DNA from: Candidatus Methylacidiphilum fumarolicum
GTDB lineage: Bacteria > Verrucomicrobiota > Verrucomicrobiia > Methylacidiphilales > Methylacidiphilaceae
Direction of reading: 5' to 3'
Length of the DNA stretch: 64,000 bases
NCBI RefSeq assembly: GCF_949774925.1
Contig: NZ_OX458932.1
Coordinates: 434,001 to 498,000 of the forward strand
Below the pieces are notes generated by a model. The model was not told the origin of the DNA. It made no database searches and saw only the letters and a list, made by a program, of their open reading frames with translations. Positions 1-64,000 of the stretch are shown in pieces. Positions within the stretch are counted from its first letter, which is position 1. Every line of letters begins with the position of its first letter. The translations under genes and the position numbers were made by a program.

Positions 1-675
1 ACGCTATGTATCGTGAATGGGGAGCTTTAGATGAGGGTCTCAATTGCCTTTCGGCTTCATCCATTATTCCGACGAGAAGCGGTTCAAGTTAGAAGGTGAA
101 GGTGAAATAGCAGGTCTCAATTGCCTTTCGGCTTCATCCATTATTCCGACGACTTTATCAGGAAAAAGTCTTCACCCTCAGGGCTTGGTCTCAATTGCCT
201 TTCGGCTTCATCCATTATTCCGACTATCTATCGAAAATTGGATGGGATTTACTTTGAACTTGTCTCAATTGCCTTTCGGCTTCATCCATTATTCCGACCT
301 TAAGCGGGGAAAACGGTCAGCAATCAAGATTAGAAGGTCTCAATTGCCTTTCGGCTTCATCCATTATTCCGACAAGTATTATTTCAATAACATATCATAT
401 GAGATCATGGGCAGTCTCAATTGCCTTTCGGCTTCATCCATTATTCCGACAAGAAGAAGTTACTCTGAAGTATGAGTGGGATAAATTGTCTCAATTGCCT
501 TTCGGCTTCATCCATTATTCCGACAGAGCTCATATGCTAACAAAAGGTGGGGTGATTTACGGGGTCTCAATTGCCTTTCGGCTTCATCCATTATTCCGAC
601 TTAAAGGAAGGCTTCATCAACTGAAAGCCGAAAAAGAAGTCTCAATTGCCTTTCGGCTTCATCCATTATTCCGAC
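1..675 (-). CRISPR. CRISPR array, type III-like, continues past left edge
   Basis: Nine identical 37-nt repeats begin at 37, 114, 188, 262, 337, 414, 488, 564 and 639, separated by eight spacers of 37-40 nt. Bases 1-36 look like one more spacer, so the array continues to the left. On the minus strand each repeat contains the hairpin GCC-GAAA-GGC (a GNRA loop) followed by AATTGAGAC. A cut one base after the stem would leave ATTGAGAC, close to the ATTGAAAC/G 5' handle common in type III crRNAs. That, and the AT-rich leader plus cas2 on the right, argue for minus-strand transcription. The strand is inferred; the repeats are read directly. Confidence 0.98.
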
Positions 676-974
676 TGCGGTCTTCTAACATCTTGATTAT
701 CAAAAAATAAAAAACCTCATAGGCATTGATTCCAATTTTATGTTGGTACAGTTTATGCTTTATATTAGCCCAAAAACACAGAAAGTTTAATAAGTCATTT
801 ATATTCAATAATATAACTTTAGGTATTGGCATGGCTATTTTTTAGTGGTTTGGTGTTAATACCTAAAAAACCATTTTTGCATTTTTAAACACAAAAAAAC
901 TACCGTCATTCTTTATGCAAGTAGAAGATACAAGCTAGGTAAATATAAAAATTTCTTCCAATTTGCAATAGAGT
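676..974 (-). promoter_or_regulatory. CRISPR leader (AT-rich, non-coding)
   Basis: This is the gene-free, strongly AT-rich stretch between the last repeat and cas2, where the leader should lie if the array is transcribed leftward. It holds an inverted repeat, TTTAGGTATT at 818-827 and AATACCTAAA at 858-867, and several A/T runs. No start codon or protein was recognised. The leader role is inferred from position. Confidence 0.6.
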
Positions 975-1250
975 TTATACCAAAAAGCAGATTACTTTTT
1001 CAGAACACACCATTGTTCCAGCAGTTCTAATCTCCTTTGCTAGTCTAGCATCTATTTTATAGGCGACAATCCTGTCTTCTTTAGGATCAATTTCCGCAAG
1101 CAGCTTTTGCCACAATTCTTCTAGTTCTGATTCTTCAAGATAACATTCGAAAACGCTAAACTGGACTCTTATTCCAAAATCTTCACAGATTTTGGCTATT
1201 TTATGTAGCCTTCGGTCATCACACACATCGTAAGCTATAACAGTAAGCAT
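975..1250 (-). CDS. cas2: Cas2 spacer-acquisition protein
   Basis: Cas2 forms the central dimer of the Cas1-Cas2 integrase that inserts new spacers. The protein has the usual beginning MLTVIAYDVCDDRRL with the beta1 Asp, and the family's FSVFEC segment, giving about 91 aa. The frame is open further up to an ATG at 1352, which would add 34 residues (WWYEAFAPAP region). I chose the ATG at 1250 because GGAG lies about 9 bp upstream and the length fits the family; the longer form cannot be excluded. It follows cas1 closely and sits next to the leader. Confidence 0.9.
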   Translation of the reverse strand: MLTVIAYDVCDDRRLHKIAKICEDFGIRVQFSVFECYLEESELEELWQKLLAEIDPKEDRIVAYKIDARLAKEIRTAGTMVCSEKVICFLV

Positions 1251-1357
1251 CTTATTATCTCCAGGAGGTTTTTTTTCTCTAGGTGCAGGTGCAAAAGCTT
1301 CATACCACCAATATGATGGATCTTCGTTCATTTTTTCTGTAGTTTTTTCCATTGTAG

Positions 1358-2365
1358 TTAATTCATTAAAAATGGTTCAAACTTGCTTGGATCTTCCAAA
1401 GCAGCTTTAAAAGAGCAAACACATCCTTCTAGTTGTGCTCTTAGAGTCGTTCTGGAGCCAGAAAATTCAGATTGAAACTGTCTTTCAAGTCTTGTTTCAT
1501 ATTGCGCAAGAAATTTTTTTCTTCCCAATTCGTTTAAATAACAGCCTCCATTTTTCTTTTCGAAATGTTCTTTATTGAGGATCTTATGGCTGAAAAGATC
1601 TAGTGCTAATGCTTCTACAATTACCGGTCTAAATGGCTCAATGAGATCTAAGGCAAGAGACCATCTTTCATTTTCTGGAGCATGCAAAAATCCTAAAGCT
1701 GGATCAAGACCATGAAGATGAATAAGAGCAGTCATTTCATTATAAAGAAGTGTTGCCCCGAATGAAATGCAGGCATTAACAGGATTGAGAGGAGGACGAT
1801 TTGATCGACGTTCGAAAGGAAATTCTTGTGGTAGAAATGTCGCCCAACATTGGAAGTAACGTGCTGTAGAGGCTCCTTCATAGCCTCTAATTTCGTCTAC
1901 GGTTGCTGCTGAAGCTACTTTAAAAAGAAGATGGTTAAGCCACTCGATATCGTTTTCATTATTAATTTTTCTATTTGAACTGAGTCTTTGAAGAGAGCGT
2001 CTTTGATTATAGATTTTGGCCTTAACTAACTGCTTTGAATAAGCAAGGACAGATTTAGGATCTAGACAATTCTGGTATTGTTTTAGCCTCCATAGTCCGT
2101 GGGAATTGGGAGGGGGAAAGAATCCTCCTAAGATTTGTCCATTAAAGCCTATAAAAGAAATAGGAATGTTTCTTAATAATAGTTCGCAAAGGGCAGGAGT
2201 AGTTATTGAGACGGTTTGGTCTAAAACAAGCCGTTCTAGTTCTCTTAGAGGAATTTCTCTGATAAGTTCTTCAGTGCCATTTTCTTTGTTATAACTAACG
2301 ACTTGAAGTCTTTCGGAACAAAGTGAAACTTTAGCATAGGTTTGCAGGATATAGGCTGAAGGCAT
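1358..2365 (-). CDS. cas1: Cas1 integrase
   Basis: Cas1 is the metal-dependent integrase of the adaptation complex. The 335-aa length is typical. The metal ligands expected for the family are visible: Glu163 in GYEGASTARYF, His228 in LGFLHAP and Asp240/Glu243 in ALDLIEPFRP. It has no fused reverse transcriptase, so there is no sign of spacer capture from RNA. It begins its own minus-strand unit with cas2, separated from the upstream CARF gene by about 130 bp that carry the GACGTC-type motif shared with the cmr operons. Confidence 0.96.
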   Translation of the reverse strand: MPSAYILQTYAKVSLCSERLQVVSYNKENGTEELIREIPLRELERLVLDQTVSITTPALCELLLRNIPISFIGFNGQILGGFFPPPNSHGLWRLKQYQNCLDPKSVLAYSKQLVKAKIYNQRRSLQRLSSNRKINNENDIEWLNHLLFKVASAATVDEIRGYEGASTARYFQCWATFLPQEFPFERRSNRPPLNPVNACISFGATLLYNEMTALIHLHGLDPALGFLHAPENERWSLALDLIEPFRPVIVEALALDLFSHKILNKEHFEKKNGGCYLNELGRKKFLAQYETRLERQFQSEFSGSRTTLRAQLEGCVCSFKAALEDPSKFEPFLMN

Positions 2366-2410
2366 AACAATTCATTTTTTGGGAAATATAAAATTATGAC
2401 TTTTTATTCT

Positions 2411-2438
2411 AAAAGTAAAAAGACGTACCTAGACGTCA
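2411..2438 (-). promoter_or_regulatory. GACGTC tandem motif upstream of cas1
   Basis: Read on the minus strand: GACGTC (2437-2432), 4 bp, TACGTC (2427-2422), then T-rich sequence ending in ACTTTT (2416-2411). The two hexamers are 10 bp apart, one helical turn. The same arrangement occurs upstream of cas10 and upstream of the cmr1-cad1 unit. The near copy is 57 bp from the cas1 ATG. I infer an operator or activator site; no regulator gene is identified. Confidence 0.55.
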
Positions 2439-2493
2439 GAGCTATATGAGAAAGAAGGAAAAAACTGTAGGTAAGGGGAGTAATCTATTGATT

Positions 2494-3606
2494 TTAAGAA
2501 TTGTCTTTCATTTTGATGGAATTGGAAAGGCCAACTCCACTTCTAAGTGGAAATATGAGATCAACAAATTTATTTAACCCACGGTCGTTTAATTTCTTCC
2601 GTAGGTTACTTAAACATTTTTTGGAATCATCTTCATCAAAGTTAGAGTGTTCCGGAAATAAATGACTTAATTGCTGGTTTTTTTTCTTCCATTCTACTGC
2701 AAACACTTTGAAAGGTTTATCAACTTCTTTATGACAACCCAATGGCGGAAGATTTTTTTCCAAACGATCCCAAAGAAAAGCAAAGAATAAAAGCTCTTTC
2801 CCTTTCAACTTAATTTTCTTCTCATTAACGATCATTTCCCCAGTTTGCGAATCAAAGCCTACTTGAGGATAAAGCTCTTTTATTTCTTTTGAATACTGCC
2901 AGACAAGATCTGTAAACCGCCCCGGAAGTCTTCCAAATTCTTTAGGGAAAAGCTCTCTGAATTTTACAAAAGGAATATCTGCTAACTCAATTTTTGCGTC
3001 TTTGGCATAGACTATATTTCCTGTAATTGTTTTTAGGATCTGTTCTTTTTGTTGTGGAAAATAAAATTTAGGTTGTAATCTTGGATCATCATAAGGTTCG
3101 TTTACTAATACATGAGTTATCCTATCTCCTTTTCTGCCTAGCATAGAAACAGCACTATAAAGGAGGATGCCCATTGTTTTTCTACCTCCTGCTACGGAGG
3201 CAATAAGCTGAGTGTCAGGATTTTCTGTAATTTTCCGAACTTCCTCTAGAATATAATCTGCTGTTTCCTCATTGTCTTTAATGTTCCGGATATCCTCTAA
3301 TTCTAAGCATTTGCCTTGATCCAAGAAAGGTGAAACAATTACCTTAATTTCCCTTAGAATGTGAGAATCCTTCGGGATATTTTTTTCTTTAATTAACCAA
3401 TTTCTAAATTCTTCCCAAAGACATTTTCCTCTTGGCTCTAAAAGCTCTTTCTCGATCACTTTCTTTCCAATAGCTGTAGTAACAATGTCAATATATTTTG
3501 GATAAATAGGTGGATTTTCTTCTGCCAGTGCCCACAACGTTTCCGTAATAACGGCTGGGGATATCCCAATGACAGCGAGCAGAATGATCTCTTTGTTTTG
3601 ATTCAT
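2494..3606 (-). CDS. CARF protein, NE0113 family (possible ring nuclease)
   Basis: The 370-aa protein opens with a CARF-type Rossmann start (ILLAVIGISPAVITETLWAL) and has the ligand-site motif SVAGGRKTMG near residue 140. Both match the NE0113 family, often labelled Csm6-like ring nuclease. CARF domains bind cyclic oligoadenylate; some members of this family degrade it. The C-terminal ~140 residues look like a helical or winged-helix extension. I see no HEPN RxxxxH motif, so an RNase role is not supported. The ATG at 3606 nearly abuts the csx3 stop. It is last in the cmr operon. The exact activity is uncertain. Confidence 0.82.
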   Translation of the reverse strand: MNQNKEIILLAVIGISPAVITETLWALAEENPPIYPKYIDIVTTAIGKKVIEKELLEPRGKCLWEEFRNWLIKEKNIPKDSHILREIKVIVSPFLDQGKCLELEDIRNIKDNEETADYILEEVRKITENPDTQLIASVAGGRKTMGILLYSAVSMLGRKGDRITHVLVNEPYDDPRLQPKFYFPQQKEQILKTITGNIVYAKDAKIELADIPFVKFRELFPKEFGRLPGRFTDLVWQYSKEIKELYPQVGFDSQTGEMIVNEKKIKLKGKELLFFAFLWDRLEKNLPPLGCHKEVDKPFKVFAVEWKKKNQQLSHLFPEHSNFDEDDSKKCLSNLRKKLNDRGLNKFVDLIFPLRSGVGLSNSIKMKDNS

Positions 3607-3607
3607 T

Positions 3608-4561
3608 TCAGCTAATCAAAGACTGGATTTTCTTTATTAGTTCTTCGGGTAAAACAACCTCCTCAGGATTGATTCCTCTTTCCAGTTTCCCTAGTTTGAC
3701 GGTAAGGATAGGGGAAGAAGAAATAACTGTGGATATGTTTTCTTGAACGCTTTGAATTTGCGCAAGTAAATTCAGGCCTAGTATCTGAGTAGCTCCTCTC
3801 CACTCTGCAGCCAGAAGATCATCTCTGGAAACAATAAGCGCTGAATTACAGAGGCCTAAAATTTGATGGTTAAATCGATCAATCTTTCCCCCACAATCAA
3901 CGAAAAGAAGTCTTTTTGTCTTGGAAATTTCCTTAATATGCTGACAAATATTATCGACAAAAGACTGATTCCATTGATTCTTGAAACGCAGGGTCTTACT
4001 GTATGGATAAGCTTCATGAAACCAGTTGCCTTCTCCATCTGGACAGGCCCTAATGGTGTATGTTTTTTCCTGATAAAAGGAAATAGGCAGGATTCTTTTT
4101 AATGATTCTTGAAGGAGCATGAGAAAGACGGATTTGCCGCTGTGAGGGGGGCCAACAAGTGCAATGATGAGAGTAGAAGGAGGAGAAGAGGTCTTTGATT
4201 GGGCTGTAGACTGTACCGTATCTTGAAGTAGATTCTGATTGGATTCCACATGAGGCTGGATAACTTCTATTGGAATCACATAGCCCAGCTGAGGGGCCTC
4301 TATATGATGCGCTTCAATGATGATCCCTCCCATTCGTGGATCAAAGATAGCTATCCAGCGGCATGGATGGAATTGATGGACAAAAAATCCATAAATCCAT
4401 ATAGGGGCACGACCATACAAAATGACACCTTTTGCATAGTTAACTTTGGGCAGTTCTATGTTTTTCAAAATGGAAGCTTCTAGTATTCCATTGCCCGTAA
4501 TACTTATTTTTAGAATTTGAAAATCAGGAGTGTCTATAATTTTTAATTTAAGATTATTCAT
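3608..4561 (-). CDS. csx3: Csx3-AAA fusion (Crn3-type ring nuclease plus P-loop domain)
   Basis: Residues 1-100 match Csx3: GVILYGRAPIWIYG and VHQFHPCRWIAIFDPR include the His and Asp (His62, Asp74) of the conserved H...D pair in this family. Csx3 (Crn3) is a cA4 phosphodiesterase that dampens type III signalling. After a linker of about 30 residues comes a P-loop domain with Walker A GPPHSGKS (137-144) and a LLFVDCGG Walker B-like strand, as in known Csx3-AAA fusions. I use the ATG at 4561 (317 aa), which overlaps the end of csx1; an upstream TTG at 4591 is possible. The ATPase role is unknown. Confidence 0.85.
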   Translation of the reverse strand: MNNLKLKIIDTPDFQILKISITGNGILEASILKNIELPKVNYAKGVILYGRAPIWIYGFFVHQFHPCRWIAIFDPRMGGIIIEAHHIEAPQLGYVIPIEVIQPHVESNQNLLQDTVQSTAQSKTSSPPSTLIIALVGPPHSGKSVFLMLLQESLKRILPISFYQEKTYTIRACPDGEGNWFHEAYPYSKTLRFKNQWNQSFVDNICQHIKEISKTKRLLFVDCGGKIDRFNHQILGLCNSALIVSRDDLLAAEWRGATQILGLNLLAQIQSVQENISTVISSSPILTVKLGKLERGINPEEVVLPEELIKKIQSLIS

Positions 4562-5786
4562 GGTTCTGGAGGAGTTCTTCGATAGAATCAAGGGCTTTTT
4601 CTACCTGATTTTTTAATTCATTTGCCAATATTTCTTTTTTTCTTCCCATGCCGCAGTGCGCGAGATCATTTCTTACTTGTATTATTCGACTCCAAGCTTC
4701 TATAAGTTTTGGATCAAGGGAAGAAAGCTTGTTTTTGATATTTTCTTTGTCTTCTCTTGATTGAAGAGAATCTTCTGGGCGATTATTACGGATTTTGTGT
4801 CCCAAGTTATTAAGTATATTTTCAACCTCTTTTCTTTTTTCAGGATCATTCGAGTCATCTTGGATCACTTCGCATACATAACTTATGATCCATTCTCTAA
4901 GAAGGGTTGCACATTGCATAACATAACCGTGTTGAAGATATTTCTTAGCAAGCTCAATTTGACCATGAAGGCCATCGAAAGCTGTTGCTTTATATGTTTC
5001 TTTGACCTCGTCAATTACTAAGTCAAGTGGTTTAGCCCATTTATTAATCTCTTCTCGTAATTCTTGATTCTTCAGTATATCTTCAACTCTTTTACATATT
5101 TTTGGTATTTCTAAAACTCGACTGAGATTTAAAGCTAAAGAGAGATCTTTCAATGACGATCCAAGATTTTTGAGATGCGTTGGTTTTTTTTCCTCTTTAT
5201 CTTTTTCTTGATACAGCTCGTTTTGGATCTTATTTAACAATTTGGCGAATTCAGAAGAATCTCCAAGGTCAATGAATCTTTTACTTGCTCCAAGCCATTC
5301 AATTAGATCAAGAAATATAGAAAGATCAAACACAGGAGTTATATCATTTTTATTTGCTTCATAAGCTCCATAAAATATTCCTTTAATATTCACTTCTTTG
5401 ACTTGTCTAAGATAGACTATGGTACTAAGGGCTATTAAAGGTAAAGATCTATAACCATGGGTTATGTCTATGATAAGCTCAGATTGTTTGGGAATCATTT
5501 TAGCAATCGATTCAAAAATATCCCAAAGCTCTTGTTCTTCTTTTCCCTCTGGAATACAAATGATTTCGTATTTGAAGTTCTTAGCTTTAAATTCTTCTTT
5601 AAGCTCTTTCCAATTATCCCCATTTTCTATTTTCTTCGTAAGAGCCATAAATATGGTCTTAGGATGCTTTTCTAAAGCTAATGCTAGCGGGAAAAATTTT
5701 GTTTCATGATGTCTCCTTTGAGAAAAGGAATACTTAGTACTTCTATAATTTCCTGTACCAAGGAAAGACAGCTGAAGAAGATTCAT
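4554..5786 (-). CDS. csx1: Csx1/TM1812-family CARF-HEPN RNase
   Basis: The N-terminal CARF half has the TM1812 signature: LSFLGTGNYRSTKY at the start, then IIDITHGYRSLPLIAL near residue 105. The C-terminal half is helical and contains RNDLAH (Arg372-His377), the RxxxxH ribonuclease motif of HEPN domains. Family knowledge: cyclic oligoadenylate bound by CARF activates HEPN to cleave RNA non-specifically, causing dormancy or death of infected cells. The length (410 aa) is normal. It lies downstream of the cmr1 remnant and overlaps csx3 by 8 bp, so translation is likely coupled. Confidence 0.9.
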   Translation of the reverse strand: MNLLQLSFLGTGNYRSTKYSFSQRRHHETKFFPLALALEKHPKTIFMALTKKIENGDNWKELKEEFKAKNFKYEIICIPEGKEEQELWDIFESIAKMIPKQSELIIDITHGYRSLPLIALSTIVYLRQVKEVNIKGIFYGAYEANKNDITPVFDLSIFLDLIEWLGASKRFIDLGDSSEFAKLLNKIQNELYQEKDKEEKKPTHLKNLGSSLKDLSLALNLSRVLEIPKICKRVEDILKNQELREEINKWAKPLDLVIDEVKETYKATAFDGLHGQIELAKKYLQHGYVMQCATLLREWIISYVCEVIQDDSNDPEKRKEVENILNNLGHKIRNNRPEDSLQSREDKENIKNKLSSLDPKLIEAWSRIIQVRNDLAHCGMGRKKEILANELKNQVEKALDSIEELLQNHE

Positions 5787-5839
5787 GTTGTAATAAAGGT
5801 TGATAAGTGTGGATCTTTTTTAGTTTTTCCTAAAAATCA

Positions 5840-6569
5840 TCATAAAGGGGGTTTTGTTTTATTTGGATAGGATCTTATGAAAATAACCAATGCGTATTGT
5901 TCTAAGTACAAAGAAAGGTGGGAACGCAGAAGAATTGGTGATGGGTGTCGAACTAATGTATCCCTGTTGGGTGTGATACTTTGACTTTGTTTCTTCCACC
6001 AATTCCATAAAGTTGATAGAATTGGATTTGGTTTAGCCTCAGAAAAGTTTGTGTTTTGTTTTTGCATTATATGAATATTGTCTTTTTTCTTAAAAAAATT
6101 GAGAGCCCTCTTCTATAGCTAAAGAAGAGGATACTGTGGTAAAAGTCATAGCACCAAACTCCTTGCTGGATTTAGCTCCAAGAGCTCTTAAATGAATCCA
6201 GATATTAATTAAAGTGTGCATGTTACTTAGCGCATCATTTAGGGAACTAAAAGGAGAAGGTGCACCTTTCCATCTTACCTGTAATTTAAACTTGGAGTCT
6301 TGTTCGATGGCTTGCCTATTTTTGGGCTTGCCTGCTCCAAGATTCTCCTTGGACTTTCTTTTGCTTCTATGCACTGAGAGGGCTTTTATGATTGGTTTTG
6401 AAGCTAAAGAACTGCTTACTGCTGAACCAAAGATATTGCTTTCTAGTTTGCAAGCGTCTTCACTTAGACAATTAAACCCTCCAAGCAACCTTAGCCACCA
6501 GCGAAGCTGCCCACGAATAAATGGCACTCTTACTTCAGCTTTTCTAGAAAGTTCTGCTTTCTTTCGCAT
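5840..6569 (-). pseudogene. cmr1: Wrecked cmr1 copy of the main cmr operon
   Basis: A 159-aa piece starting at 6569 carries the Cmr1 signature VRVPFIRGQLRWWLRLL and continues to LGAKSSKEFGAMTF, aligning to roughly residues 50-205 of the intact Cmr1 at 17.5-18.8 kb. The first ~50 residues are missing. A second open piece at 5840-6067 contains HPSPILLRSH and YALVIFIRSYP, matching the C-terminal SPVLLRPY and VVIFLEPY of the intact copy. About 180 residues between them are lost. The position right after cmr6 is a usual place for cmr1. I infer decay of the original copy, with the distal copy taking over. Confidence 0.85.
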
Positions 6570-6608
6570 AGCAGTCAGTAATGAATTCGATCAGATAGGT
6601 TTTAGAAA

Positions 6609-8030
6609 TCATGGCAGGCGTTCCTTTCTATTCTTAGCAATCTCTTTAAGTTTTTGAGAGATGTTCGCCCACTTTTTTCTAACTTCTTTTTTTGGACTTT
6701 GTTGAGCAGCCTTGTTAATTTCTTCCCAGACTCCGGGTTTATGCTTTTTTATGCATAGGTAGAAAACTAGCTGCTGATTTGCATCACTTTTAAGGAAATC
6801 GTTGATTAGTTTGTCTTTAAATTGTTGATCATTTTTTTCAGAATGAAGCTTAAAAGCTTCTTTTTCTTCTGGACTCATCCCTTTTGTTGCTTCTTCAAAT
6901 TTCTGCTGTTTTTTCTCCTTTTCTATTTTTCTTCTTTCTTCTTCTTCTTCCTTTTTTCTTTTTTCCTCTTGTTCCTTTTGTCTTATTTCCTCTTCTTTTC
7001 TTATCTTCTCTAGCTTTTCTTCAACCTTATTTGTGCAATCCTTAAACCACCCGTAACCCGCAGCTGTTTTTGCTCCAATACCAAAGGATTCCAATCCATT
7101 TTTGAGCCATTCTAGAGCAAAATCTTTTACTTTTCCATTAGCCCGCCTCGTAGAAGGATGGATACAGAAACAAAAGATAAGATAAGGACTAACAGCTGGG
7201 AAAAAGACCGGAATAGGATCTTCTTTGTCCCATGCATCCTCCCAGCCTGTTTCATGAGAATAATATTTTTGATGATGACATGTAATAACGTCAAGTTCCA
7301 GTTCATTTCCCACTAGCTTTTTTTCTTCTGTAGGATAGAAATTTTCTGGAATGGGATAAGCAGGCAAGAAGCGAATAGTGCCAGCATAATTGGGAACAGT
7401 TTTAATGAGTTGGTTTCGGAGTTTATCATCTGTCTTAGTAGGAATGGACATGGCTTCTAATACAAGCCCTGCCGCTTGATCAACAACATCATCAACAAGG
7501 GGGGGGGTATTAGAACAGCCATAATAAAAATCAGAATTATTCTCGTTTTTCCAGTCCAATTCAGACCAGCCAAACACAAGAGCAATTTGACTTAAAAGCT
7601 GTATTTTCTCATGCTCAGAAGCCTCTAAAAGCTTTTCTATAGCCATTCTCCTGGCACAGCCTTTGGCTGCACTACCAGGGATATACGGAATTCCAAAACG
7701 GTCTAGACATAACCCAGCGTTTTCAAGGACTCCACCAGCCATGTTAACCATCATTCGAGATTGTAATTGGGCAAAGAGTAAGCTTGCATCTTTGAGTTTG
7801 CTATAAAGACTATTCCAGATTGATTGAAGCCTGTATTTTGTTATGTTCGGATTTTTTATATTAATTGCTGTAGAAAATTGAGCTTTTCGTTCATCCTTTT
7901 TAATTCTTGGATCGATGTATTTTTCAAGAAGAAGGGAGCGTGATTCAATAGATATTGTATTCAGCACGCTTTCTACATCATTAATGAGCAATAACTTATC
8001 TTTCTTAGCTACATTATCATTCATAGACAT
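6609..8030 (-). CDS. cmr6: Cmr6, type III-B RAMP subunit
   Basis: Cmr6 is a RAMP-fold protein near the head of the Cmr complex, contacting Cmr1 and the target 3' region. The family core is at residues ~100-130 (GGVLENAGLCLDRFG, then IPYIPGSAAKG) and ~340 (FGIGAKTAAGYGWF), the glycine-rich RAMP loops. Unusual is the long charged region at ~345-400, almost all Glu/Lys/Arg, predicted as a coiled coil, followed by ~70 helical residues; at 473 aa the protein is clearly longer than typical Cmr6. The start is either the ATG at 8030 or 8024, behind AGGGG. It begins 3 bp after the cmr5 stop. Confidence 0.92.
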   Translation of the reverse strand: MSMNDNVAKKDKLLLINDVESVLNTISIESRSLLLEKYIDPRIKKDERKAQFSTAINIKNPNITKYRLQSIWNSLYSKLKDASLLFAQLQSRMMVNMAGGVLENAGLCLDRFGIPYIPGSAAKGCARRMAIEKLLEASEHEKIQLLSQIALVFGWSELDWKNENNSDFYYGCSNTPPLVDDVVDQAAGLVLEAMSIPTKTDDKLRNQLIKTVPNYAGTIRFLPAYPIPENFYPTEEKKLVGNELELDVITCHHQKYYSHETGWEDAWDKEDPIPVFFPAVSPYLIFCFCIHPSTRRANGKVKDFALEWLKNGLESFGIGAKTAAGYGWFKDCTNKVEEKLEKIRKEEEIRQKEQEEKRKKEEEEERRKIEKEKKQQKFEEATKGMSPEEKEAFKLHSEKNDQQFKDKLINDFLKSDANQQLVFYLCIKKHKPGVWEEINKAAQQSPKKEVRKKWANISQKLKEIAKNRKERLP

Positions 8031-8033
8031 CCC

Positions 8034-8399
8034 CTAGGAAGAAGACGATTTTTTCTCCGAAAACCGCTTCAGATAGGCAAGATACTTGAGGGTTTCATAA
8101 GTAGCCTGCTGAAGGTCTAATGAAGAACCCTTGGTTATTAGTTGGTGGAGCATTTCTTTAGCTGCATTGTTATTCTCTTTGATATCTTTTAGAATATTTC
8201 GTTTGCTAAGGTATTCAGCGACTGCGTCCATAGCAATTTTAAGAGGCTCTCTTTCAGGTTTTTCTTCACAAACAAAAGCAAGCGTGGCTAACAATCCATT
8301 AGAAACAATAAGTCCTGGAAGCCGATTGACAGATTCTTTCTTAAGTCCTTCTGCTTTTTTTAAAGCATGTTTAGCCCGAAGAATTTCCAGATTATCCAT
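8034..8399 (-). CDS. cmr5: Cmr5, small helical subunit
   Basis: Cmr5 forms the minor inner filament of the Cmr complex that lines the crRNA-target duplex. The 121-aa, mostly helical protein has the family pattern: a basic N-terminal helix (LRAKHALKKAEGLKKE), RLPGLIVSNGLLATLAFV, and YLAYLKRFSEK at the end. The start overlaps the end of cmr4 by 8 bp, indicating coupled translation. The length is normal. Confidence 0.93.
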   Translation of the reverse strand: MDNLEILRAKHALKKAEGLKKESVNRLPGLIVSNGLLATLAFVCEEKPEREPLKIAMDAVAEYLSKRNILKDIKENNNAAKEMLHQLITKGSSLDLQQATYETLKYLAYLKRFSEKKSSSS

Positions 8400-9342
8400 T
8401 ATTGCTTTCTCCTTCTTTGTGGGTTGTTTTGGTTAAATAGGTAGTGCAATATCCAAGGCCAGTACCTGCATCAGCTCCAAACTGGAAAAGATAATTTTTT
8501 TCTTTAATTTTTTTTTCAAGAACTTCAATAGGTTTGAAAGAATTCTCATTTCTTGATGGTCCTTTCCGAACTATGCTGTAGAAAGCTGTTTCAGATGGAA
8601 CATTTTCCTGATTAAATAAAGCCCCACTTTCTGCCGTACCCGTCTTGTCATTTATTTTTACATGTTGTGCTATTTCACATGCTGACTGCGTAAAAAAGCT
8701 CATCATGCTGTCACTCACAATAACGAGTCGATTTCCTATTTCCTTCCAAATAGGATCAATAGAAACAAGATCAACAGGAAGCTGATTTACAAACGCTTTG
8801 ATTATTTCTTCGGAGTCCTCTTGGGTTTTTTCAAAGATATATTCTTCAAGAATTACTTTTTCTTTTCCTCCTTCGTTAATGCAGAGACAGCTTTCTTTTT
8901 TAAACAAAGCCTTATTGTCACTAAGTTGAATGGAATCTAGAATTGTCTGTCCGGTATCCCGACAGTAACGTTTCAGTATCAGCGGACAAGTGATCCAACC
9001 AAAACAGCCTTTTGGGGATCGAATAGGAAATAGGAGAAGTTTTGCTTCCGAAAATTGAAGCATCCCTCCTTTTTCCTCTGTTCCAAAAAGATCTTTTCCT
9101 TCAGTATTTCTTTGATAAATGTGTTCCTTAATCTCAGCATCATTGCTTTGATAAGTGTTTTCATTAATCTCAATCCATTCATCAGCAAATACGCCTTTTA
9201 AAGCACTTCCTGGAATAATAGGAAATGCTGTATGCCGTTCTCTAATGATGGGTAAGTCAATGGCTCCGACTGATCCACCAGAGCCAACGTGGAGAGAAGT
9301 ACGAGTAAAAAGATAAATTATTGCGCTTTCACTGGTTGCCAT
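8392..9342 (-). CDS. cmr4: Cmr4, backbone RAMP and target-RNA cleaving subunit
   Basis: Cmr4 repeats along the crRNA to form the backbone and cuts target RNA at 6-nt intervals. The N-terminal signature is intact: TRTSLHVGSGGSVGAIDLP, then IIRERHTAFPIIPGSALKG. Asp29 in this loop corresponds to the catalytic Asp of the family, so target cleavage should be functional. The C-terminal glycine-rich loop is FGADAGTGLGYC. Length 316 aa, normal. AGGAG lies 9 bp before the ATG. The 97-bp gap from cmr3 is the longest inside the operon. Confidence 0.95.
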   Translation of the reverse strand: MATSESAIIYLFTRTSLHVGSGGSVGAIDLPIIRERHTAFPIIPGSALKGVFADEWIEINENTYQSNDAEIKEHIYQRNTEGKDLFGTEEKGGMLQFSEAKLLLFPIRSPKGCFGWITCPLILKRYCRDTGQTILDSIQLSDNKALFKKESCLCINEGGKEKVILEEYIFEKTQEDSEEIIKAFVNQLPVDLVSIDPIWKEIGNRLVIVSDSMMSFFTQSACEIAQHVKINDKTGTAESGALFNQENVPSETAFYSIVRKGPSRNENSFKPIEVLEKKIKEKNYLFQFGADAGTGLGYCTTYLTKTTHKEGESNNG

Positions 9343-9410
9343 TGCTTTATCTCCTGCTTTTATTTTTTTTCAAGACTAATATCATGAAGATTTTTAAAAT
9401 GTCTTTCATA

Positions 9411-9438
9411 AGGATGTCCGTGGACATTCCTCTTTTTT
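9411..9438 (+). terminator. Hairpin followed by T tract, antisense to the cmr operon
   Basis: AGGATGTCC at 9411-9419 and GGACATTCCT at 9422-9431 form a near-perfect stem with a tiny loop, followed on the plus strand by a run of T (9433-9440). It has the form of a Rho-independent terminator, but for plus-strand transcription, while the genes on both sides are minus-strand. It may stop antisense transcripts, or be a processing or attenuation hairpin between cmr3 and cmr4 in the sense RNA. Function is inferred. Confidence 0.4.
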
Positions 9439-9439
9439 T

Positions 9440-10738
9440 TCATGTAAACTCAAAGTAATCCCAAGTGCCACAAAGCCCTAAACCAAAGCCTTTTTCCCCA
9501 TAATAATCCGATCGGCATCTTTCATGGAGGGCTTGAAACAGAGATTTTGTATCCTCTTCTTTTTCTGTCTCAAAATAGTAGACAGAGCCTGGAGGAACGG
9601 CCAATAAGGTGGGTCTAGGTCCTTTCTCTAAAACTTCCCAACCTCCAATTATAATTGGTTTACCAATGCGCGCTGCGACAAGAGTTGCCTTAATAGGCGG
9701 GGCTTCGTCTTTTGAAGGATCATATTTCCATTCACGATCGCTTCTGCGCTGCTTTCGGAACACCCGCCTCTTTTCTTTGTCAATAGCGCGCAAAAGCACA
9801 TTTTCTTTTTGTTTTTGAGGATCGATCCAACCAGGAAGCCATCCTTGACTAAAGATCGCTGGACTAAGAAGAACCCATTTAAGTCGCGTTGTCTTTAGAT
9901 CATTGACATCAAGGGAAGGGAAGAGGAGTGGTTCTTTGACCTTTTCTACTTTAAAGAATCGATCTTCGCCACCTACAGTAATTGTTTCTTGATTGAGACA
10001 TTCGATAGGGCTCTCATCTGGATTCTGAAGTTTATAGAAGGGCGGATCATTGATAGAAAAACACAATCTTATGCCTTCTCTAAGTCTTAAATGTTCAGCA
10101 GCAAAAAGTTTACTTTCTTCGACAGTTTGAGTTTCTGGATTAATTCCAATCCCAATTCTATATTCTGAGTCCCAAAGCTCTTTGTCCCCGCTGCATTCAC
10201 TAGAATTTATCTCATTTAATTTGTCTTCTAAGTAGTATTTATAAAACTCAGAAGAGACGAAGGATGGCGGTCTTACTTTAGAAGGTGGATCTTGAGAAAC
10301 AACAGGGTATCGAAGCGGATTGGGTAAATTGGACTTACATTCAGATAAATTAAACATTTCTGTTTGCTTTAGAGGTCTTAATAGCTTTGAGGGTTTTAAT
10401 GACCTGTTGTTTTCTTGATGAATGCACCAAGAGATGTCTAAAGGGGTAGGGAAAAAAAGCCTGTGTTCCTTTCGATCCACTGGGAAAGGACCTTTGATAT
10501 GCAGCCAATTGTAAGCCTCTGTTCCTATTTTGCCTTGAGATTTGCCTCTTCGTTCGTAGCCATTCTTTTTTTCTGTGGGGGTTAAACCCGAGAGGGAAAG
10601 CAAAGCAGAACGTATAGCCGAATGGATTGTCAACGGTAGAGGCCACCGAGCTCCTCGACCATAACTACTCCCAGCAGCCAGAGGTTTGCTATCACGGAAA
10701 AAGCAGGTGTCAAAAGGAATAAGATCAAAAGTTGTCAT
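9440..10738 (-). CDS. cmr3: Cmr3, crRNA 5'-handle-binding RAMP
   Basis: Cmr3 pairs with Cas10 and holds the crRNA 5' handle. The start MTTFDLIPFDTCFFRDSKPL is the classic Cmr3 opening (FRDxRPF-type motif), followed by GRGARWPLPLTIHSAIRSALL and a C-terminal GLGLCGTW loop. I place the start at the ATG at 10738 (432 aa) rather than the open extension to 10810, because 10738 matches the family start and overlaps the cas10 stop as ATGA, a typical coupling signal. Confidence 0.93.
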   Translation of the reverse strand: MTTFDLIPFDTCFFRDSKPLAAGSSYGRGARWPLPLTIHSAIRSALLSLSGLTPTEKKNGYERRGKSQGKIGTEAYNWLHIKGPFPVDRKEHRLFFPTPLDISWCIHQENNRSLKPSKLLRPLKQTEMFNLSECKSNLPNPLRYPVVSQDPPSKVRPPSFVSSEFYKYYLEDKLNEINSSECSGDKELWDSEYRIGIGINPETQTVEESKLFAAEHLRLREGIRLCFSINDPPFYKLQNPDESPIECLNQETITVGGEDRFFKVEKVKEPLLFPSLDVNDLKTTRLKWVLLSPAIFSQGWLPGWIDPQKQKENVLLRAIDKEKRRVFRKQRRSDREWKYDPSKDEAPPIKATLVAARIGKPIIIGGWEVLEKGPRPTLLAVPPGSVYYFETEKEEDTKSLFQALHERCRSDYYGEKGFGLGLCGTWDYFEFT

Positions 10739-13731
10739 CCAATGGCTCCTTTCGTTTTGAAGAATGCGAAGGTGATAAGTGGACCAAGAAAATCGTGGAG
10801 TTTTGTACAATGGTCTAAGTAGTTAGATAAGACTTTAATAAGTATTTCTTTGCCTTTGGAATCATTGGTTTTTTCCTCTTTGACTGAAAAATGTTGATCC
10901 ACTGCGAAACGGATGTCGTTTTTAATAATTTCCTTTACTTGCTCATTAAGCTCATCATTTCCATACTGAAAATAGCAAGAAACAAGTTCAGCGATTCTGT
11001 AGGGGAGTTTTCCAGAAATTCGATTATTTTCATAGAGTTCTTGGAGCTCATTGAGGATTTCTAGAGGAAAAGAGGTTTCTTTTTCTTCTTCTTTAGAATG
11101 GTTCCATTTAGATCCCCATTGGGCAATCTCTCCCGAACGTTTAAATAGATTAACAACAAAAGCTGACTTGCCATATCCAGAAGATTTGGCAATTTCTAAG
11201 GCATTTTTGGCTTCTTCAACTAAATTTTGTAAAGGGCTATGAATATGCCCAATGGCAATTCCTGCAGAAATATCTGCATTCTTGCCCATGAGAAGAAGAG
11301 GATAGCCTTGAGGAAGAAACTTATCGACTGATTCACACTTCCACATTTCTTTCCATCCTTCCCATTTCCCATCAATACTAACGAAACCCCACTGGTGCGG
11401 TGGGGCTTTAAGTGCTCCATAAAAACTCTCTGAGAGAGTGGGATCACCGCGAAAAGCTTTTCTTAAAACATAGGCACATTGTAATGCCTTTTCAGCTGGG
11501 AGCATGGCCAGAATATCATCCCCTCCAGAATAAATAAGCTGGCCATAATGTTGGTGGACGATGGATGGGGCAAGATAGAGAGAGAAATTGGCTAGGGCGC
11601 TGCTTAATTCTATATGATAACTAGGAAACAAGGGCCTTTTGGTTTTTAGAATTTGTTGAAGCTCTAAGAGTTGTTGATTATTAAAGTATTCCTTAGCTTC
11701 TTTGGAAAGCTGAGTATGAAAACAAGGAGATTTCTCTCCGCTTAGCCATTTACCCATAGAATCCCCATCCATAGCTAAAATGGCTATGTAAGGAGTAGGC
11801 TCAGAATTTAATCTTTTTTGAAGTGTTTTAAGATGTCGGAGTGCATTTTCTGAATTTTCACGTTTTCTTGAAGTTGGATTTTTATCTTTATATCTATCTT
11901 CTTTATATTCCTCTTTAAGACGTCTAAGTTCAGAGGTGAAACAGAAAGAGGGATATTCTTTAAGGAATTCTTCCGGGCTCTGAAATTTTTTCTCATCTAT
12001 TTTTATTTCTTCTATTTCACCGTTTTCATAGGCCTTCTGAAGTGATTGAACAAAATCATTACAATATTTGTTAATATCATGATCTTTATCTAATTGTTTT
12101 AGAAGAACTTCTTTAACCCAGGAATTAGCAGCAACATCTGGGACAGATTCAAATATTTTAGGCTTGAAAGATAAATTGGCATTTTTGTAAGTCTTTTTTA
12201 AATAAGCTTCATCCCAAATTCTTTTAATAATATTGATGGCTCCTAACCTTTCACCTTCCTTAAACGTGTGCTTGATCTTATCATGCAAGCTCTTTTGCCA
12301 GTTTTCATCCCCAATACACTCCTCTTTGCCTGAATACATGTCCTTAGGCACTCCAAAACGGCTTCGAAATTCGTTGGAATTGGGATCTCCAAAAAATTTG
12401 AAATCACGAATGTTTCTTCGACCTTCATGAAGGAAATCAGTCATTGCATAATGAGCTGACCAACAGAATCCAATATTCTCAATGATAGGATGACCTTCAT
12501 TGTCATACTTATAATTACGAGGATCTCTGTCTTCCTTGGGAATATTAAGCGCACATTGATATACATCGTCTAGATCTTTAGCAGAATCGCTAGCAGGAAG
12601 TTGCTTAAACAAAGCAATTGCTTTGTTAACATCTTTTTCCCATGGATAGACCTGCCAAGAAATGAAAAGAAAATCTTCGATTTGGTCATTCCATCTTTTT
12701 TGAATGTTATCATTCCATTCGATGCCTTTTTCCTTTGTTAAATACTCAACACAATATTTGCTAATTTCTTCTAGCTTATTTTGTAGTTCTTTTTCAATGG
12801 ATTGTGAAAGAACTTCTGCTTTGTCATCAGGGATAAGAGCAAGGAAGCGATTAGGAAAGTTAGGAGTTAAAATAAGTCCAAGAGGATAGTCAAATTCAGT
12901 GTCCCAGAGAGATTTATTGTCTTTTGTTTTGATCTTGTTATAAAGTTCATCCATGTGCAACCAATCAAAGAGTGGTTGGCCGTAGAGTGCTGGAAATATT
13001 ACAGCATCAGGACCTAAACGATCCGTCAGTGCCTTTATTGCATGAGCAATTAAATAGGAAAGGAGATAGCTACCACTCCATAGGTCTTTTGTTTTTCTGG
13101 CTTGAGCAATGAATTCTTGGACTGGGCCAATTTGGAAAAGTAGAAATGCTGGATTAATTTTGGTGTCAGCCTCATCGATTTTTTCCACACATCCTTGTAG
13201 AGCACTGGTAATTGAACAATGAGTCCAGATAGTGTGATCAGGGATTCTGGTATCTGCAGGCATAAATGCCAAGCTTGGATGTTTCTCTGAGATAAATTTT
13301 TTCCATAGTCGCCAATGAAGAAAAAAATTTGCCCATTCTTTACCAATTCTTTTCTCAAAACCATTAAAGTCTTTGTCATCTATTCCATTGAGATCATATA
13401 TCGGCTGAACTTTAATGACATCGTCTTCAGCTATCTCAGGATTAATAGGGTTTTGAAAGATGAGTTTTCCTCCACCAAGAGTGTGATAGTAAGGTGAATC
13501 TTCATTTCCTTTAAAATCAGCATGTAATACCCTTGGTTTAGGAAAGATCAATCGATCTGCCGATGCAGCAATATGATCAGTAATCTTATCAAATAAAACT
13601 CTTGCTTCTACGTATTCATACCCAGCATGCTGGATAATCTCTTTAGAAATTTCTTCATGTTCCTGGATCTTAAAAGGTTTGGTTGGAGGATCATGAACAA
13701 AAGCAAAAAATTTAGATTTCCAAAAGTTCAT
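10735..13731 (-). CDS. cmr2: Cas10/Cmr2, cyclic oligoadenylate synthase
   Basis: This is the large type III-B subunit, 998 aa. The N-terminus has FVHDPPTKPF with His13-Asp14, the HD nuclease-type start; whether HD is active is uncertain, as many Cmr2 proteins have degenerate HD sites. The first Palm element is AMDGDSMGKW near residue 653; the second Palm has the intact GGDD (about 735-738, in YSGGDDILAML), the site that makes cyclic oligoadenylates from ATP when target RNA binds. This is the signal for Csx1 and Cad1. First gene of the cmr operon; the ATG at 13731 lacks a clear Shine-Dalgarno and is 43 bp from the GACGTC motif. Confidence 0.97.
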   Translation of the reverse strand: MNFWKSKFFAFVHDPPTKPFKIQEHEEISKEIIQHAGYEYVEARVLFDKITDHIAASADRLIFPKPRVLHADFKGNEDSPYYHTLGGGKLIFQNPINPEIAEDDVIKVQPIYDLNGIDDKDFNGFEKRIGKEWANFFLHWRLWKKFISEKHPSLAFMPADTRIPDHTIWTHCSITSALQGCVEKIDEADTKINPAFLLFQIGPVQEFIAQARKTKDLWSGSYLLSYLIAHAIKALTDRLGPDAVIFPALYGQPLFDWLHMDELYNKIKTKDNKSLWDTEFDYPLGLILTPNFPNRFLALIPDDKAEVLSQSIEKELQNKLEEISKYCVEYLTKEKGIEWNDNIQKRWNDQIEDFLFISWQVYPWEKDVNKAIALFKQLPASDSAKDLDDVYQCALNIPKEDRDPRNYKYDNEGHPIIENIGFCWSAHYAMTDFLHEGRRNIRDFKFFGDPNSNEFRSRFGVPKDMYSGKEECIGDENWQKSLHDKIKHTFKEGERLGAINIIKRIWDEAYLKKTYKNANLSFKPKIFESVPDVAANSWVKEVLLKQLDKDHDINKYCNDFVQSLQKAYENGEIEEIKIDEKKFQSPEEFLKEYPSFCFTSELRRLKEEYKEDRYKDKNPTSRKRENSENALRHLKTLQKRLNSEPTPYIAILAMDGDSMGKWLSGEKSPCFHTQLSKEAKEYFNNQQLLELQQILKTKRPLFPSYHIELSSALANFSLYLAPSIVHQHYGQLIYSGGDDILAMLPAEKALQCAYVLRKAFRGDPTLSESFYGALKAPPHQWGFVSIDGKWEGWKEMWKCESVDKFLPQGYPLLLMGKNADISAGIAIGHIHSPLQNLVEEAKNALEIAKSSGYGKSAFVVNLFKRSGEIAQWGSKWNHSKEEEKETSFPLEILNELQELYENNRISGKLPYRIAELVSCYFQYGNDELNEQVKEIIKNDIRFAVDQHFSVKEEKTNDSKGKEILIKVLSNYLDHCTKLHDFLGPLITFAFFKTKGAIG

Positions 13732-13762
13732 GGTGGTAGTTTAGAAAGAAATAACGATTGAG

Positions 13763-13789
13763 AAAAGTGTAGAGACGTCTTTGGACGTC
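13763..13789 (-). promoter_or_regulatory. GACGTC tandem motif upstream of cas10
   Basis: Minus-strand order: GACGTC (13789-13784), 4 bp, GACGTC (13779-13774), then TCTAC and ACTTTT (13768-13763). Both hexamers are perfect palindromes and start exactly 10 bp apart. The near hexamer is 43 bp from the cas10 ATG. It matches the sites at 2411-2438 and 19012-19037 in order and spacing. Confidence 0.6.
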
Positions 13790-13975
13790 CCAAGAAAAAT
13801 AATGCAAACCCAATTGCATATTAATGTGCTAGCTTTTAAACTTAAATTAAAAAATTAGCAATATTTTTTTTGGTATATCAAATTAAAAATAAAGATGGCT
13901 TGCCTATGAGTATTAAAGAAACTTAAAGAAACTTAATCTTTTAGGCTATGGGAAAAAAGGTCCTCGCCATCTTCT

Positions 13976-14188
13976 TTACATATAGTTTTTGATCGAGCCT
14001 TTTTGTCTGGAATCAATAGAGCCAATGACAATCATCTGGATTTGACGTGGTAATTTTGAGAAGCCTTGAAAAATAGAGGTTCTAAGGGTCTCTAGATATG
14101 AATTTTTTCCAAAGTAAATGTCGCTCTTTTCTGTTAGGGTTCTATTGTTAAATAGAAAGGTTATACCCGTGGAAGTTTTAGTCCTCTC
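13976..14188 (-). pseudogene. Unrecognised open-frame tail behind an in-frame stop
   Basis: A minus-strand frame without stops runs 70 codons and ends at 13976; it includes SDIYFGKNSYLETLRTSIF and KLPRQIQMIVIGSIDSRQKG. The composition looks protein-like, and the frame continues upstream beyond a TAG at 14189-14191 (KPIIDGI before it), so this is probably the end of a decayed gene. No ATG is well placed. The IxF...DSR pattern faintly recalls OmpA-like domains, but that is too weak to assign. Confidence 0.3.
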
Positions 14189-14639
14189 CTATATCCCATC
14201 AATTATTGGCTTTTGGTTTAGAGTTAACCAGCCTATTTCCGAAAGATAGCCCGAAGGCTCTTTATTAATTAAGAAAGGGTATTGTTATACTTTTTGTTTT
14301 ATTTGCCAAGTCCAGTAGATTTTGCAGCAAATGAAACTAAGAGCTGATAAAGTAGCTTAGAAGTATAACCAAAAGGGATGCGGCGGCTATAACTTAATTG
14401 TCTATGAGTAGTGGAGATAGAGCGTAGGAATATGATTGAGAAGGAGCGGGAGGGATAATCTAAAGAAAATTGCAAGAAGACTGATTGTACAGCATGATAT
14501 CTCAGCTTCCAGAAGAGTAAAAAAGCTGATCATTAAATTGAGAATACAGAACTTTACCTTTAGAATCTCAATGATCACTAGTTTATTTATCTAACTTGAG
14601 ATCCATAGAATGGGTCACGACTCTTTGCTAGAGAAGTTA

Positions 14640-15340
14640 ATAGCTTTACGTTACTGAAAACATGGATGCCTAGGCTGGAGGCTTGCAAAAAAAGTAGGAG
14701 AAGCTCATATTTTCCCAGGAGTCGATTCAGCCCCAGAGGGATCTTGGGACAAAGACAAACGACTGGTTCGTCATTGACAGAGAGAAAGGCTCAATCAGAT
14801 CGACTGGAGGCATCCCTCTACCTTGGGAACGTCTTCGAAAACGTCCGAGCTTGCTCCATTTGGTGGCTAAGAGAGTCGTCATTTCATAGGTCAGGAAGCA
14901 GATCAGAGGAAAAAGCCGGAGAACGGGTTCGACAAAAGAGCCGGGGAGAAGCGAGAGAGGTTGAACGTGTCGTTCGGAGCATTTGGGGCAATGGTCGGAG
15001 ACAAAGCGGAAGAGGTTTGTATCGGATAGCTGGAAGAGCAGGCAAGGACGTTGATACCAAGTCTGAGAGACCACTGGTGCGGCGGTATTGTGAAAAAGAC
15101 CCTGGGTGAGCTGTGGAATGAGTGAGTCAGCTGGGCCTTCTGCTATCGGGAGGAAAACTCGCCGTTTTGAGCTTCTTGATTGGGTCTTGACGAAATGGAT
15201 GAAGAACCACGGCTTGGCCTTTTTGAGTCAGAAGGTCGTTGTATACGGAAAGGAATGGACGGGAAGCAATCAAAGCGTGGAGCGGGAAGCTCTGGTAGGA
15301 TGGAGAATCTGCTAAAAGGCTGGAAGTCTGCGAGCCGATG
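14640..15340. other. GC-richer decayed island between cas10 and cad1
   Basis: This ~700-bp stretch is visibly richer in G/C than the AT-rich sequence on both sides and has several moderately long open frames on both strands, none with a recognisable domain or a sensible start. It resembles the style of the decayed TnpB-like island at 19.4-21.5 kb, suggesting mobile-element debris. The rest of 13,740-15,590 is AT-rich and shows no gene that I can support apart from the 13,976-14,188 fragment. Confidence 0.3.
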
Positions 15341-15593
15341 AGACTACAATAAAACTTTTCTCCGTGATGCGCAAAACTCTATTCCCAGAGCCGTCAGGCT
15401 TGGATGGAGTAGTTCATGGAATGCAAACTTGTGTGGATTGAAAGAATGCAATAATCCACAAGAAGCAGCCCTAAGATAAGGTATTATTGCGTTGAGAATA
15501 CTTACTAACACAGCAAATGAGGTTTGTTACTCCACCTCTCACCTTTCCTCAAGGATTTAAGGCGAATTTAATGCAATATGAAAAAAAAAAGTT

Positions 15594-17480
15594 TTAAGAA
15601 GGCTCATTAAAGAGAGCAAGGTTGGTTGGAGTGAGTAGGTTTTTTTGTATTTTGTGAATCAGCTCTGTTCGAAGCTGATGGGGGAGAAAAGCTATCTGAC
15701 AAGCGTGGTTTAAGAGTTTGAGGATATCGAGCCGACGGATCCCAGGACAAAGCTCAGCCAAAAATAAGAGATTATCCGTTAAGCTGCCCTTACTAATACC
15801 AATGTTATCAGTGTTGACCGTAACATAGACGCCCCGATTTAGGTATTCTTTTAATGGATATGTGTTCTTGTTGTTTTCCATGGGCTTAAATCCATGGATT
15901 TGATAATTGGCTAATGGACACATTTCGATTCCAATATGTCGGTCAATAACAGTGTTCAGCAGATCTTGAGATTTCAAAAGATGAAGTGCATGCCCGATCC
16001 TTCTGGCATGGAGTCGAAAAATTGCTTGCCATATTCCCTCAACGTCATCGATTTCACCAGCGTGGGCTGTAACAGCAAGTCCGCAGCGGTGAACAGGGAC
16101 AAAATCTTCTGCAAAGTAAGAAGCACGAGTTTTGGGGCTTTCAAGGCCAGCTAGGTCCACTCCGACCACGCCACAATAACTTTCTTTTGGTGGAAAATGT
16201 TGCGCAGCTGTAACGGCAAGGGATAAATGACGACTAATATCCGAAAGATCTCCTTTATCCTTGCGAGTGACAATGATGATGAGATTAACATGACAGTAAG
16301 TGTCAGCACCTTGATTCTCATTCATGCATTGCTGGAAATGATCGCGAATTTCGCAAAGAACAGTCCAAGCAGATCTTCCTTTGGAGATATTAGTGTAATT
16401 GTTAGGAGAAGTTCGAATTTCTGCATACACAACACGGTCTTTTTGAAGAGCTTGGTATAAAAGTCTGCATTGTTCTTTAAGACACCCAGGGTCCTTAAGA
16501 AGATCGGTTCCTGTAGCCCTACCTAATTCCATGTATGTTTCAAGGCCAATAGGCTTAGCTGGCCGAGGCCAGCCCTCAGGTAAAGGTGGCTCTAAAAGAT
16601 GAGGCAGTGAGGAGGGAGCTTCTGCGCTTGAGCGAACCTGCGCTAGCAACTCTCCATGTGTGGCAAAGCCGCCCAAATGACAGTGCAGTTCTACCTTTGG
16701 AAGCTTTTCGATCCATTCTTTGTCTCTTTTAGGATCCAAGGGCTCATTCAACCAATCGAGTTCTTTGGGAGTCCAACGGGCTAAAACTGGAAAAGGTAGC
16801 TCTGAAAGCCGGCCCCAATTGTAATGGATCCGGAGAGAATAGTCTTGAACTTCGTTAATTTTTTCCTGTAATTTTCGGTCAGCCACTGTAGCGAGATATA
16901 ATCGAGGTTTTCTCTCAATCTCGTTCAGTGGAAATTCTTCGAATGACAGCTTTTTTAGTTGTGTCCATCCCTTTTCATTGCCCAGGGAAACAAACTTAAT
17001 TTTGTTAGTCTTTAAGGCTTCTTTGACTTCTTCCATAGAGGAGGGGAAAGGTTCCTCTGCTAAAACATCAAAGACATATTTAGCTCCAAATAAAGAAGCC
17101 CCTTTAAGGAGAGCCGCGCTCATCGTCTTTCGCCCACTGGCTATACACACATAGACAGTGGCTCTTTGTATATGCTTAAGAAACCACCGATAGAGGACCT
17201 CTTGAAAAAGAAAATAATCCTCCTGACTGCAAATATCTGCGCATTCATCGACTTGGGTAAATGTATAGATGAGGCCAGGAAAATGGATTTTTAGGCACTG
17301 CTCAATATTTTGAAAGCATTCTTCAGCTTCTGGATTACAGGTAGTAAGTAAGTGAACTTCATCAAGCTTTTGGTGGTAGTGATTAACGAAGTAAAGCGCC
17401 TCTACAGCAATGAGCCAGGTTTTGCTAAGGGTACTGCCAAGCGTACATAAAAGCACATTTTTTTGAGGAGAAGAATCCAT
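15594..17480 (-). CDS. cad1: Cad1-type CARF-adenosine deaminase fusion, type III effector
   Basis: The 628-aa protein has an N-terminal CARF domain (start NVLLCTLGSTLSK; ligand motif ASGRKTM at 114-120) and a metal-dependent adenosine deaminase domain from about 259. Deaminase motifs in order: His266/His268 in VELHCHLGG, YAEIRTSP (352-359), VDLAGLE (441-447), His473 and Glu476 in TAHAGE, His497 in RIGHALH, Asp558 in NTDN. These give the zinc ligands and the catalytic Glu. Known family: Cad1 binds cyclic oligoadenylate through CARF and deaminates ATP to ITP to stop phage growth. The canonical second Asp of NTDD is Asn559 here. GAGG for its ATG overlaps the cmr1 stop, so the two genes are translationally coupled. 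The activity here is inferred from the domains. Confidence 0.92.
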   Translation of the reverse strand: MDSSPQKNVLLCTLGSTLSKTWLIAVEALYFVNHYHQKLDEVHLLTTCNPEAEECFQNIEQCLKIHFPGLIYTFTQVDECADICSQEDYFLFQEVLYRWFLKHIQRATVYVCIASGRKTMSAALLKGASLFGAKYVFDVLAEEPFPSSMEEVKEALKTNKIKFVSLGNEKGWTQLKKLSFEEFPLNEIERKPRLYLATVADRKLQEKINEVQDYSLRIHYNWGRLSELPFPVLARWTPKELDWLNEPLDPKRDKEWIEKLPKVELHCHLGGFATHGELLAQVRSSAEAPSSLPHLLEPPLPEGWPRPAKPIGLETYMELGRATGTDLLKDPGCLKEQCRLLYQALQKDRVVYAEIRTSPNNYTNISKGRSAWTVLCEIRDHFQQCMNENQGADTYCHVNLIIIVTRKDKGDLSDISRHLSLAVTAAQHFPPKESYCGVVGVDLAGLESPKTRASYFAEDFVPVHRCGLAVTAHAGEIDDVEGIWQAIFRLHARRIGHALHLLKSQDLLNTVIDRHIGIEMCPLANYQIHGFKPMENNKNTYPLKEYLNRGVYVTVNTDNIGISKGSLTDNLLFLAELCPGIRRLDILKLLNHACQIAFLPHQLRTELIHKIQKNLLTPTNLALFNEPS

Positions 17481-17489
17481 GAATTATCC

Positions 17490-18761
17490 TCAAAGAGAGC
17501 CCCAAGGAAAGACTGCTAGTCGTGATCCGTCCGATTTCATTTGTTCATAAAGCTTTAGGGAAACTTTTCGCTCCTCTCCGTTTAGGTAAACAGGTTGGCT
17601 TTCGTCCCACTTGTATGGTTCAAGAAAGATAACTACTCCATAAAACTTGGAATCAGTAGGCAATACTCGATAGGGTCTTAGAAGTACAGGAGAGGCGAAA
17701 CGGCCTGCTCCTTTTTGTGCATGCTGATGATCCCTATCAGGGAACCATTCAACTTTTTCGGATGGGTAAAAACTTGTAAAATTTTGGATGATTGGAAGGC
17801 CTAAGGCCGGACGAAAAGTTTCCCCTTCGGATCCTTCAATAGGGAATGTTTGGCTGCCTGAACTGGGACTTTTCCTTAATACCTTAAGTCCTTCGTCATG
17901 ATCTCTACGAGCGTAAGGAAATCCAGGTTTTTCCATTTCCTTTTGAATTTTTTCAAAAGGCACCTTCTTCCATTGGTTTGTTTTTTTATCCCAATACCGG
18001 CAAGTTTGACCATGAGCCCTCCAGGATTTAAGCCACTCCAAAAGGTCGTGATGGGCTATAGAGACGTTATCATATTCCTTGGGATGATTATCTTTCGAGA
18101 GGACCCTTATCCAATTTTTAAAATCTTTTCCTCGTTGAAAATAATCGAGCGCTTTTGAGAGGGAAAGCAGACAATCCCCTCCATGAGTCTCTAAGCTCAC
18201 TGCACCAAATCCTCGTCGGCTCCGGAACCCTAGGCTTCCAAAATGTCCCCAGACCGTAAAAAGTGCTTCTATTCCTTCCACTAACTGTGGAATTTTTGTG
18301 TCTTCATGGATTAAAACCTGTGCTTTCCAAGCAGTCTCTAGAGGAGGAAACCAAGCTCTAGAAGAATTGCGTAGAGGAAAAAGGGCATAAGGATATTCAT
18401 TACTCAAGCTTTCAAGATCTTCTTGTTGAAGCGGCTTATTCAATGTCCATCCGTGCATATCCACGGCACTCTTTTCATGAGGAAGGATTCGAAGAATGAA
18501 GCGGCTAGCCCCTGCACCATTTTGAGAAGCAGAGCCAAAAATGTATTCTTCCTGCTTTCTGACGTCCATGTGTGAGCAAGAGAAGCCTTTTAGCAAGCGG
18601 AACCAAAACCGCAAGGATCCGCGCAGGGAAGGAGGACGAAGTTCTGCATGGACGTTTAAGTCCTGGGTGGGAGCTTTTCTGCCTGAAGCATCCTCTTGGG
18701 GATTAGCTCCTCCAATAAAAGCAGGGGTTAAAAAGCGGAAGGAAAAGGTAAGTTCTTTCAT
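17490..18761 (-). CDS. cmr1: Cmr1, intact copy linked to cad1
   Basis: Cmr1 caps the Cmr complex near the target-RNA 5' end side and helps target capture. The start MKELTFSFRFLTPAFIGGA is the standard Cmr1 opening, followed by ELRPPSLRGSLRFWFRLLKG, EYIFGSAS and the RAMP loop LGFRSRRGFGAV. The C-terminus SPVLLRPYRV...VVIFLEPY matches the broken copy at 5.8-6.6 kb. I chose the ATG at 18761 (423 aa) with AAGGTC just upstream, not the extension to 18806. It is the only complete cmr1 in the window and is cotranscribed with cad1 10 bp downstream. Confidence 0.93.
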   Translation of the reverse strand: MKELTFSFRFLTPAFIGGANPQEDASGRKAPTQDLNVHAELRPPSLRGSLRFWFRLLKGFSCSHMDVRKQEEYIFGSASQNGAGASRFILRILPHEKSAVDMHGWTLNKPLQQEDLESLSNEYPYALFPLRNSSRAWFPPLETAWKAQVLIHEDTKIPQLVEGIEALFTVWGHFGSLGFRSRRGFGAVSLETHGGDCLLSLSKALDYFQRGKDFKNWIRVLSKDNHPKEYDNVSIAHHDLLEWLKSWRAHGQTCRYWDKKTNQWKKVPFEKIQKEMEKPGFPYARRDHDEGLKVLRKSPSSGSQTFPIEGSEGETFRPALGLPIIQNFTSFYPSEKVEWFPDRDHQHAQKGAGRFASPVLLRPYRVLPTDSKFYGVVIFLEPYKWDESQPVYLNGEERKVSLKLYEQMKSDGSRLAVFPWGSL

Positions 18762-18802
18762 AATGACCTTTTTATTATATGGATCTAAGAATAAAGCTTT
18801 TT

Positions 18803-18979
18803 TCACAAGTACTCAATAATGCTTTTTACAGAATCCTTTCTATCATACAAGCTACCTAAAGGTGGTTTCATTTTGCTTGTAAAGCTGTTTCCAACACTAC
18901 TATTAGCTCTTCTAAGTAAAAGAGGCTGGACATTAAGAAGGAAAGAAAGAATGGAAAGTAAAGGAAATAGTATTTTCAT
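18803..18979 (-). CDS. Possible 58-aa leader ORF ahead of cmr1-cad1
   Basis: The frame reads MKILFPLLSILSFLLNVQ, a hydrophobic start, then a basic tail ending KSIIEYL. Its ATG at 18979 lies 43 bp from the near GACGTC-type hexamer, exactly the distance seen for the cas10 ATG. No Shine-Dalgarno is visible for either. It matches no family that I know; it may be a small membrane peptide, a gene remnant, or chance. An upstream ATG at 19006 is also in frame. Confidence 0.3.
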   Translation of the reverse strand: MKILFPLLSILSFLLNVQPLLLRRANSSVGNSFTSKMKPPLGSLYDRKDSVKSIIEYL

Positions 18980-19011
18980 AACAAGCAACTTATAGGGAAA
19001 TAGCATTTAAA

Positions 19012-19037
19012 AAAGAGTTAAGATGTACTCAGACGTC
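19012..19037 (-). promoter_or_regulatory. GACGTC tandem motif upstream of the cmr1-cad1 unit
   Basis: Minus-strand order: GACGTC (19037-19032), 4 bp, TACATC (19027-19022), then TTAACTCTTTT. Spacing is again 10 bp. The downstream sequence CTATTTCCCTATAAG resembles TTATTTCTTTCTAAA at the same place after the cas10 motif. The distance to the cmr1 ATG is ~260 bp, but only 43 bp to the small ORF at 18803-18979. Confidence 0.5.
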
Positions 19038-19419
19038 CTTTTTGTGGAATTTATCAAACTCTTTTTTCTAGCTAATAAATGAGTAAATCCAGTTTGTATA
19101 GCTCTGAATATCAGTGTATAACAGTAGGCCAAAATATGTCCTTAAACCATAGGCTCTAATATTCTAGCTTAGGCTGAAGTGAATCTAGGCATATAAGCTG
19201 CTTACTGATGCGTTGCACCTTGCTCATTCTGGACAGTTGTACTTTTTACGAAACATTTTGGCTTTGCTAAAAAAGTTTTTTGTACTGTCTTTGCTTCCTT
19301 GTGATTATGATCGGAGATCCATTCAATCCTCTTCCATATGTTCATAACTACCCATTATATATTCAGCAGCACCAAAGCATACCATTTCAAGAGGACTTTT
19401 AGTCCATGTTTTCAAAAAA

Positions 19420-21480
19420 AGAGTGAAGAATAGTTATTGCTATTGCGAGGCCCGCCTAATCATGAATAGGTATGGCAAACCTATATTCGCCGAAGAAGCT
19501 TGGCGCGCTGATAGGTCGGAGTATAAACAGGTAGTAGCGATAGGCGGCGAGAAGGAGGCTACTCGCCTAATGGGCTCTAAACCACCTGGCGATACTACTC
19601 CCACGAGAACTATCTGTGGAAGGATCAGCTAATATATGACGAGAGCGCTGCACAAGAGCATCTAGTGCTGGGCAGAAGGAGAATCAATGGAAAGCTCTGG
19701 CAAGGTTTTGCCTGGCTCAAGAAGGTAAAACGGTGGATGAAAGGCTGGGAGATTGAAAGCAGCGGACTAAACTACAAGAGAAAGAATTTCTTCCGTTTGA
19801 TGGAGCTGGGTGACCCATAAAAGATCTCCGAAAATGTGGTCACCCATAAAAACTGGCTGGTTCGGTTCGTTTTCGAATGGTTCGAGAAGTTTTGCTAGTC
19901 TCGTGGGATGAAAATCTCCCGTCATGAACGCCGAATCCTTCTTTCTGGAGGAAGAGATTTCTAAGAAGCTCCTTTCGATCCTTCTCTGCTTTCCCAAGCA
20001 CTCTTTACGGTTGGCGCAAATATAAAAGAAAAGACCAGAGGTCGTGATGAAAGCAGGTATTGCCGGATTAGAGGAGGCAGCGAACGATTCCCGAGTGGAA
20101 AACCTACCTCTGAACAGGAAGAAGCGCGAACTTCTCGAGGATCTCTTGCATTCGCTGTGTAGCCGAGAAAGAGCGTTTTCTTGTCTCATTCTTTGGCTTA
20201 GACCGCTTTGCGGAAATCCTCTTGTAAACGTGGGGAGCGCAACATGCTCGTGGGGGAAGGCTACTCCAGCCCAAGCGAATGTCAGCAAGAATGTAGAAGG
20301 GTGCCCTAAAGACGGCTAGGAAACGATCGAAAGGTGGGCGTTAGCCTACTCTGCGATGATCAACCCCAAGATCCAGTGGAGTCGGAGATGGACGGAAAAA
20401 GCTAAGCAATTGGCTTGCTAACTATTCCACTCGACGCAGCTGTTTGCTTCTGTGTTTGGAAAAAGTGATCTGCCCGCTTCTAAATTTCACATGACAAAAG
20501 AGAGGCAAGCTGCCATGCTTTTCAGTTTGTGAAAGGACTGGCGGAAGTGCAACTGGAAAGCCGCCAAGAATGAGGCTGCGTCAATCGATTGGATGCGAGG
20601 AATGGAGGTACCAGACTTTTGATGAGAAGAGGAAGGCGGTATGTCATGCTCATGAGTTTTGAAGGTGGTTAAAGGATTGTCATTGGTTTGCCAGCTAACT
20701 TAAAAATCCATTGCCTGATTGGCCTTGTTTTAAAGGATAAGAAGGTGGTCATTCCCTACGCAATGTAACTAAAAATTCTGAAATAATTATACAGGGAAGC
20801 GCTTGGGATAGAGGCTGGACATTCTGAAGTTTTCACTGAAGACCACGGAAAGAAGTAGAGGAGAGGGTTGGGGAGTAAACCAAGACGTATCCGCAAGCAC
20901 AACCTGGGGGAAGAAAAAAGCGGACGGCTTCGTGTACGCAAGGGGCAAGAGGAAATCAAGCGGCAAATAAATACAAGCCTAAGCTCTTTTCTGCCATTAC
21001 GAAGCACTTCAGTACTTGTTTCTAAGGAGCTATATATATGGGAAACGCTCCACGCAAAGAACATTCCAGGCGCAACCCTACCAATGGGCTGCTGTGTGCT
21101 TCAAGAGAGACACGATTTTGGCGCCTGCATAAGATTCTCATCAAGAGAAAGTCAATCCAGCCTATTGCTCTTAGCTTTATCGACGGCGTCCACGGCGTGG
21201 GTAGGTTTATCCGAAGCATCGCACTGGAGACAAGTTTGTATGCCGGCATTTTGAGCATATGAACTATGCGGAGGGGGTGGGCGCAGACCCCCTCAAAAAA
21301 AGAATCGGAGATCCGGAGATTCTTTGGTGGACGCTGAAGTACCAAGTTAATGCGATTCTTTTGGAGAGGTTTACCCGTAACAGCGAGCTAACGCCCGATA
21401 GGAATCTCAATAAGGGGACTGCTCCGGAGCCAGACGACTCGAGACACCGGGTAGGTGTCCTCTTTGATTATTAAGATGAC
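19420..21480 (+). pseudogene. Decayed island with a TnpB-like tail
   Basis: This GC-richer island has many stops and frameshifts. On the plus strand, 21220-21474 reads DKFVCRHFEHMNYAEGVGAD then LKKRIGDPEI and ILLERF. The C-x2-x-x-H...ADxVGAxNL pattern with following RxxDPEI resembles the C-terminal zinc-ribbon end of TnpB/IS605-OrfB-type proteins, with one Cys pair damaged. Upstream at ~20330-20760 scattered frames give VESEMDGKS-like and RRGRRYVMLMS pieces consistent with the N-terminal part. I infer a dead IS200/IS605- or IS607-type element; confidence is modest since no reading frame is intact. Confidence 0.35.
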
Positions 21481-21599
21481 ACGCTACTTCTATTCCGCTA
21501 CCCCGGAGAACGAAACGGTCTTAACAATCTTGGGTCATCCGCCACAAAACTAAGGCAAAAAAAGCGAACTTGGCTCAGGCGAACGCAAATCCCGAGTAT

Positions 21600-21824
21600 G
21601 TTTTTTAGGAACAGATTTATTGGAGAGACTAAGGATTTTCTTGATCCAGAATTTATACTTCAGGCTGGCTACTAACAGTTTATGGTAAAGCCAGCAGTTT
21701 TCAAAATGGTAATGAAAAGAAACTCCTTATCAATGCCAAATTTGTCTCTCTTTGGCCTGAAGAATTTTATCCTAGAAACGAAGGGCATATGAGAATAGGA
21801 CCAGTTTTTTCTTTTAAAGATTAG
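21600..21824 (+). pseudogene. Unrecognised gene remnant
   Basis: The plus-strand frame ending at 21824 reads IYTSGWLLTVYGKASSF, then LINAKFVSLWPEEFYPRN and GPVFSFKD. It is blocked upstream by a TGA, but another frame just before it reads NRFIGETKDFLDPEF, so a frameshift within one old gene is likely. The end has the alternating hydrophobic pattern and terminal aromatic residues of outer-membrane beta-barrels; that is only a hint. Confidence 0.3.
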
Positions 21825-22661
21825 TTTATTTTTCTTTTCTTTATTAAATGCAGAAACTCGTGAATAGATTGTTTTCGACTATAAAAAAATCTACATAAAT
21901 CCTAGACGGGCCTTTTTAAAAATCAGACAAGTTTGGACACTTTTTTTTACCAATATCCAATCCAATCTATTGAGCTATCGTCTTGCGGCATTGACCTAGA
22001 TAAAACCATGCTAAATCCTAACATTGATTGATCCACCTTCGGTTCTATAACTACCCGTGCGCATATTTGACAGGAGGCCCTACTAAGAGCACTAACTTTA
22101 CATAACTTTTTAACGCTAGACAATCTTCCCCATTATAGTCTCCTATCAATACATCAACATATGCTTGTCCCCCAAAACAGAGAATAAACAAAAAATCCTA
22201 TGAGCCTTAGTTGATAAGAAGTTTTTCTTTTAAAAAACGATTAGTACAAATAATAAGACAAGTTTCAAACATTCCTTTTAAATGGACTTATTTATTAATT
22301 AAAACAGCAAATGTTCAGAAATATATATATTAATATTATTTATGTAAAAGCATATTTCTTCGCTTCCTTAAAATTTTCTTTACTTTTCAAAAAATACCTT
22401 AAATGTTTAGTCTAAAAAAAAGGGACAAAAAGAGGGTAATAAAGTCTGTATGCCCTGTTGATTTTAAGAAATACAATACAGGGAGTATGCGGTAGCTTTC
22501 ATTTAACGCTTTTATTCACAAATTTCTTCTAAACCATTTTCCACAGCAAAACTTCCTCAAGAATTGATCATAAGTGTTTCTTTATTAATGCAAAGAAATT
22601 GGTTGCATTGATTGGTCCCAATCCTTTCTAATCACTGATTCGTTTTTTATTTTTTTTTTGA
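21825..22661. other. AT-rich intergenic region ahead of the EPS operon
   Basis: About 840 bp with no gene that I can support. It must hold the promoter of the EPS operon; A/T runs are abundant (for example at 22315-22420), but no promoter can be chosen with confidence. There is no clear Shine-Dalgarno immediately before the ATG at 22662. Confidence 0.4.
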
Positions 22662-24077
22662 ATGGTTAACCCCACCCATCAAATCAAAAAGCACTATTCC
22701 CTCTGGCCTTGGAAGGGAAAGGTGGCTATTTTTTTTGATTTTCTTTTCCTTCTTATAGGAGCAACGGTTGTTTATTGGATCAGGAATAGTACTATCTACT
22801 GGCCTAAAAATGTTCTTCCCTTATTATCCCATCGGCATACAGCGATTTTTTGTTTATTTATCCTTACTTCCTTCCTTCTACTTCATCAAAAAGGAATTTA
22901 TGATCCTTCAAAGGTTTTGAGCATTTCAGAGGAGACAAAAAAGATCTTCTGGGCGTTAACTCAATCAGCAGCTTTTTTAATCGTCATTCTCTTTGCAGGC
23001 CAAATTCTTATTTCTAGAAAACTCCTTTTGGGGCTTTGGCTCTTTAGTATCCTTGCTCTTCCTGGATGGCGATTTATTCTTCGGAAAATTTATTCTGGAG
23101 ATCTTAAAGAAGGAAACTCCTGGATAAAGGTGGTGATTATCGGTAAAGGAGAAAATTCTAAAAAGCTTGAACGCTTTTTTCAAGCCAACCCATTTTTAGG
23201 TATCTCTGTTTGGGGAGTTTTAGAAGAAAAAGAAGACATCATTGAAAAGCTTCCTCAAATTTTAGAATTACACTGGATTGATGAGATCATTATTAGTGAG
23301 TCTCTTCCACTAACAATGATTGAATCAATTGTTCTTGAAGGGATTAAGAGAAAGAAAAGAGTCAGACTTCTCTTGCCTTCCCTTTCCGAAACACTCCATC
23401 CTCACTGGGAAAAAATGGACTTTTTTGATGGGCTTCCTCTAGTTCCACTATGTGATCAATCAATTTCTTTATTTTATCTCATTGAAAAAAGGATTATCGA
23501 CATTCTAGCTTCTTTTGTTGGCCTTCTTTTTTTAAGTCCGGTTTTCCTACTGATTGCGGCTATCATCAAACTTCAAGATGGAGGACCCATCTTCTATTGT
23601 TCAACCAGAGTGGGCAGAAAAGGAAGAAGATTTTCTTGTATTAAATTCAGAACGATGACAGTGGATGCAGACAAAAAAAAGGAAGCACTTGCTCATCTTA
23701 ATGAAAGAGTGGGGCCTATGTTTAAAATTACCAATGATCCAAGAGTTACACCTTTTGGCAGATTTTTAAGAAAGTATAGTTTAGATGAACTTCCTCAGCT
23801 TTTTAATGTCTTACTTGGTCAGATGAGTCTTGTAGGCCCAAGACCTCCTACACCCGATGAAGTCGAAAATTATGGAAAATATTCTTTAAGTTATTATAAA
23901 AGGTTGGAAGTAAAACCAGGATTGACTAGTCTTTGGGCTGTAGAAGCACGCAACGATCCTAGGTTTGAAAGAGCCGTTGAGCTGGATTGTAAATATATCG
24001 AAGAATGGACTCCATGGCTTGACATAAAAATCATATTGAGAACGATTCCTGTCGTTTTTCGAGGAGAAGGAAAATGA
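22662..24077 (+). CDS. Undecaprenyl-phosphate sugar-phosphate transferase (WcaJ/WbaP type)
   Basis: This enzyme starts EPS repeat units by moving a sugar-1-phosphate to undecaprenyl phosphate at the inner membrane. The 471-aa protein has about four N-terminal membrane segments (residues ~18-137), a Rossmann-like middle (IKVVIIGKGENSKKLERFF), a fifth membrane segment (~273-300) and the catalytic domain. The domain shows KFRTM (~328), LRKYSLDELPQLFNV (~372), MSLVGPRPP and KPGLTSLWAV. It is the first gene of the plus-strand EPS operon. The sugar (glucose or galactose) cannot be told from sequence. Confidence 0.92.
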   Translation: MVNPTHQIKKHYSLWPWKGKVAIFFDFLFLLIGATVVYWIRNSTIYWPKNVLPLLSHRHTAIFCLFILTSFLLLHQKGIYDPSKVLSISEETKKIFWALTQSAAFLIVILFAGQILISRKLLLGLWLFSILALPGWRFILRKIYSGDLKEGNSWIKVVIIGKGENSKKLERFFQANPFLGISVWGVLEEKEDIIEKLPQILELHWIDEIIISESLPLTMIESIVLEGIKRKKRVRLLLPSLSETLHPHWEKMDFFDGLPLVPLCDQSISLFYLIEKRIIDILASFVGLLFLSPVFLLIAAIIKLQDGGPIFYCSTRVGRKGRRFSCIKFRTMTVDADKKKEALAHLNERVGPMFKITNDPRVTPFGRFLRKYSLDELPQLFNVLLGQMSLVGPRPPTPDEVENYGKYSLSYYKRLEVKPGLTSLWAVEARNDPRFERAVELDCKYIEEWTPWLDIKIILRTIPVVFRGEGK

Positions 24078-24210
24078 ACAGGAGAACATTTTCTTAATTT
24101 TTTCTTAATATTTGCAAAAATTTTCAAAAAAAATTATTTTTTCCTTGTTATTTTTTTCAAATCATCTAAAAACTAACTATCACTATATTAAGGACTTTCA
24201 GGAGGAAAAC

Positions 24211-25257
24211 ATGAAAAAAAGCCCACATAAAATATTAAAAAGTCCAGTGTATAAGCTGATTGTTGGGGGAGTGATTGCCGGGCTCCCACTCACGTCCCCA
24301 ACTATTGGACCATTGTCTGGTACAAGGGTTTGGGCGCAAACAACAGCTTCAAAATCTATTGGGATAGTTCAAGGAACAGGTACAATTACACAGAATTATT
24401 TGGATATACCTCTTTCTGGTGGAAAATTTCCTTTGGCTAATGGGGCAAAAATTACGACTGAAGGAGGGGTGATTCGAGTCAATTTTTCTGGAAAAAATTG
24501 GATCCAGCTTGGTCCATATGGATCGATATCTATAAGCAAAACAACGAATGGATATCTTGTAAAAGTCGATGGTGGGGAAGTAAAGTTTCATCTGAATCAA
24601 GGGGATCTGGTAACTTTTGAAGGACCTTCGTCTAGAATGGTAGCCACGGATGCAACTTTTAAAGAAGGGTCAGTTTTAGTTGCTTCTGATCTCACTTCGG
24701 TTTCAATGAAAAAAGGGGAATTTAAAGTGGAAGACCTAACGAACAAAAAAGAACTTCTGGCTACAAGCTACAATCCTGTAGTGCTAGGAGCTAATTCTCT
24801 GGAACTCATTCCAACTTCTTCAGATGAAGTTATTGCCGAAGGCAGTTCTAATCTTCCGTCAGGTTCAGTACCTCTTTATGGAGCAGATGGACATTGTGTA
24901 GGGTATATGCCCAAAAAAGGAGGATTTATTTCTTCTCCTGGTATAGTTCCTCCACTTTCTCATCCTATAAGTCAAGTTTCTTTAAGCAAGGTGCCCAAGC
25001 TTCCTACTGGGTATAAGCCTCTGTTTGATAAGCATGGGAAATATATGGGGTACGTGAAAGATGGATTGTTTGTTTATGATGATCCCCCGGATGACAACAA
25101 CGACGAAAATAATAAAAGGAAAAGAAGAAGGGCTGCCGCAATCATTCTGGGTACTCTTGCTGCTGGCGTTGTCGGATTTACGGCTGCAGGAGTTAGTGGA
25201 GCCTTTACTTCACATCCAGGACCTCCTGTTCCTGTTGTGACGCCGACCCTTCCGTAG
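24211..25257 (+). CDS. Secreted FecR-like protein with a C-terminal membrane anchor
   Basis: I chose the ATG at 24211 because AGGAGG lies 5 bp upstream; the product is 348 aa. It has a basic start and hydrophobic segment (~14-35) ending WAQ, a probable signal peptide. Residues ~40-190 look like a FecR-type beta-rich domain. Two related segments follow: PLYGADGHCVGYMPKKGGF (~225) and PLFDKHGKYMGYVKDGLF (~270). The C-terminus is polar and basic (NNKRKRRR), then a hydrophobic helix and a Pro-rich tail. Placed between the initiating transferase and the export channel, it is probably an envelope accessory. No enzyme function is evident. Confidence 0.7.
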   Translation: MKKSPHKILKSPVYKLIVGGVIAGLPLTSPTIGPLSGTRVWAQTTASKSIGIVQGTGTITQNYLDIPLSGGKFPLANGAKITTEGGVIRVNFSGKNWIQLGPYGSISISKTTNGYLVKVDGGEVKFHLNQGDLVTFEGPSSRMVATDATFKEGSVLVASDLTSVSMKKGEFKVEDLTNKKELLATSYNPVVLGANSLELIPTSSDEVIAEGSSNLPSGSVPLYGADGHCVGYMPKKGGFISSPGIVPPLSHPISQVSLSKVPKLPTGYKPLFDKHGKYMGYVKDGLFVYDDPPDDNNDENNKRKRRRAAAIILGTLAAGVVGFTAAGVSGAFTSHPGPPVPVVTPTLP

Positions 25258-25269
25258 GCTAAAAAGAAA

Positions 25270-26406
25270 ATGACTAGCCACCTTTTTTGGAAAAAAGGAA
25301 CTCTTCTTCTGAGTTCCTTTTTTCTTTTGTATAGTCAATTAGCTCTAGTTAGTTTAGCGAAAGATAAAAATAAAGACCTGCCTCTTAACGTCCCACCTGC
25401 AACTGAGGATCAGAATAGCAAGATTAATGAAATTATTCTCATGCAGGCCAGTCAAACCACTGATAACAGTGGGGTGCCTCTTGGAGATGGAGATCTCATT
25501 GAAATTCGGGTTTCGGATTTACCTGAGCTTTCTGATGTAAAAACTAGAATAACTCCTTCTGGAAAGATTCTTTTGCCGCTTTTAGGGCAGCTTCAAGTGG
25601 AAGGTTTAACGGCTGAAGAGCTTCATGATCTTCTGAAGACAAAGCTTGGAGAAAAGTATCTAAAGAATCCTCAGGTTTCAGTTTCGGTGGCTGAGATGAA
25701 GAGTCATAAAGTATCAGTCATGGGAGCGGTTTTTAAACCTGGGGTTTATGATATGACTAACCAATTGAGACTTGTTGATGCTTTAGGACTTGCTGGAGGA
25801 CTCAGGGAGGATGCTTCCACTACGATTTATCTAATCCGCTCGCCCAAGAAAGTTGTTGGTCATTTAAATCTTTCGAAAACCAAAGAGGAAGATTCCAATA
25901 GTAAGGAAAACGAGACAACTGAAAACAAAGAAACTACTTTGCCTGTCAAAAAAGCAGTTCCTGTAGTTAACCCAGTGAAACCTTTTATTGTTGAAATAGA
26001 CCTTAATGAACTGATCGATGGGAAAACGGATAGAACTAATGTTCTTCTTTATCCAGGAGATGTTATCCAAGTGCCACCAGCTGGTTCTATTTATGTAGGC
26101 GGTGAGGTAAAAAATCCTAAGGGTGTTCCTATAAAAGGAACCATTTTAACTGCCTATCAAGCGATTATTGAAGCGGGAGGGCCTAATGACAAAGCGGATA
26201 TGTCTAAAGTAAAGATTTACAGAAAAATGCCAAATGGTCAAAAAAAAGTGACTCTGATTGACTTAAGTAGAAAAAAAAGAGATTATAATGACTTTCCATT
26301 ACAAAAAGGAGATGTAGTGGTTGTGGGGACAAATGGTCCGATGGCTGTTCTTGTTGGAATTAGAGACACAATATTTGCAAGATTGTTCTTACCGCTACCT
26401 TATTGA
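25270..26406 (+). CDS. Wza-like polysaccharide export protein
   Basis: It forms or contributes to the outer-membrane or periplasmic exit channel for EPS. After a signal peptide (~1-35, ending SLAK), the poly-export domain begins PLGDGDLIEIRVSDLPELSD (~75) and continues with VSVSVAEMKSHKVSVMG. Two SLBB-type segments follow: GAVFKPGVYDM (~155) and GGEVKNPKGVPIKG (~277). A Lys/Glu/Thr-rich insert (~200-232) divides them. No lipobox Cys is seen, unlike E. coli Wza. It starts 12 bp after the preceding gene. Confidence 0.9.
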   Translation: MTSHLFWKKGTLLLSSFFLLYSQLALVSLAKDKNKDLPLNVPPATEDQNSKINEIILMQASQTTDNSGVPLGDGDLIEIRVSDLPELSDVKTRITPSGKILLPLLGQLQVEGLTAEELHDLLKTKLGEKYLKNPQVSVSVAEMKSHKVSVMGAVFKPGVYDMTNQLRLVDALGLAGGLREDASTTIYLIRSPKKVVGHLNLSKTKEEDSNSKENETTENKETTLPVKKAVPVVNPVKPFIVEIDLNELIDGKTDRTNVLLYPGDVIQVPPAGSIYVGGEVKNPKGVPIKGTILTAYQAIIEAGGPNDKADMSKVKIYRKMPNGQKKVTLIDLSRKKRDYNDFPLQKGDVVVVGTNGPMAVLVGIRDTIFARLFLPLPY

Positions 26407-26476
26407 AGATAAAGGAAGAATGTAAACAATTCTTTATCAAAAACCTTCACGTTTATCAGTTTGAAAAGGATGGCAT

Positions 26477-28798
26477 ATGGGTGAAGAATTACAAAAGATC
26501 CCTGAACACAATGTTCCCCACAATCAGATACAAGATCCCAATAGCCTAACAGCTATCCCTTCCGATCCCTATTATTCTTTTTCTACTGGAGAGTGGTTAA
26601 AAGAGAGATTCAATGAGATTTATCGATACAAAGCAGTCGTAGTAATATCATTTTTATTAATTTTGCTTTTTACGATTCTTTTTACTTTCACTCAAAAACC
26701 TGTCTACCGAGGAGTAGCAACGATTAAAATCAATTTTAATAAATCTGAAGTGCTACCTTACAAGACCGTCGGAGAAGATCAAGCAGGGCTTTTTGATTTT
26801 GAGAATTTTTTTAAAACTCAAGTTGAAATTTTAAAAAGTAGGTCGTTAGCTCAGCGAGTGGTTGAACGATTAGATCTAGATGAACATCCTGATTGGTTAG
26901 GTTTAAAAAAAGAGTCATTTCGTAAGCATTCCATCAATCCCTCGGAAGGTATAGAACCAACCTCTGAAATAAATTTATATGCAGAATACCTCCTTAAAAA
27001 CCTTCAAGTTACTCCAGTTCGAAACACAAGACTGGTGCAAATTAAGTTTGATAGTGTAAATGCCCAGGCAGCCGCACAAATTGCTAATGCTTATGCAGAG
27101 GCTTTTATTGCTTTTGGCCTTGATCGAAAATTAGAGGCTAACCAGCATGCTAGACATTTTCTTGCTCAACAACTTGACTCTATGAGAAAAAAATTGGCTT
27201 TAGCTGAAGAAAAACTCGCAACTTTTACAGAACAAACAGGTATAGTAAAATTTCCTGGAGTGGATCGCTCTCCCGCTGAACAAGAACTCAACAGGGTAAG
27301 TGAGGCTGTATCAAAAGCGCGATTCGAAATGATTCGGAGAGAGGTCTATTTAGAAAAAGCCAAAGCCGCAATGGATGCTGGAAAATTAGCTGCTATTCCT
27401 GACAGTCCGTTTACAGTTGATCTAAAAAAGATTCTGCTTAAAGAACAAGCAAAATACCGTGAACTAGAAGACATATACAAAGAAGAGTATCCCAAAATGT
27501 CGCGACTTAGAACAGAAATTGAAGGATTAAATAAAGAGATTAGCGAAGAAAAAGAAGCGACGATTGAAAAACTTGAAGCGGATTATGAAGCAGCAAAAAG
27601 ACATTATGAAAGCTTGGAGGAAGAATGGAAAGAAGCAATGGTTAAGGTCAAAAAGGAAGGACGGCTGCTGTCTCAATATGCTTTACTCAAGCGAGAAGCA
27701 GACACAGATCGTGAAATGTATACTGGCCTTTTAAAAAGACTAAAAGAAACAGACATTACTTCTGCTCTAAACTCAGGAAATATTGAAGTTATTGAAACCT
27801 CACCAATCCCTAAGGTCCCTGTTAAACCACAAAAGATTCGAAATATTCTCTTTGCACTCGTTTTCGGATCATTGACATCCTGTGGGCTAGCTCTTGGTTT
27901 AGCAAAGCTTGATACAAGAATCCGATCAAAAGAAGAAATAGAAAAGCAGCTTGGAATCCCAGTCCTAGGATCTATTCCAGATATTGAGCTTATTAAGGGA
28001 GAAGGTATTGATGAAATTCCAAAGGACATTCCTTTTGCTCTTACTACTTATTCCTCACCAGAGTCCTTTGTAAGCAATGCCTTTAGACAAATTCGCACAT
28101 TACTCCACTACGCTATTCCCAATCGAAAACCTCAATTAATTGCTATTACTAGTACTTATCCAAGTGAAGGCAAAAGCAGCACAATTGTTAATCTTGCCAC
28201 GGTTTTAGGACAGCAAGGGACCGTACTTATTATTGATGGGGATTTGAGAAAACCCTCACTTCATAAGTCATTAGGACTAAGACCTCGTCCTGGTCTTTCT
28301 GAAATCCTTACGGGACAAGTAAACATTGAAGAGGCACTCCAATTATCCACTATTCCAAACGTTTGGGCTATAAGCGGGGGAAGAGCCGCAATTCATCCAA
28401 CAGACCTTCTTGGTTCTGAATCTATGCATTCTCTCATTCAATTAGTAAGACAATATTTTTGTTATATTTTAATCGATACACCACCAATGCATGGAATGCC
28501 GGATGCAGCAATAATTGGATCAGTAACCGATGGATTGATTTATGTCATTCAAGCTGGACGAATTGAAAGAAAGGATTTTCTTCAAAATTTGCAAATATTA
28601 GCAACGGTGAACGCAAGAATTCTTGGGGTTGTCTTAAATAAAACAACTACTTCTTATCAATCCTACTATTCCTACTATGCATACAAAGAAAAGAATGAAA
28701 TCCAAAATAAAAATCAAACTCAAAGTCTTTCTCCTTTTCATTCCCTTCAATTCTTAAATGATTGGGTTCAAGAAAAAATCAAAAGACCGGATAAATGA
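26477..28798 (+). CDS. Wzz-type chain-length regulator fused to a BY-kinase
   Basis: The 773-aa inner-membrane protein controls EPS polymerisation and export by autophosphorylation on tyrosines. TM1 is near residue 54-72 (VVVISFLLILLFTILFTFT), followed by a long periplasmic coiled coil (~200-430) and TM2 at ~456-478. The cytoplasmic kinase has Walker A STYPSEGKSS (~558-567; Ser replaces the usual first Gly), Walker A' VLIIDGDLRKP and Walker B YILIDTPP. The C-terminus has the expected Tyr cluster SYQSYYSYYAYKEK. AAAGGA precedes the ATG. The phosphatase partner is not in view. Confidence 0.93.
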   Translation: MGEELQKIPEHNVPHNQIQDPNSLTAIPSDPYYSFSTGEWLKERFNEIYRYKAVVVISFLLILLFTILFTFTQKPVYRGVATIKINFNKSEVLPYKTVGEDQAGLFDFENFFKTQVEILKSRSLAQRVVERLDLDEHPDWLGLKKESFRKHSINPSEGIEPTSEINLYAEYLLKNLQVTPVRNTRLVQIKFDSVNAQAAAQIANAYAEAFIAFGLDRKLEANQHARHFLAQQLDSMRKKLALAEEKLATFTEQTGIVKFPGVDRSPAEQELNRVSEAVSKARFEMIRREVYLEKAKAAMDAGKLAAIPDSPFTVDLKKILLKEQAKYRELEDIYKEEYPKMSRLRTEIEGLNKEISEEKEATIEKLEADYEAAKRHYESLEEEWKEAMVKVKKEGRLLSQYALLKREADTDREMYTGLLKRLKETDITSALNSGNIEVIETSPIPKVPVKPQKIRNILFALVFGSLTSCGLALGLAKLDTRIRSKEEIEKQLGIPVLGSIPDIELIKGEGIDEIPKDIPFALTTYSSPESFVSNAFRQIRTLLHYAIPNRKPQLIAITSTYPSEGKSSTIVNLATVLGQQGTVLIIDGDLRKPSLHKSLGLRPRPGLSEILTGQVNIEEALQLSTIPNVWAISGGRAAIHPTDLLGSESMHSLIQLVRQYFCYILIDTPPMHGMPDAAIIGSVTDGLIYVIQAGRIERKDFLQNLQILATVNARILGVVLNKTTTSYQSYYSYYAYKEKNEIQNKNQTQSLSPFHSLQFLNDWVQEKIKRPDK

Positions 28799-28855
28799 TG
28801 ATAATCGTTGATTTTCTATTGTGAAAAAAGACTGATGTCTTCTAATGATTAACTA

Positions 28856-30037
28856 ATGGTTAAAGTCTCTCCAATTTTTTTATTTATTTTTATAATCATT
28901 GGGATTATTCTTTCTCTCCCCTCTCTTTTTCTTTCATTTTCCAACAAGCTTTTATATGAGCCATTAGATACTTCTTCTTGGATTCAATTAGTCAAAGAAA
29001 AAATTAATCAAGACAAAAAAGAAGATGCATTCCAAATCCTTCAATGGGTAATGAAAATTTCAGGTCCTATCAGTTCAAAAAGATTAGAGATTGCCGAACT
29101 TCTTATTGAATGTGATAAAACAGATTTGATAATACCAGAATTAGTTTTCGTTTTTAAAACAGATCCAACTCTTCAAAAAACAGCTATATATCTTCTTAAA
29201 TCCATTTATGGAGATAATGCTAGAAAACTATTAATCGATAAAAATGATCTATATATTCAATCTTCTTATTTAGAAATTGCTTTAAAGGAAGGATGGCTTG
29301 AGGAAGCAAAAGAAATATGGGATCGAATTTCTAAAAATAAAAAGGATATAGAGCCAAGGCTCTTTAGAAACTATGTTGAAACTTTTATACAAAAAGGAAA
29401 TTATCAAGAAGCCCGTAGAGCATGGGATCTTTTTTTCCCTTCTCAAGACCTTATTTGGAATGGAGATTTTGAAAAACCTTTTTTAGGATGGGGTTTTGAT
29501 TGGAAGATCTATAAATCACCTTTTTATCAAATCAAAAGAGATTCCCAAAAACATTTTTCCGGAAAATATTCTTTTAGGATCAAATTTAACGGTCTTCCTA
29601 CCGACAAGGATTATGTGTTAGCTGAACAACGCGTACCATTAAAAGAGAAGAAAAAATATATTCTCTCTGCAAAAGGACTATCCAAAGAATTATTTAGCAG
29701 CTCTGGAGTTTTTCTAGAGATTTATGATCCCCTTGAGGAAGTTTCATATGGAAAAACAATTCCCATAAAAAATTCAGAAGAATGGAAGGAATTTTCTTTT
29801 AAAATAAAAAACATTACAGAAGACATAAATGCATTATTAAGAATTCGTTGGAAGGCTACTACAGAATGGGAAGTCCCAGTGTATGGGACGGTATGGATTG
29901 ATGCCATTTATCTTACTGAATCTGAACAAGAAGAAAATTCTAAAGATGAAACTGAAGGAGAAGAAGAACAGAATGAGGATGAGCTCCCCTTTGGCGCACC
30001 AAAAGAAAAACCCTCTGAAGAATCTCCTTCGTCCTGA
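28856..30037 (+). CDS. Membrane-anchored protein with helical repeats and a carbohydrate-binding-like domain
   Basis: An N-terminal hydrophobic segment (~5-27) probably anchors this 393-aa protein outside the membrane. Residues ~40-195 are amphipathic helices in TPR-like pairs. From ~200, LIWNGDFEKPFLGWGFDW opens a jelly-roll like those in carbohydrate-binding modules (NGDFE...GW, HFSGKYSFRIKF, ILSAKGLSK). The tail is extremely acidic and Pro/Ser-rich. Similar proteins sit next to EPS polymerases, so a role in polymer handling is likely but inferred. The gene overlaps the next by 65 bp. Confidence 0.6.
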   Translation: MVKVSPIFLFIFIIIGIILSLPSLFLSFSNKLLYEPLDTSSWIQLVKEKINQDKKEDAFQILQWVMKISGPISSKRLEIAELLIECDKTDLIIPELVFVFKTDPTLQKTAIYLLKSIYGDNARKLLIDKNDLYIQSSYLEIALKEGWLEEAKEIWDRISKNKKDIEPRLFRNYVETFIQKGNYQEARRAWDLFFPSQDLIWNGDFEKPFLGWGFDWKIYKSPFYQIKRDSQKHFSGKYSFRIKFNGLPTDKDYVLAEQRVPLKEKKKYILSAKGLSKELFSSSGVFLEIYDPLEEVSYGKTIPIKNSEEWKEFSFKIKNITEDINALLRIRWKATTEWEVPVYGTVWIDAIYLTESEQEENSKDETEGEEEQNEDELPFGAPKEKPSEESPSS

Positions 30038-31457
30038 AAGGATTTTGTTTTTTACTCTGATAATTTCTCCTTGGCTTTTTGGTGCCGTTGAAACATGGGC
30101 AAAAGTATTTCTTTTTTGCCTTATTCTTTTTGGAGCATTCATCTGGTGGAGACAAAAAACCAAACTTGTATTATCTTTTTCTTTTCCATTAATTACAGTT
30201 GTTTTATTAATCCTATTTTGGCTATTTCTAGAACTCATTCCACTGCCCCCAACTTTCATTCAATTTTTATCACCTAAACGGTATGAACTAGAAAAAACAG
30301 TTTTATTTCTCCTCGAAGGTTCTTCTGCCACTCAAGCAATGCCTTGGATTCCACTTTCTATAAATCCCTCTGAAACATTTCCTTATATTTTGGAATTTTG
30401 TGGGATTATCCTTTTTGGATTTATAGTTAATCAAATTTTTAAAAATTTTTCAGAGGAAAGAGACTTTTGGATTTATGCTTCTCTGCTTAATGGTTCTGTG
30501 CTTTCGATCTTTGCAATTATACAACGAGCAACGTCGAATGGAAAACTTTTTTGGTTTAGGACCTTAACTCAAGGAGGAGACCCTTTTGGTCCTTATGTCA
30601 ACAGAACGCATTTAGGAGGGCTTCTCTTATTATTTATTCCATTAGGGATAGGGTTTTTGTTGTATAAAAACCAGTTAAATAGTTCAAAAACACTCAAATT
30701 GCCAAAAAAAGATAGTATGGTAAAGAGCCTTCAATATCTTTCAATTAAAGATTTGTTTGAGAAGCTATTTTTTCCTTTTCTTCTTCTTATTATTTCCAGT
30801 GGAATCCTTATTTCTCGTTCCAGAGGAGCGATGGTAAGTATGCTCTTAGCCATTTCTCTTATGGGGTTATGGTTATCATTGAGCTCAAAAGAAAAAAAAA
30901 TGGGTAGGAAACATGCTTTATTAGTAGGATCTTTTATTGTTGCTTCCATTACTATGGCCCTTTGGATGGCTTCAGATATTTTCATTGGTGCAACCCAACG
31001 GCTTGTTGAAGAAGCGGTGGATATTAAAACAAGCAGTCGAATTGCTCTATGGAAAGAAGCTATGGAGCTATGGAGAATGTTTCCACTTACGGGTTCGGGC
31101 CTTGGGACATTTGAAGAAGGTTTTAATTTAGTAAGAACTGTTTTTCCTGGTGCAATGCGTGTAACCCATGCAGAAAGTGATTATGTAGAGCTTTTGACAG
31201 ATTCTGGACTGGTTGGATTCTTGCTTTTTCTAGGCCTTATCTTAATAGTTCTCTATAAAGGATGGAAAAACATAATTTTTGAAAAAGACCAAAAAACGAA
31301 ATTTCTTCTTGCTGGTGGTTATTTTTCGTTCATTGGGGGATTGCTTCAAGGAATAGCGAATTTTAACCTTGTTACAATGGCAAATCTTTTATATTTGGTT
31401 TTTTGCGCTCAGCTCTTTTTAAGCAATTCAGAAGAAAATAAAGATTCAAGCGTTTAA
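29973..31457 (+). CDS. O-antigen ligase/EPS polymerase (WaaL/Wzy family)
   Basis: This polytopic membrane protein (~10-12 hydrophobic segments) has the Wzy_C pattern: SSRIALWKEAMELWRMFP, GSGLGTFEEGF and a large periplasmic loop with THAESDYVELLTDSG. Such proteins polymerise or ligate lipid-linked repeat units. I place the start at the ATG at 29973 (494 aa) because AAGGAG lies ~13 bp before it; the frame is open further upstream, so the overlap with the preceding gene is at least 65 bp. Polymerase versus ligase cannot be decided; a second polytopic polymerase-like gene is at 52.2-53.6 kb. Confidence 0.85.
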   Translation: MRMSSPLAHQKKNPLKNLLRPERILFFTLIISPWLFGAVETWAKVFLFCLILFGAFIWWRQKTKLVLSFSFPLITVVLLILFWLFLELIPLPPTFIQFLSPKRYELEKTVLFLLEGSSATQAMPWIPLSINPSETFPYILEFCGIILFGFIVNQIFKNFSEERDFWIYASLLNGSVLSIFAIIQRATSNGKLFWFRTLTQGGDPFGPYVNRTHLGGLLLLFIPLGIGFLLYKNQLNSSKTLKLPKKDSMVKSLQYLSIKDLFEKLFFPFLLLIISSGILISRSRGAMVSMLLAISLMGLWLSLSSKEKKMGRKHALLVGSFIVASITMALWMASDIFIGATQRLVEEAVDIKTSSRIALWKEAMELWRMFPLTGSGLGTFEEGFNLVRTVFPGAMRVTHAESDYVELLTDSGLVGFLLFLGLILIVLYKGWKNIIFEKDQKTKFLLAGGYFSFIGGLLQGIANFNLVTMANLLYLVFCAQLFLSNSEENKDSSV

Positions 31458-31493
31458 CCTCTTTTATTTGAAATTTTTTTATTCAAAGATGTT

Positions 31494-32723
31494 ATGTCGA
31501 CTCCTAAAGTTAATATTGCTGTCTGCGGCAGATTTCATTATCACAATTATGTCCCTTTCTTGGCAAAAGAAGGCATTCTTAATTTCTTTTATTACTCCCA
31601 TCGTTTTGATAGAAAGATCCTCTCAGGAGGACAAGGCAACGAAGTCAACCTTTGGCTTAAAGAATATTTAATAAGAATTCATCATCGATTATTGAGTACT
31701 CACCTCCTCTCCTTTTTTGCTCCCTTTTATAACTCTCTTTGGGAAAAACAGCTTTTAAGGCATTGGAAAGCAGCAAAATTATGGCATATTATGCTTCATG
31801 GAAGCGCTAGGGACATTATCCATAAAGTTTGCAAAGAAGGCAGTATTGTTTTAGGAGAAGCCGTAAACAGTCACCCGCATACCCTAACAAGCCTTCTTGA
31901 CGAAGAACATGAACGCTTAATTCTACCAAGACAAAACCATTGGTGGAAAAAATGGATGCTTGATGAAATAGAACAGATTGACTTTCTTTTAGCTCCTTCT
32001 CTCTGGGTTAAAAATTCGTATGTGGCTCATGGGTTTCCAACGGAAAAAATTTTTATTCTTCCGTATGGAGTTGATCTCAAGCGATTTTATCCACTTTCAG
32101 AAGATATTGAGAAACAATCCTCAAAAAAATTCAAGGTCCTTTGTGTCGGGCAAATTACTCCCCGAAAAGGTCAAATTGATCTGTTAGAAGCTTGGAAAAG
32201 GCTTAAACTTAAAAATGCGGAACTGATTCTTCTTGGTTCTATTGATCCCTTAATGAAACCAATTTTAAGTCAATATAAAGATTGTTTTACCTACATGGGA
32301 TTTTGTTCTTGGGATAAAGTTCCTTATTATTTCCAGCAAGCTTCCGTTTTTGTTCTTCCTTCTATTGAAGATGGATTTGGATGTGTCATTTCTGAAGCAA
32401 TGGCAAGTGGTCTACCTGTCATCACTACAACAAACACTGGGGCTTCAGATGTTGTAGATGAAGGAATTAATGGATACATCATTCCCATCCGTTCTCCAGA
32501 AAAGTTAGCTGAAAAATTAGAAATTTTGTATAAAAACCAATCATTACGAGAAGAAATGTCAAAAAATGCATTAGAAAAAGCAAGAAAGTTACTTAATTGG
32601 GAGTTTTATGCAACAAGTCTTATTAAAAAGATCTATGAACCTTTATTTTATATGAATAAATCTAAAGAAAAAAATATTAATCATTCATCCACACAAAAAA
32701 ACTTAAAACTTAAAAGATGTTGA
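31494..32723 (+). CDS. Glycosyltransferase family 4
   Basis: The 409-aa GT-B enzyme has the GT4 C-terminal domain: VLCVGQITPRKGQIDLLEAW (~215), then ASVFVLPSIEDGFGCVISEA with the E-x7-E catalytic-base motif (~302-318), and GLPVITTTNTGASDVVDEG. The N-terminal acceptor domain includes VCGRFHYHNYV. It acts on cytoplasmic lipid-linked EPS intermediates; donor and acceptor are unknown. It ends the first plus-strand EPS block, 590 bp before an IS copy. Confidence 0.9.
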   Translation: MSTPKVNIAVCGRFHYHNYVPFLAKEGILNFFYYSHRFDRKILSGGQGNEVNLWLKEYLIRIHHRLLSTHLLSFFAPFYNSLWEKQLLRHWKAAKLWHIMLHGSARDIIHKVCKEGSIVLGEAVNSHPHTLTSLLDEEHERLILPRQNHWWKKWMLDEIEQIDFLLAPSLWVKNSYVAHGFPTEKIFILPYGVDLKRFYPLSEDIEKQSSKKFKVLCVGQITPRKGQIDLLEAWKRLKLKNAELILLGSIDPLMKPILSQYKDCFTYMGFCSWDKVPYYFQQASVFVLPSIEDGFGCVISEAMASGLPVITTTNTGASDVVDEGINGYIIPIRSPEKLAEKLEILYKNQSLREEMSKNALEKARKLLNWEFYATSLIKKIYEPLFYMNKSKEKNINHSSTQKNLKLKRC

Positions 32724-33107
32724 TGCCAAATGACATAATCTTTTCTTAAAATTTCCTTTTATCTTGAGAAGTTAAGCTTAGGTCTAGATCTAAGAGGTAT
32801 ATATATCTACTCAAAAAATGATATAGTTCCATGTAAGTCCTCTATCAAGCTATGTGTGGGATTATATTTGCTAACCTATGATTTATGAATTTATAGATTA
32901 CAATGGATACCAAGGAGAATTTTTCAATGTGCTGATTTTTGGTTTTGTGGGCTATTTTTAGGCTTTATGGAACCGATTCTTAAGGTAGAGAAAGCTTTCA
33001 AATGCTGATTCCATGTTCAGACTTTCCTTATTTATTTTGACTCTTCCCTCAAAGAGACAAAAACCTATCCAATTGAGGAGTAAGGGATTATTCCGCTAGA
33101 GTATCCA

Positions 33108-33210
33108 CAATTGGTTGTCTCTCTTGGTTTTATCTTGGTCTTTGTCATTCTTTACCAGTCGAACATACTGGTCCACTGGCTCGTTTGGCTGCTGTGTTGA
33201 AAACATAAAA
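33108..33210 (-). pseudogene. Relic of an IS-B-like transposase N-terminus
   Basis: Minus-strand reading gives FMFSTQQPNEPVDQYVRLVK, matching the IS-B transposase start FMFLRIVPIRRPSGKVDQYVRLVE; nucleotides also agree (CGAACATACTGGTCCAC). It then decays (NDKDQDKTKRDNQ). Around it, 32,724-33,313 is AT-rich intergenic sequence with no supported gene. This is an old insertion, older than the IS-A copy that starts 100 bp to the right. Confidence 0.6.
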
Positions 33211-33313
33211 AGGAATTTTTTGCAAGATTCGAGTAGGATAAAAATAATTAGGTGCTTATTTTAAAAATGATTTAATGTGCAGTGTTGTGCTTTTGACTCA
33301 AATTACTTGCTAT

Positions 33314-35131
33314 CCCATCTTCCGCAAGTTTTTGTCCATTTTGTTGATGTATCAATGACTTATATATATTCGTGTAGGACTCAATAATTTATTTATTATT
33401 TATTATTCTGTTGGCATCGTGGAGAAAATATGTTAGTCAGGTAGGCATGTACTTGCAGGAGGTCCGCACACGTCAAAAGGGGAAGATCTATCGATCCTAT
33501 ATTGTCCGAGAGTCCTACCGAGTGGGGAAGCAGGTGAAGACACGCCGGATCGCCAACGTGACCCGATTGCCGGAAGAAGCTCGGGAAGTGCTGGCGGCGG
33601 CCTTGCAAAAGAAGCGTCTTGTTCCTGTAGAGGGGCTCGAAGTCCAGGAGGCACTTGATTACGGAGGATTGGCCGTTCTCGAAGAAGCCTGGGGTCGCTT
33701 TGGCCTCGATGAAGTCTTTGCCCGTGTTGGCTCGGAGCGGAAACGAAGGCTTTTGAAGGCAATGATCTTTGGCCGGATTCTCTTTCCTTCCTCGAAGCTG
33801 GTCCTTCGGGAGGAAGCGCGGGGGACTCTTCTGGCCAAGGCTTGTGGGCTCGAAGAGAAGGATCTGGATGAAGACGAGCTCTACCGGGCGATGGATGAGT
33901 TAAACGGCTGTTGGAGTGGGATTGAGAAGAAGCTTTACCAAGGGAGTCAGCCGCAGGGGGCGAGCCTGGTGCTCTACGATCTATCAAGTGTTTACTTCGA
34001 AGGGGAGGGCCCTGAGGGACTAGCGCAATATGGCTATAGTCGGGATCACCGGCAGGATCGGCGCCAAGTTCTTCTTGCGGTGGCTACGGATGGTCGGGGG
34101 ATTCCGTTCCATGTGGAAGTGCTGAGAGGGAATCGGGCGGACCGCACGACCTTGACGGGGCTCTTGGTCACGCTCAGACGGAGGCTTGGGATCCAAGAGG
34201 CGACCTTCGTCTTCGACGGGGGGATGAGGAGTTGGTGGAACTTGGAGATCCTGACTGGCATGGAGCTGGAGTACGTGACCTGGTCGACTCGGGCCAAGCT
34301 TCAGGAGATTCTCAGTCGTCTGCCTGAAGACCGGCAGCTTTGGCTAACGGACCGGACGCGGGTACTGGAGATTGAACAGGAGGGAGTGCGCTATGTCATT
34401 GCGGGAGGAGAGTGGCGGGCTCAGCGGGACCGCGAACGGCGGCAAAGCCGCATTGCTCAAGCAGAAGAAGTGCTCCGCCAGATCACGAAGGCGGCACGCC
34501 GGCAGGTGAATCCCGTGAATCTCGGCAGCCGGGTTGGCCGAGCGCTGCAGAGGCTTCAAGCGCACAAATACTTCCAGTACGGCGTCGACGCAAGCGGCCG
34601 GTTCTGGTGGAAACTGGATCAGGAGCGGGTCAAGGAAGAAGAGGCGAAGGGCGGCTGGTATCTCTTGGAGACCAATCTTCCAGCGACCAAGGCTTCGGGC
34701 CAGGCGGTGCTCACCCACTATAAGCAGCTGGATGTGGTCGAGGCTGCTTTCTCGGAGCTCAAGAGTTACCTGGAAGACCGTCCCGTCTATCACTGGCGAC
34801 CGGACCCGAGTCCGCAACCATGTAAGGATCTGCTTCCTGGCCTTCTGGATGAGTGCGCGGCTCGGAGCCGAATGGGTGGCTAAGGGCTTTACCGAAGAGG
34901 TGCCCAAGGTGCTTCGGCGTCTTCAGACGATCCGCTTGGTCAAACTCTCCCTAAAAGGACAACCGCTGATTGGGCTCTTCTCTCAGATTCCCTCCGAGTG
35001 GAATGCCTTGCTGCAAAAGATCGATCTACTTTCCCTCTTCGCTTCTCCGCCCAAGTGGGCAATGTAGGCAGAACAAAAAATCTATTTCGTTCTGTTGCAA
35101 TCACTTATGACGCAACGTTGCGGAAGATGGG
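33314..35131 (+). mobile_element. IS-A copy 1 (IS1634-like), 1,818 bp
   Basis: The ends are the inverted repeats CCCATCTTCCGCAA (33314-33327 and its complement at 35118-35131). Copies at 42728-44545 and 63713 onward give the same boundary. Left flank is CTAT, right flank CTAG; they do not match, so no target duplication is present. The right flank is the inside of an IS-B copy, the left is not, so one side of the insertion site has been lost or moved. Confidence 0.92.
33447..35067 (+). pseudogene. IS-A copy 1 transposase, frameshifted
   Basis: A DDE transposase of IS4/IS1634 type: QEVRTRQKGKIYRSYIVRES at the start, LVLYDLSSVYFEGEGPEGLAQYG in the middle, FVFDGGMRSWWN in the catalytic region and VEAAFSELKSYLEDRPVYHW near the end. 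One extra C in the GACCCGAG run near 34804-34807 (copy 2 has GACCGAG) shifts the frame; the true C-terminus (RVRNHVRICFLAFW...ASPPKWAM) continues in another frame to 35067. I prefer the ATG at 33447 over the TTG at 33411. The protein is probably inactive unless frameshifting occurs. Confidence 0.88.
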
Positions 35132-35930
35132 CTAGCTCCTCCGGCCCTTCCCCTTCGAAATAGGTGGAAGTCAAGTCGTAGAAGACCCTCTCAGGCTGGA
35201 GGGAAAAAAAGATCTCGCAGCCGGCTAAAAAGCCCCTCTTCCAGCTCTTCCTTCCGTTGAATCAGCTCATCCAGCGTCCGATACCAAGGCCAAAGAAACC
35301 GATGGTCCACCCGCACCCGACCATTTTCCTTCCATATCGGCAGAATCCGTTCCCCCCTCCGATCGGCTACATAATCCGTCTCTAACCACTGGGCTAAGGC
35401 ATGTTCGCTTCCCGGACAAATCAGCCGATGAGCCACCAAAATAAACGCTCTCTCCGCAAGAGAAAAAGCTTGCGACCTCTTACCAGATGCCTCCAAAAGC
35501 TCCGGAAACCCTAACTCCTCCCAAAGAACCCTAGCCACCAAGGTCTGCCCCCAAACCGCCGCCGATTTTGCCTCCCAACTTCCCGTCGTCTTCGGCGGCT
35601 CTCCTCTCAGAAGCTCCACAAGTCGGTCCACATGCGGAGCCAAAAGCTCCTTCCGGCCAAGATTGGCAATCGTCCGCTGCTTAATCTTCCCTCCATCGTA
35701 GTAGCTCTCCACCAGCCGAACATACTGGTCCACCTTCCCGCTTGGCCGCCGAATCGGCACGATCCGTAAAAACATAAAGAGACATAATTTCAAAACGCCT
35801 ACACATGCAAGAATAATCGAGCAACAACTTAAGAAAAGTTATTCACAACGTAGCACTATGTTTTTTTGCAAAAATCGCTTCCTCTCCTCTGGAGCACCTC
35901 CAAAATCAGCCCATTTTCACCAAACATGGG
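35132..35930 (-). mobile_element. IS-B copy, truncated to its first 799 bp
   Basis: The right end (35930) is the IS-B terminal repeat seen at 48996 and flanked by CTAG. The sequence tracks the intact IS-B copy until 35132, where IS-A copy 1 begins at a CTAG inside the transposase gene. The encoded piece starts at 35793 or 35775 and runs FMFLRIVPIRRPSGKVDQYV to FSRLRDLF, then goes out of frame because a run of 6 T (intact copy) is 7 T here (near 35204-35211). The rest of the element is absent. Nonfunctional. Confidence 0.92.
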
Positions 35931-35934
35931 CTAG

Positions 35935-36015
35935 GCACGAGGGCTTTTGTTCTTGTGATCAATCGACTAATTTGTCCGGGAAGCGATCATGCTAATGCCC
36001 AGTGGCAGGAGACCG
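35935..36015 (+). pseudogene. Older IS1634-like relic hosting the IS-B fragment
   Basis: Right after the CTAG flank, plus-strand codons read ARAFVLVINRLICPGSDHAN then AQWQETGH. This matches ERAFVLVAHRLICPGSEHAL and AQWLETDY of the IS-B transposase, with about 70% residue agreement by eye. It decays after ~27 codons. So the IS-B copy inserted into a related, older element at CTAG. Confidence 0.6.
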
Positions 36016-36062
36016 GGCATACGTCAAAGGCACCAAAAAAAACCACACGGTTATAAGAACTT

Positions 36063-36749
36063 TTATTTGATACCAAAAAACTCGGCTCGACACCAACTGA
36101 CAGCGTAATGGACAAGCTCTTCGGTTGATTTGATTTTCAATTTTTCCTTGATTGAACTTCTATAGGATTCGACAGTTTTAATACTAATATGAAGCTGTTC
36201 GGCAATCTGTCTGATGCCAAGTCCTTTGCCTATCAGTTGGAAAATTTCAAATTCCCTGTTGCTTAGAAGCTGGGTGGGATTATTTATTGATTTTTGGTTC
36301 TTAGAAGAGATATTGGAAATAATTTCATTAGAGACCCTTGGGCTGACGGCTATTTCTCCCCTGGAGACTTTGTAAATGGCCTCGATCAGTTTTTCCACTC
36401 CTTCAGTTTTCATCACATAGCCTCTAGCCCCTGCTTTCAAAGCCCTTTCTGCATAAATCATTTCATCATGCATCGAAAAAACAAGATTAGAAACATTTGG
36501 ATAAGCAAAACGAATATCTCGTATCAATTCTAAACCATTTTTACCAGGCATCGAGAGGTTTATAATGGCTACATCGGGTAGTGTCTTTCCTATCTTTTCA
36601 AATCCATCGTAGGCATTGCTAGCTTCTCCACAAACTATGATGTTCTTCTCTTTACTTAGCAATTGAGCAATTCCTTCCCGAACTATCGGATGATCATCCA
36701 CAATGAATACTTTAATTTTCTCTGTTCTTGTCTTATTCTTGATTTCCAT
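36063..36749 (-). CDS. NarL/LuxR-type response regulator lacking the phospho-acceptor Asp
   Basis: An N-terminal receiver (IKVFIVDDHPIVREGIAQLL with the acidic pair) is followed by a LuxR-type helix-turn-helix (LSNREFEIFQLIGKG, IRQIAEQLHISIKTVESYRS). The beta3 segment reads DVAIINLSMPGKNG: the phosphorylated Asp expected before LSMPG is Asn. The Lys of the receiver (GYVMKTEG) is kept. It may act without phosphorylation. I chose the ATG at 36749 with AAGGAG 5 bp upstream (228 aa). No sensor kinase is adjacent; targets are unknown. Confidence 0.88.
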   Translation of the reverse strand: MEIKNKTRTEKIKVFIVDDHPIVREGIAQLLSKEKNIIVCGEASNAYDGFEKIGKTLPDVAIINLSMPGKNGLELIRDIRFAYPNVSNLVFSMHDEMIYAERALKAGARGYVMKTEGVEKLIEAIYKVSRGEIAVSPRVSNEIISNISSKNQKSINNPTQLLSNREFEIFQLIGKGLGIRQIAEQLHISIKTVESYRSSIKEKLKIKSTEELVHYAVSWCRAEFFGIK

Positions 36750-37134
36750 TATCTCCTTGGACAATAGAAGTTATTTTCAAATTCAGCTATTTTTTTTGAT
36801 GCTCTTCCTTCTTTGAACATTAAAGATTGATCTAAAAATCTTCTAACCTTTTTAACCAAAGAAGGTTGCAACTTTGTTTGTTTTTGTTTTCATGAAACTA
36901 AACATATTATTAAGTATTTAAAGTAGAATCAATGCAACTATTTTATTATAGGATAATGTGATGCAAATATCTTTTCTTTGATTTTAAAAACCCATATACT
37001 ACTTCTTTTGTATCTGAGTTACTGCCTAACGACTTTTTGCTGTGGTTATTATATGGCAATATAAGAAAAAGGGAACATTGAATAAAAAATAAAAGCCATT
37101 TTTGATTCGGACTGTGATAAACTTAAGGATTTAG
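36750..37134. promoter_or_regulatory. Divergent intergenic region
   Basis: AT-rich 385 bp between the minus-strand regulator and the plus-strand menaquinone genes. It must contain both promoters; no site stands out clearly enough to place, and no small gene is supported. Confidence 0.4.
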
Positions 37135-37689
37135 ATGAGAATTGTTATTGGAATCACAGGGGCAAGTGGGGCTATATATGCTCAAAGATTACTCCATTTC
37201 CTATCATCGACCGAACATGAGATCCATGTTATCATAAGCAATCGTGGCAAACAGGTGATCGGTCTAGAATTAGGCAGAAATCTTGAAATTCCTAAAAAAT
37301 TTGGCTTATACAGTGATAACACAATGGAGGCACCCTTTGTCAGTGGTTCATCCAGATTCGATGCTATGGTAATTATTCCCTGCTCAATGGGCACGGTTGG
37401 TCGTATTGCTCAAGGAATTTCTAATTCAACGATTACTCGCAGTGCAGACGTGTTCTTAAAAGAAAGAAGAAAGCTCATCTTGGTTATTCGAGAAACCCCA
37501 CTCCATTTGATCCATCTTCGCAACCTTGCCACTTTAACTGAAGCCGGCGCCTTAATCTTACCAGCCTGTCCCTCTTTTTATGGCCTTCCATCCACCATTG
37601 AGGAGCTTGTTGATTCGGTCAACGCCAGGGTATTGGATCATCTTGGTATAGAAAATTCTTTGTCAGTCCGCTGGAGAGAGCATTTCTAG
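37135..37689 (+). CDS. ubiX: UbiX-like flavin prenyltransferase
   Basis: UbiX-family enzymes prenylate FMN, making the cofactor for UbiD-type decarboxylases. The N-terminus IVIGITGASGAIYAQRLL is the family FMN-binding start; later motifs are VIIPCSMGTVGRIAQG, ERRKLILVIRETPLHLIHLRN and ILPACPSFYG. The 184-aa length is typical. Placed before a UbiA-like gene and mqnE, it most likely serves menaquinone synthesis by the futalosine route (the role named MqnM elsewhere) rather than ubiquinone. Confidence 0.93.
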   Translation: MRIVIGITGASGAIYAQRLLHFLSSTEHEIHVIISNRGKQVIGLELGRNLEIPKKFGLYSDNTMEAPFVSGSSRFDAMVIIPCSMGTVGRIAQGISNSTITRSADVFLKERRKLILVIRETPLHLIHLRNLATLTEAGALILPACPSFYGLPSTIEELVDSVNARVLDHLGIENSLSVRWREHF

Positions 37690-37707
37690 AGATAAGGAGA
37701 GGGGCCT

Positions 37708-38580
37708 TTGAAAAGCTACTGGGTCAAGCTGAAAAATCTTCTTGAGCTTGTAAAGTTTTCTCACACGCTTTTTGCCCTGCCTTTTGCTTTGAGTTCCATG
37801 ATGGTTGCTGCCTGGGGGTTGCCGTCCTTAAGGACTTTGATTGGCATTCTTTTGTGTATGGTAGCCGCGAGGACCATGGCTATGGCCTTCAATCGGTATC
37901 TTGATTGGGAATACGATAAACAAAATCCCAGAACCCAGAATAGATCAAAATTAGCGACCAAAAGACAAGTCCTCATCTTAGGGATCATTTCTCTAGTAAT
38001 TTTTGAAATCAGTGCCGCCTCGCTGAATTTCCTTTGTTTTGCCTTATCGCCTGTGGCTGCTTTTTTGATCGTATTCTATTCTTTTACAAAACGGTTTAGT
38101 CCTTATTCTCATGCCGTACTTGGAGTCTGCCTTAGTCTTGCCCCTCTTGGAGCATGGGTTGCAGTCAAAGGCTCTTTTGCCAGCATGCTTCCGTTTTTGC
38201 TTTCTTTAGCTGTCTTTTTCTGGACTTTTGGTTTTGATATCATTTATGCTTTGCAGGATGTGGAATTTGATAGGCGCTTTGGTTTATATTCGTTGCCAGC
38301 TCAATTTGGAGAAGGTGTATCATTGAAAATAGCAGCACTTCTACATTTTCTAGCATGGATAGGTTGGGCTTTTTTTGGATTCATCGGAGGACTAAGGTGG
38401 CCTTATTGGATAGCCCTTGTAGTGGTGGCTTGCATTCTTGGGTCTGAACATGTGATGAGCAGAAAAAGAGAGCAAGCCAAGATAGAAAAAATATTTTTTG
38501 AACTCAATGCCTGGGTTAGCGTATTTATTTTCGTAGGAATCCTTCTTAGTATTGGAATACAAGGATATGGAAAGCAATGA
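37708..38580 (+). CDS. mqnP: UbiA-family prenyltransferase, likely MqnP
   Basis: This integral membrane enzyme (about 8-9 hydrophobic segments, 290 aa) attaches the polyprenyl tail to an aromatic acid. The first Asp-rich motif is NRYLDWEYDKQNPRTQNR (~residue 69) and the second is DIIYALQDVEFDRRFGL (~180), as in UbiA. The start is TTG at 37708 with AAGGAGAGG 7 bp upstream. The UbiX-UbiA-MqnE order argues for the futalosine pathway (prenylation of 1,4-dihydroxy-6-naphthoate). The gene overlaps mqnE by 14 bp. Confidence 0.88.
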   Translation: MKSYWVKLKNLLELVKFSHTLFALPFALSSMMVAAWGLPSLRTLIGILLCMVAARTMAMAFNRYLDWEYDKQNPRTQNRSKLATKRQVLILGIISLVIFEISAASLNFLCFALSPVAAFLIVFYSFTKRFSPYSHAVLGVCLSLAPLGAWVAVKGSFASMLPFLLSLAVFFWTFGFDIIYALQDVEFDRRFGLYSLPAQFGEGVSLKIAALLHFLAWIGWAFFGFIGGLRWPYWIALVVVACILGSEHVMSRKREQAKIEKIFFELNAWVSVFIFVGILLSIGIQGYGKQ

Positions 38581-39775
38581 GAGAGACTATAAAAGATTGT
38601 TGGATCGGTCGATTCGCCTTGGGTTAACAGATATCCTAGAGAAGGTTAATGAGGGACAGAGACTAAATTTTAAAGATGCCCTCCGTCTTTACCAATGCGA
38701 AGATCTCAATTTCTTAGGCGCTCTTGCTGATAGTGTTGCAAGAAAAAAGAATGGAGAGCAGGCCAGTTATATCCTGAACCGCTACCTTAACTATTCAAAC
38801 ATTTGCATTTTAAGCTGCCAATTCTGTGCCTTTTATAGGCGGGAAAACCAACCTGGATCCTTTACTGAATCAATAGACCAGCTTGTTAATGAAGCAGAAG
38901 AAGCGGCAGTAAATGGCGCCACAGAAGTGCATTGTGTCGGTGGGCTGCATCCAAAACTTCCCTATTCCTATTACCTTGAGTTGGTCCGTGCTATTAAACA
39001 AAGAGTTCCTCAAATGATGATGAAAGCTTTCACGGCCGTAGAAATAAGACATTTAGCAAAAAGAATTGCCAAAAAACCAATTGTGGAAGTCCTTCATGAT
39101 CTTGCGTCAGCAGGCCTGGATGCGTTGACAGGAGGCGGAGCGGAGATATTTGATCCAGAGGTACGTCGTCAAATCTGTTTAGGTAAGGAGTCGGCTGAGG
39201 AATGGCTGGAAGTTCATCGCCATTGGCATAATCTTGGGAAAAAAAGTACGGCTACGATGCTTTTTGGCCATGTGGAAACATTCCCCCAGCGTATAGATCA
39301 TTTGTTTAGGCTTAGGGGTCTGCAAGAAGAAACAGGTGGGTTCTGTGCCTTCATTCCTTTTGCCTTCGAACCAGCCAATACTAAACTAAGTCATGTTCGA
39401 AAGGCATCCAGTGTCGATTTTTTGAAAACAATTGCTCTCAGTAGGCTTTGTTTGGATAACTTTGACCATATTACCGCATACTGGATTAGTTCTGGCATGG
39501 CGATAGGAGAGCTTGCTTTAAATTTTGGAGCGGATGATTTACATGGTACGATCGATAAAGAAAAGATATTCCACATGGCTGGAGCTAATACACCTCCAGG
39601 GCAACCGGTTGAGGCCCTAAAAAAGGCCATTGAAAATGCTGGCAAAATCCCCGTGCGCCGGGATACCTATTACCGTATCATCGAACCGATTCCTTTGCGC
39701 AATGAAAACGGTTCTTCCAATCCATCTAAAGGCAAAGTCAAGAATAATAAGGAAACACTCCGGAAAATCCCTTAG
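38567..39775 (+). CDS. mqnE: Aminofutalosine synthase MqnE (radical SAM)
   Basis: MqnE joins an adenosyl radical to the chorismate-derived enol ether to make aminofutalosine in menaquinone synthesis. The cluster motif CILSCQFCAFYR (CxxxCxxC) is near residue 83. Family motifs follow: EVHCVGGLHPKLPYSYYLEL, LTGGGAEIFDPEVR and the C-terminal GANTPPGQPVEAL and RRDTYYRI. I chose the ATG at 38567 (MESNERDYKRLLDRS), overlapping mqnP; about 402 aa. MqnC, the related cyclase, is less likely because of the GGGAEIF motif and the neighbours. Confidence 0.9.
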   Translation: MESNERDYKRLLDRSIRLGLTDILEKVNEGQRLNFKDALRLYQCEDLNFLGALADSVARKKNGEQASYILNRYLNYSNICILSCQFCAFYRRENQPGSFTESIDQLVNEAEEAAVNGATEVHCVGGLHPKLPYSYYLELVRAIKQRVPQMMMKAFTAVEIRHLAKRIAKKPIVEVLHDLASAGLDALTGGGAEIFDPEVRRQICLGKESAEEWLEVHRHWHNLGKKSTATMLFGHVETFPQRIDHLFRLRGLQEETGGFCAFIPFAFEPANTKLSHVRKASSVDFLKTIALSRLCLDNFDHITAYWISSGMAIGELALNFGADDLHGTIDKEKIFHMAGANTPPGQPVEALKKAIENAGKIPVRRDTYYRIIEPIPLRNENGSSNPSKGKVKNNKETLRKIP

Positions 39776-39839
39776 CTTTTGTTTGCAAGAAATTACTTGT
39801 AATGGTATTTTGTAATAAAAAAAAATTGTATATCTTCTT

Positions 39840-41903
39840 ATGTCTAAATCATCGATGCCATTTCCAAAAATGAAAAAAAATACGTCCTCAAGAAGGAATG
39901 ATTCATCGAAAAACGAACCAGGTGGAGAATCTAATTGGAAAGGTTTTCTTTTTTTTCTAGTATCCATTCTCTTTGTGGTCCTTGCTTATTATGTTAGTGT
40001 CAATCAGGGACCAGGGATAGAACAGAAATCTCTTCCTCAATTAACACGACTTTTGGACCAAGGAAGGGTAAAGTCCTTGGTGTTTATACGAGATACTTCT
40101 ACAGGTCAGACTTTTCTGGAGGGAAGGTATACACGACCTGCAGGGCCAACAGAAAATGCTGAAATCATTGTCCCTTTTAGAACTGTTGTTGATTTGGAGT
40201 TTAACAGAGACTTAAAACAATTTCTTGCATCCAAGGGCTTTCCAGAGATTGATGTCAAAGTCGTTCATAATTTTTGGGGACAGGCTTTTTTAAGTGTGCT
40301 GCCTTTTTTGCTCTTTATATTGGCTCTCTATTTTCTTTTTCGCCAACAGATCCGGATGGCTGGGAGAGGTGCTTTTAGTTTTGGAAAGAGTCGAGCCAGA
40401 CTTTTAAGTGGTGGTAAAACAAAGGTCACTTTTAAAGATGTAGCTGGGGTAGAAGAGGCAAAAGAGGAGGTCCAGGAATTAGTAGAATTTCTCAAGGACC
40501 CTAAGAAGTTTCAAAAACTTGGTGGAAGAATTCCTAAAGGTGTTCTTATGGTAGGCCCTCCAGGCACAGGCAAGACCCTCTTAGCAAAAGCTATTGCGGG
40601 TGAAGCGGATGTTCCTTTTTTCAGTATCAGTGGTTCTGACTTCGTTGAAATGTTTGTGGGGGTTGGGGCTTCGCGAGTTCGTGATATGTTCGAGCAAGCT
40701 AGGCGTCATGCTCCTTGTATTGTGTTCATTGATGAAATTGATGCTGTAGGGCGAGCTCGTGGCACTGGGCTTGGAGGCGGTCATGATGAAAGAGAGCAGA
40801 CATTAAATGCTCTTCTTGTTGAGATGGATGGTATCGAATCGCAAGAAGGAGTCATTGTCATTGCGGCAACGAATAGAAAGGATGTTCTGGATCCTGCGTT
40901 GTTGCGGCCTGGAAGATTCGATCGGGAAGTACGCGTTAATCTTCCCGATATTCGTGGACGGGAACAGATTCTTAGAGTGCATGCACAGAAAATTAAGCTT
41001 TCTAAGAGTGCTGATCTCACCGCTCTGGCGAGGGGGACTCCAGGATTTTCAGGGGCCGAGCTGGCTAACTTAATAAATGAGGCAGCTCTTATTGCAGCTA
41101 AGAAAGGCAAAGAGAGCGTGGATCAGCCTGATTTAGAAGAAGCCAGAGACAAAGTTAGATGGGGGAAGGAGCGGAGGAGTCTTGCGATGAGTGAAGAAGA
41201 GCGTAAGACTACCGCTTATCATGAGGCAGGTCATGCCGTACTTAATGTCCTGTTGGAAAATACCGATCCTATCCATAAAGTTACAATCATTCCCAGAGGA
41301 CCGGCTCTCGGTGTGACGATGATGCTTCCGGCTTCTGATAAATACAATGCCCGAAAGAAAGAGGTTCTTGATGATCTTTGTGTGGCAATGGGAGGAAGGG
41401 TGGCTGAAGAGGTGTTTCTTGGAGATATTTCGAGTGGGGCCAGTGGGGATATTCGCCAAGCCACATGGTATGCGCGTAAGATGGTTTGTGAATGGGGAAT
41501 GAGTGAAAAGCTGGGAATGGTTCATTATTCCGATGACTCTTCAATGGTTTTCCTCGGTAGAGAACTGGGAACAGCAAGGGGGTATAGTGAAGCGACTGCG
41601 CGTGCTATTGACCAAGAAGTCCAACATTTTATCCAGACAGCTTACGAAAAAGCTAAAAGGATCATTCTTGAGCATAAAGACAAAGTAGAAGCATTAGCTC
41701 AAGCCCTTCTCGAATATGAGACACTCAATGCCGAGCAGGTTATTGAGATTGTTAAAACAGGGAAGATGACCAATCCTCCAACAAAAAATACACCATCTTT
41801 ACCTTCTAACAATGTGGCTGAGTCGACGAAGAATCCTACTCAACAAGAAGAAGCAAGAAAAAATGATGGGCTCTTACCAGGGCTTGAGGGAGCTCCCGCA
41901 TAA
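39840..41903 (+). CDS. ftsH: FtsH, membrane AAA protease
   Basis: ATP-dependent zinc protease for membrane and regulatory proteins. Two membrane segments (~38-58 and ~148-166) frame the periplasmic domain. The AAA module has Walker A GPPGTGKT (~239), Walker B IVFIDEID (~298), and the second region of homology [20 protein letters not shown]. The zinc site HEAGH is near 462. The N-terminus has a polar Lys/Ser-rich extension and the C-terminus an Asn/Thr-rich tail. 687 aa, ATG at 39840, 64 bp after mqnE. All catalytic motifs look intact. Confidence 0.97.
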
Positions 41904-42044
41904 TTGTTGATAGGGAAGGATGGTATGCTGAACTGATAATCAGTACAGCACCATAGGAACTTTCTGTACAGAAGGGCGGTGAATAGTTTCCATAACAATT
42001 GCGCTTTCTTGTGCGGTAATATATATATTTTGAATCTATCTCGC

Positions 42045-42644
42045 AAGAAAGTCAGCATTCAAGAGGCGCTGAGTTCCTAGGAGTTCCTGCCCAAACGCTA
42101 CGGCGATGGAGACTTGAGGGTAAATTCTTTTGCCTCATGCCCGCATGGCGGGCGCACGTCAGTAATAGGATCTTGCACGGTTGCGTCCAGAACATTTCTG
42201 GCCAAAACCGAAGCCAACTGGTGTAAGATTGCCTATGCCAGTGTTTTCAGCCTCGACCAAAAGGACGAGCTGGAAGGGCAGAAATAAGTGCTTGCAGCTG
42301 TTCTGTGCCCGCCAGGGCTGGACGTTCGAGGCCGTTCGCGGATGTAGGGTCCGGTATGAACTCTCACACGAAGGGCCTCAAGCGGCTGCTTGATGCCGTC
42401 ATCGGTGATAAGATTGGGCAGCTGATCATCCCCCCACAAGGACTGGCTGTTGTGCTTTGGTACGGATCTGGTGTTCGCCATCTGCGAGGCAAAAAACGTG
42501 GAAGTGATCCTTATCAACCAAGGGGAGGAGACGACTTTCTAGGAAGATTTGACCAAGGACGTCCTGGAAATTATCACGGTGTTCTGTGCTCGGCTATACG
42601 GGAATCACTATTCAAAGAAAATTGATGCTAGAGTTGTAACTTAA
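42045..42644 (+). pseudogene. tnpA: Degenerate IS607-family serine resolvase (TnpA)
   Basis: Reading across frames: KKVSIQEA, then FLGVPAQTLRRWRLEGKF (the MerR-like helix of IS607 TnpA), then YASVFSLDQKDELE (resolvase catalytic segment, Tyr-Ala-x-Val-Ser/Phe-Ser), then VGSGMNSHTKGLKRLLDAVI, IGQLIIPHKDW, ICEAKNVEVILINQGEE and VLEIITVFCARLYGNHYSKK. At least three frameshifts and an internal stop break it. It ends at 42644, 84 bp before IS-A copy 2. The partner TnpB gene is not found here. The order of motifs makes the call firm although no long open frame exists. Confidence 0.82.
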
Positions 42645-42727
42645 TTAATTTATTGATATCTTAAGGAAAATTGTTTTCCTCTGCTGCTTGATTGATGAAT
42701 TAAATACAACGGAAAAACGAGGGTTAA

Positions 42728-44545
42728 CCCATCTTCCGCAACGTTGCGTCATAAGTGATTGCAACAGAACGAAATAGATTTTTCGTTCTGCCTACATTGC
42801 CCACTTGGGCGGAGAAGCGAAGAGAGAAAGTAGATCGAGCTTTTGAAGCAGGGCATTCAACTCTGGGGGAATCTGAGAGAAGAGCCCAATCAGCGGTTGT
42901 CTTTTTAGAGAGAGGTTGACCAAGCGGATCGTCTGAAGACGCCGAAGCACCTTGGGCACCTCTTCGGTAAAGCCCTTGGCCACCCATTCGGCTCCGAGCC
43001 GCGCGGAATCATCCAGAAGGCAAGGAAGCAGATCCTTACATGGTTGCGGACTCGGTCCGGTCGCCAGTGATAGACGGGAAGGACTTCCAGGTAACTCTTG
43101 AGCTCCGAGAAAGCGGCTTCGACCACAGCCAGCTGCTTATAGTGGTGAGCACCGCCTGGCCCGAAGCCTTGGTCGCCGGGAGATTGGTCTCCAAGAGATA
43201 CCAGCCGTCAGTCGCCTCTTCTTCCTTGACCCGCTCCTGATCCAGTTTCCACCAGAACCGGCCGCCTGCGTCGACGCCGTACTGGAAGTATTTGTGCGCT
43301 TGGAGCCTCTGCAGCGCTCGGCCAACCCGGCTGCCGAGATTCACGGGATTCACCTGCCGGCGTGCCGCCTTCGTGATCTGGCGGAGCACCTCTTCTGCTT
43401 GAGCAATGCGGCTTTGCCGCCGTTCGCGGTCCCGCTGAGCCCGCCATTCTCCCCCCGCAATGACATAGCGCACTCCCTCCTGTTCGATCTCCAGTACCCG
43501 CGTCCAGTCCGTTAGCCAAAGCTGTCGGTCTTCAGGCAGACGACTGAGAATCTCCAGAAGCTTGGCCCGAGTCGACCAGGTCACGTACTCCAGCTCCATG
43601 CCAGTCAGGATCTCCAAGTTCCACCAACTCCTCATCCCCCCATCGAAGACGAAGGTCGCCTCTTGGATCCCAAACCTCCGTCTGAGCGTGACCAAGAGCC
43701 CCGTCAAGGTCGTGCGGTCCGCCCGATTCCCTCTCAGCACTTCCACATGGAACGGAATCCCCCGACCATCCGTAGCCACCGCAAGAAGAACTTGGCGCCG
43801 ATCCTGCCGGTGATCCCGACTATAGCCATATTGCGCTAGTCCCTCAGGGCCCTCCCCTTCGAAGTAAACACTCGAAAGATCATAGAGCACCAGGCTCGCC
43901 CCCTGCGGCTGACTCCCTTGGTAAAGCTTCTTCTCAATCCCGCTCCAACAGCCATTCAACTCATCCATCGCCCGGGAGAGCTCGTCCTCATCCAGATCCT
44001 TCTCCTCAAGCCCACAAGCCTTAGCCAGAAGGGTCCCCCGCGCTTCCTCCCGAAGGGCCAGCTTCGAGGAAGGAAAGAGAATCCGGCCAAAGATTATTGC
44101 CTTCAAAAGCCTTCGTTTCCGCTCCGAGCCAACACTGGCAAAGACTTCATCGAGGCCAAAGCGATCCCAGGCTTCTTCGAGAACGGCCAATCCTCCGTAA
44201 TCAAGTGCCTCCTGGACTTCGAGCCCCTCTACAGGAACAAGACGCTTCTTTTGCAAGGCCGCTGCCAGCACTTCCCGAGCTTCTTCCGGCAACCGGGTCA
44301 CGTTGGCGATCCGGCGTGTCTTCACCTGCTTCCCCACCCGGTAGGACTCTCGGACAATATAGGATCGATAAATCTTCCCTTTGTGGCGTGTGCGGACCTC
44401 CTGCAAGTACATGCCTACCTGACTAACATATTTTCTCCACGATGCCAACAAAATAATAAAAGAAAAATAAATTATTTAGTCCTACACGAATATACATAAG
44501 TCATTGATACATCAACAAAATGGTCAAAAACTTGCGGAAGATGGG
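42728..44545 (-). mobile_element. IS-A copy 2 (IS1634-like), inverted
   Basis: Same 14-bp ends and 1,818-bp length as copy 1, opposite orientation. Flanks differ: TTAA (42724-42727) on the left and CTAG (44546-44549) on the right. The right flank is the reverse transcriptase gene of a group II intron; the left is AT-rich sequence after the IS607 remnant. Without matching flanks, the insertion site has been rearranged. Confidence 0.92.
42792..44412 (-). pseudogene. IS-A copy 2 transposase, two frameshifts
   Basis: Nearly identical to copy 1 over the first ~430 codons. One C is missing in the CACCACT run near 43142-43146 (copy 1 has CACCCACT), after which the frame reads ISSWLW instead of HYKQLDVVEAAF. 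A 2-bp gain near 43005-43012 shifts it again. The C-terminal piece KGFTEEVPKVLRRLQTIRL to ASPPKWAM ends at 42792. These lesions differ from that of copy 1, so the copies broke independently. Confidence 0.88.
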
Positions 44546-45531
44546 CTAGCTACGCCCCGTGATGGGCTTGTAGCAGAGATCAAAGGTGTAGCCGAGAAAA
44601 TCGAATCTCTGCTCCGGCACTCGGCAGATCCGGGTCTTTTCCGAGTTTACCCTAAGCCCGATCCGCGTCATGATCTGTTCCATTGATTTTCTTGCTTCCT
44701 GGGCGGAGCGGCGGCAGAGAATCACCTAGTCGTCGGCTTACGAAACGATTCGCGCCTTTTACTTTGCTTCCCAGCCTTGCCGCTTCCAGTCCAAAATAAA
44801 CCGCCTCATATAGAGGTTGGCCAGGAGTGGAGAGAGGGGGGCTCCTTGCGGGGTCCCCCGCCCGCTATCCTTGGCCTGGGTCCGCCGCTGCTTCCTCCCA
44901 TCCTCGTCTTCTTCTTCGACGGCCATCTCCAACCATGCCTTCAACAGAGCGAGCATCGTCCCGTCGGAGATCCGTCGGGCCAGGCTCTTAAGAAGTGGAT
45001 CATGGGGAATGCTATCGAAGTAGCCGCAGAGGTCGGCGTCGATCACCTCAGTATAGCCCTTCCTTAGGAGGGCATGCACCTGCTTTACCGCGTCCAGGGC
45101 GCTTCGCCCTTCTCGGTAGGCATACTGTTCTTCCGGTAAATCGACCTCGAAGATCGGTGCCAGCACAAGGACCGCTGCCATCTGTGCCACCCGATCCCGG
45201 ATCGTCGGTACCCCTAAGGGCCTCTGCTTTCCGTCGGGTTGGGAATCCATACCCGCCGAACCGCTTCCGGCATATAGGTCTTGTTGCGGAGTTCCTCCGC
45301 CAGTCGATCCAACCAGCCATCCACACCCTCTTCCTCGATCCGCTCAAACCTCTGCCCATCCACTCCGGCCGCTCCGCCGTTCTTCCGGCAGACTACCCAG
45401 GCGTGTTCGAGCACGTCCTTGCGGTAGAGCTTGTCGTAGAGAGTATAGAAGCGATAGGTCAGATTTGCCTTCGCTTTCTCCTGCAACGCCATCTGGAGCT
45501 TCCAAACACTCTCGGGAGGTTCTAGACTCAC
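44546..45531 (-). pseudogene. ltrA: Group II intron reverse transcriptase/maturase, inactivated and truncated
   Basis: RT motifs in order: LYDKLYRKDVLEHAW, GAAGVDGQRFE, AVRRVWIPNP, then a frameshift near 45245, KQRPLGVPTIRDRV, IDADLCGYFDSIPHDPLL, GTPQGAPLSPLLANLYM. After a stop at 44759-44761 the frame continues ARIVS-stop-ADD-stop-VILCRRSAQ, so the catalytic YADDF has stops at the Tyr and Phe positions. LRVNSEKTRIC and FDFLGYTFDLCYKPITG follow up to the IS-A junction. It cannot make active RT. Confidence 0.9.
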
Positions 45532-46053
45532 TGCCAATCTCCCTGCTCTCGCTCTTTCGGGCGTTTCCCTTGAACTAAGGTCCCTTCCCTCCATCGGCCT
45601 TTCTCCGACTTCCCAGGTACTATGGACCTATCCGATTCCCACCTGATTCCGCTCCGTCCCTCGCAGGGCAGCGGTCGGTCAGCCTGGCTCCGCCAGGCTC
45701 CCAACCAGATGGGCCTCCCGTGTTGATGCATCTCCCTTTGCAGGCATGTCGTCGCCCAATACCCCGGCGGCTTTCCCCAGTGCATCCATTGCTCTCCTTC
45801 CCGGGGAAACATCGGCCTTCGCCTTTTCCGCACCAGCTCGGCGTCCGCGTTGCCCTTTTCGAGACTTTGTTCAGCGTTCATTTGCATTACGGCCTGCTTG
45901 CTCGCTGACCCGCTATTCCGGGCCTTTTTCCCAGAGGCTTCGACCACCAGCGTTGCCGTCAGTAGCCGCCCCAGGCGCTTCCGGCTGGAGCAATAGTTGC
46001 CGGGAGGGGTTCACTTCCACCCCACTGGGCGATGCACCCTTTCCACGGCGCAC
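44546..46053 (-). mobile_element. 5' part of a group II intron (class C-like), cut by IS-A
   Basis: On the minus strand the element begins GTGCGCC at 46053, the GUGYG consensus of group II intron 5' ends, directly after CCCATCTTCCGC. About 520 bp of GC-rich, structured 5' RNA region precede the reverse transcriptase gene. The element stops at 44546 where IS-A copy 2 begins, so RT domain X and intron domains V-VI are missing. Assignment to class C rests on the short ORF start (MSLEPPESV...) and a target inside an inverted-repeat end; it is inferred. Confidence 0.8.
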
Positions 46054-46065
46054 GCGGAAGATGGG
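46054..46065 (-). repeat. IS-A-like terminal repeat used as intron target
   Basis: CCCATCTTCCGC (minus strand) equals the first 12 bases of the IS-A terminal repeat; the next bases are the intron start GTGCGCC instead of AAG or AAC. The outer flank is GTAA. I infer that a fourth IS-A copy, or one of its ends, received the intron between base 12 and 13. Confidence 0.65.
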
Positions 46066-46419
46066 GTAAATGAAAAAAAATCGGGATATATTATTTCATT
46101 TGTAATTTTTTACAAAAAAATTATTTATATTTTAAAAAATATAATAATAAAGTATCTCAAAAGAAGAGAAAAATTATTCTTGTTCTTCTCTATTTTTCTG
46201 ACAGAAAATAGAGCAAGTGCGGTAGCTTTTTTACGATTAGAATATTTCATTATTGCTCAATTTTTCGTAATAATCATATTCAGAACGGAGCATCATTTCC
46301 TTTTCCTGAAAGAAAAGAATATTTGTTTATGATTTTTTTTCCGTTTTTTAATATCATTCTAATTCTTATTTTAAATCAGGTGAAATATAATAGTAACATA
46401 AATTTATCATATAACGCTT
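46066..46419. other. Very AT-rich intergenic sequence
   Basis: Composition drops abruptly to very high A/T after the intron. There are open frames but with no recognisable protein, strong homopolymer runs, and no supported gene. It may contain the promoter of the downstream glycosyltransferase genes. Confidence 0.4.
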
Positions 46420-47489
46420 TTATTAAATTATATAAAAAAAGATTAGAACTCTTCATTTGATTTCTCATCAAATACATTATTTTATTCCTATCTATAGAGA
46501 ATTAAGCAAAATAAAAGATATTTCTTTCACTGTTATTTATTATTCAAAAGAACATCATATAAGAGATGAATGGAATTCTTTTGAGGGATATCATTGGATT
46601 AATCTTTCTAAAAGCAATCGAAAATTTCCAAAATTTTTTCTTAATGCAATAAGAATTGATATCTTAAAATATATCTGGAAAGAAAAATATGACATTATAT
46701 GGATTCATGGCTACTATGCGACTACAAATTGGGTTGCAATAATACTTCAAAGCATTAATAAAAGAGTTTCCTTACTTAGAACAGAAGATGTGTAGTTTCA
46801 TAAGAGGAAAGTGCGGAAGAAAATAATAAAGTATCTTCCTTTAAGATTTCTTTGCAGTCAAATCTATGGCTTGTATCTAGGAGAGGCTAATAGAAAATAC
46901 CTGGAATATTATGGTGTTCCAAAAGAACGTTTATATCCAGCCATTTATTGTGTTGATAATCAATATTTTCAAACTCAATATGAAAAACTTTATCCTTTCA
47001 GAGAAAGCATTCGCAAAAGTTTTGGGATATTTAATCATTTTCCAGTAATCCTTTTTTGTGGACGATTAGTAGAAATGAAGTGTCCATTTCTTCTTTTAGA
47101 TGCATTTCAGCTGCTAGTTAAAGAATTTCCTTGTTATTTATTAGTTGTAGGTGATGGGCCTTTAAGAAAAAAATGGAAGAAAAAATTACAAAGAATAAAA
47201 TAGAGAAAGTTATTTTTATGGGTTTTCTTGCTCAATCAGAAATTTCCAAAGCTTATATTGCATCTGATGTATTTGTTTTACCTTCCACAAACGACACATG
47301 GGAGTGGTGATTAACGAAGCTATGAATTTTGGACTTCTTATCATTGCTTCAGGCCTTGTTGGATCAATAGGTGATTTAGTAAAGCATGAAGAAAATGGAT
47401 TAGTTTTCCCTGCAAATAATGTTAGTAAACTAGCAGAATGTATAAGGACAATTATTAAGGATGAGTCTAAAAGAAAAAAAATGAGATAA
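46420..47489 (+). pseudogene. Broken GT4 glycosyltransferase, copy A
   Basis: Three successive frames rebuild one GT4: LHLISHQIHYFIPIYRELSK ... KRVSLLRTEDV then TAG (46793-46795); KIIKYLPLRFLCSQIYGLYL ... FPVILFCGRLVEMKCPF ... VVGDGPLRKKWKKKL; then a frameshift to IEKVIFMGFLAQSEISKAYI and ASDVFVLPSTNDTW, and another to GVVINEAMNFGLLIIASGLV ... KHEENGLVFP. The GT4 base motif (E-x7-E) and donor site are recognisable but the frame is broken at least three times. Confidence 0.85.
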
Positions 47490-47585
47490 AGAGTTATAGA
47501 AATCCACCAACCTATCTGTGCTTTTAATGTGCTAATCAAAAAATCTAGTTTTTCATTAAACCACGTTAATGAAAATGGATAAAAA

Positions 47586-48635
47586 ATGAAACTTTTGTTC
47601 GCATGCTATTTATTTTGGCCTCGCATAGGAGGAACGGAAACATTCGCTCATATTTTAGCTCAAGAACTTAGCAAAAAAGAAAAAATTTCTCTCAGTGTTC
47701 TTACTGCTACGCCTTATGAAGGGGAAGAACCATTTCCTTATCGAGTGATTCGAACAATTAATCCTTATAACCCTTTTAGCGTTTTTCTTGTCACTTTAAA
47801 TGCTGGTATAATACTATATAACCATTTGCCAATCAAACTTTGCTGGGCTTCTGCCCTCTTAAACAAGCCTTATGGAATAATAATTCATAGATATCTTTCT
47901 TTTAAAGGAATCAAGGGTATTTTTTATAAGTGGATTCTGAAAAAAGCAAAAATCATTGTTGGAGTGAGTCAAGCTATAGTAGATCATCTTCCATATAAAG
48001 CTAAAACAATAATTATTCCAAATCCCTATGATGATAGCCTATTTTCTTTGCCTAAAGAAGAAAATCGTCCACAAGATATCCTGTTTGTTGGTAGAATGGT
48101 TTCTGAAAAAGGACCAATAGATGTTTTGAAAGCCTTGATGCTCTTAAAACAAGAAAAAATTGATCTCACTGCTAGCTTCGTTGGATATGGACCTGAAGAG
48201 GTAAATCTTAGAGCCTTTGTAAAAGCCAATGATCTAGAGCAATGGGTTGATATATTAGGCCCCAAAACACAGCAAGAAGTTGCCGACCTAATGAAAAAAC
48301 ATAAGATTTTGGTTGTACTTTCACTTTGGAATGAACCATTTGGTATTGTTGCTCTTGAGGGTATAGCTTCAGGCTGTGTGGTGATTGGTAGTGAAGGAGG
48401 AGGGCTTAAGGACGCCATTGGACCTTGTGGACTTACTTATCCCAATGGAGATGTCTATCAATTGGCCAGCAAAATTAAAGAGGTCATTAAAAATCCAGAG
48501 CTTTTTCATTCATTAAGGATGCATGCAAAAGAACATCTGAAAAAACATACAAAACAAGCTTGTGGAGAGAAATATTATAATATAGTTAAAATGTTGCATT
48601 GTTGTGACCGTTCCTCATCGTGTCGGAGACAATAG
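47586..48635 (+). CDS. GT4 glycosyltransferase, copy B (tandem paralog 1)
   Basis: 349-aa GT4 enzyme: LFACYLFWPRIGGTETFAHI at the start (acceptor domain Gly loop), DILFVGRMVSEKGPIDVLKA (~160), and NEPFGIVALEGIASGCVVIG (~242) with E...E. It is about 85% identical by eye to the gene at 51186-52223, so this is a recent duplication. Its last ~20 residues (MLHCCDRSSSCRRQ) differ from the paralog (FEKSTV), suggesting a frameshifted or truncated end. Probably active; sugar unknown. Confidence 0.85.
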   Translation: MKLLFACYLFWPRIGGTETFAHILAQELSKKEKISLSVLTATPYEGEEPFPYRVIRTINPYNPFSVFLVTLNAGIILYNHLPIKLCWASALLNKPYGIIIHRYLSFKGIKGIFYKWILKKAKIIVGVSQAIVDHLPYKAKTIIIPNPYDDSLFSLPKEENRPQDILFVGRMVSEKGPIDVLKALMLLKQEKIDLTASFVGYGPEEVNLRAFVKANDLEQWVDILGPKTQQEVADLMKKHKILVVLSLWNEPFGIVALEGIASGCVVIGSEGGGLKDAIGPCGLTYPNGDVYQLASKIKEVIKNPELFHSLRMHAKEHLKKHTKQACGEKYYNIVKMLHCCDRSSSCRRQ

Positions 48636-48689
48636 GTACGCTGCTGAATAGGTTTATCATTGCCATTATGCCTTGTATATTACTGAAGA

Positions 48690-48995
48690 TATTGGTTTGT
48701 AGTTATATTTAAAATAATTAATAAAAGAGTTTCTTTTAAGCAGAAATGATGATGGGGTTATTCAAGAGAAAATTGTATGAAAAAATAAAAATGCCTTCCT
48801 CTAGAAATTTATTTTAAGTTTCTTTGCAATCAAAGTTAAGACTTGTTTTTGAGATAGACAATAGATAATATCTTGAAATTACAAGGGATAAATGGCAAAA
48901 TATAAAACGAATTATAATAATTTTCTGAATTAGTTAGAATTTCTAGGTTTTATTGCGTCTAATCTATTAGTTTTATCTTCAACAACTGAAACTAG
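48690..48995 (+). pseudogene. Fragment of a second GT copy A (left of IS-B)
   Basis: Bases 48710-48760 (AATTAATAAAAGAGTTTC...) and 48800-48890 align to 46745-46920 of the broken GT copy A (SINKRVSL and LRFLCSQIYGLYL region), with many indels. It is noncoding now. Together with the piece at 50924-51110 it shows that the whole A-B pair was duplicated. Bases 48992-48995 are the left CTAG of the IS-B target duplication. Confidence 0.7.
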
Positions 48996-50919
48996 CCCAT
49001 GTTTGGTGAAAATGGGCTAATTTTGGGGGTGCTCCAGGGGAGAGGAAGCGATTTTTGCAAAAAAACATAGTGCTACGTTGTGAATAACTTTTCTTAAGTT
49101 GTTGCTCGATTATTCTTGCATGTGTAGGCGTTTTGAAATTATGTCTCTTTATGTTTTTGCGGATCGTGCCGATTCGGCGGCCAAGCGGGAAGGTGGACCA
49201 GTATGTTCGGCTGGTGGAGAGCTACTACGATGGAGGGAAGATTAAGCAGCGGACGATTGCCAATCTTGGGCGGAGGGAGATTCTGGCTCCGCATGTGGAC
49301 CGGCTTGTGGAGCTTCTGAGAGGAGAGCCGCCGAAGACGACGGGAAGTTGGGAGGCAAAATCGGCGGCAGTTTGGGGGCCGACCTTGGTGGCGAGGGCTC
49401 TTTGGGAGGAGTTAGGGTTTCCGGAGCTTTTGGCGGCATCTGGTAAGAGGCCGCAAGCTGTTTCTCTTGCCGAGAGAGCGTTTGTTTTGGTGGCTCATCG
49501 GCTGATTTGTCCAGGAAGCGAACATGCCTTAGCCCAGTGGTTAGAGACGGATTATGTAGCCGATCGGAGGGGGGAACGGATTCTGCCGATATGGAAGGAA
49601 AATGGTCGGGTGCGGGTGGACCATCGCTTTCTTTGGCCTTGGTATCGGACGCTGGATGAGCTGATTCAACGGAAGGAAGAGCTGGAAGAGGGGCTTTTTA
49701 GCCGGCTGCGAGATCTTTTTTCCCTCCAGCCTGAGAGGGTCTTCTACGACTTGACTTCCACCTATTTCGAAGGGGAAGGGCCAGAGGAGCTAGCTCAATT
49801 TGGGTACAGTCGGGACCGACGGGGAGGCAATCGGCAGATTCTTTTGGGGGTGGTGATGGTGAATGGTTGGCCGATTGCCCACCATGTGTTTCGAGGCAAT
49901 CTCAAGGATGGAGAGACGGTACAGAGGGTGGTGGAGGATTTAGAGAAGCGTTTTGGGCTTCGGCGGGTGGTTTTTGTGGGGGACCGGGGGATGGTGAGCA
50001 CGGCCAACTTGTGTTTTCTCTGGAGTCAGGGCCATGGGTTTTTGGTGGGACTTCGGCGGCGGAGAAGCCCGGAGGTCCTAGAGTATCTTTGCCAGGCGCA
50101 AGCGGGCTGCTGGCAGCCTTGTGCTCCGGGAAGTAACGACCGGGTTTGCGAAGTTCCGGGACGTCTCCCGGGGCAGCGGATCTTTGTGGTGGAGAGTGCC
50201 GAGCGGCTCGCCTACGAGCAAGCGATGCGGGAGGCAGCTGTCTCGAAGATTCGGGAAGAGCTGGAGAAGCTGGCCAAGCAGGTGGAAAAAGGAGAGCTTC
50301 GAGATCCTGAGAAAATCGGAGCTGCTGCCGGGCGCATCCTCTCGCTCCATCATGGGCATCGCTACTTCCGCTGGAGTCTTTCTTCCGGTCGCTTCGAGTT
50401 TTCTCAAGAGCCCTTGGAAGAGGAGAAGCTTTTGGAAGGCAAGTACCTCATTTTGACAGAAGAAAAACATCTCTCCGCAGTAGAGGCCGTAGGTGCCTAT
50501 AAGGAGCTTAGCCAAGTGGAACGGGCCTTTCGGAAGCTAAAGGATGTCCTAGAGATGCGTCCGATCTATCACCATGATCCCCAGCGGGTCCAGGCCCATG
50601 TCTTTGTTGCCGCCTTGGCCTTCTTGCTTGACCGACTCCTGGAGAAAAAGCTAAAGCTTGCCAAGCTCCCCTTTTCCACCGAAGAGGCCTGGACTCACCT
50701 CCGGACCGTCCACGTCGTCGAGGCAGAGGTTGGAGGCACCAAACACCGCGGGGTCACAGCAGGAAACCGACAGGCGCGTCAGATCCTTTCCGCCCTGAAA
50801 ATCAGCTCCTTAGAGCCTTGGAAACCCAAAAAAAGAACCTCTAAAACCCCCACATAGTGACACATTGAAAAAAAGACCATTGATAATCAATAACTTACGA
50901 AATTTTCACCAAACATGGG
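48996..50919 (+). mobile_element. IS-B, intact IS1634-like element, 1,924 bp
   Basis: Terminal repeats CCCATGTTTGGTGAAAAT at 48996-49013 and its complement at 50902-50919 (last base may vary). Perfect 4-bp target duplication CTAG at 48992-48995 and 50920-50923. It carries one intact transposase gene. It sits in the decayed glycosyltransferase copy. A truncated relative is at 35132-35930. Confidence 0.95.
49151..50857 (+). CDS. IS-B transposase (IS1634 type)
   Basis: A DDE transposase of ~568 aa, full length. Order: MFLRIVPIRRPSGKVDQYVR; LICPGSEHALAQWLETDY; VFYDLTSTYFEGEGPEELAQ (first catalytic Asp region); VVFVGDRGMVSTANL (second Asp); YKELSQVERAFRKLKDVLEM (Glu region); HVFVAALAFLLDRLLEKKL. 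The frame is open throughout, so it is probably functional. The start is the ATG at 49151 or the TTG at 49133. Confidence 0.93.
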   Translation: MFLRIVPIRRPSGKVDQYVRLVESYYDGGKIKQRTIANLGRREILAPHVDRLVELLRGEPPKTTGSWEAKSAAVWGPTLVARALWEELGFPELLAASGKRPQAVSLAERAFVLVAHRLICPGSEHALAQWLETDYVADRRGERILPIWKENGRVRVDHRFLWPWYRTLDELIQRKEELEEGLFSRLRDLFSLQPERVFYDLTSTYFEGEGPEELAQFGYSRDRRGGNRQILLGVVMVNGWPIAHHVFRGNLKDGETVQRVVEDLEKRFGLRRVVFVGDRGMVSTANLCFLWSQGHGFLVGLRRRRSPEVLEYLCQAQAGCWQPCAPGSNDRVCEVPGRLPGQRIFVVESAERLAYEQAMREAAVSKIREELEKLAKQVEKGELRDPEKIGAAAGRILSLHHGHRYFRWSLSSGRFEFSQEPLEEEKLLEGKYLILTEEKHLSAVEAVGAYKELSQVERAFRKLKDVLEMRPIYHHDPQRVQAHVFVAALAFLLDRLLEKKLKLAKLPFSTEEAWTHLRTVHVVEAEVGGTKHRGVTAGNRQARQILSALKISSLEPWKPKKRTSKTPT

Positions 50920-50923
50920 CTAG

Positions 50924-51110
50924 TAGACTTGTGTCAACAAAGCTATGATTATGAACCTTCCTGCCATAGCTTTAGAATTTTTGGAAGTACAGAGATTTAG
51001 TGAAGAATGATGAAATAGGGTTTGTTATCCCAAAAATAATGTTAGTATGCTAAGAGATTGTATGAGAACAATTATTAAGGATGAGTCTAAGAAAAAAACT
51101 GGGATAAAAG
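50924..51110 (+). pseudogene. Fragment of a second GT copy A (right of IS-B)
   Basis: Bases 51000-51110 (AAAATAATGTTAGTATGC...ACAATTATTAAGGATGAGTC) align almost base for base to 47385-47495 at the end of the broken GT copy A, and the following spacer also matches the spacer before GT copy B. The middle of the gene is deleted. Noncoding. Confidence 0.75.
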
Positions 51111-51185
51111 TATAGTAATCTTCCAACCAATCTATGCTTTTAATGTGTTTATCAAAAAATACGGTTTTATTTAAACTTACATATA

Positions 51186-52223
51186 ATGAATAAAAAAAAA
51201 TTCAAACTTTTATTCACAAGCTATTATTTTTGGCCTCACATTGGAGGAATGGAAACATTTGCTCAAGTTTTAGCTCAAGAACTAGCAAAAAAGGATTTAT
51301 TTATCTCTGTTCTTACCTCTACGCCTCATGTAGGAAAAGAACAGTTTCCTTATCAAGTGATCCGAACAATTAATCCTTTTAACATTCTTCTAGTCACTTT
51401 CAATGCTGATGTAATACTCCATAACCATTTGTCAATCAAACTTTGCTGGGCTTCTGCCCTCTTAAACAAACCTTATGGAATAATAATTCAGAATTGGCTT
51501 TCTTTTAAAGGAATCAAAGGCATTTTTCATAAGTGGATTCTGAAAAAAGCAAAAATCACTGTTGGAGTGAGCCAAGCCATCGTAGATCATCTTCCATATA
51601 AAGCTAAAACAATTGTTATTCCAAATCTCTTTGATGATAGCCTATTTTCTTTGCCTAAAGAAGAAAATCGTCCGAAGGATCTCCTTTTTGTTGGAAGAAT
51701 GGTTTCTGGAAAAGGGGCAATAGATGTTTTGAAAGCCTTGATGCTCTTAAAACAAGAAAAAATTGATCTTACAGCTAGCTTTGTTGGATATGGACCTGAA
51801 GAGGAAAATCTGATGGCCTTTATAAAAGCCAATGATCTGGAGCAAAGGGTTGATATATTAGGTCCCAAAACACAGCAAGAAGTTGCCGACTTAATGAAGA
51901 ACCATAAGATTTTAGTCGTCCCTTCTATTTACGATGAACCATTTGGTATTGTTGCTCTTGAAGGCATAGCTTCAGGTTGTGTGGTGATTGGGAGTGAAAG
52001 GGGAGGTCTTAAGGAAGCCATTGGACCTTGTGGACTTACTTATCCAAATGGAGATGTTTATCTATTAGCAAGTAAAATTAAAGAGGTCATTAAGAATCCA
52101 GAGCTTTTCCATTCATTAAGATTTCATGCAAAAGAACACCTGAAAAAATATACAAGAAAAACCATTGGAGAAAATTACTATAATGTACTTCAAAAAATCT
52201 TATTTGAAAAATCCACCGTGTAA
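51186..52223 (+). CDS. GT4 glycosyltransferase, copy B' (tandem paralog 2)
   Basis: 345-aa paralog of the gene at 47586-48635: LLFTSYYFWPHIGGMETFAQ, DLLFVGRMVSGKGAIDVLKA, DEPFGIVALEGIASGCVVIG. Differences between paralogs cluster in the acceptor half and around the base motif (IYDEPFG versus LWNEPFG), so specificity may have diverged. It overlaps the next gene by 41 bp when that starts at 52183. Confidence 0.88.
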   Translation: MNKKKFKLLFTSYYFWPHIGGMETFAQVLAQELAKKDLFISVLTSTPHVGKEQFPYQVIRTINPFNILLVTFNADVILHNHLSIKLCWASALLNKPYGIIIQNWLSFKGIKGIFHKWILKKAKITVGVSQAIVDHLPYKAKTIVIPNLFDDSLFSLPKEENRPKDLLFVGRMVSGKGAIDVLKALMLLKQEKIDLTASFVGYGPEEENLMAFIKANDLEQRVDILGPKTQQEVADLMKNHKILVVPSIYDEPFGIVALEGIASGCVVIGSERGGLKEAIGPCGLTYPNGDVYLLASKIKEVIKNPELFHSLRFHAKEHLKKYTRKTIGENYYNVLQKILFEKSTV

Positions 52224-53574
52224 TCCTCAGTTTCTTGGAAAAAAGAAGCAGCTGCTAACCAGGATTCTTATTATCATTTATGTTTTGCTTTTAACCGAAG
52301 GGATTCTAAGAAAATGGATTTTTCCTGAATTTGGGAGGGTTCTTTTTTTTATTAGAGATCCTTTTGTGATCTGGGCTTATTGGCTTGGTTTAAGACTAAA
52401 TTTATGGTCAAGACCTCATCCTTTATTTTTAGGTGGTTTATCTTTCGCCATTATTGCTTTACTTTTGGCTGTATACGAAGCATTTTTTGAAGAAATTTCT
52501 CCTGTTTTTATATTTTATGGATTCAGAAATTATTTCTTGTATATTCCCTTACCTTTTCTTATGGAAAGGGCTCTTTCAAAGGAACAGTTAGATAAAGTGG
52601 CAAAATGGACATTACTTTATTCTATTCCAATGGCTCCTCTCTGCTTTTTACAAACTATTTCACCTAGTGATTCTCCAATTAATGCTGGTTTTGCACAAGA
52701 TCCAGAATTAGCATATAAAAATCTTGGAGTTTATGGTGAAATTCAGCGTGCTTCTGGAACCTTCACATTTGTATTAGGCCTGTCACTTTTTATAGCAAGC
52801 TGCCTAGGATTCTTTATTTACCTGTTGTTTAAAAATAAAAATCAAAAATTCCTTAAAGGATTTTTAACTTGGATAGTAGGAGGAGCCGTGCTTGTTAACA
52901 TATTAGTTTCAGGAAGTAGAATGGCTTTTATTTTATGCTTTTTAGTATTAGTTGGCTCTCTAATTGCTGGTCTTAGATCTGGTTTAATAAAACAATCAAT
53001 CAATTTTATAATCGTTCTTGTTATTATGGCAATAGTAAGTGTCTTTTTTTCTTTGACAATTTTTTCTAATATTGTTGGAGCAATGCAAGAAAGATGGACT
53101 GGAGCGAGTGAAAATGAGGGTGGATATCTCATGCTTGAACGGATTGCAGGTGATCTGATAAGATTTATTGATGTAATGGATAATGTACCATTTTTAGGAT
53201 TTGGTATTGGTACCGCTGGAAATGCTTATACCATTCTTCAAGGAGAACAATCTCTATATGTTGAAGATGATTGGAGTAGAAACATCTATGAACTTGGACC
53301 TCTCTTTGGACTTCTTTATTTAGCTTATCGATTTTCCCTTGTTATTTATCTTGGATTAAGATGTTGGAAAGCCACAGCAATATTAAAAAATCCATTGCCC
53401 CTTATTTTATATTCTTTTGTTGGCCCAATTCTTTTCAATGGTCAAATTACATCTCAAGGAACAGCAAACGGCTATGGATGGATCTTTACCGGTTTTTGTC
53501 TAGTTGCTTCTCGGATTATTCCTACATCATCTCCTGAGAGACCTTATAACACTTTATTTCGAACAATGTTATAA
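52183..53574 (+). CDS. Polytopic EPS polymerase/O-antigen ligase-like protein
   Basis: About 463 aa with ~10 membrane segments. The start FKKSYLKNPP leads into LLTEGILRKWIFPEFGRVLF and FIRDPFVIWAYW, a pattern typical of Wzy-like polymerases. A periplasmic loop near the C-terminus (FLGFGIGTAGNAYTILQGEQ, YVEDDWSRNIYELGPLFGLL) resembles the Wzy_C loop. It differs from the polymerase at 29973-31457, so the cluster has two. The start is uncertain: 52183 (ATG) or 52165. Confidence 0.75.
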   Translation: MYFKKSYLKNPPCNPQFLGKKKQLLTRILIIIYVLLLTEGILRKWIFPEFGRVLFFIRDPFVIWAYWLGLRLNLWSRPHPLFLGGLSFAIIALLLAVYEAFFEEISPVFIFYGFRNYFLYIPLPFLMERALSKEQLDKVAKWTLLYSIPMAPLCFLQTISPSDSPINAGFAQDPELAYKNLGVYGEIQRASGTFTFVLGLSLFIASCLGFFIYLLFKNKNQKFLKGFLTWIVGGAVLVNILVSGSRMAFILCFLVLVGSLIAGLRSGLIKQSINFIIVLVIMAIVSVFFSLTIFSNIVGAMQERWTGASENEGGYLMLERIAGDLIRFIDVMDNVPFLGFGIGTAGNAYTILQGEQSLYVEDDWSRNIYELGPLFGLLYLAYRFSLVIYLGLRCWKATAILKNPLPLILYSFVGPILFNGQITSQGTANGYGWIFTGFCLVASRIIPTSSPERPYNTLFRTML

Positions 53575-53803
53575 TCATAGTTCTTTTTTACAAAGCCTTG
53601 CATATATAAGAAAACCATTGGTTATATTCCTTTTTTCAAAAAAAATTGAATCTTAATTTGTTATGGTTTCTTATCACAATTTTCTAGAATTATTTTTTTA
53701 TAATAAAGATAATCATTCATATTTTTGATAAACAGAAGGCATTAAGTTAAAAGAAATTCTATTTTATACAAAAATACATTATTAATTAATTTCTTATTTG
53801 TGT

Positions 53804-55015
53804 ATGCATATTCTTAAAGTCATTTGTAGTCTTTCTTTTCGTCATGGAGGTCCTACTGTTGCTTGCCTTAATCAAGCCAGAGCTTTAGCAGACCGAGGTC
53901 ACAAAGTCACTATTTATACTACCAATGATTATGATGATTCATTGCTCAAAGTTCCTTTAAATCAGACATATCAAAATATAAAAAAGGATGGATATGAGAT
54001 ATCTTATTTTTCTTTAACTTTTCATTCTATTTCATTATTAAGAAAATATTACTTTTCTATACCATTAAAACAAACATTATCAGAAACAATATTAAAATAT
54101 GATATAATTTATATATATTCATTATATCGTTTCCCACCTACCATAACTGCATACTATGCTCGTAAATATCAAATACCATATGTGATAAATCCACATGGTT
54201 CACTTGATCCTTTTTTATTTAAGAAAAAACGCTGGATAAAATTTCCTCATGAAAGATTGTTTGATTTTCCTAATCTCAATCATGCTTCAGCAATTCACTT
54301 TACTTCCTTAGAAGAACAACAATTAGTAACTCCATTGAAATTGAAATCTCCTGGAATAATAATTCCACTGGGGATTGATGTTAAACAATACAGATATCTT
54401 TCAAAAGGACATTTTCGACGACAGTATAATCTCTTTGAAAGTAAAATCTTACTTTTTTTTGGAAGAATTAATTTTAAAAAAGGACTAAATCTCCTTATAC
54501 CCGCTTTTTCTCAAATTATAAAAAAACATGAAGATGTAACACTTATCCTTGCAGGACCCGATAATGAGGGTTATGGGAAAAAGGTATCTAAATGGATCAA
54601 TGAATACAATCTTGAAAAAAACGTCATATTTACAGGAATGATTACTGGGGAAAAAAAGAAAGCGCTTCTAGCTGATGCCGATGTTTTTATTTTGCCATCT
54701 TATACAGAAAACTTTGGGATAGCCGTTGTGGAAGCAATGGCTGCAGGCATCCCTGTGATTATATCTGATAAAGTAAACATTTGGAGAGAGGTTAAAGAAG
54801 GAAATGCTGGAATTGTGGTCTCTTGTAATGTGCAAGAAATAGCCAAAGCATGTATCGAACTATTAAGCGATGATACCCTCCGGCATACAATGGGAGAAAA
54901 TGGAAAAATAATAGCTGAAAATCTTTTTTCTATTGAAAATACTGCAAAAAAACTTGAAGAATCCTTTATAGAAATTATCAAAAAATATAAATCTAAGTGT
55001 GAATCAACTACATAG
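53804..55015 (+). CDS. Glycosyltransferase family 4
   Basis: About 403 aa. The start HILKVICSLSFRHGGPTVAC is the GT4 acceptor loop; ILLFFGRINFKKGLNLLIPA (~217) and ADVFILPSYTENFGIAVVEA (~290) carry the donor site and E-x7-E base motif. I use the ATG at 53804 rather than the TTG at 53798. It overlaps the flippase gene by 17 bp. Confidence 0.9.
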   Translation: MHILKVICSLSFRHGGPTVACLNQARALADRGHKVTIYTTNDYDDSLLKVPLNQTYQNIKKDGYEISYFSLTFHSISLLRKYYFSIPLKQTLSETILKYDIIYIYSLYRFPPTITAYYARKYQIPYVINPHGSLDPFLFKKKRWIKFPHERLFDFPNLNHASAIHFTSLEEQQLVTPLKLKSPGIIIPLGIDVKQYRYLSKGHFRRQYNLFESKILLFFGRINFKKGLNLLIPAFSQIIKKHEDVTLILAGPDNEGYGKKVSKWINEYNLEKNVIFTGMITGEKKKALLADADVFILPSYTENFGIAVVEAMAAGIPVIISDKVNIWREVKEGNAGIVVSCNVQEIAKACIELLSDDTLRHTMGENGKIIAENLFSIENTAKKLEESFIEIIKKYKSKCESTT

Positions 55016-56345
55016 TATTAAATTTATTTCGCCTTTACAATTTTATGATAAATTGATTCAACTACTCAAAAAACACTTTCCGGCTCTTATTCATTTATGG
55101 AGTTCTTCAGGTATTGTCTCTCTGGCTAATGCCATAAGTATATTTCTGTTAGTAACTAAGTGTCCAAAAAATATTTTTGCATCCTATGCAATTGCCCAGG
55201 CTATTTCGTTTCTTGTTAATGCATGGACAGATGGAGGAATCTCTTTAGCAATACAAATTCTAGCTGCCCAAGATGCTAATAACAAAATACATTTTGAGAA
55301 TTATAAAAAAGAAAGCCTACGACTTTCCCTCCGCATTTTTCTTGTCATGGGATTTTCATTATGGGGGATAATATATTTTTTTCATAATAAGGGAAAGTTT
55401 TTTGAAGAAATTCCTTTAGCATTAATCAGTTCTTTTTTTCTAGTAGGCTTATTCCAAACTCGTCAATCCTTTTGTCTTTCTTTTTTATATGCTCTAGGGC
55501 GGTTTAATCATTATAGTTGGCTGCAAACATTTAGTCCTTTATTTCGACTGGTTTTTTTGATCATCATTTTATATTTTATTCGATACCCAGTTAACCTTAT
55601 AACCCTTCTAAGTTTGGACTTGGTTGCCTACGGATTAGGATGGTTCCTGTCTGGAAGTTTTCTAAGGAAAATACAAAACAGACTTTTAACAAACAATTTA
55701 AATAGTAATGCACCTATCCCTCATAATATTCGGCAGGAGCTATGGAAATTCGTATTCCCTTCCCTTCAAACCAATGTTTTGCTTTCACTGGTTCATTGGA
55801 GTGGAACATTATTTGGTGCATTGTTTGCTACAGATACAGTGGTTGCAATTTATTCTATTTTTCAAAGATGTAATCAAATATTTATGTTGGCGATTGGTCC
55901 GATAAATAACTATATAGGAAGAAGATTACGACTCATTCGTGATGTTACGGAACGAGTTTCCAAAGCAAAAAAATCTCTTTTTTTTATTGCATCTGTGTAT
56001 CCTTTTTTATCATTCTTCCTCTACGGAGTTTATATAATAGGTAGTAAACATTTTCATCATTATGTGTTTGAGTATCCAAATACTTTTATTATTTTTTTAA
56101 TCACGGCTTTTTTCGGTATCATATACTCTTTATTGGATATTATTCTTTCTTCATGGGGACAAGCAAATCATAGATTCATCAGTTCGTGGATATTAGCTGG
56201 AAAAATCCTCATTTTTTCTTTTCTACAACCAAAATCTGCCGCTTTATTGCTTATAGTTGATGGAAGTTTTCTTGTACTTATAGATATTATTTTTATTCTG
56301 ATATTTGTTTCTTTTATCCGAAATAAACATGGCTTAAAAGAATGA
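54999..56345 (+). CDS. Wzx-like lipid-linked sugar flippase
   Basis: 448 aa, 12 or so hydrophobic segments, MATE/Wzx-type transporter that flips undecaprenyl-linked repeat units to the periplasm. The N-terminal SSGIVSLANAISIFLLVTKC and WTDGGISLAIQI, and the middle VFPSLQTNVLLSLVHWSGTL, fit the polysaccharide-biosynthesis flippase fold. GTG start at 54999. No other flippase is visible, so it likely serves the whole cluster. Confidence 0.82.
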   Translation: MNQLHSIKFISPLQFYDKLIQLLKKHFPALIHLWSSSGIVSLANAISIFLLVTKCPKNIFASYAIAQAISFLVNAWTDGGISLAIQILAAQDANNKIHFENYKKESLRLSLRIFLVMGFSLWGIIYFFHNKGKFFEEIPLALISSFFLVGLFQTRQSFCLSFLYALGRFNHYSWLQTFSPLFRLVFLIIILYFIRYPVNLITLLSLDLVAYGLGWFLSGSFLRKIQNRLLTNNLNSNAPIPHNIRQELWKFVFPSLQTNVLLSLVHWSGTLFGALFATDTVVAIYSIFQRCNQIFMLAIGPINNYIGRRLRLIRDVTERVSKAKKSLFFIASVYPFLSFFLYGVYIIGSKHFHHYVFEYPNTFIIFLITAFFGIIYSLLDIILSSWGQANHRFISSWILAGKILIFSFLQPKSAALLLIVDGSFLVLIDIIFILIFVSFIRNKHGLKE

Positions 56346-56373
56346 CAAGATTAATCTTAATAATTTTTTTTTA

Positions 56374-57405
56374 TTGAAACTAATCTTTCCCTGCTTTTCT
56401 TTTGGTTTGTGGCAGGGATGTCCACTGCCTGTATCTGATTCCTTACACACAGACGAGTCGTCTCATGATTTTATTATAACCAATACACAGGGAATAGAAA
56501 AGGAAAGATCTTTTACAGGACAGCTTCTCGATATTCAATTTTGGGATGACCAGATAGGATGGACCTGTGGTTACGGTGGAGTATATAAATCTAAGGATGG
56601 AGGAAAGAGTTGGCAAAAAGTAAAACATGAAGGAGGCTGGTATCATGTTCAATTAACTGGGCCTCGGGAGATTTGGCTACTTGAAGGAAGCCATGGAAAG
56701 GCATGGGGCAGGCTCTGGCATTCAACCAATGATGGAGAAATTTGGGAAGAAATTCTGCCTGGAAAACTTCAAGGGTATGGAGATCTCTATTGTAAAGGTC
56801 CGGTACGATTCGTTCTTTGTAATGACTTTGCTAGCCATTGGAGTGTTGATCAAGGCAAAAGTTGGAAAGAAAGGACTTTCTTTGGCTCTCTAAAAATAGC
56901 TATTCCTGGAGATGTAAAAGAAAAGAATGGGTTTGTAATCTATCTTCTTGGTACAAAACGGCCAACTCCTTATCTACTAAAAAGTCTAGATTCAGGTGAA
57001 ACATGGAATGAAGTCCTCTTGCCCTTAATCAATTCTTATCCTTATTCTCTTTTCTTTGCTACCAGTTGGAAAGGTTGGATTGGACTGGATGGAGGAAAGA
57101 TTCTTTACACAGAAGATGGAGGAGAAAACTGGCAAGTTTATCAACTTCCAACTAATCGACCAGTAACTGCTTTGTGGTTTGATCCGCTTGGAAGAGGCTA
57201 TGCTGCCGTTCAAAATGGTAATTACCTAATGCTTGCTGAATCCTTGTTTATGACAGAAGACGGAGGGAAATCTTGGAAACTTGTTCTTTCTGGCGCAAAA
57301 CAGATTAATGCTCTTTTTGGGTTAAACTATAGAAATATCTGGGGAGCTGGGTTTTGCCCAACGCTACCCGCTGCCACTGATTTAATTGTGATTTCTAATC
57401 ATTAA
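56374..57405 (+). CDS. BNR/Asp-box beta-propeller protein
   Basis: 343 aa with five Asp-box motifs: SKDGGKSW (~72), STNDGEIW (~118), SLDSGETW (~210), TEDGGENW (~250) and TEDGGKSW (~295), as in sialidase-type or Ycf48-like propellers. The TTG start at 56374 gives a short, weakly hydrophobic N-terminus; export is uncertain. No catalytic residues of sialidases are recognised. It sits directly before the giant secreted protein and probably binds or processes the polymer; this is inferred. Confidence 0.75.
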   Translation: MKLIFPCFSFGLWQGCPLPVSDSLHTDESSHDFIITNTQGIEKERSFTGQLLDIQFWDDQIGWTCGYGGVYKSKDGGKSWQKVKHEGGWYHVQLTGPREIWLLEGSHGKAWGRLWHSTNDGEIWEEILPGKLQGYGDLYCKGPVRFVLCNDFASHWSVDQGKSWKERTFFGSLKIAIPGDVKEKNGFVIYLLGTKRPTPYLLKSLDSGETWNEVLLPLINSYPYSLFFATSWKGWIGLDGGKILYTEDGGENWQVYQLPTNRPVTALWFDPLGRGYAAVQNGNYLMLAESLFMTEDGGKSWKLVLSGAKQINALFGLNYRNIWGAGFCPTLPAATDLIVISNH

Positions 57406-57428
57406 ATCAAAAGAAATGGCTATTGCCT

Positions 57429-60400
57429 ATGTATAGCTCAATGATAATGGTTTTAAATCTTTATTTCTGGTTTATAGTAGCCTTTCTTTTGTTCATTCCC
57501 TGTTCACTCTTTAGCCAGCAAACAGACAATCATGTGCTTATTTCTGTTCCTGCACAACAAACTATTCAAATTGATGGTGACTTAAAAGAATGGGATCTTT
57601 CTGGAAAGATTCTTTGTTGTTATGATCTTTCCACTCTTAAAGGGACCTATTCCGTTGAAGTAGCTTCCATGTACGATCAAAACTATCTTTATTTTTTATT
57701 TTGCTTTCAGGATCCTACTCCAATGGAAAATTGGATAGACCCTTTGTTTGATCCTCAAGGAGGATGGAAAGGAGATGCGGTTCAGCTGCGACTAAAGAAT
57801 GAGTCTACAATAGTCCATATTACTTCCTGGTATTATACTCCAAAACAACTGCCCTGGGTTAGTCTTCACTTTGGGATGTGGGACGAAGCAAGCCAATCAG
57901 CCGATGTCAATGATGGAAGAAAAATGGGAATACAAGTTGCTTTCAAAAAAAATAAGGATGCAAAAGGCTATTGCCAAGAAATGGCCATTCCTTGGAAAGT
58001 GTTAGGTATTTCTTCGTTGAATGACGTTTCTTTTGAGAAATTAAATCTTTTATGTGGACTTGAATTTTTTTGGGGCAGCCAAAAAAGTAAAAACTGGCCA
58101 GAACACAGATACGCCGATTTAGTAAATCCAGAATATCCCCGACGGTCTTTTTTTTGGACCAATCCATTAGCTTGGGGTAAAATCGTATTTTCAAAAGAAG
58201 GCCATCTTTCTCGTATTAATCAGGGTAATGAAAAAAATGAAGGAAAAGATGTTCAACAGTTCTATACATATGGAAATATTCAAATTACCTATAATTTGCC
58301 CTCTGATGGAAATGTAAGCCTTGTAATAGAAGACAACAAGGGCAATAGAATCAGAAACCTTATTAGTGATGTTCCAAGGAAAGCTGGAAGAAATGTTGAC
58401 TGGTGGGATGGAAAAGATGAGGCAGGCATTAAGGTGCCTTCTGGAGAATATTACCTAAGAGGTATTTTTCATAAGCCTTTCAAACTCCGTTACGAATTTG
58501 CTTTTGGAAATCCTGGAGATCCTCCCTGGCTAACTCCTGATGGCCGGGGAGGCTGGTTATCCAATCATGAAAATCCTCTCTCAATAACTTCTGATAAAAA
58601 CAATATTTTTGTTTCAGCCGCCATGGCAGAGGGAGCCTGTACTGTTATGGCTCTTGATTTGAATGGACACAAAAAATGGGGGAATGGAGGAATGGTTGGT
58701 GGAATGCTTACTAGATTAGGGCCATACCTTTATATGGTTGTTGGTGGATCAATACCCCCTTACGATATTCCACCAGGAGAAATTCGGCTTGTTCGTTTTA
58801 ACGCTGAAAATGGAGAACCTGTTTTATTTAAGGACAATAATCCTTATAAGATCATTTATCATTTTGATCCATCCAAACCTCCTCCACCTAAAACTCCAGA
58901 GGGAGAAGCGATTGAAAATGGGGCATTGGATGCTTCATGGTGTCAAAGGCAGGTAATGGGAGTAGCTTCTTCGGGAAACAGAATTTATTGTTCTCTTTTT
59001 TTCGAAAACAAAATTCTTATCGTAGACGAAGAAGGCAATCTTATCAACACACTTTCTATTAACAAACCCACTGGAATAGTTACAGCTCCTAATGGACAAC
59101 TTTATGCGATCAGTGGCCGTGGGGTTGTTAAGATTGATCAAGAAGGAAACATTACTCCATTTATTTCCACTGAGCTTGAAGCTCCCATTGGGATTGCAGT
59201 AGATCAGAAGGGCCAAATTTACATTTCTGATTGGGGCAGAGCCATGAATGTGAAAGTTTTTTCTAAAGAAGGAGTATTTCTACGGGAGATTGGGAAAAAA
59301 GGGGGAAGGCCTCTTATTGGCTCTTACGATCCTCGAGGGATGTTTCTTCCTTTTGGGATTTGTATAGACAAAGAAAATCGATTATGGGTTGTAGAATGGG
59401 ACAGGTCTCCAAGACGAATTAGTGTGTGGGCATCGAACGGAGACTTTCTAACAGAATATTGTGGTTCAACCTACTATGCGGCTATGGGATGTAATATTAA
59501 TCCTTCCAATCCCTCAGAAGCCATTGTAATGGCGAACAAAGTAGATCTTGACTGGCAAAAAGGATTATGGCGCGTAAATAGTACTTTGTGGCGCTCTACA
59601 AAAACCAATGCTCTTTTTGGATTAGGCGCGGAGATGTATCATCAATTTTTTTCATTAGGCAATAGAAAGCTCATTGTCAGTGGATTTAAAAATTCGCTCT
59701 GTATATCAGAATTGAACGAAGATGGTTCGGCTAGACCTTTATCTGCAATGGGGACTCTCACTTACTTTTTAACAGAAAACTACCAACTACCACAGCTGAT
59801 TTCAAACAAACTCTTTTCTGAACCTCTCCAATTAGAGTGGGCTAAAAGAAAATACCCTGTCATATTTAATGGAAGTGGTTGGGAAGCTGTTCAACTAGGG
59901 AACTTTTATGGTCGCCCAGGGTTGTGGATTCCTTTACAAATTGAATCATTACAAAGGGGCTTTCCTCTACATAATTCATTCTTATGGATAGATCAGAATG
60001 GAGATGGGCTTGTCCAAGAAAATGAATTAGATATTTTTTCTGAAGAAGAAGTGGGAGGGCCTCCCTTTAAAGGAGCATGGTGGGCACCTGTAATTGGTCC
60101 AGATCTGTCAACTTTTTGGATTAATCAAACCAGAGAATTTGTTGCGGTATGGAAACTCCCTTGCAAAGGATTCAATAGCGTTGGAGCTCCAGTATATTCC
60201 TTAAAAGATGCTAAAAGAATTTTTGCTTTGTCTAACCCATTACCAGTAGAAGATGATCCACAAGGATGGTGCGATTTAAAGGGGAACATCCTTATCAATC
60301 ACAATCCACTAGAAATGTTTACTCAAGAAGGAAAATTGCTTTGGCGTTATCCAAATCCTTGGTCAGGAGTGCATGGAAGTAGTTCAGCCCCAAGAGCCAA

Positions 60401-61514
60401 TCCTGGAATATTAGTTGGCCCACTTTATGTGATTGGATCAGCAAATTTAGAAAATGTCGGAGAGATTTTTTGTCTTTCAGGAAATTTGGGAGAAAGATAT
60501 TTCTTTACAACTGATGGTCTGTATATTGGAAGCATCTTTAAAGATGCTCGAGGAGGACCAGACGTTCTTCCTCAGCATCAAGTCCGCGGCATGGAAATCA
60601 CGATGAACTCTGCTGGAGGAGAAAGCTTCGGAGGACAATTTTTTAGAAATCCTATCGACAACCAGTTTTATATAATTGGACCAGTAAGTGATGCAAGGGA
60701 GTGTTCGGTAATAGCCAAGATAGAAGGATTGGAGACGGTACAAAGACTCCCACAACAGGCCATTAGAGTCTCTTCTAATGAAAAAAAAATCGGTTTGTCA
60801 GGAGATAACAATGATTTGAGGCCTTTTTTAATAATTAGGCCTCTTTATCATAGTGGGGATGGTATTCCAAGGGCTGACCTTTTCCAGTGGAATTTCAAAG
60901 AAGCAGTGGCCCAGTGGGGCTTTGATGCTTTTCATAAGGCTTCCGCAAGTTTAACTTTTGATCAACAATATCTTTATGTTGGATTCAAGGATGTTTCGGA
61001 TGATACCCCAATGATTAATAATGGGAAAAATCCTTTTCAGCTTTTCAAAACTGGAGACGCAGTAGTTTTTGAATGTGGGACAAAAATGCGTAGTATAAGC
61101 GAACCAGTTAGAGAAGGAGATTTTAGGCTTCTTATTTCGATTTATAAAGGGAAGCCTATAGGCATACTTTATCAGTATCGTGTTGCAGGAACAAAAAATC
61201 CTTTTTTATTTTCTTCACCTATTGGGACTACCCATGTTGATAAAGTGTCAATTCTTGAAAACTGCAATATTAACTTACAGAAGGAAACAGATAAATATAG
61301 CTTCTATGCTGCAATCCCACTGAAAGAACTTGGATTTTATTTCATCCCAGGAAAAACGTATTATGGGGATTTTGGAATAATATATTCTGATAAAAATGGC
61401 ACAACTGATGCTCTTAGAATGTTTTGGTCAAATAAAAACACCGGTATGATAAATGATTTATCAATAGAATCAGCAATAGATCCAAAAGAATGGGGAAAAT
61501 TGATAATTAAGTAA
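57429..61514 (+). CDS. Giant secreted multidomain protein (carbohydrate-binding-like ends, NHL core)
   Basis: 1,361 aa with a signal peptide (VLNLYFWFIVAFLLFIPC). Residues ~35-200 form a CBM9/DOMON-like domain (IQIDGDLKEWD, YLYFLFCFQDPTP, GDAVQLRLKN). A FlgD-type Ig unit (~290-350; NLPSDGNVSLVIEDNKG) follows. NHL-like repeats span ~530-680 (PTGIVTAPNGQLYAISG, PIGIAVDQKGQIYISDWG). An EF-hand-like loop DQNGDGLVQENEL is near 857. The C-terminal ~1160-1300 is a second DOMON-like domain (YLYVGFKDVSDDTP, GDAVVFECG). I know no characterised homolog; probably a surface or matrix protein binding the polysaccharide. The start may be the TTG at 57423. Confidence 0.75.
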   Translation: MYSSMIMVLNLYFWFIVAFLLFIPCSLFSQQTDNHVLISVPAQQTIQIDGDLKEWDLSGKILCCYDLSTLKGTYSVEVASMYDQNYLYFLFCFQDPTPMENWIDPLFDPQGGWKGDAVQLRLKNESTIVHITSWYYTPKQLPWVSLHFGMWDEASQSADVNDGRKMGIQVAFKKNKDAKGYCQEMAIPWKVLGISSLNDVSFEKLNLLCGLEFFWGSQKSKNWPEHRYADLVNPEYPRRSFFWTNPLAWGKIVFSKEGHLSRINQGNEKNEGKDVQQFYTYGNIQITYNLPSDGNVSLVIEDNKGNRIRNLISDVPRKAGRNVDWWDGKDEAGIKVPSGEYYLRGIFHKPFKLRYEFAFGNPGDPPWLTPDGRGGWLSNHENPLSITSDKNNIFVSAAMAEGACTVMALDLNGHKKWGNGGMVGGMLTRLGPYLYMVVGGSIPPYDIPPGEIRLVRFNAENGEPVLFKDNNPYKIIYHFDPSKPPPPKTPEGEAIENGALDASWCQRQVMGVASSGNRIYCSLFFENKILIVDEEGNLINTLSINKPTGIVTAPNGQLYAISGRGVVKIDQEGNITPFISTELEAPIGIAVDQKGQIYISDWGRAMNVKVFSKEGVFLREIGKKGGRPLIGSYDPRGMFLPFGICIDKENRLWVVEWDRSPRRISVWASNGDFLTEYCGSTYYAAMGCNINPSNPSEAIVMANKVDLDWQKGLWRVNSTLWRSTKTNALFGLGAEMYHQFFSLGNRKLIVSGFKNSLCISELNEDGSARPLSAMGTLTYFLTENYQLPQLISNKLFSEPLQLEWAKRKYPVIFNGSGWEAVQLGNFYGRPGLWIPLQIESLQRGFPLHNSFLWIDQNGDGLVQENELDIFSEEEVGGPPFKGAWWAPVIGPDLSTFWINQTREFVAVWKLPCKGFNSVGAPVYSLKDAKRIFALSNPLPVEDDPQGWCDLKGNILINHNPLEMFTQEGKLLWRYPNPWSGVHGSSSAPRANPGILVGPLYVIGSANLENVGEIFCLSGNLGERYFFTTDGLYIGSIFKDARGGPDVLPQHQVRGMEITMNSAGGESFGGQFFRNPIDNQFYIIGPVSDARECSVIAKIEGLETVQRLPQQAIRVSSNEKKIGLSGDNNDLRPFLIIRPLYHSGDGIPRADLFQWNFKEAVAQWGFDAFHKASASLTFDQQYLYVGFKDVSDDTPMINNGKNPFQLFKTGDAVVFECGTKMRSISEPVREGDFRLLISIYKGKPIGILYQYRVAGTKNPFLFSSPIGTTHVDKVSILENCNINLQKETDKYSFYAAIPLKELGFYFIPGKTYYGDFGIIYSDKNGTTDALRMFWSNKNTGMINDLSIESAIDPKEWGKLIIK

Positions 61515-61544
61515 ATTTCTTTATTAAGAATTCAATTATTTATA

Positions 61545-62495
61545 ATGAATAAAATTCAGACTAGTTCTTCAGCGTCAATAAGTTTTAAAGAAAAAATAAG
61601 AGAACTATTCAATATCTTTCGATTACGTCTTTTAGAACCAAAAGGGATGAAAAAAGTAGAAGGACTTTTTAAAGATCTAAATGAATATAAAAATTTGCTC
61701 CTTTTATATTCTGGAAAGCCAATTGAAAACACACGGATTTTAGAAATTGGCTTTGGCCCTCGTCCTCTTAGAATGGTCTTGTTAAAAAGTTATGGGGCAA
61801 AGATTAAAGGAGTTGATTTAGACTCACCACTTTTATATGGTAAAATTTCTGAAGTCATTAATATATGGAAGAAGAACGGATTTGAACGAGCTATTAAGTC
61901 TTTTATTCGATTTTACTTATTTGATATTACAGAAAGAAAAATCTTAGAAAAAGCTGTCGAGTTGCGTGGAAAAAAACTAACATTTTCATTCTCTCAGGAT
62001 GAACTTTATATTTGTGATGCTTCAGAACTAGATTTTGATTCTCATTTATTTGATTTGATAATTTCTGAAGATGTTTTTGAGCATATAGAAATTTCTTCCT
62101 TAAAAAAATTGATTTTTAAAATGGTTCATTGGCTTGATCCTTCTGGTATTGCTTTAATTCGACCAAATATTTTTACAGGAATTTGTGGAGGCCATCTTAC
62201 CGAGTGGTTTCCTCCCGTTGTTAATTCTAATATGAAAAGGAAAAGTGAGCCATGGGAACATCTCAGGAAAAAAAGATTTCAGCCTAATACTTTTCTTAAC
62301 AAATTAACACGAAAAGAATACCGGGAGATGTTTAGCCAATATTTTGATATTCTTGAAGAACGAGTTAAATATCCAGATTTAGGCAAAAAATGGTTGAATC
62401 CAGAAATTCGACAAGAACTTAAAGTTTATTCAGACGAAGAGATTTTTTCTAATCAAGTGCTGTTTGTTTTAAAACCAAAAATTATTAAAAAGTAA
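61545..62495 (+). CDS. SAM-dependent methyltransferase
   Basis: 316-aa class I methyltransferase: motif I TRILEIGFGPRPLRMVLLKS (~62), acidic motif II IKGVDLDSP, and IISEDVFEHIEISSLKKLI (~170) as motif IV. The C-terminus has no extra domain. Next to GT genes it likely methylates a sugar or lipid intermediate of the EPS; the substrate is unknown. Confidence 0.85.
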   Translation: MNKIQTSSSASISFKEKIRELFNIFRLRLLEPKGMKKVEGLFKDLNEYKNLLLLYSGKPIENTRILEIGFGPRPLRMVLLKSYGAKIKGVDLDSPLLYGKISEVINIWKKNGFERAIKSFIRFYLFDITERKILEKAVELRGKKLTFSFSQDELYICDASELDFDSHLFDLIISEDVFEHIEISSLKKLIFKMVHWLDPSGIALIRPNIFTGICGGHLTEWFPPVVNSNMKRKSEPWEHLRKKRFQPNTFLNKLTRKEYREMFSQYFDILEERVKYPDLGKKWLNPEIRQELKVYSDEEIFSNQVLFVLKPKIIKK

Positions 62496-62575
62496 AAAAA
62501 AATGAATGTTTCCATATTAGTTTTAACATAATTCAAATTTCTTTTAAACTTGTATTGATAGTAAATTTATTTATT

Positions 62576-63433
62576 ATGTATCTCTCTGTTGTAATATTAA
62601 CATATAATTCAGAAAAAACTATTATTCCTACAATTGAATCTTCGCTTGCTATTTCAAATGATGTCCATGTGGTGGATTCTTATAGCTCTGATGGAACTAT
62701 TAAAATCTTAAGCTCTTATCCAGTTCACATAACCCAACATCCTTTTGAAAATTATGCAAAACAGAGGAACTGGGCAATTGAAAATCTACCACTTAAGATG
62801 CCTTGGGAACTACACTTAGATGCTGATGAAAGACTTACTTCTGAACTAATTGAACAATTAAAAAAACCTTCTTTGTACTTGCAAGATCAGTTCGACGGTT
62901 ATTATATAGCCAGGGTAGTAAGATTTTTAGGTAAAATACTCAAGCATGGAGGTATTTTTCCAACGTGGCATCTTAGACTTTTTCGAAGAGGGAAAGGCCG
63001 CTGTGAAGATCGTCTCTATGATCAGCATTTTTATGTTGAAGGACAAACTGCTAAGCTCCAAGGATTCATGATTGATGATATTCAAATGGAATTAAAGGAA
63101 TGGATTCAAAGACACAATAGATGGTCTGACCTGGAAGTCGAAGAAATTTGGTTAAGGGCTGCTGGGAAAAAAGATGAATACAAATGGGCTCCAGGAAGTC
63201 CTATCAAACGAAAAAAAGAGTTAAAGCAACTTTATTATAAGTTTCCACCTTTTATTCGGCCGTTTTTATTATTTTTTTATAGGTATTTTATCAAACTAGG
63301 ATTTCTTGATGGCGTTGAAGGCTTGATTTTCTATACCTTACAAACATTCTGGTTCAGGTTCTTAATAGATGCAAAACTGTGGGAATTATCTAAGAAGAAC
63401 CAATTCTTTCCCAATCTCCAAGAAAAGAAATAG
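62576..63433 (+). CDS. Glycosyltransferase family 2 (WaaE/KdtX-like)
   Basis: About 285 aa GT-A enzyme: SVVILTYNSEKTIIPTIESS, VVDSYSSDGTIKIL, NYAKQRNWAI and HLDADERLT (the DxD metal site), followed by FLGKILKHGGIFPTWHLRLF and RFWRF-type tail. It resembles WaaE/KdtX LPS-core transferases in pattern. I use the ATG at 62576, not the TTG at 62555. It is the last gene of the EPS block before IS-A copy 3. Confidence 0.9.
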   Translation: MYLSVVILTYNSEKTIIPTIESSLAISNDVHVVDSYSSDGTIKILSSYPVHITQHPFENYAKQRNWAIENLPLKMPWELHLDADERLTSELIEQLKKPSLYLQDQFDGYYIARVVRFLGKILKHGGIFPTWHLRLFRRGKGRCEDRLYDQHFYVEGQTAKLQGFMIDDIQMELKEWIQRHNRWSDLEVEEIWLRAAGKKDEYKWAPGSPIKRKKELKQLYYKFPPFIRPFLLFFYRYFIKLGFLDGVEGLIFYTLQTFWFRFLIDAKLWELSKKNQFFPNLQEKK

Positions 63434-63712
63434 CCTCTTATCTATGAGTTTTTTGTATCATTTTTTTTATGTCTAAGAATATAATACAGTCCTGCATTCC
63501 TTGCTTTTGAAAATTAGACATTGGCATAGATCGAAAATGCCTTTCATTTGGAAGTTCTATGAATAAGCCAGATTATAGATCACAACGTTAAGTAGATATC
63601 ATCCAATTGTCATTCAATCTATTAAGAAGAGCTAAAGGAGATCAATTAGTATGATTATTGGTTATAGCTTTTTAGCAATAAAAACAATAAAGGAATGATT
63701 CCTTGAGTTAAC
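63434..63712. other. Intergenic region before IS-A copy 3
   Basis: About 280 bp of AT-rich sequence with no supported gene. The final TTAA (63709-63712) is the left flank of IS-A copy 3. Confidence 0.4.
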
Positions 63713-64000
63713 CCATCTTCCGCAAGTTTTTGACCATTTTGTTGATGTATCAATGACTTATATATATTCGTGTAGGACTCAATAATTTATTTATTATTTA
63801 TTATTCTGTTGGCATCGTGGAGAAAATATGTTAGTCAGGTAGGCATGTACTTGCAGGAGGTCCGCACACGTCAAAAGGGGAAGATCTATCGATCCTATAT
63901 TGTCCGAGAGTCCTACCGAGTGGGGAAGCAGGTGAAGACACGCCGGATCGCCAACGTGACCCGATTGCCGGAAGAAGCTCGGGAAGTGCTGGCGGCGGCC
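63713..64000 (+). mobile_element. IS-A copy 3, left end only (window edge)
   Basis: Begins with CCCATCTTCCGCAA and follows copy 1 closely to the edge, so it is cut by the window, not truncated in the genome. Left flank TTAA equals the left flank of copy 2. The transposase start (ATG at 63845, MYLQEVRTRQKGKIYRSYIV) is in view. Confidence 0.93.

Follow-up and report, generated by a model that had tools for sequence, protein, structure and literature searches.

A type III-B CRISPR locus of Candidatus Methylacidiphilum fumarolicum with an unusually full set of sensors and a putative messenger-gated regulator encoded beside cas1

Several described systems resemble parts of the locus reported here. 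The type III-B locus of Thermoanaerobaculum aquaticum encodes both Csx1 and Cad1, each driven by cA4, and TaqCad1 binds cA4 at 13 nM compared with about 1.4 uM for cA6 (PMC12669630); the passages of that report describing the locus name neither a Csx3-P-loop fusion nor an NE0113-family protein. The Lng Cad1 likewise prefers cA4 (PMC12669630), and the Bab enzyme prefers cA6 (PMC11645235). Fusions of Csx3 to a C-terminal P-loop domain (Csx3-AAA or Csx3'; PMC7371418, PMC12409355) occur in III-B loci next to genes for Csx1 and CARF proteins, and Csx3 is cA4-specific in published work. CARF domains followed by a winged helix occur in archaeal Csa3a and Csa3b, which regulate adaptation and cmr genes (PMC7480081; PMC8699464), and in crenarchaeal Sso1393/Sis0811, of which Sso1393 is described as a CARF ring nuclease (PMC8699464). 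The timing of spacer acquisition by type III systems has been little explored in bacteria.

Candidatus Methylacidiphilum fumarolicum is a heat- and acid-loving methane eater, and the 64,000-nucleotide stretch of its genome analysed here (the window) includes an ordinary type III-B CRISPR locus with an unusually full set of sensors (Table 1). Cas10/Cmr2, Cmr3-6 and Cmr1 are all represented, and Cas10 has the GGDD motif, from which cyclase activity is predicted. Like the T. aquaticum locus it encodes Csx1 and Cad1, and it has both the Csx3-P-loop fusion and an NE0113-family protein. One of the two cmr1 genes is broken; the other is intact and is nearer to the copy in a distant locus than to that of the genus, and Cad1 seems to be a later arrival together with this foreign Cmr1. 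In the two copies of the insertion-sequence remnant that were inspected, TnpA- and TnpB-like frames were recognised by eye. All but one of the 30 array repeats are perfect, and an Rfam scan of window positions 1-20000 gave no match. A PDB profile search with A2 likewise had no match at 0.01, and an initial genome scan with a single-sequence query was empty. A preliminary description placed the Csx1, Csx3-fusion and NE0113 genes beside Cad1. These ORFs are real, lie on the minus strand, and have family matches far above cut-off; they share a locus with Cad1 but are 9.8 kb from it, on the other side of the Cmr operon and the IS-like remnant.

Table 1. Features of the type III-B locus, in window coordinates
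Feature	Coordinates	Strand	Evidence or remarks
CRISPR array (part)	33..689		9 of 30 repeats (37 nt); remaining 21 left of the window
cas2	975..1352	-	TIGR01573, E 1e-16
cas1	1358..2365	-	TIGR00287, E 1e-76
NE0113-family protein, 370 aa	2494..3606	-	CARF ~1-215, OmpR-like winged helix ~246-370
Csx3/Crn3 + P-loop NTPase-like domain	3608..4561	-	motifs GPPHSGKS, LLFVDCGG
Csx1, CARF2-HEPN ribonuclease	4554..5786	-	motifs DITHG, RNDLAH
native cmr1, broken	5993..6627	-	Kam1 Cmr1 homology spread over three successive frames
cmr6	6609..8030	-	TIGR01898, E 1e-28
cmr5	8034..8399	-	PF09701, E 7e-17
cmr4	8392..9342	-	PADLOC Cmr4, E 2e-54
cmr3	9440..10810	-	assigned solely by place in the operon and by homology to an ORF that separates cas10 from cmr4 in related loci
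cas10/cmr2	10735..13731	-	TIGR02577, E 2e-79; cyclase motif GGDD at residue 736
insertion-sequence remnant	14908..15420		75-80% identity to 16 other near full-length genome sites
Cad1, CARF5 + adenosine deaminase	15594..17480	-	motifs HCHLGG, HAGE, NTDN
second cmr1, intact	17490..18806	-	TIGR01894, E 3e-12

Csx1 (TIGR02221, E 3e-34; PADLOC CARF2-HEPN, E 8e-110) combines a CARF2 domain with the HEPN RxxxxH motif, and Cad1 (PADLOC CARF5-CARF_ADA, E 5e-215) has a CARF domain fused to an adenosine deaminase with its metal-binding motifs. Cad1 matches the closest solved Cad1 entries over nearly its full length (E about 1e-191), with four extra residues in the motif-I loop, and its K118 aligns with K106 of TaqCad1. 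With these families and motifs intact, the locus does hold an RNase-type and a deaminase-type effector in one system, as first described, together with a further CARF protein, NE0113 (TIGR02584/CARF5). The Csx3 ORF (3608-4591, minus) has a likely ATG at 4561, overlapping the Csx1 stop, and matches TIGR02579 (E 4e-23) and PADLOC Csx3-AAA (E 1e-53). In an alignment to AF1864, with the residues essential for catalysis or binding in A. fulgidus Csx3 as reference (PMC7371418), G45, R46, I49, H57, H60, D69, R71 and H80 are kept and S44 is replaced by Tyr. With a Csx3 fold and H60, D69, R71 and H80 in place, cA4 cleavage is predicted, which agrees with the first half of the earlier suggestion of a likely cA4-degrading Csx3 fused to a P-loop ATPase. 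The second half fares less well: because the P-loop domain matches AAA (AAA_22) and GTPase models alike, all weakly and below cut-off, 'AAA' appears from these matches to be a label rather than a result. A profile comparison with GTPase Der gave E 0.0013, and the structure model, made from a two-row alignment only, has a pLDDT of 44. There is no substantive difference from the published Csx3-AAA and Csx3' fusions. The genome also encodes an orphan Csx3, and viral scans confirmed no relatives of either NE0113 or the Csx3-P-loop protein.

The NE0113 protein scores over cut-off with both TIGR02584 (E 4e-57) and PF09623, and its AF2 model has a pLDDT of 93.8 and a pTM of 0.81. The best VIA matches to its CARF domain are Cad1 (Z 15.3) and Crn1 (Z 14.6), with Csm6 (12.3), Sso1393/Sis0811 (11.8), Csa3 (9.8) and Csx1-Crn2 (9.1) lower. 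The motifs AGGRKTM (NE0113 residues 139-145) and ASGRKTM (Cad1 114-120) were quoted correctly, as was the separation of both from Csx1, which has DITHG; the two proteins match CARF5 models and Csx1 matches CARF2. Membership in CARF5 explains the motif likeness, and the VIA structural matches agree. K143 and G140/G141 are conserved in all 74 homologues and S16 in 71 of them, and S16 and K143 correspond to the S and K changed by mutation in ring nuclease entries deposited for Sis0811 (S12 and K169 by the entry titles).

The C-terminus of the model has the strand-strand-helix order of a winged helix, and by profile similarity this is of the OmpR type: NE0113 C-termini align with five OmpR regulators from the same genome (hhalign probability 86, E 4.7e-6), and the CARF5-CARF_TM model, by its C-terminal part, hits a regulator of the OmpR type in each of three Methylacidiphilum genomes (two inspected). 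Binding to a DNA site is putative. Pfam Trans_reg_C is found weakly in 6/74 homologues (best E 0.0056); the window's own C-terminal fragment alone matched no Pfam family. The fold search covered residues 4-246, and the absence of winged helices among its matches is uninformative. We rejected the PADLOC label 'CARF_TM' for NE0113, as the C-terminal halves of the protein and its homologues lack any stretch of transmembrane grade; the 19-residue Kyte-Doolittle maximum for these halves has a median of 0.96 and a highest value of 1.58, and the most hydrophobic stretch of NE0113 (1.96, from residue 7) is in the region of the first CARF strand.

NE0113 shares with Csa3a and Csa3b a CARF domain followed by a winged helix and linkage to cas1-cas2 and cmr genes. 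However, its CARF is structurally nearer to Cad1 and Crn1, it keeps a lysine absent from Csa3a, and it has an OmpR-like winged helix in a bacterial type III-B system, whereas Csa3 belongs to archaeal I-A systems. Because family-model scans list no Csa3 family for the protein and Csa3 structures fall below Cad1 and Crn1, NE0113 may work like Csa3 rather than belong to that family. It resembles Sso1393/Sis0811 in domain order and in the S and K residues, although those proteins are crenarchaeal and are lower structural matches.

We examined the gene neighbourhoods of NE0113 in 89 loci (the window, eight from related genomes, and 80 fetched by similarity to NE0113, the best 80 of 277), of which 86 were used after dropping three whose contigs duplicate others (L024, L027 and L028, duplicating L089, L092 and L110). 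Twelve of the 86 have less than 700 nt downstream of NE0113, and ten have no cas gene downstream. Of the 53 loci with cas1, 42 have NE0113 as the closest same-strand gene detected upstream of it, at no more than 1.6 kb; Cad1 occupies that position in 2 of the 13 loci holding both. As NE0113 lies upstream of cas1 and is often co-transcribable with it, the adjacency may reflect operon order only. In three loci (L092, L101 and L134) the Cmr genes are oppositely oriented and NE0113 is co-directional with cas1-cas2. We considered independent gains of the cas1 link, but a tree of 89 rows, with short, long or broken homologues left out, does not bear these out: 38 of 39 cas1-type rows are within one 61-row branch (support 100/97), which includes only one of 22 cas10-type rows, and in a second branch NE0113 precedes cas10. 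The 42 linkages are not independent events, because they mostly represent one deep branch. In an even phylum sample of 27 loci (L059-L085; counted apart, with ten also among the 80), NE0113 is before cas10 in 13 and before cas1 in three, and none of four plasmid records examined from other phyla has cas1 directly downstream of NE0113. The NE0113-cas1 linkage is thus lineage-bound. In the sister strain Kam1 (G004), only remnants of Csx1 and Csx3 are left and Cad1 is split over several frames, while NE0113 is intact. NE0113, a CARF protein whose second domain is of a DNA-binding type, has stayed beside cas1-cas2 over deep divergence and has outlasted the neighbouring effectors in this strain. 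A search of 12 intergenic stretches from three Methylacidiphilum genomes gave no operator palindrome common to them.

The reading we prefer, to which we give a probability of about 50%, is that III-B signalling in this locus runs through one cyclic oligoadenylate (cOA), most likely cA4, and that NE0113 is a putative cOA-gated regulator. On encountering target RNA, the crRNA-guided Cmr complex would prompt Cas10 to make cA4, which would activate RNA cleavage by Csx1 and conversion of ATP to ITP by Cad1. Csx3 would end the alarm by cutting cA4, and its P-loop domain may tune oligomerisation. The CARF domain of NE0113 would read, and perhaps slowly cleave, the messenger, and so move the winged helix, which would control nearby transcription, most likely of cas1-cas2, such that infection signalling adjusts spacer acquisition. 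The ligand and effector chemistry here would follow that of published relatives; DNA binding by NE0113 is putative, and so are the promoter it would target and whether it would activate or repress. In this explanation NE0113 does not add to the killing effectors. The best reading is of a putative regulator, cOA-gated and possibly self-limiting, that would be the bacterial equivalent of Csa3 from archaea. A tentative extension, which we find possible but would not bet on, is that NE0113 is a self-limiting, cOA-gated transcription switch on cas1-cas2 in a deep branch of the PVC group, and on cas10 in other branches. If so, bacterial type III interference would report to the machinery that makes CRISPR memory, a link that Csa3 provides in archaea. 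The acquisition question is a testable one, requiring a single purified protein, the messenger and the 128-bp DNA between NE0113 and cas1 (window 2366-2493).

It is rather unlikely, but a serious alternative, that the main role of NE0113 is slow ring-nuclease cleavage by its CARF domain, which would give the locus another off-switch besides Csx3, with the winged helix only aiding dimerisation. NCBIfam names TIGR02584 'ring nuclease', the closest CARF matches are Cad1 and Crn1, and a ring nuclease would account just as well for the near-invariant K143/S16 pair; Sso1393 has the same fusion, and a dimerisation role for its winged helix, or that of Sis0811, may hold. However, more than one ring nuclease was reported in only 10 of 242 ring-nuclease-positive loci (PMC12409355), this genome already has two Csx3 proteins, and NE0113 has a strong positional link to cas1 or cas10. 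We regard it as improbable that the locus is a decaying composite, made up in part of relics and no longer able to function in full. The broken native cmr1, the IS remnant between two gene blocks and the heavy decay in Kam1 point that way, but the remaining ORFs are unbroken and show their catalytic motifs where checked, the second cmr1 is intact, and 29 of the 30 array repeats are perfect.

The preliminary description took the motif likeness of NE0113 and Cad1 as a hint of two ligand classes. We reject that step: Cad1 enzymes alone prefer either cA4 or cA6, so the CARF clade does not determine the ligand. Cas10 enzymes are known to make mixtures of cyclic oligoadenylates, and a Cas10 making two rings, with Csx1 and Csx3 on cA4 and Cad1 and NE0113 on another such as cA6, would agree with the CARF5 and CARF2 split and with the cA6 preference of BabCad1. 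We consider this a long shot: the Taq and Lng enzymes favour cA4, loci with several effectors 'typically share the same activator' (PMC11229360), and where ring nucleases were reported from loci with effectors, these were cA4 effectors only (PMC12409355). By analogy, all sensors of the locus would most likely read one alarm molecule, cA4. The number of CARF proteins need not equal the number of signals, and such a stack can represent effectors, an off-switch and a regulator on one messenger.

Csx1 is present in 6 of the 86 loci, a count that covers only the family of the window's Csx1, and among ten hand-picked ORFs upstream of NE0113, one had no match, one matched CARF1-HEPN, and eight matched CARF4-nuclease models.

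The best claim of this locus to interest, if true, is that NE0113, a protein with a CARF domain and a winged helix, is a candidate cyclic oligoadenylate-responsive regulator of memory genes in bacteria, as suggested by its modelled structure, by profile comparison and by the order of the genes. Gene order was compared in a main set of 86 loci, comprising the window, five loci from related genomes, and the best 80 among 277 relatives confirmed in named genomes. In this set NE0113 is the nearest detected same-strand gene upstream of cas1, within 1.6 kb, in 42 of the 53 loci that have cas1, and in 39 of those 42 there is no other large ORF between them; Cad1 fills the same position before cas1 in two of the 13 loci holding both. 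There are instances (L092, L101 and L134) where NE0113 runs with cas1-cas2 and the Cmr genes are in the opposite direction, and two (L151 and L096) where NE0113 is opposite to cas1-cas2. In an even sample of the phylum (27 loci), however, NE0113 precedes cas10 in 13 loci and cas1 in only three. The two counts are reconciled by the tree of NE0113 homologues, in which a 61-row branch (support 100/97) contains 38 of the 39 cas1-type rows and one cas10-type row, with the remaining 21 cas10-type rows falling outside it. There are thus two NE0113 wirings, each of them old, and the window belongs to the cas1 branch. Sulfolobus Csa3b provides a precedent for both, because it is reported to repress adaptation and activate cmr genes (PMC7480081), and overexpression of a methanogen CARF-winged-helix protein is described as raising the cas1-solo transcript (PMC7465815). 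No cas1 directly follows NE0113 on plasmids of four other organisms, and no shared operator was found in 12 intergenic stretches of three Methylacidiphilum genomes. We note that cas1 is apparently truncated to a 78-codon piece in L026, a locus of a related genome; its close relative L027 has the full frame, and their NE0113 proteins are identical.

An AlphaFold2 model of NE0113 (74 rows; pLDDT 93.8, pTM 0.81) has a CARF domain followed by short strands, a helix, more helices and a wing-like end. In a fold search with this predicted model the CARF domain matches that of Cad1 (Z 15.3, 164 residues, 3.0 A) and the Crn1 ring nucleases (Z scores of 14.6 and 14.4), with Csm6 (Z 12.3), Csa3 (9.8) and Csx1-Crn2 (9.1) ranking lower. 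A profile built from 74 NE0113 C-termini can be aligned to five regulators of the OmpR type encoded in the source genome (probability 86, E 4.7e-6); of four NE0113 proteins carried on plasmids in other phyla, three share this profile. Among Pfam families, Trans_reg_C is the most frequent weak match to the 74 C-termini (6 of 74, with a best E of 0.0056), ahead of HTH_36 (5 of 74). The lysine and serine expected of CARF ring nucleases are retained in 74 and 71 of the 74 homologues respectively, which suggests that NE0113 may limit its own signal; Csa3a, in contrast, lacks such a lysine and is reported not to cleave cA4 (PMC8699464). NE0113 proteins were predicted to regulate transcription in a 2014 paper (PMC4012209), and no tested function was found in the literature searched on NE0113.

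Encoded on the minus strand of the window is a type III-B locus, a well-equipped system of an already known kind. Downstream of the second cmr1 and cad1 is a gap with an insertion-sequence-like remnant, followed by cas10, cmr3, cmr4, cmr5, cmr6, a broken cmr1, csx1, csx3-P-loop, NE0113, cas1, cas2 and a CRISPR array, within which the window starts. The source genome consists of one contig (2,476,671 bases), in which the full array comprises 30 repeats, 29 of them perfect. These correspond to 29 spacers; Table 1 of PMC6688271 prints 23 for SolV.

Coordinates of features in the window, elsewhere in the source genome (G000) and in related genomes
Feature	Position	Strand	Remark
NE0113	window 2494-3606	-	370 aa
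P-loop domain of Csx3-AAA	window 3608-4192		
Main-operon cmr1	window 5993-6627		broken across three frames
cad1	window 15594-17480	-	
Second cmr1	window 17490-18806	-	intact; most upstream gene of locus
CRISPR array	G000:C1:432445-434675		
Stand-alone csx3	G000:C1:2030377-2030838 (L202 9378-9839)		154-codon frame; outside window
Orphan csx3-P-loop gene	L203 9559-10536 (G002)		
Truncated cas1	L026 8616-8849 (G007)		
Kam1 effector remnants	L021 9582-13992 (G004)		

The preliminary description named the parts of this stack in agreement with the family models and quoted CARF motifs that are exact in the sequences. Its proposed likeness of Cad1 to NE0113, apart from Csx1, is genuine and corresponds to a clade that is already known: PADLOC assigns NE0113 and Cad1 to CARF5 and Csx1 to CARF2. 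However, two ligand classes do not follow from this likeness, because Cad1 enzymes of one family differ in ligand: the Taq and Lng enzymes are reported to prefer cA4 and the Bab enzyme cA6 (PMC12669630; PMC11645235). The TaqCad1 locus is itself described as III-B with a cA4-activated Csx1 (PMC12669630), surveys report that effectors found together typically have a common activator (PMC11229360), and ring nucleases of effector-holding loci are described only alongside cA4 effectors (PMC12409355). The locus most likely uses one messenger, and a single cA4 signal is the simplest account.

Identity between the window and G004, taken as strain Kam1, is 86% for Cas1, 70% for NE0113 and 67% for Cmr4. 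Cad1 departs from this pattern: the window Cad1 is 48% identical to that of the related genome G002; the G002 and Kam1 proteins share 77% identity over 341 residues, and 52% across the CARF part. The nearest relative of the cmr1 adjoining cad1 is in a distant locus, L101 (37%, versus 30% to the Kam1 copy), and that of the main-operon cmr1 is the Kam1 copy (40%). In several other loci cmr1 and cad1 also lie close together, and the simplest reading is that this pair was acquired jointly next to an insertion sequence and that the native cmr1 broke. The Kam1 locus has an intact NE0113 but only remnants of csx1 and csx3, with cad1 split over several frames; this differs from the description in PMC6688271 of the Kam1 and SolV regions as highly similar and apparently functional. 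Among the 86 loci (including the best 80 of 277 relatives), this Csx1 family, Cad1 and NE0113 occur together only in the window, and CARF4-nuclease effectors occupy the place of Csx1 in several others. Effectors turn over and the NE0113-cas1-cas2 unit persists.

The stack itself is not new, as a figure legend in PMC7371418 has Csx3 adjoining Csx1 and other CARF proteins, together with a long form of Csx3; the window Csx3 retains eight of nine residues taken from that source. For the P-loop domain of Csx3-AAA, GTPase models match weakly (DO-GTPase2 in 7 of 7 members; GTPase Der at E 0.0013), as do AAA models, and AAA is a provisional name. The source genome also encodes a second, stand-alone Csx3, which retains the catalytic residues and is 56% identical to the Csx3 domain of the copy in the locus; its gene lies far from the CRISPR locus, close to a TnpB-like fragment. 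Both csx1 and csx3 are absent from the G002 locus; a full csx3-P-loop gene is present about 90 kb away, adjoining a 1496-codon frame.

Follow-up and report, generated by a model that had tools for sequence, protein, structure and literature searches.

The window analysed here, a stretch of 64,000 nucleotides from the complete genome (2,476,671 bases) of the thermoacidophilic methanotroph Candidatus Methylacidiphilum fumarolicum SolV, carries a type III-B (Cmr) CRISPR locus (Table 1). On the minus strand, the genes follow the order cmr1d, cad1, a gap with an insertion sequence (IS) remnant, cmr2, cmr3, cmr4, cmr5, cmr6 and a cmr1 remnant. The remnant is followed on the same strand by a TIGR02221 CARF-type protein, a Csx3-AAA protein, an NE0113 CARF protein, cas1, cas2 and the array. 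The type III-B gene set is complete, comprising Cas10/Cmr2, Cmr3, Cmr4, Cmr5 and Cmr6, and it includes a Cmr1 only through cmr1d. Like other III-B systems, the locus has a complete cmr2-6 set, an array with cas1-cas2, a Csx3 ring nuclease and CARF effectors, arranged as is usual in Verrucomicrobia; it differs from them in that the cmr1 slot is occupied by a pseudogene, whereas an intact Cmr1 of another lineage lies upstream of cmr2, next to cad1. An Rfam search of positions 1-24000 found no RNA.

Table 1. Features of the SolV Cmr locus (positions in the window) and of satellite cmr6'-cmr1S sites outside the main locus.
Feature	Position	Strand	Basis or state
CRISPR array, at least 9 repeats within the window	33-710	.	
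cas1 + cas2	975-2365	-	PF01867, PF09827
NE0113-type CARF protein	2494-3606	-	TIGR02584 / PF09623
Csx3 ring nuclease with fused AAA-like domain	3608-4591	-	TIGR02579 / PF09620
TIGR02221 (TM1812-type) CARF-family protein	4554-5786	-	
cmr1 pseudogene (cmr1p), ortholog of Kam1 operon cmr1	5840-6612	-	translation, conserved residues, trees
cmr6, intact	6609-8030	-	TIGR01898
cmr5, intact	8034-8399	-	TIGR01881 / PF09701
cmr4 (Cas7 backbone), intact	8392-9342	-	TIGR02580
cmr3, intact	9440-10810	-	TIGR01888
cmr2 (Cas10), intact, sole Cmr2 found in the genome	10735-13731	-	PF12469, PF22335
Degenerate IS605-type tnpB, 3' part, between cad1 and cmr2	14908-15417	+	
cad1 (CARF-adenosine deaminase), intact	15594-17480	-	PF00962 + PF09623; alignment
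cmr1d, intact long-class Cmr1	17490-18806	-	TIGR01894 47 bits, PF03787 57 bits
Degenerate multicopy element, about 2.2 kb	19420-21614	.	
Satellite cmr6'-cmr1S, G002	L035:3556-11414	-	intact
Satellite cmr6'-cmr1S remnants, Kam1	L031:8602-10474		decayed
Satellite cmr6'-cmr1S remnants, SolV	L045:7195-7587		decayed

Two open reading frames (ORFs) on the minus strand mark the remnant after cmr6, termed cmr1p. The ORF of 159 aa at 6090-6569 matches the Cmr1 model TIGR01894 with 38 bits (cut-off 28.65) as well as the RAMPs family PF03787. The ORF of 75 aa at 5840-6067 gave no family match when searched alone; it aligns with the Cmr1 C-terminus, reading VRHPSPILLRS...YALVIFIRSYPNK against GRFASPILLRPF...LALVIFIEALKWPENK in M. 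kamchatkense Kam1. This model match and this alignment support the initial annotation, according to which both N- and C-terminal parts of Cmr1 persist after cmr6. Three-frame translation revealed that the start of the gene is also kept: the cmr6 stop and an ATG at 6612-6610 overlap in the sequence ATGA, and translation from this ATG gives MISKTYLIEFITDCYA..., so that the decayed gene spans 6612-5840. The frame is lost after MISKTYLIEFITDCYA and ends in a TAG at 6546-6544, a stop 22 codons past the native ATG. A second frame extends from KAELSRKAEVRVPFIRGQLRWWLRLLGG up to a TAA at 6092-6090, and a third contains the C-terminal part, LWNWWKK...VRHPSPILLRS...ALVIFIRSYPNK. The lesions comprise premature stops, two frameshifts, a truncated C-terminus and a deletion inside the gene; by comparison with the Kam1 gene, this deletion removed about 50 codons and about 30 are gone at the end. 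Both the middle and the start had been thought to be deleted; the middle is indeed missing, but the start survives, frameshifted.

Read through, cmr1p retains 37 of the 77 conserved residues, those shared by 10 or more of 11 intact Cmr1s of the long class (40 of the 77 are changed or missing, with gaps at 21), and its glycine/basic loop has turned from FGSLGFRSRRGFGA into HLRALGAKSSKEFGA. Its ortholog is the operon cmr1 of Kam1, which is intact and groups with it in two trees (98/95 and 97/96). cmr1p is a real pseudogene, as the frame is broken relative to an intact ortholog and constrained residues are lost; the gene had correctly been read as decayed. A sequencing error behind the lesions was set aside because the deletions are long and residues were also lost by missense change. 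The N-terminal ORF still scores as a Cmr1 over 159 aa, which might be taken to mean that the fragments act as a split Cmr1 made of an N-terminal RAMP domain and a C-terminal piece. We find this scarcely credible given the altered loop, the losses at conserved positions, the early stop after the native ATG and the missing C-terminal residues.

A complete Cmr1 had also been placed with cad1 in the initial reading, and cmr1d indeed ends 9 nt before the start of cad1. It reaches 47.2 bits against the TIGR01894 cut-off of 28.65 and is full length, with the N-terminal RAMP domain, the glycine-rich loop and the conserved C-terminal motifs present. Of the 77 conserved residues it holds 69 (90%), while intact operon genes hold 80-97% in a leave-one-out comparison. 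The first ATG is codon 16, at 18761, and the annotated GTG start is probably too early. By sequence, the Cmr1d profile matches the solved Cmr1 chains 4l6u and 4w8x; an AlphaFold model of Cmr1d from 4 sequences had a mean pLDDT of 36, too low for a fold to be read from it. The gene belongs to the cluster and strand of cmr2 and lies upstream of it, with the IS605 tnpB remnant in between. Searching the whole SolV genome, we found one Cmr2 and four RAMP matches only, namely Cmr4, Cmr6, cmr1p and Cmr1d; another decayed Cmr1 piece is located at G000:C1:1485194. No other intact Cmr1 exists in this genome, which has one Cmr core; the Cmr1 of this core, if used, must therefore be Cmr1d.

The relatives in the analysis included M. 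kamchatkense Kam1 (G004; 2,202,032 bases) and M. infernorum V4 (G003; 2,287,145 bases). Kam1 shares the operon with SolV and has the orthologous cmr1, intact as a 356-aa open frame, directly after cmr6, and its satellite cmr6'-cmr1S is broken. Kam1 and SolV are the reverse of each other with respect to the two genes: cmr1 is intact and cad1 broken in Kam1. In another congener, G002, cmr6 is shortened and the interval from it to the NE0113 gene contains no cmr1, and an intact cmr6'-cmr1S pair lies about 100 kb away together with a helicase and a Csx3-AAA gene. All three congeners with an intact core thus possess exactly one intact cmr1, which is cmr1d in SolV, the operon copy in Kam1 and the satellite copy in G002; G001 kept only fragments of the Cmr core. 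One intact cmr1 per genome in three different slots suggests that redundancy was resolved by loss, although coincidence is possible with three genomes.

Several further features were observed in these genomes. The operon cmr6 of G002 (L034:6105-7268, plus strand) lost its C-terminal extension along with cmr1; SolV, Kam1 and the satellite cmr6' have the extension, which may be kept because of a contact with Cmr1. The satellite helicase of G002 has 1495 aa and is related to the anti-phage ProA/Hhe. In Kam1 (L032:8408-11576, plus strand), the TIGR02221 (TM1812) and Csx3 genes are in pieces and cad1 is broken. In 'Methylacidiphilum sp. Phi' (L036:12710-13439, minus strand), a pair resembling a HEPN/MNT toxin-antitoxin was seen by eye between cmr6 and cmr1; PDB entry 9z7q holds a Cmr1-MntA chain.

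The state of Kam1 and G001 raises the question of whether the entire SolV III-B system is decaying, with cmr1 as the first gene lost and cmr1d as an orphan. The genus shows frequent decay: in Kam1, csx3, TM1812 and cad1 are broken or incomplete, and the G001 core is in fragments. However, the remaining core, effector and adaptation genes of SolV are intact without exception and the array is present, and the genome paper judged the CRISPR systems of both SolV and Kam1 apparently functional by annotation (PMC6688271). We hold general decay of the SolV system to be quite improbable.

Outside the genus, cmr1 has a fixed place. Among 387 genomes of the phylum, we counted those outside Methylacidiphilum with matches to cmr1 and cmr2 on one contig; in 29 of 29, cmr1 was encoded on the strand of cmr2, 4.7-7.4 kb downstream of that gene; G006 and G084 have an additional distant cmr1 or cmr2 match that belongs to another locus. 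The exceptions to this order all fall within Methylacidiphilum. Phylum genomes with a Cmr2 and without a match to the Cmr1 model are nearly all cut by contig ends, and such contigs of sufficient length have a divergent cmr1 after cmr6. A comparison of related genomes had been proposed as a check; the Kam1 ortholog is intact after cmr6, and all 29 of the counted genomes keep cmr1 downstream.

Cmr1 and Cmr6 cap the crRNA 3' end. A SolV complex of Cmr2-6 in which Cmr1 is dispensable, with cmr1d-cad1 as the remnant of an operon tail retained only for its cad1, would have parallels in Microcystis clusters 3 and 5 (III-B), which have no recognisable Cmr1 (PMC11855584), and in the G002 operon without cmr1. 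Yet G002 has an intact Cmr1 elsewhere, contigs of sufficient length in the phylum sample retain cmr1 after cmr6, and cmr1d has preserved nine tenths of the conserved residues. Moreover, target RNA binding by III-B complexes is reported to require both Cmr1 and Cmr6, pairing beginning at their end (PMC8376896). A dispensable Cmr1 is, in our view, unlikely.

Other Verrucomicrobia Cad1 loci usually have the order cmr2-3-4-5-6-cmr1-cad1, in some cases plus a Can2-like gene, followed by NE0113 and cas1-cas2, and cmr1 stands beside or near cad1 at L063, L085, L086, L091, L094, L098, L099, L100, L105, L106 and L109. Because cmr1 next to cad1 is normal in Verrucomicrobia, the cmr1d-cad1 unit resembles the end of a different Cmr operon. 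The same synteny undermines the addiction-like linkage put forward in the initial annotation, by which the cad1 unit would maintain itself by holding a core gene needed by the host system. If Cmr1d is the sole Cmr1, loss of the unit would indeed disable Cad1 and the Cmr complex alike, but such a loss would cost immunity and release no poison, and nothing points to damage to the cell from it. There is no sign of selection for the linkage, nor any sequence sign of a module of stable poison and labile antidote, and we regard addiction as very improbable.

The origin of the unit was addressed by trees, base composition and its flanks. An origin of cmr1d by duplication of the operon gene within SolV, which would make it sister to cmr1p, was rejected (p-AU 0.011). 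A clade of cmr1d, Kam1 cmr1 and cmr1p was not rejected (p-AU 0.108), cmr1d being on a long branch, so that it may be an older paralogue within the genus instead of a foreign gene. SolV cad1 falls outside the tight cad1 clade of G002 and Kam1; in these two genomes cad1 lies between the NE0113 gene and cas1, a slot only 128 bp wide in SolV. The GC contents of cmr1d (43.7%) and cad1 (43.1%) differ from those of the operon genes (33.5-41.6%; rest of the cluster 33-42%) but are close to the genome mean of 41.5%. IS remnants flank the unit on both sides. The genome holds about 16 other near-full copies of the tnpB stretch of about 510 bp, with 75-80% identity, and an IS200 TnpA adjoins at least one of them. 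The 2.2-kb element on the other side occurs in tens of copies (about 70-77%) and appears by eye to be IS607-like from a recombinase remnant in one copy. Lineage, GC and IS remnants fit a unit that arrived from elsewhere next to mobile elements, none of them being proof by itself. A search of genome contigs with Cmr1d alone as query returned no matches, and a second scan of the contigs used the Cad1 alignment as query.

Cad1 genes with an in-frame, stop-free insert occur on the plus strand at L102:381-3080, L104:896-4072, L106:8765-11281, L107:9-2492 and L109:9995-12625, and the insert-bearing genes of L103 and L105 run past contig ends. The insert occupies a single site in the adenosine deaminase domain, just before CHVNLIIIATR, and REP-like coding repeats lie beside it. 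In the three inserts searched (L102, L106 and L109), it matches the REP-associated tyrosine transposase NF047646 with E-values of 1e-18 to 1e-19 and 66-71 bits, under the curated cut-off of 80; all five inserts contain an HUH-like MPNHVH motif and a candidate tyrosine (YIxxNP). In these genes a transposase may have become nested, or domesticated, within a CRISPR effector. The carriers are scattered over the Cad1 tree, and they would be missing from the published tree because only proteins of 550-650 aa were kept in it.

The Cmr1 proteins split into a long class (L) and a short class (S). In the Cmr4 tree, the Methylacidiphilum core is sister to the core of the family's second genus (97/90), and the operon Cmr1 is long in the former and short in the latter. 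At least three switches between the classes are needed on the Cmr4 tree and a single clade of short-class cores was rejected (p-AU 0.027), and therefore Cmr cores seem able to change their Cmr1. At L063:8696-10872 (minus strand), two tandem Cmr1 genes, one short and one long, lie between cmr6 and a Can2-like gene, and the cad1 of L063 is broken by stops. It is conceivable, although we rather doubt it, that Cmr1, sometimes with Cmr6, forms with nearby effector genes a portable tail cassette that moves between III-B systems. The three Methylacidiphilum Cmr1s (operon long, cad1-linked long and satellite short with its own cmr6) would then compete to cap one conserved core, with a different winner in each species.

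We favour, with moderate confidence, the reading that the operon cmr1 was displaced and that Cmr1d, a paralogue of another lineage, replaces it in the SolV complex. That the distal copy takes over from the operon copy had been suggested from the start; the dead operon gene, the single core, the only intact Cmr1 and the parallel in G002 agree with it, while the replacement itself is likely only, supply in trans by cmr1d being the most economical reading. We infer that a fragment with the tail of another Cmr operon (cmr1-cad1) settled upstream of cmr2 beside insertion sequences. The presence of two Cmr1 genes would have made the native copy after cmr6 redundant, and it would have decayed. Cmr1d would then occupy the Cmr1 position, the complex would make cyclic oligoadenylate upon target binding, and Cad1 and the other CARF proteins would respond to the cyclic oligoadenylate from this same complex.

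Similar to SolV, Pyrococcus furiosus has one Cmr core and two Cmr1 genes, Cmr1-1 and Cmr1-2, one of them outside the operon; both are intact there, whereas the operon copy is dead in SolV. Cmr1-1 is named in PMC7192623 and PDB 4w8x. The SolV cad1 shares the CARF and ADA domains and the position adjoining a type III locus with the described Cad1 effector, which converts ATP to ITP (PMC11645235), but it stands apart from the operon tail, with a Cmr1 from a different lineage as its partner.

The decay seen in SolV and Kam1 qualifies the published view that both systems look functional (PMC6688271). Methylacidiphilum represents a natural experiment, in which three closely related cores stand with three different intact Cmr1s. 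If a core can accept a foreign Cmr1, subunit exchange would be a real evolutionary route for type III complexes.
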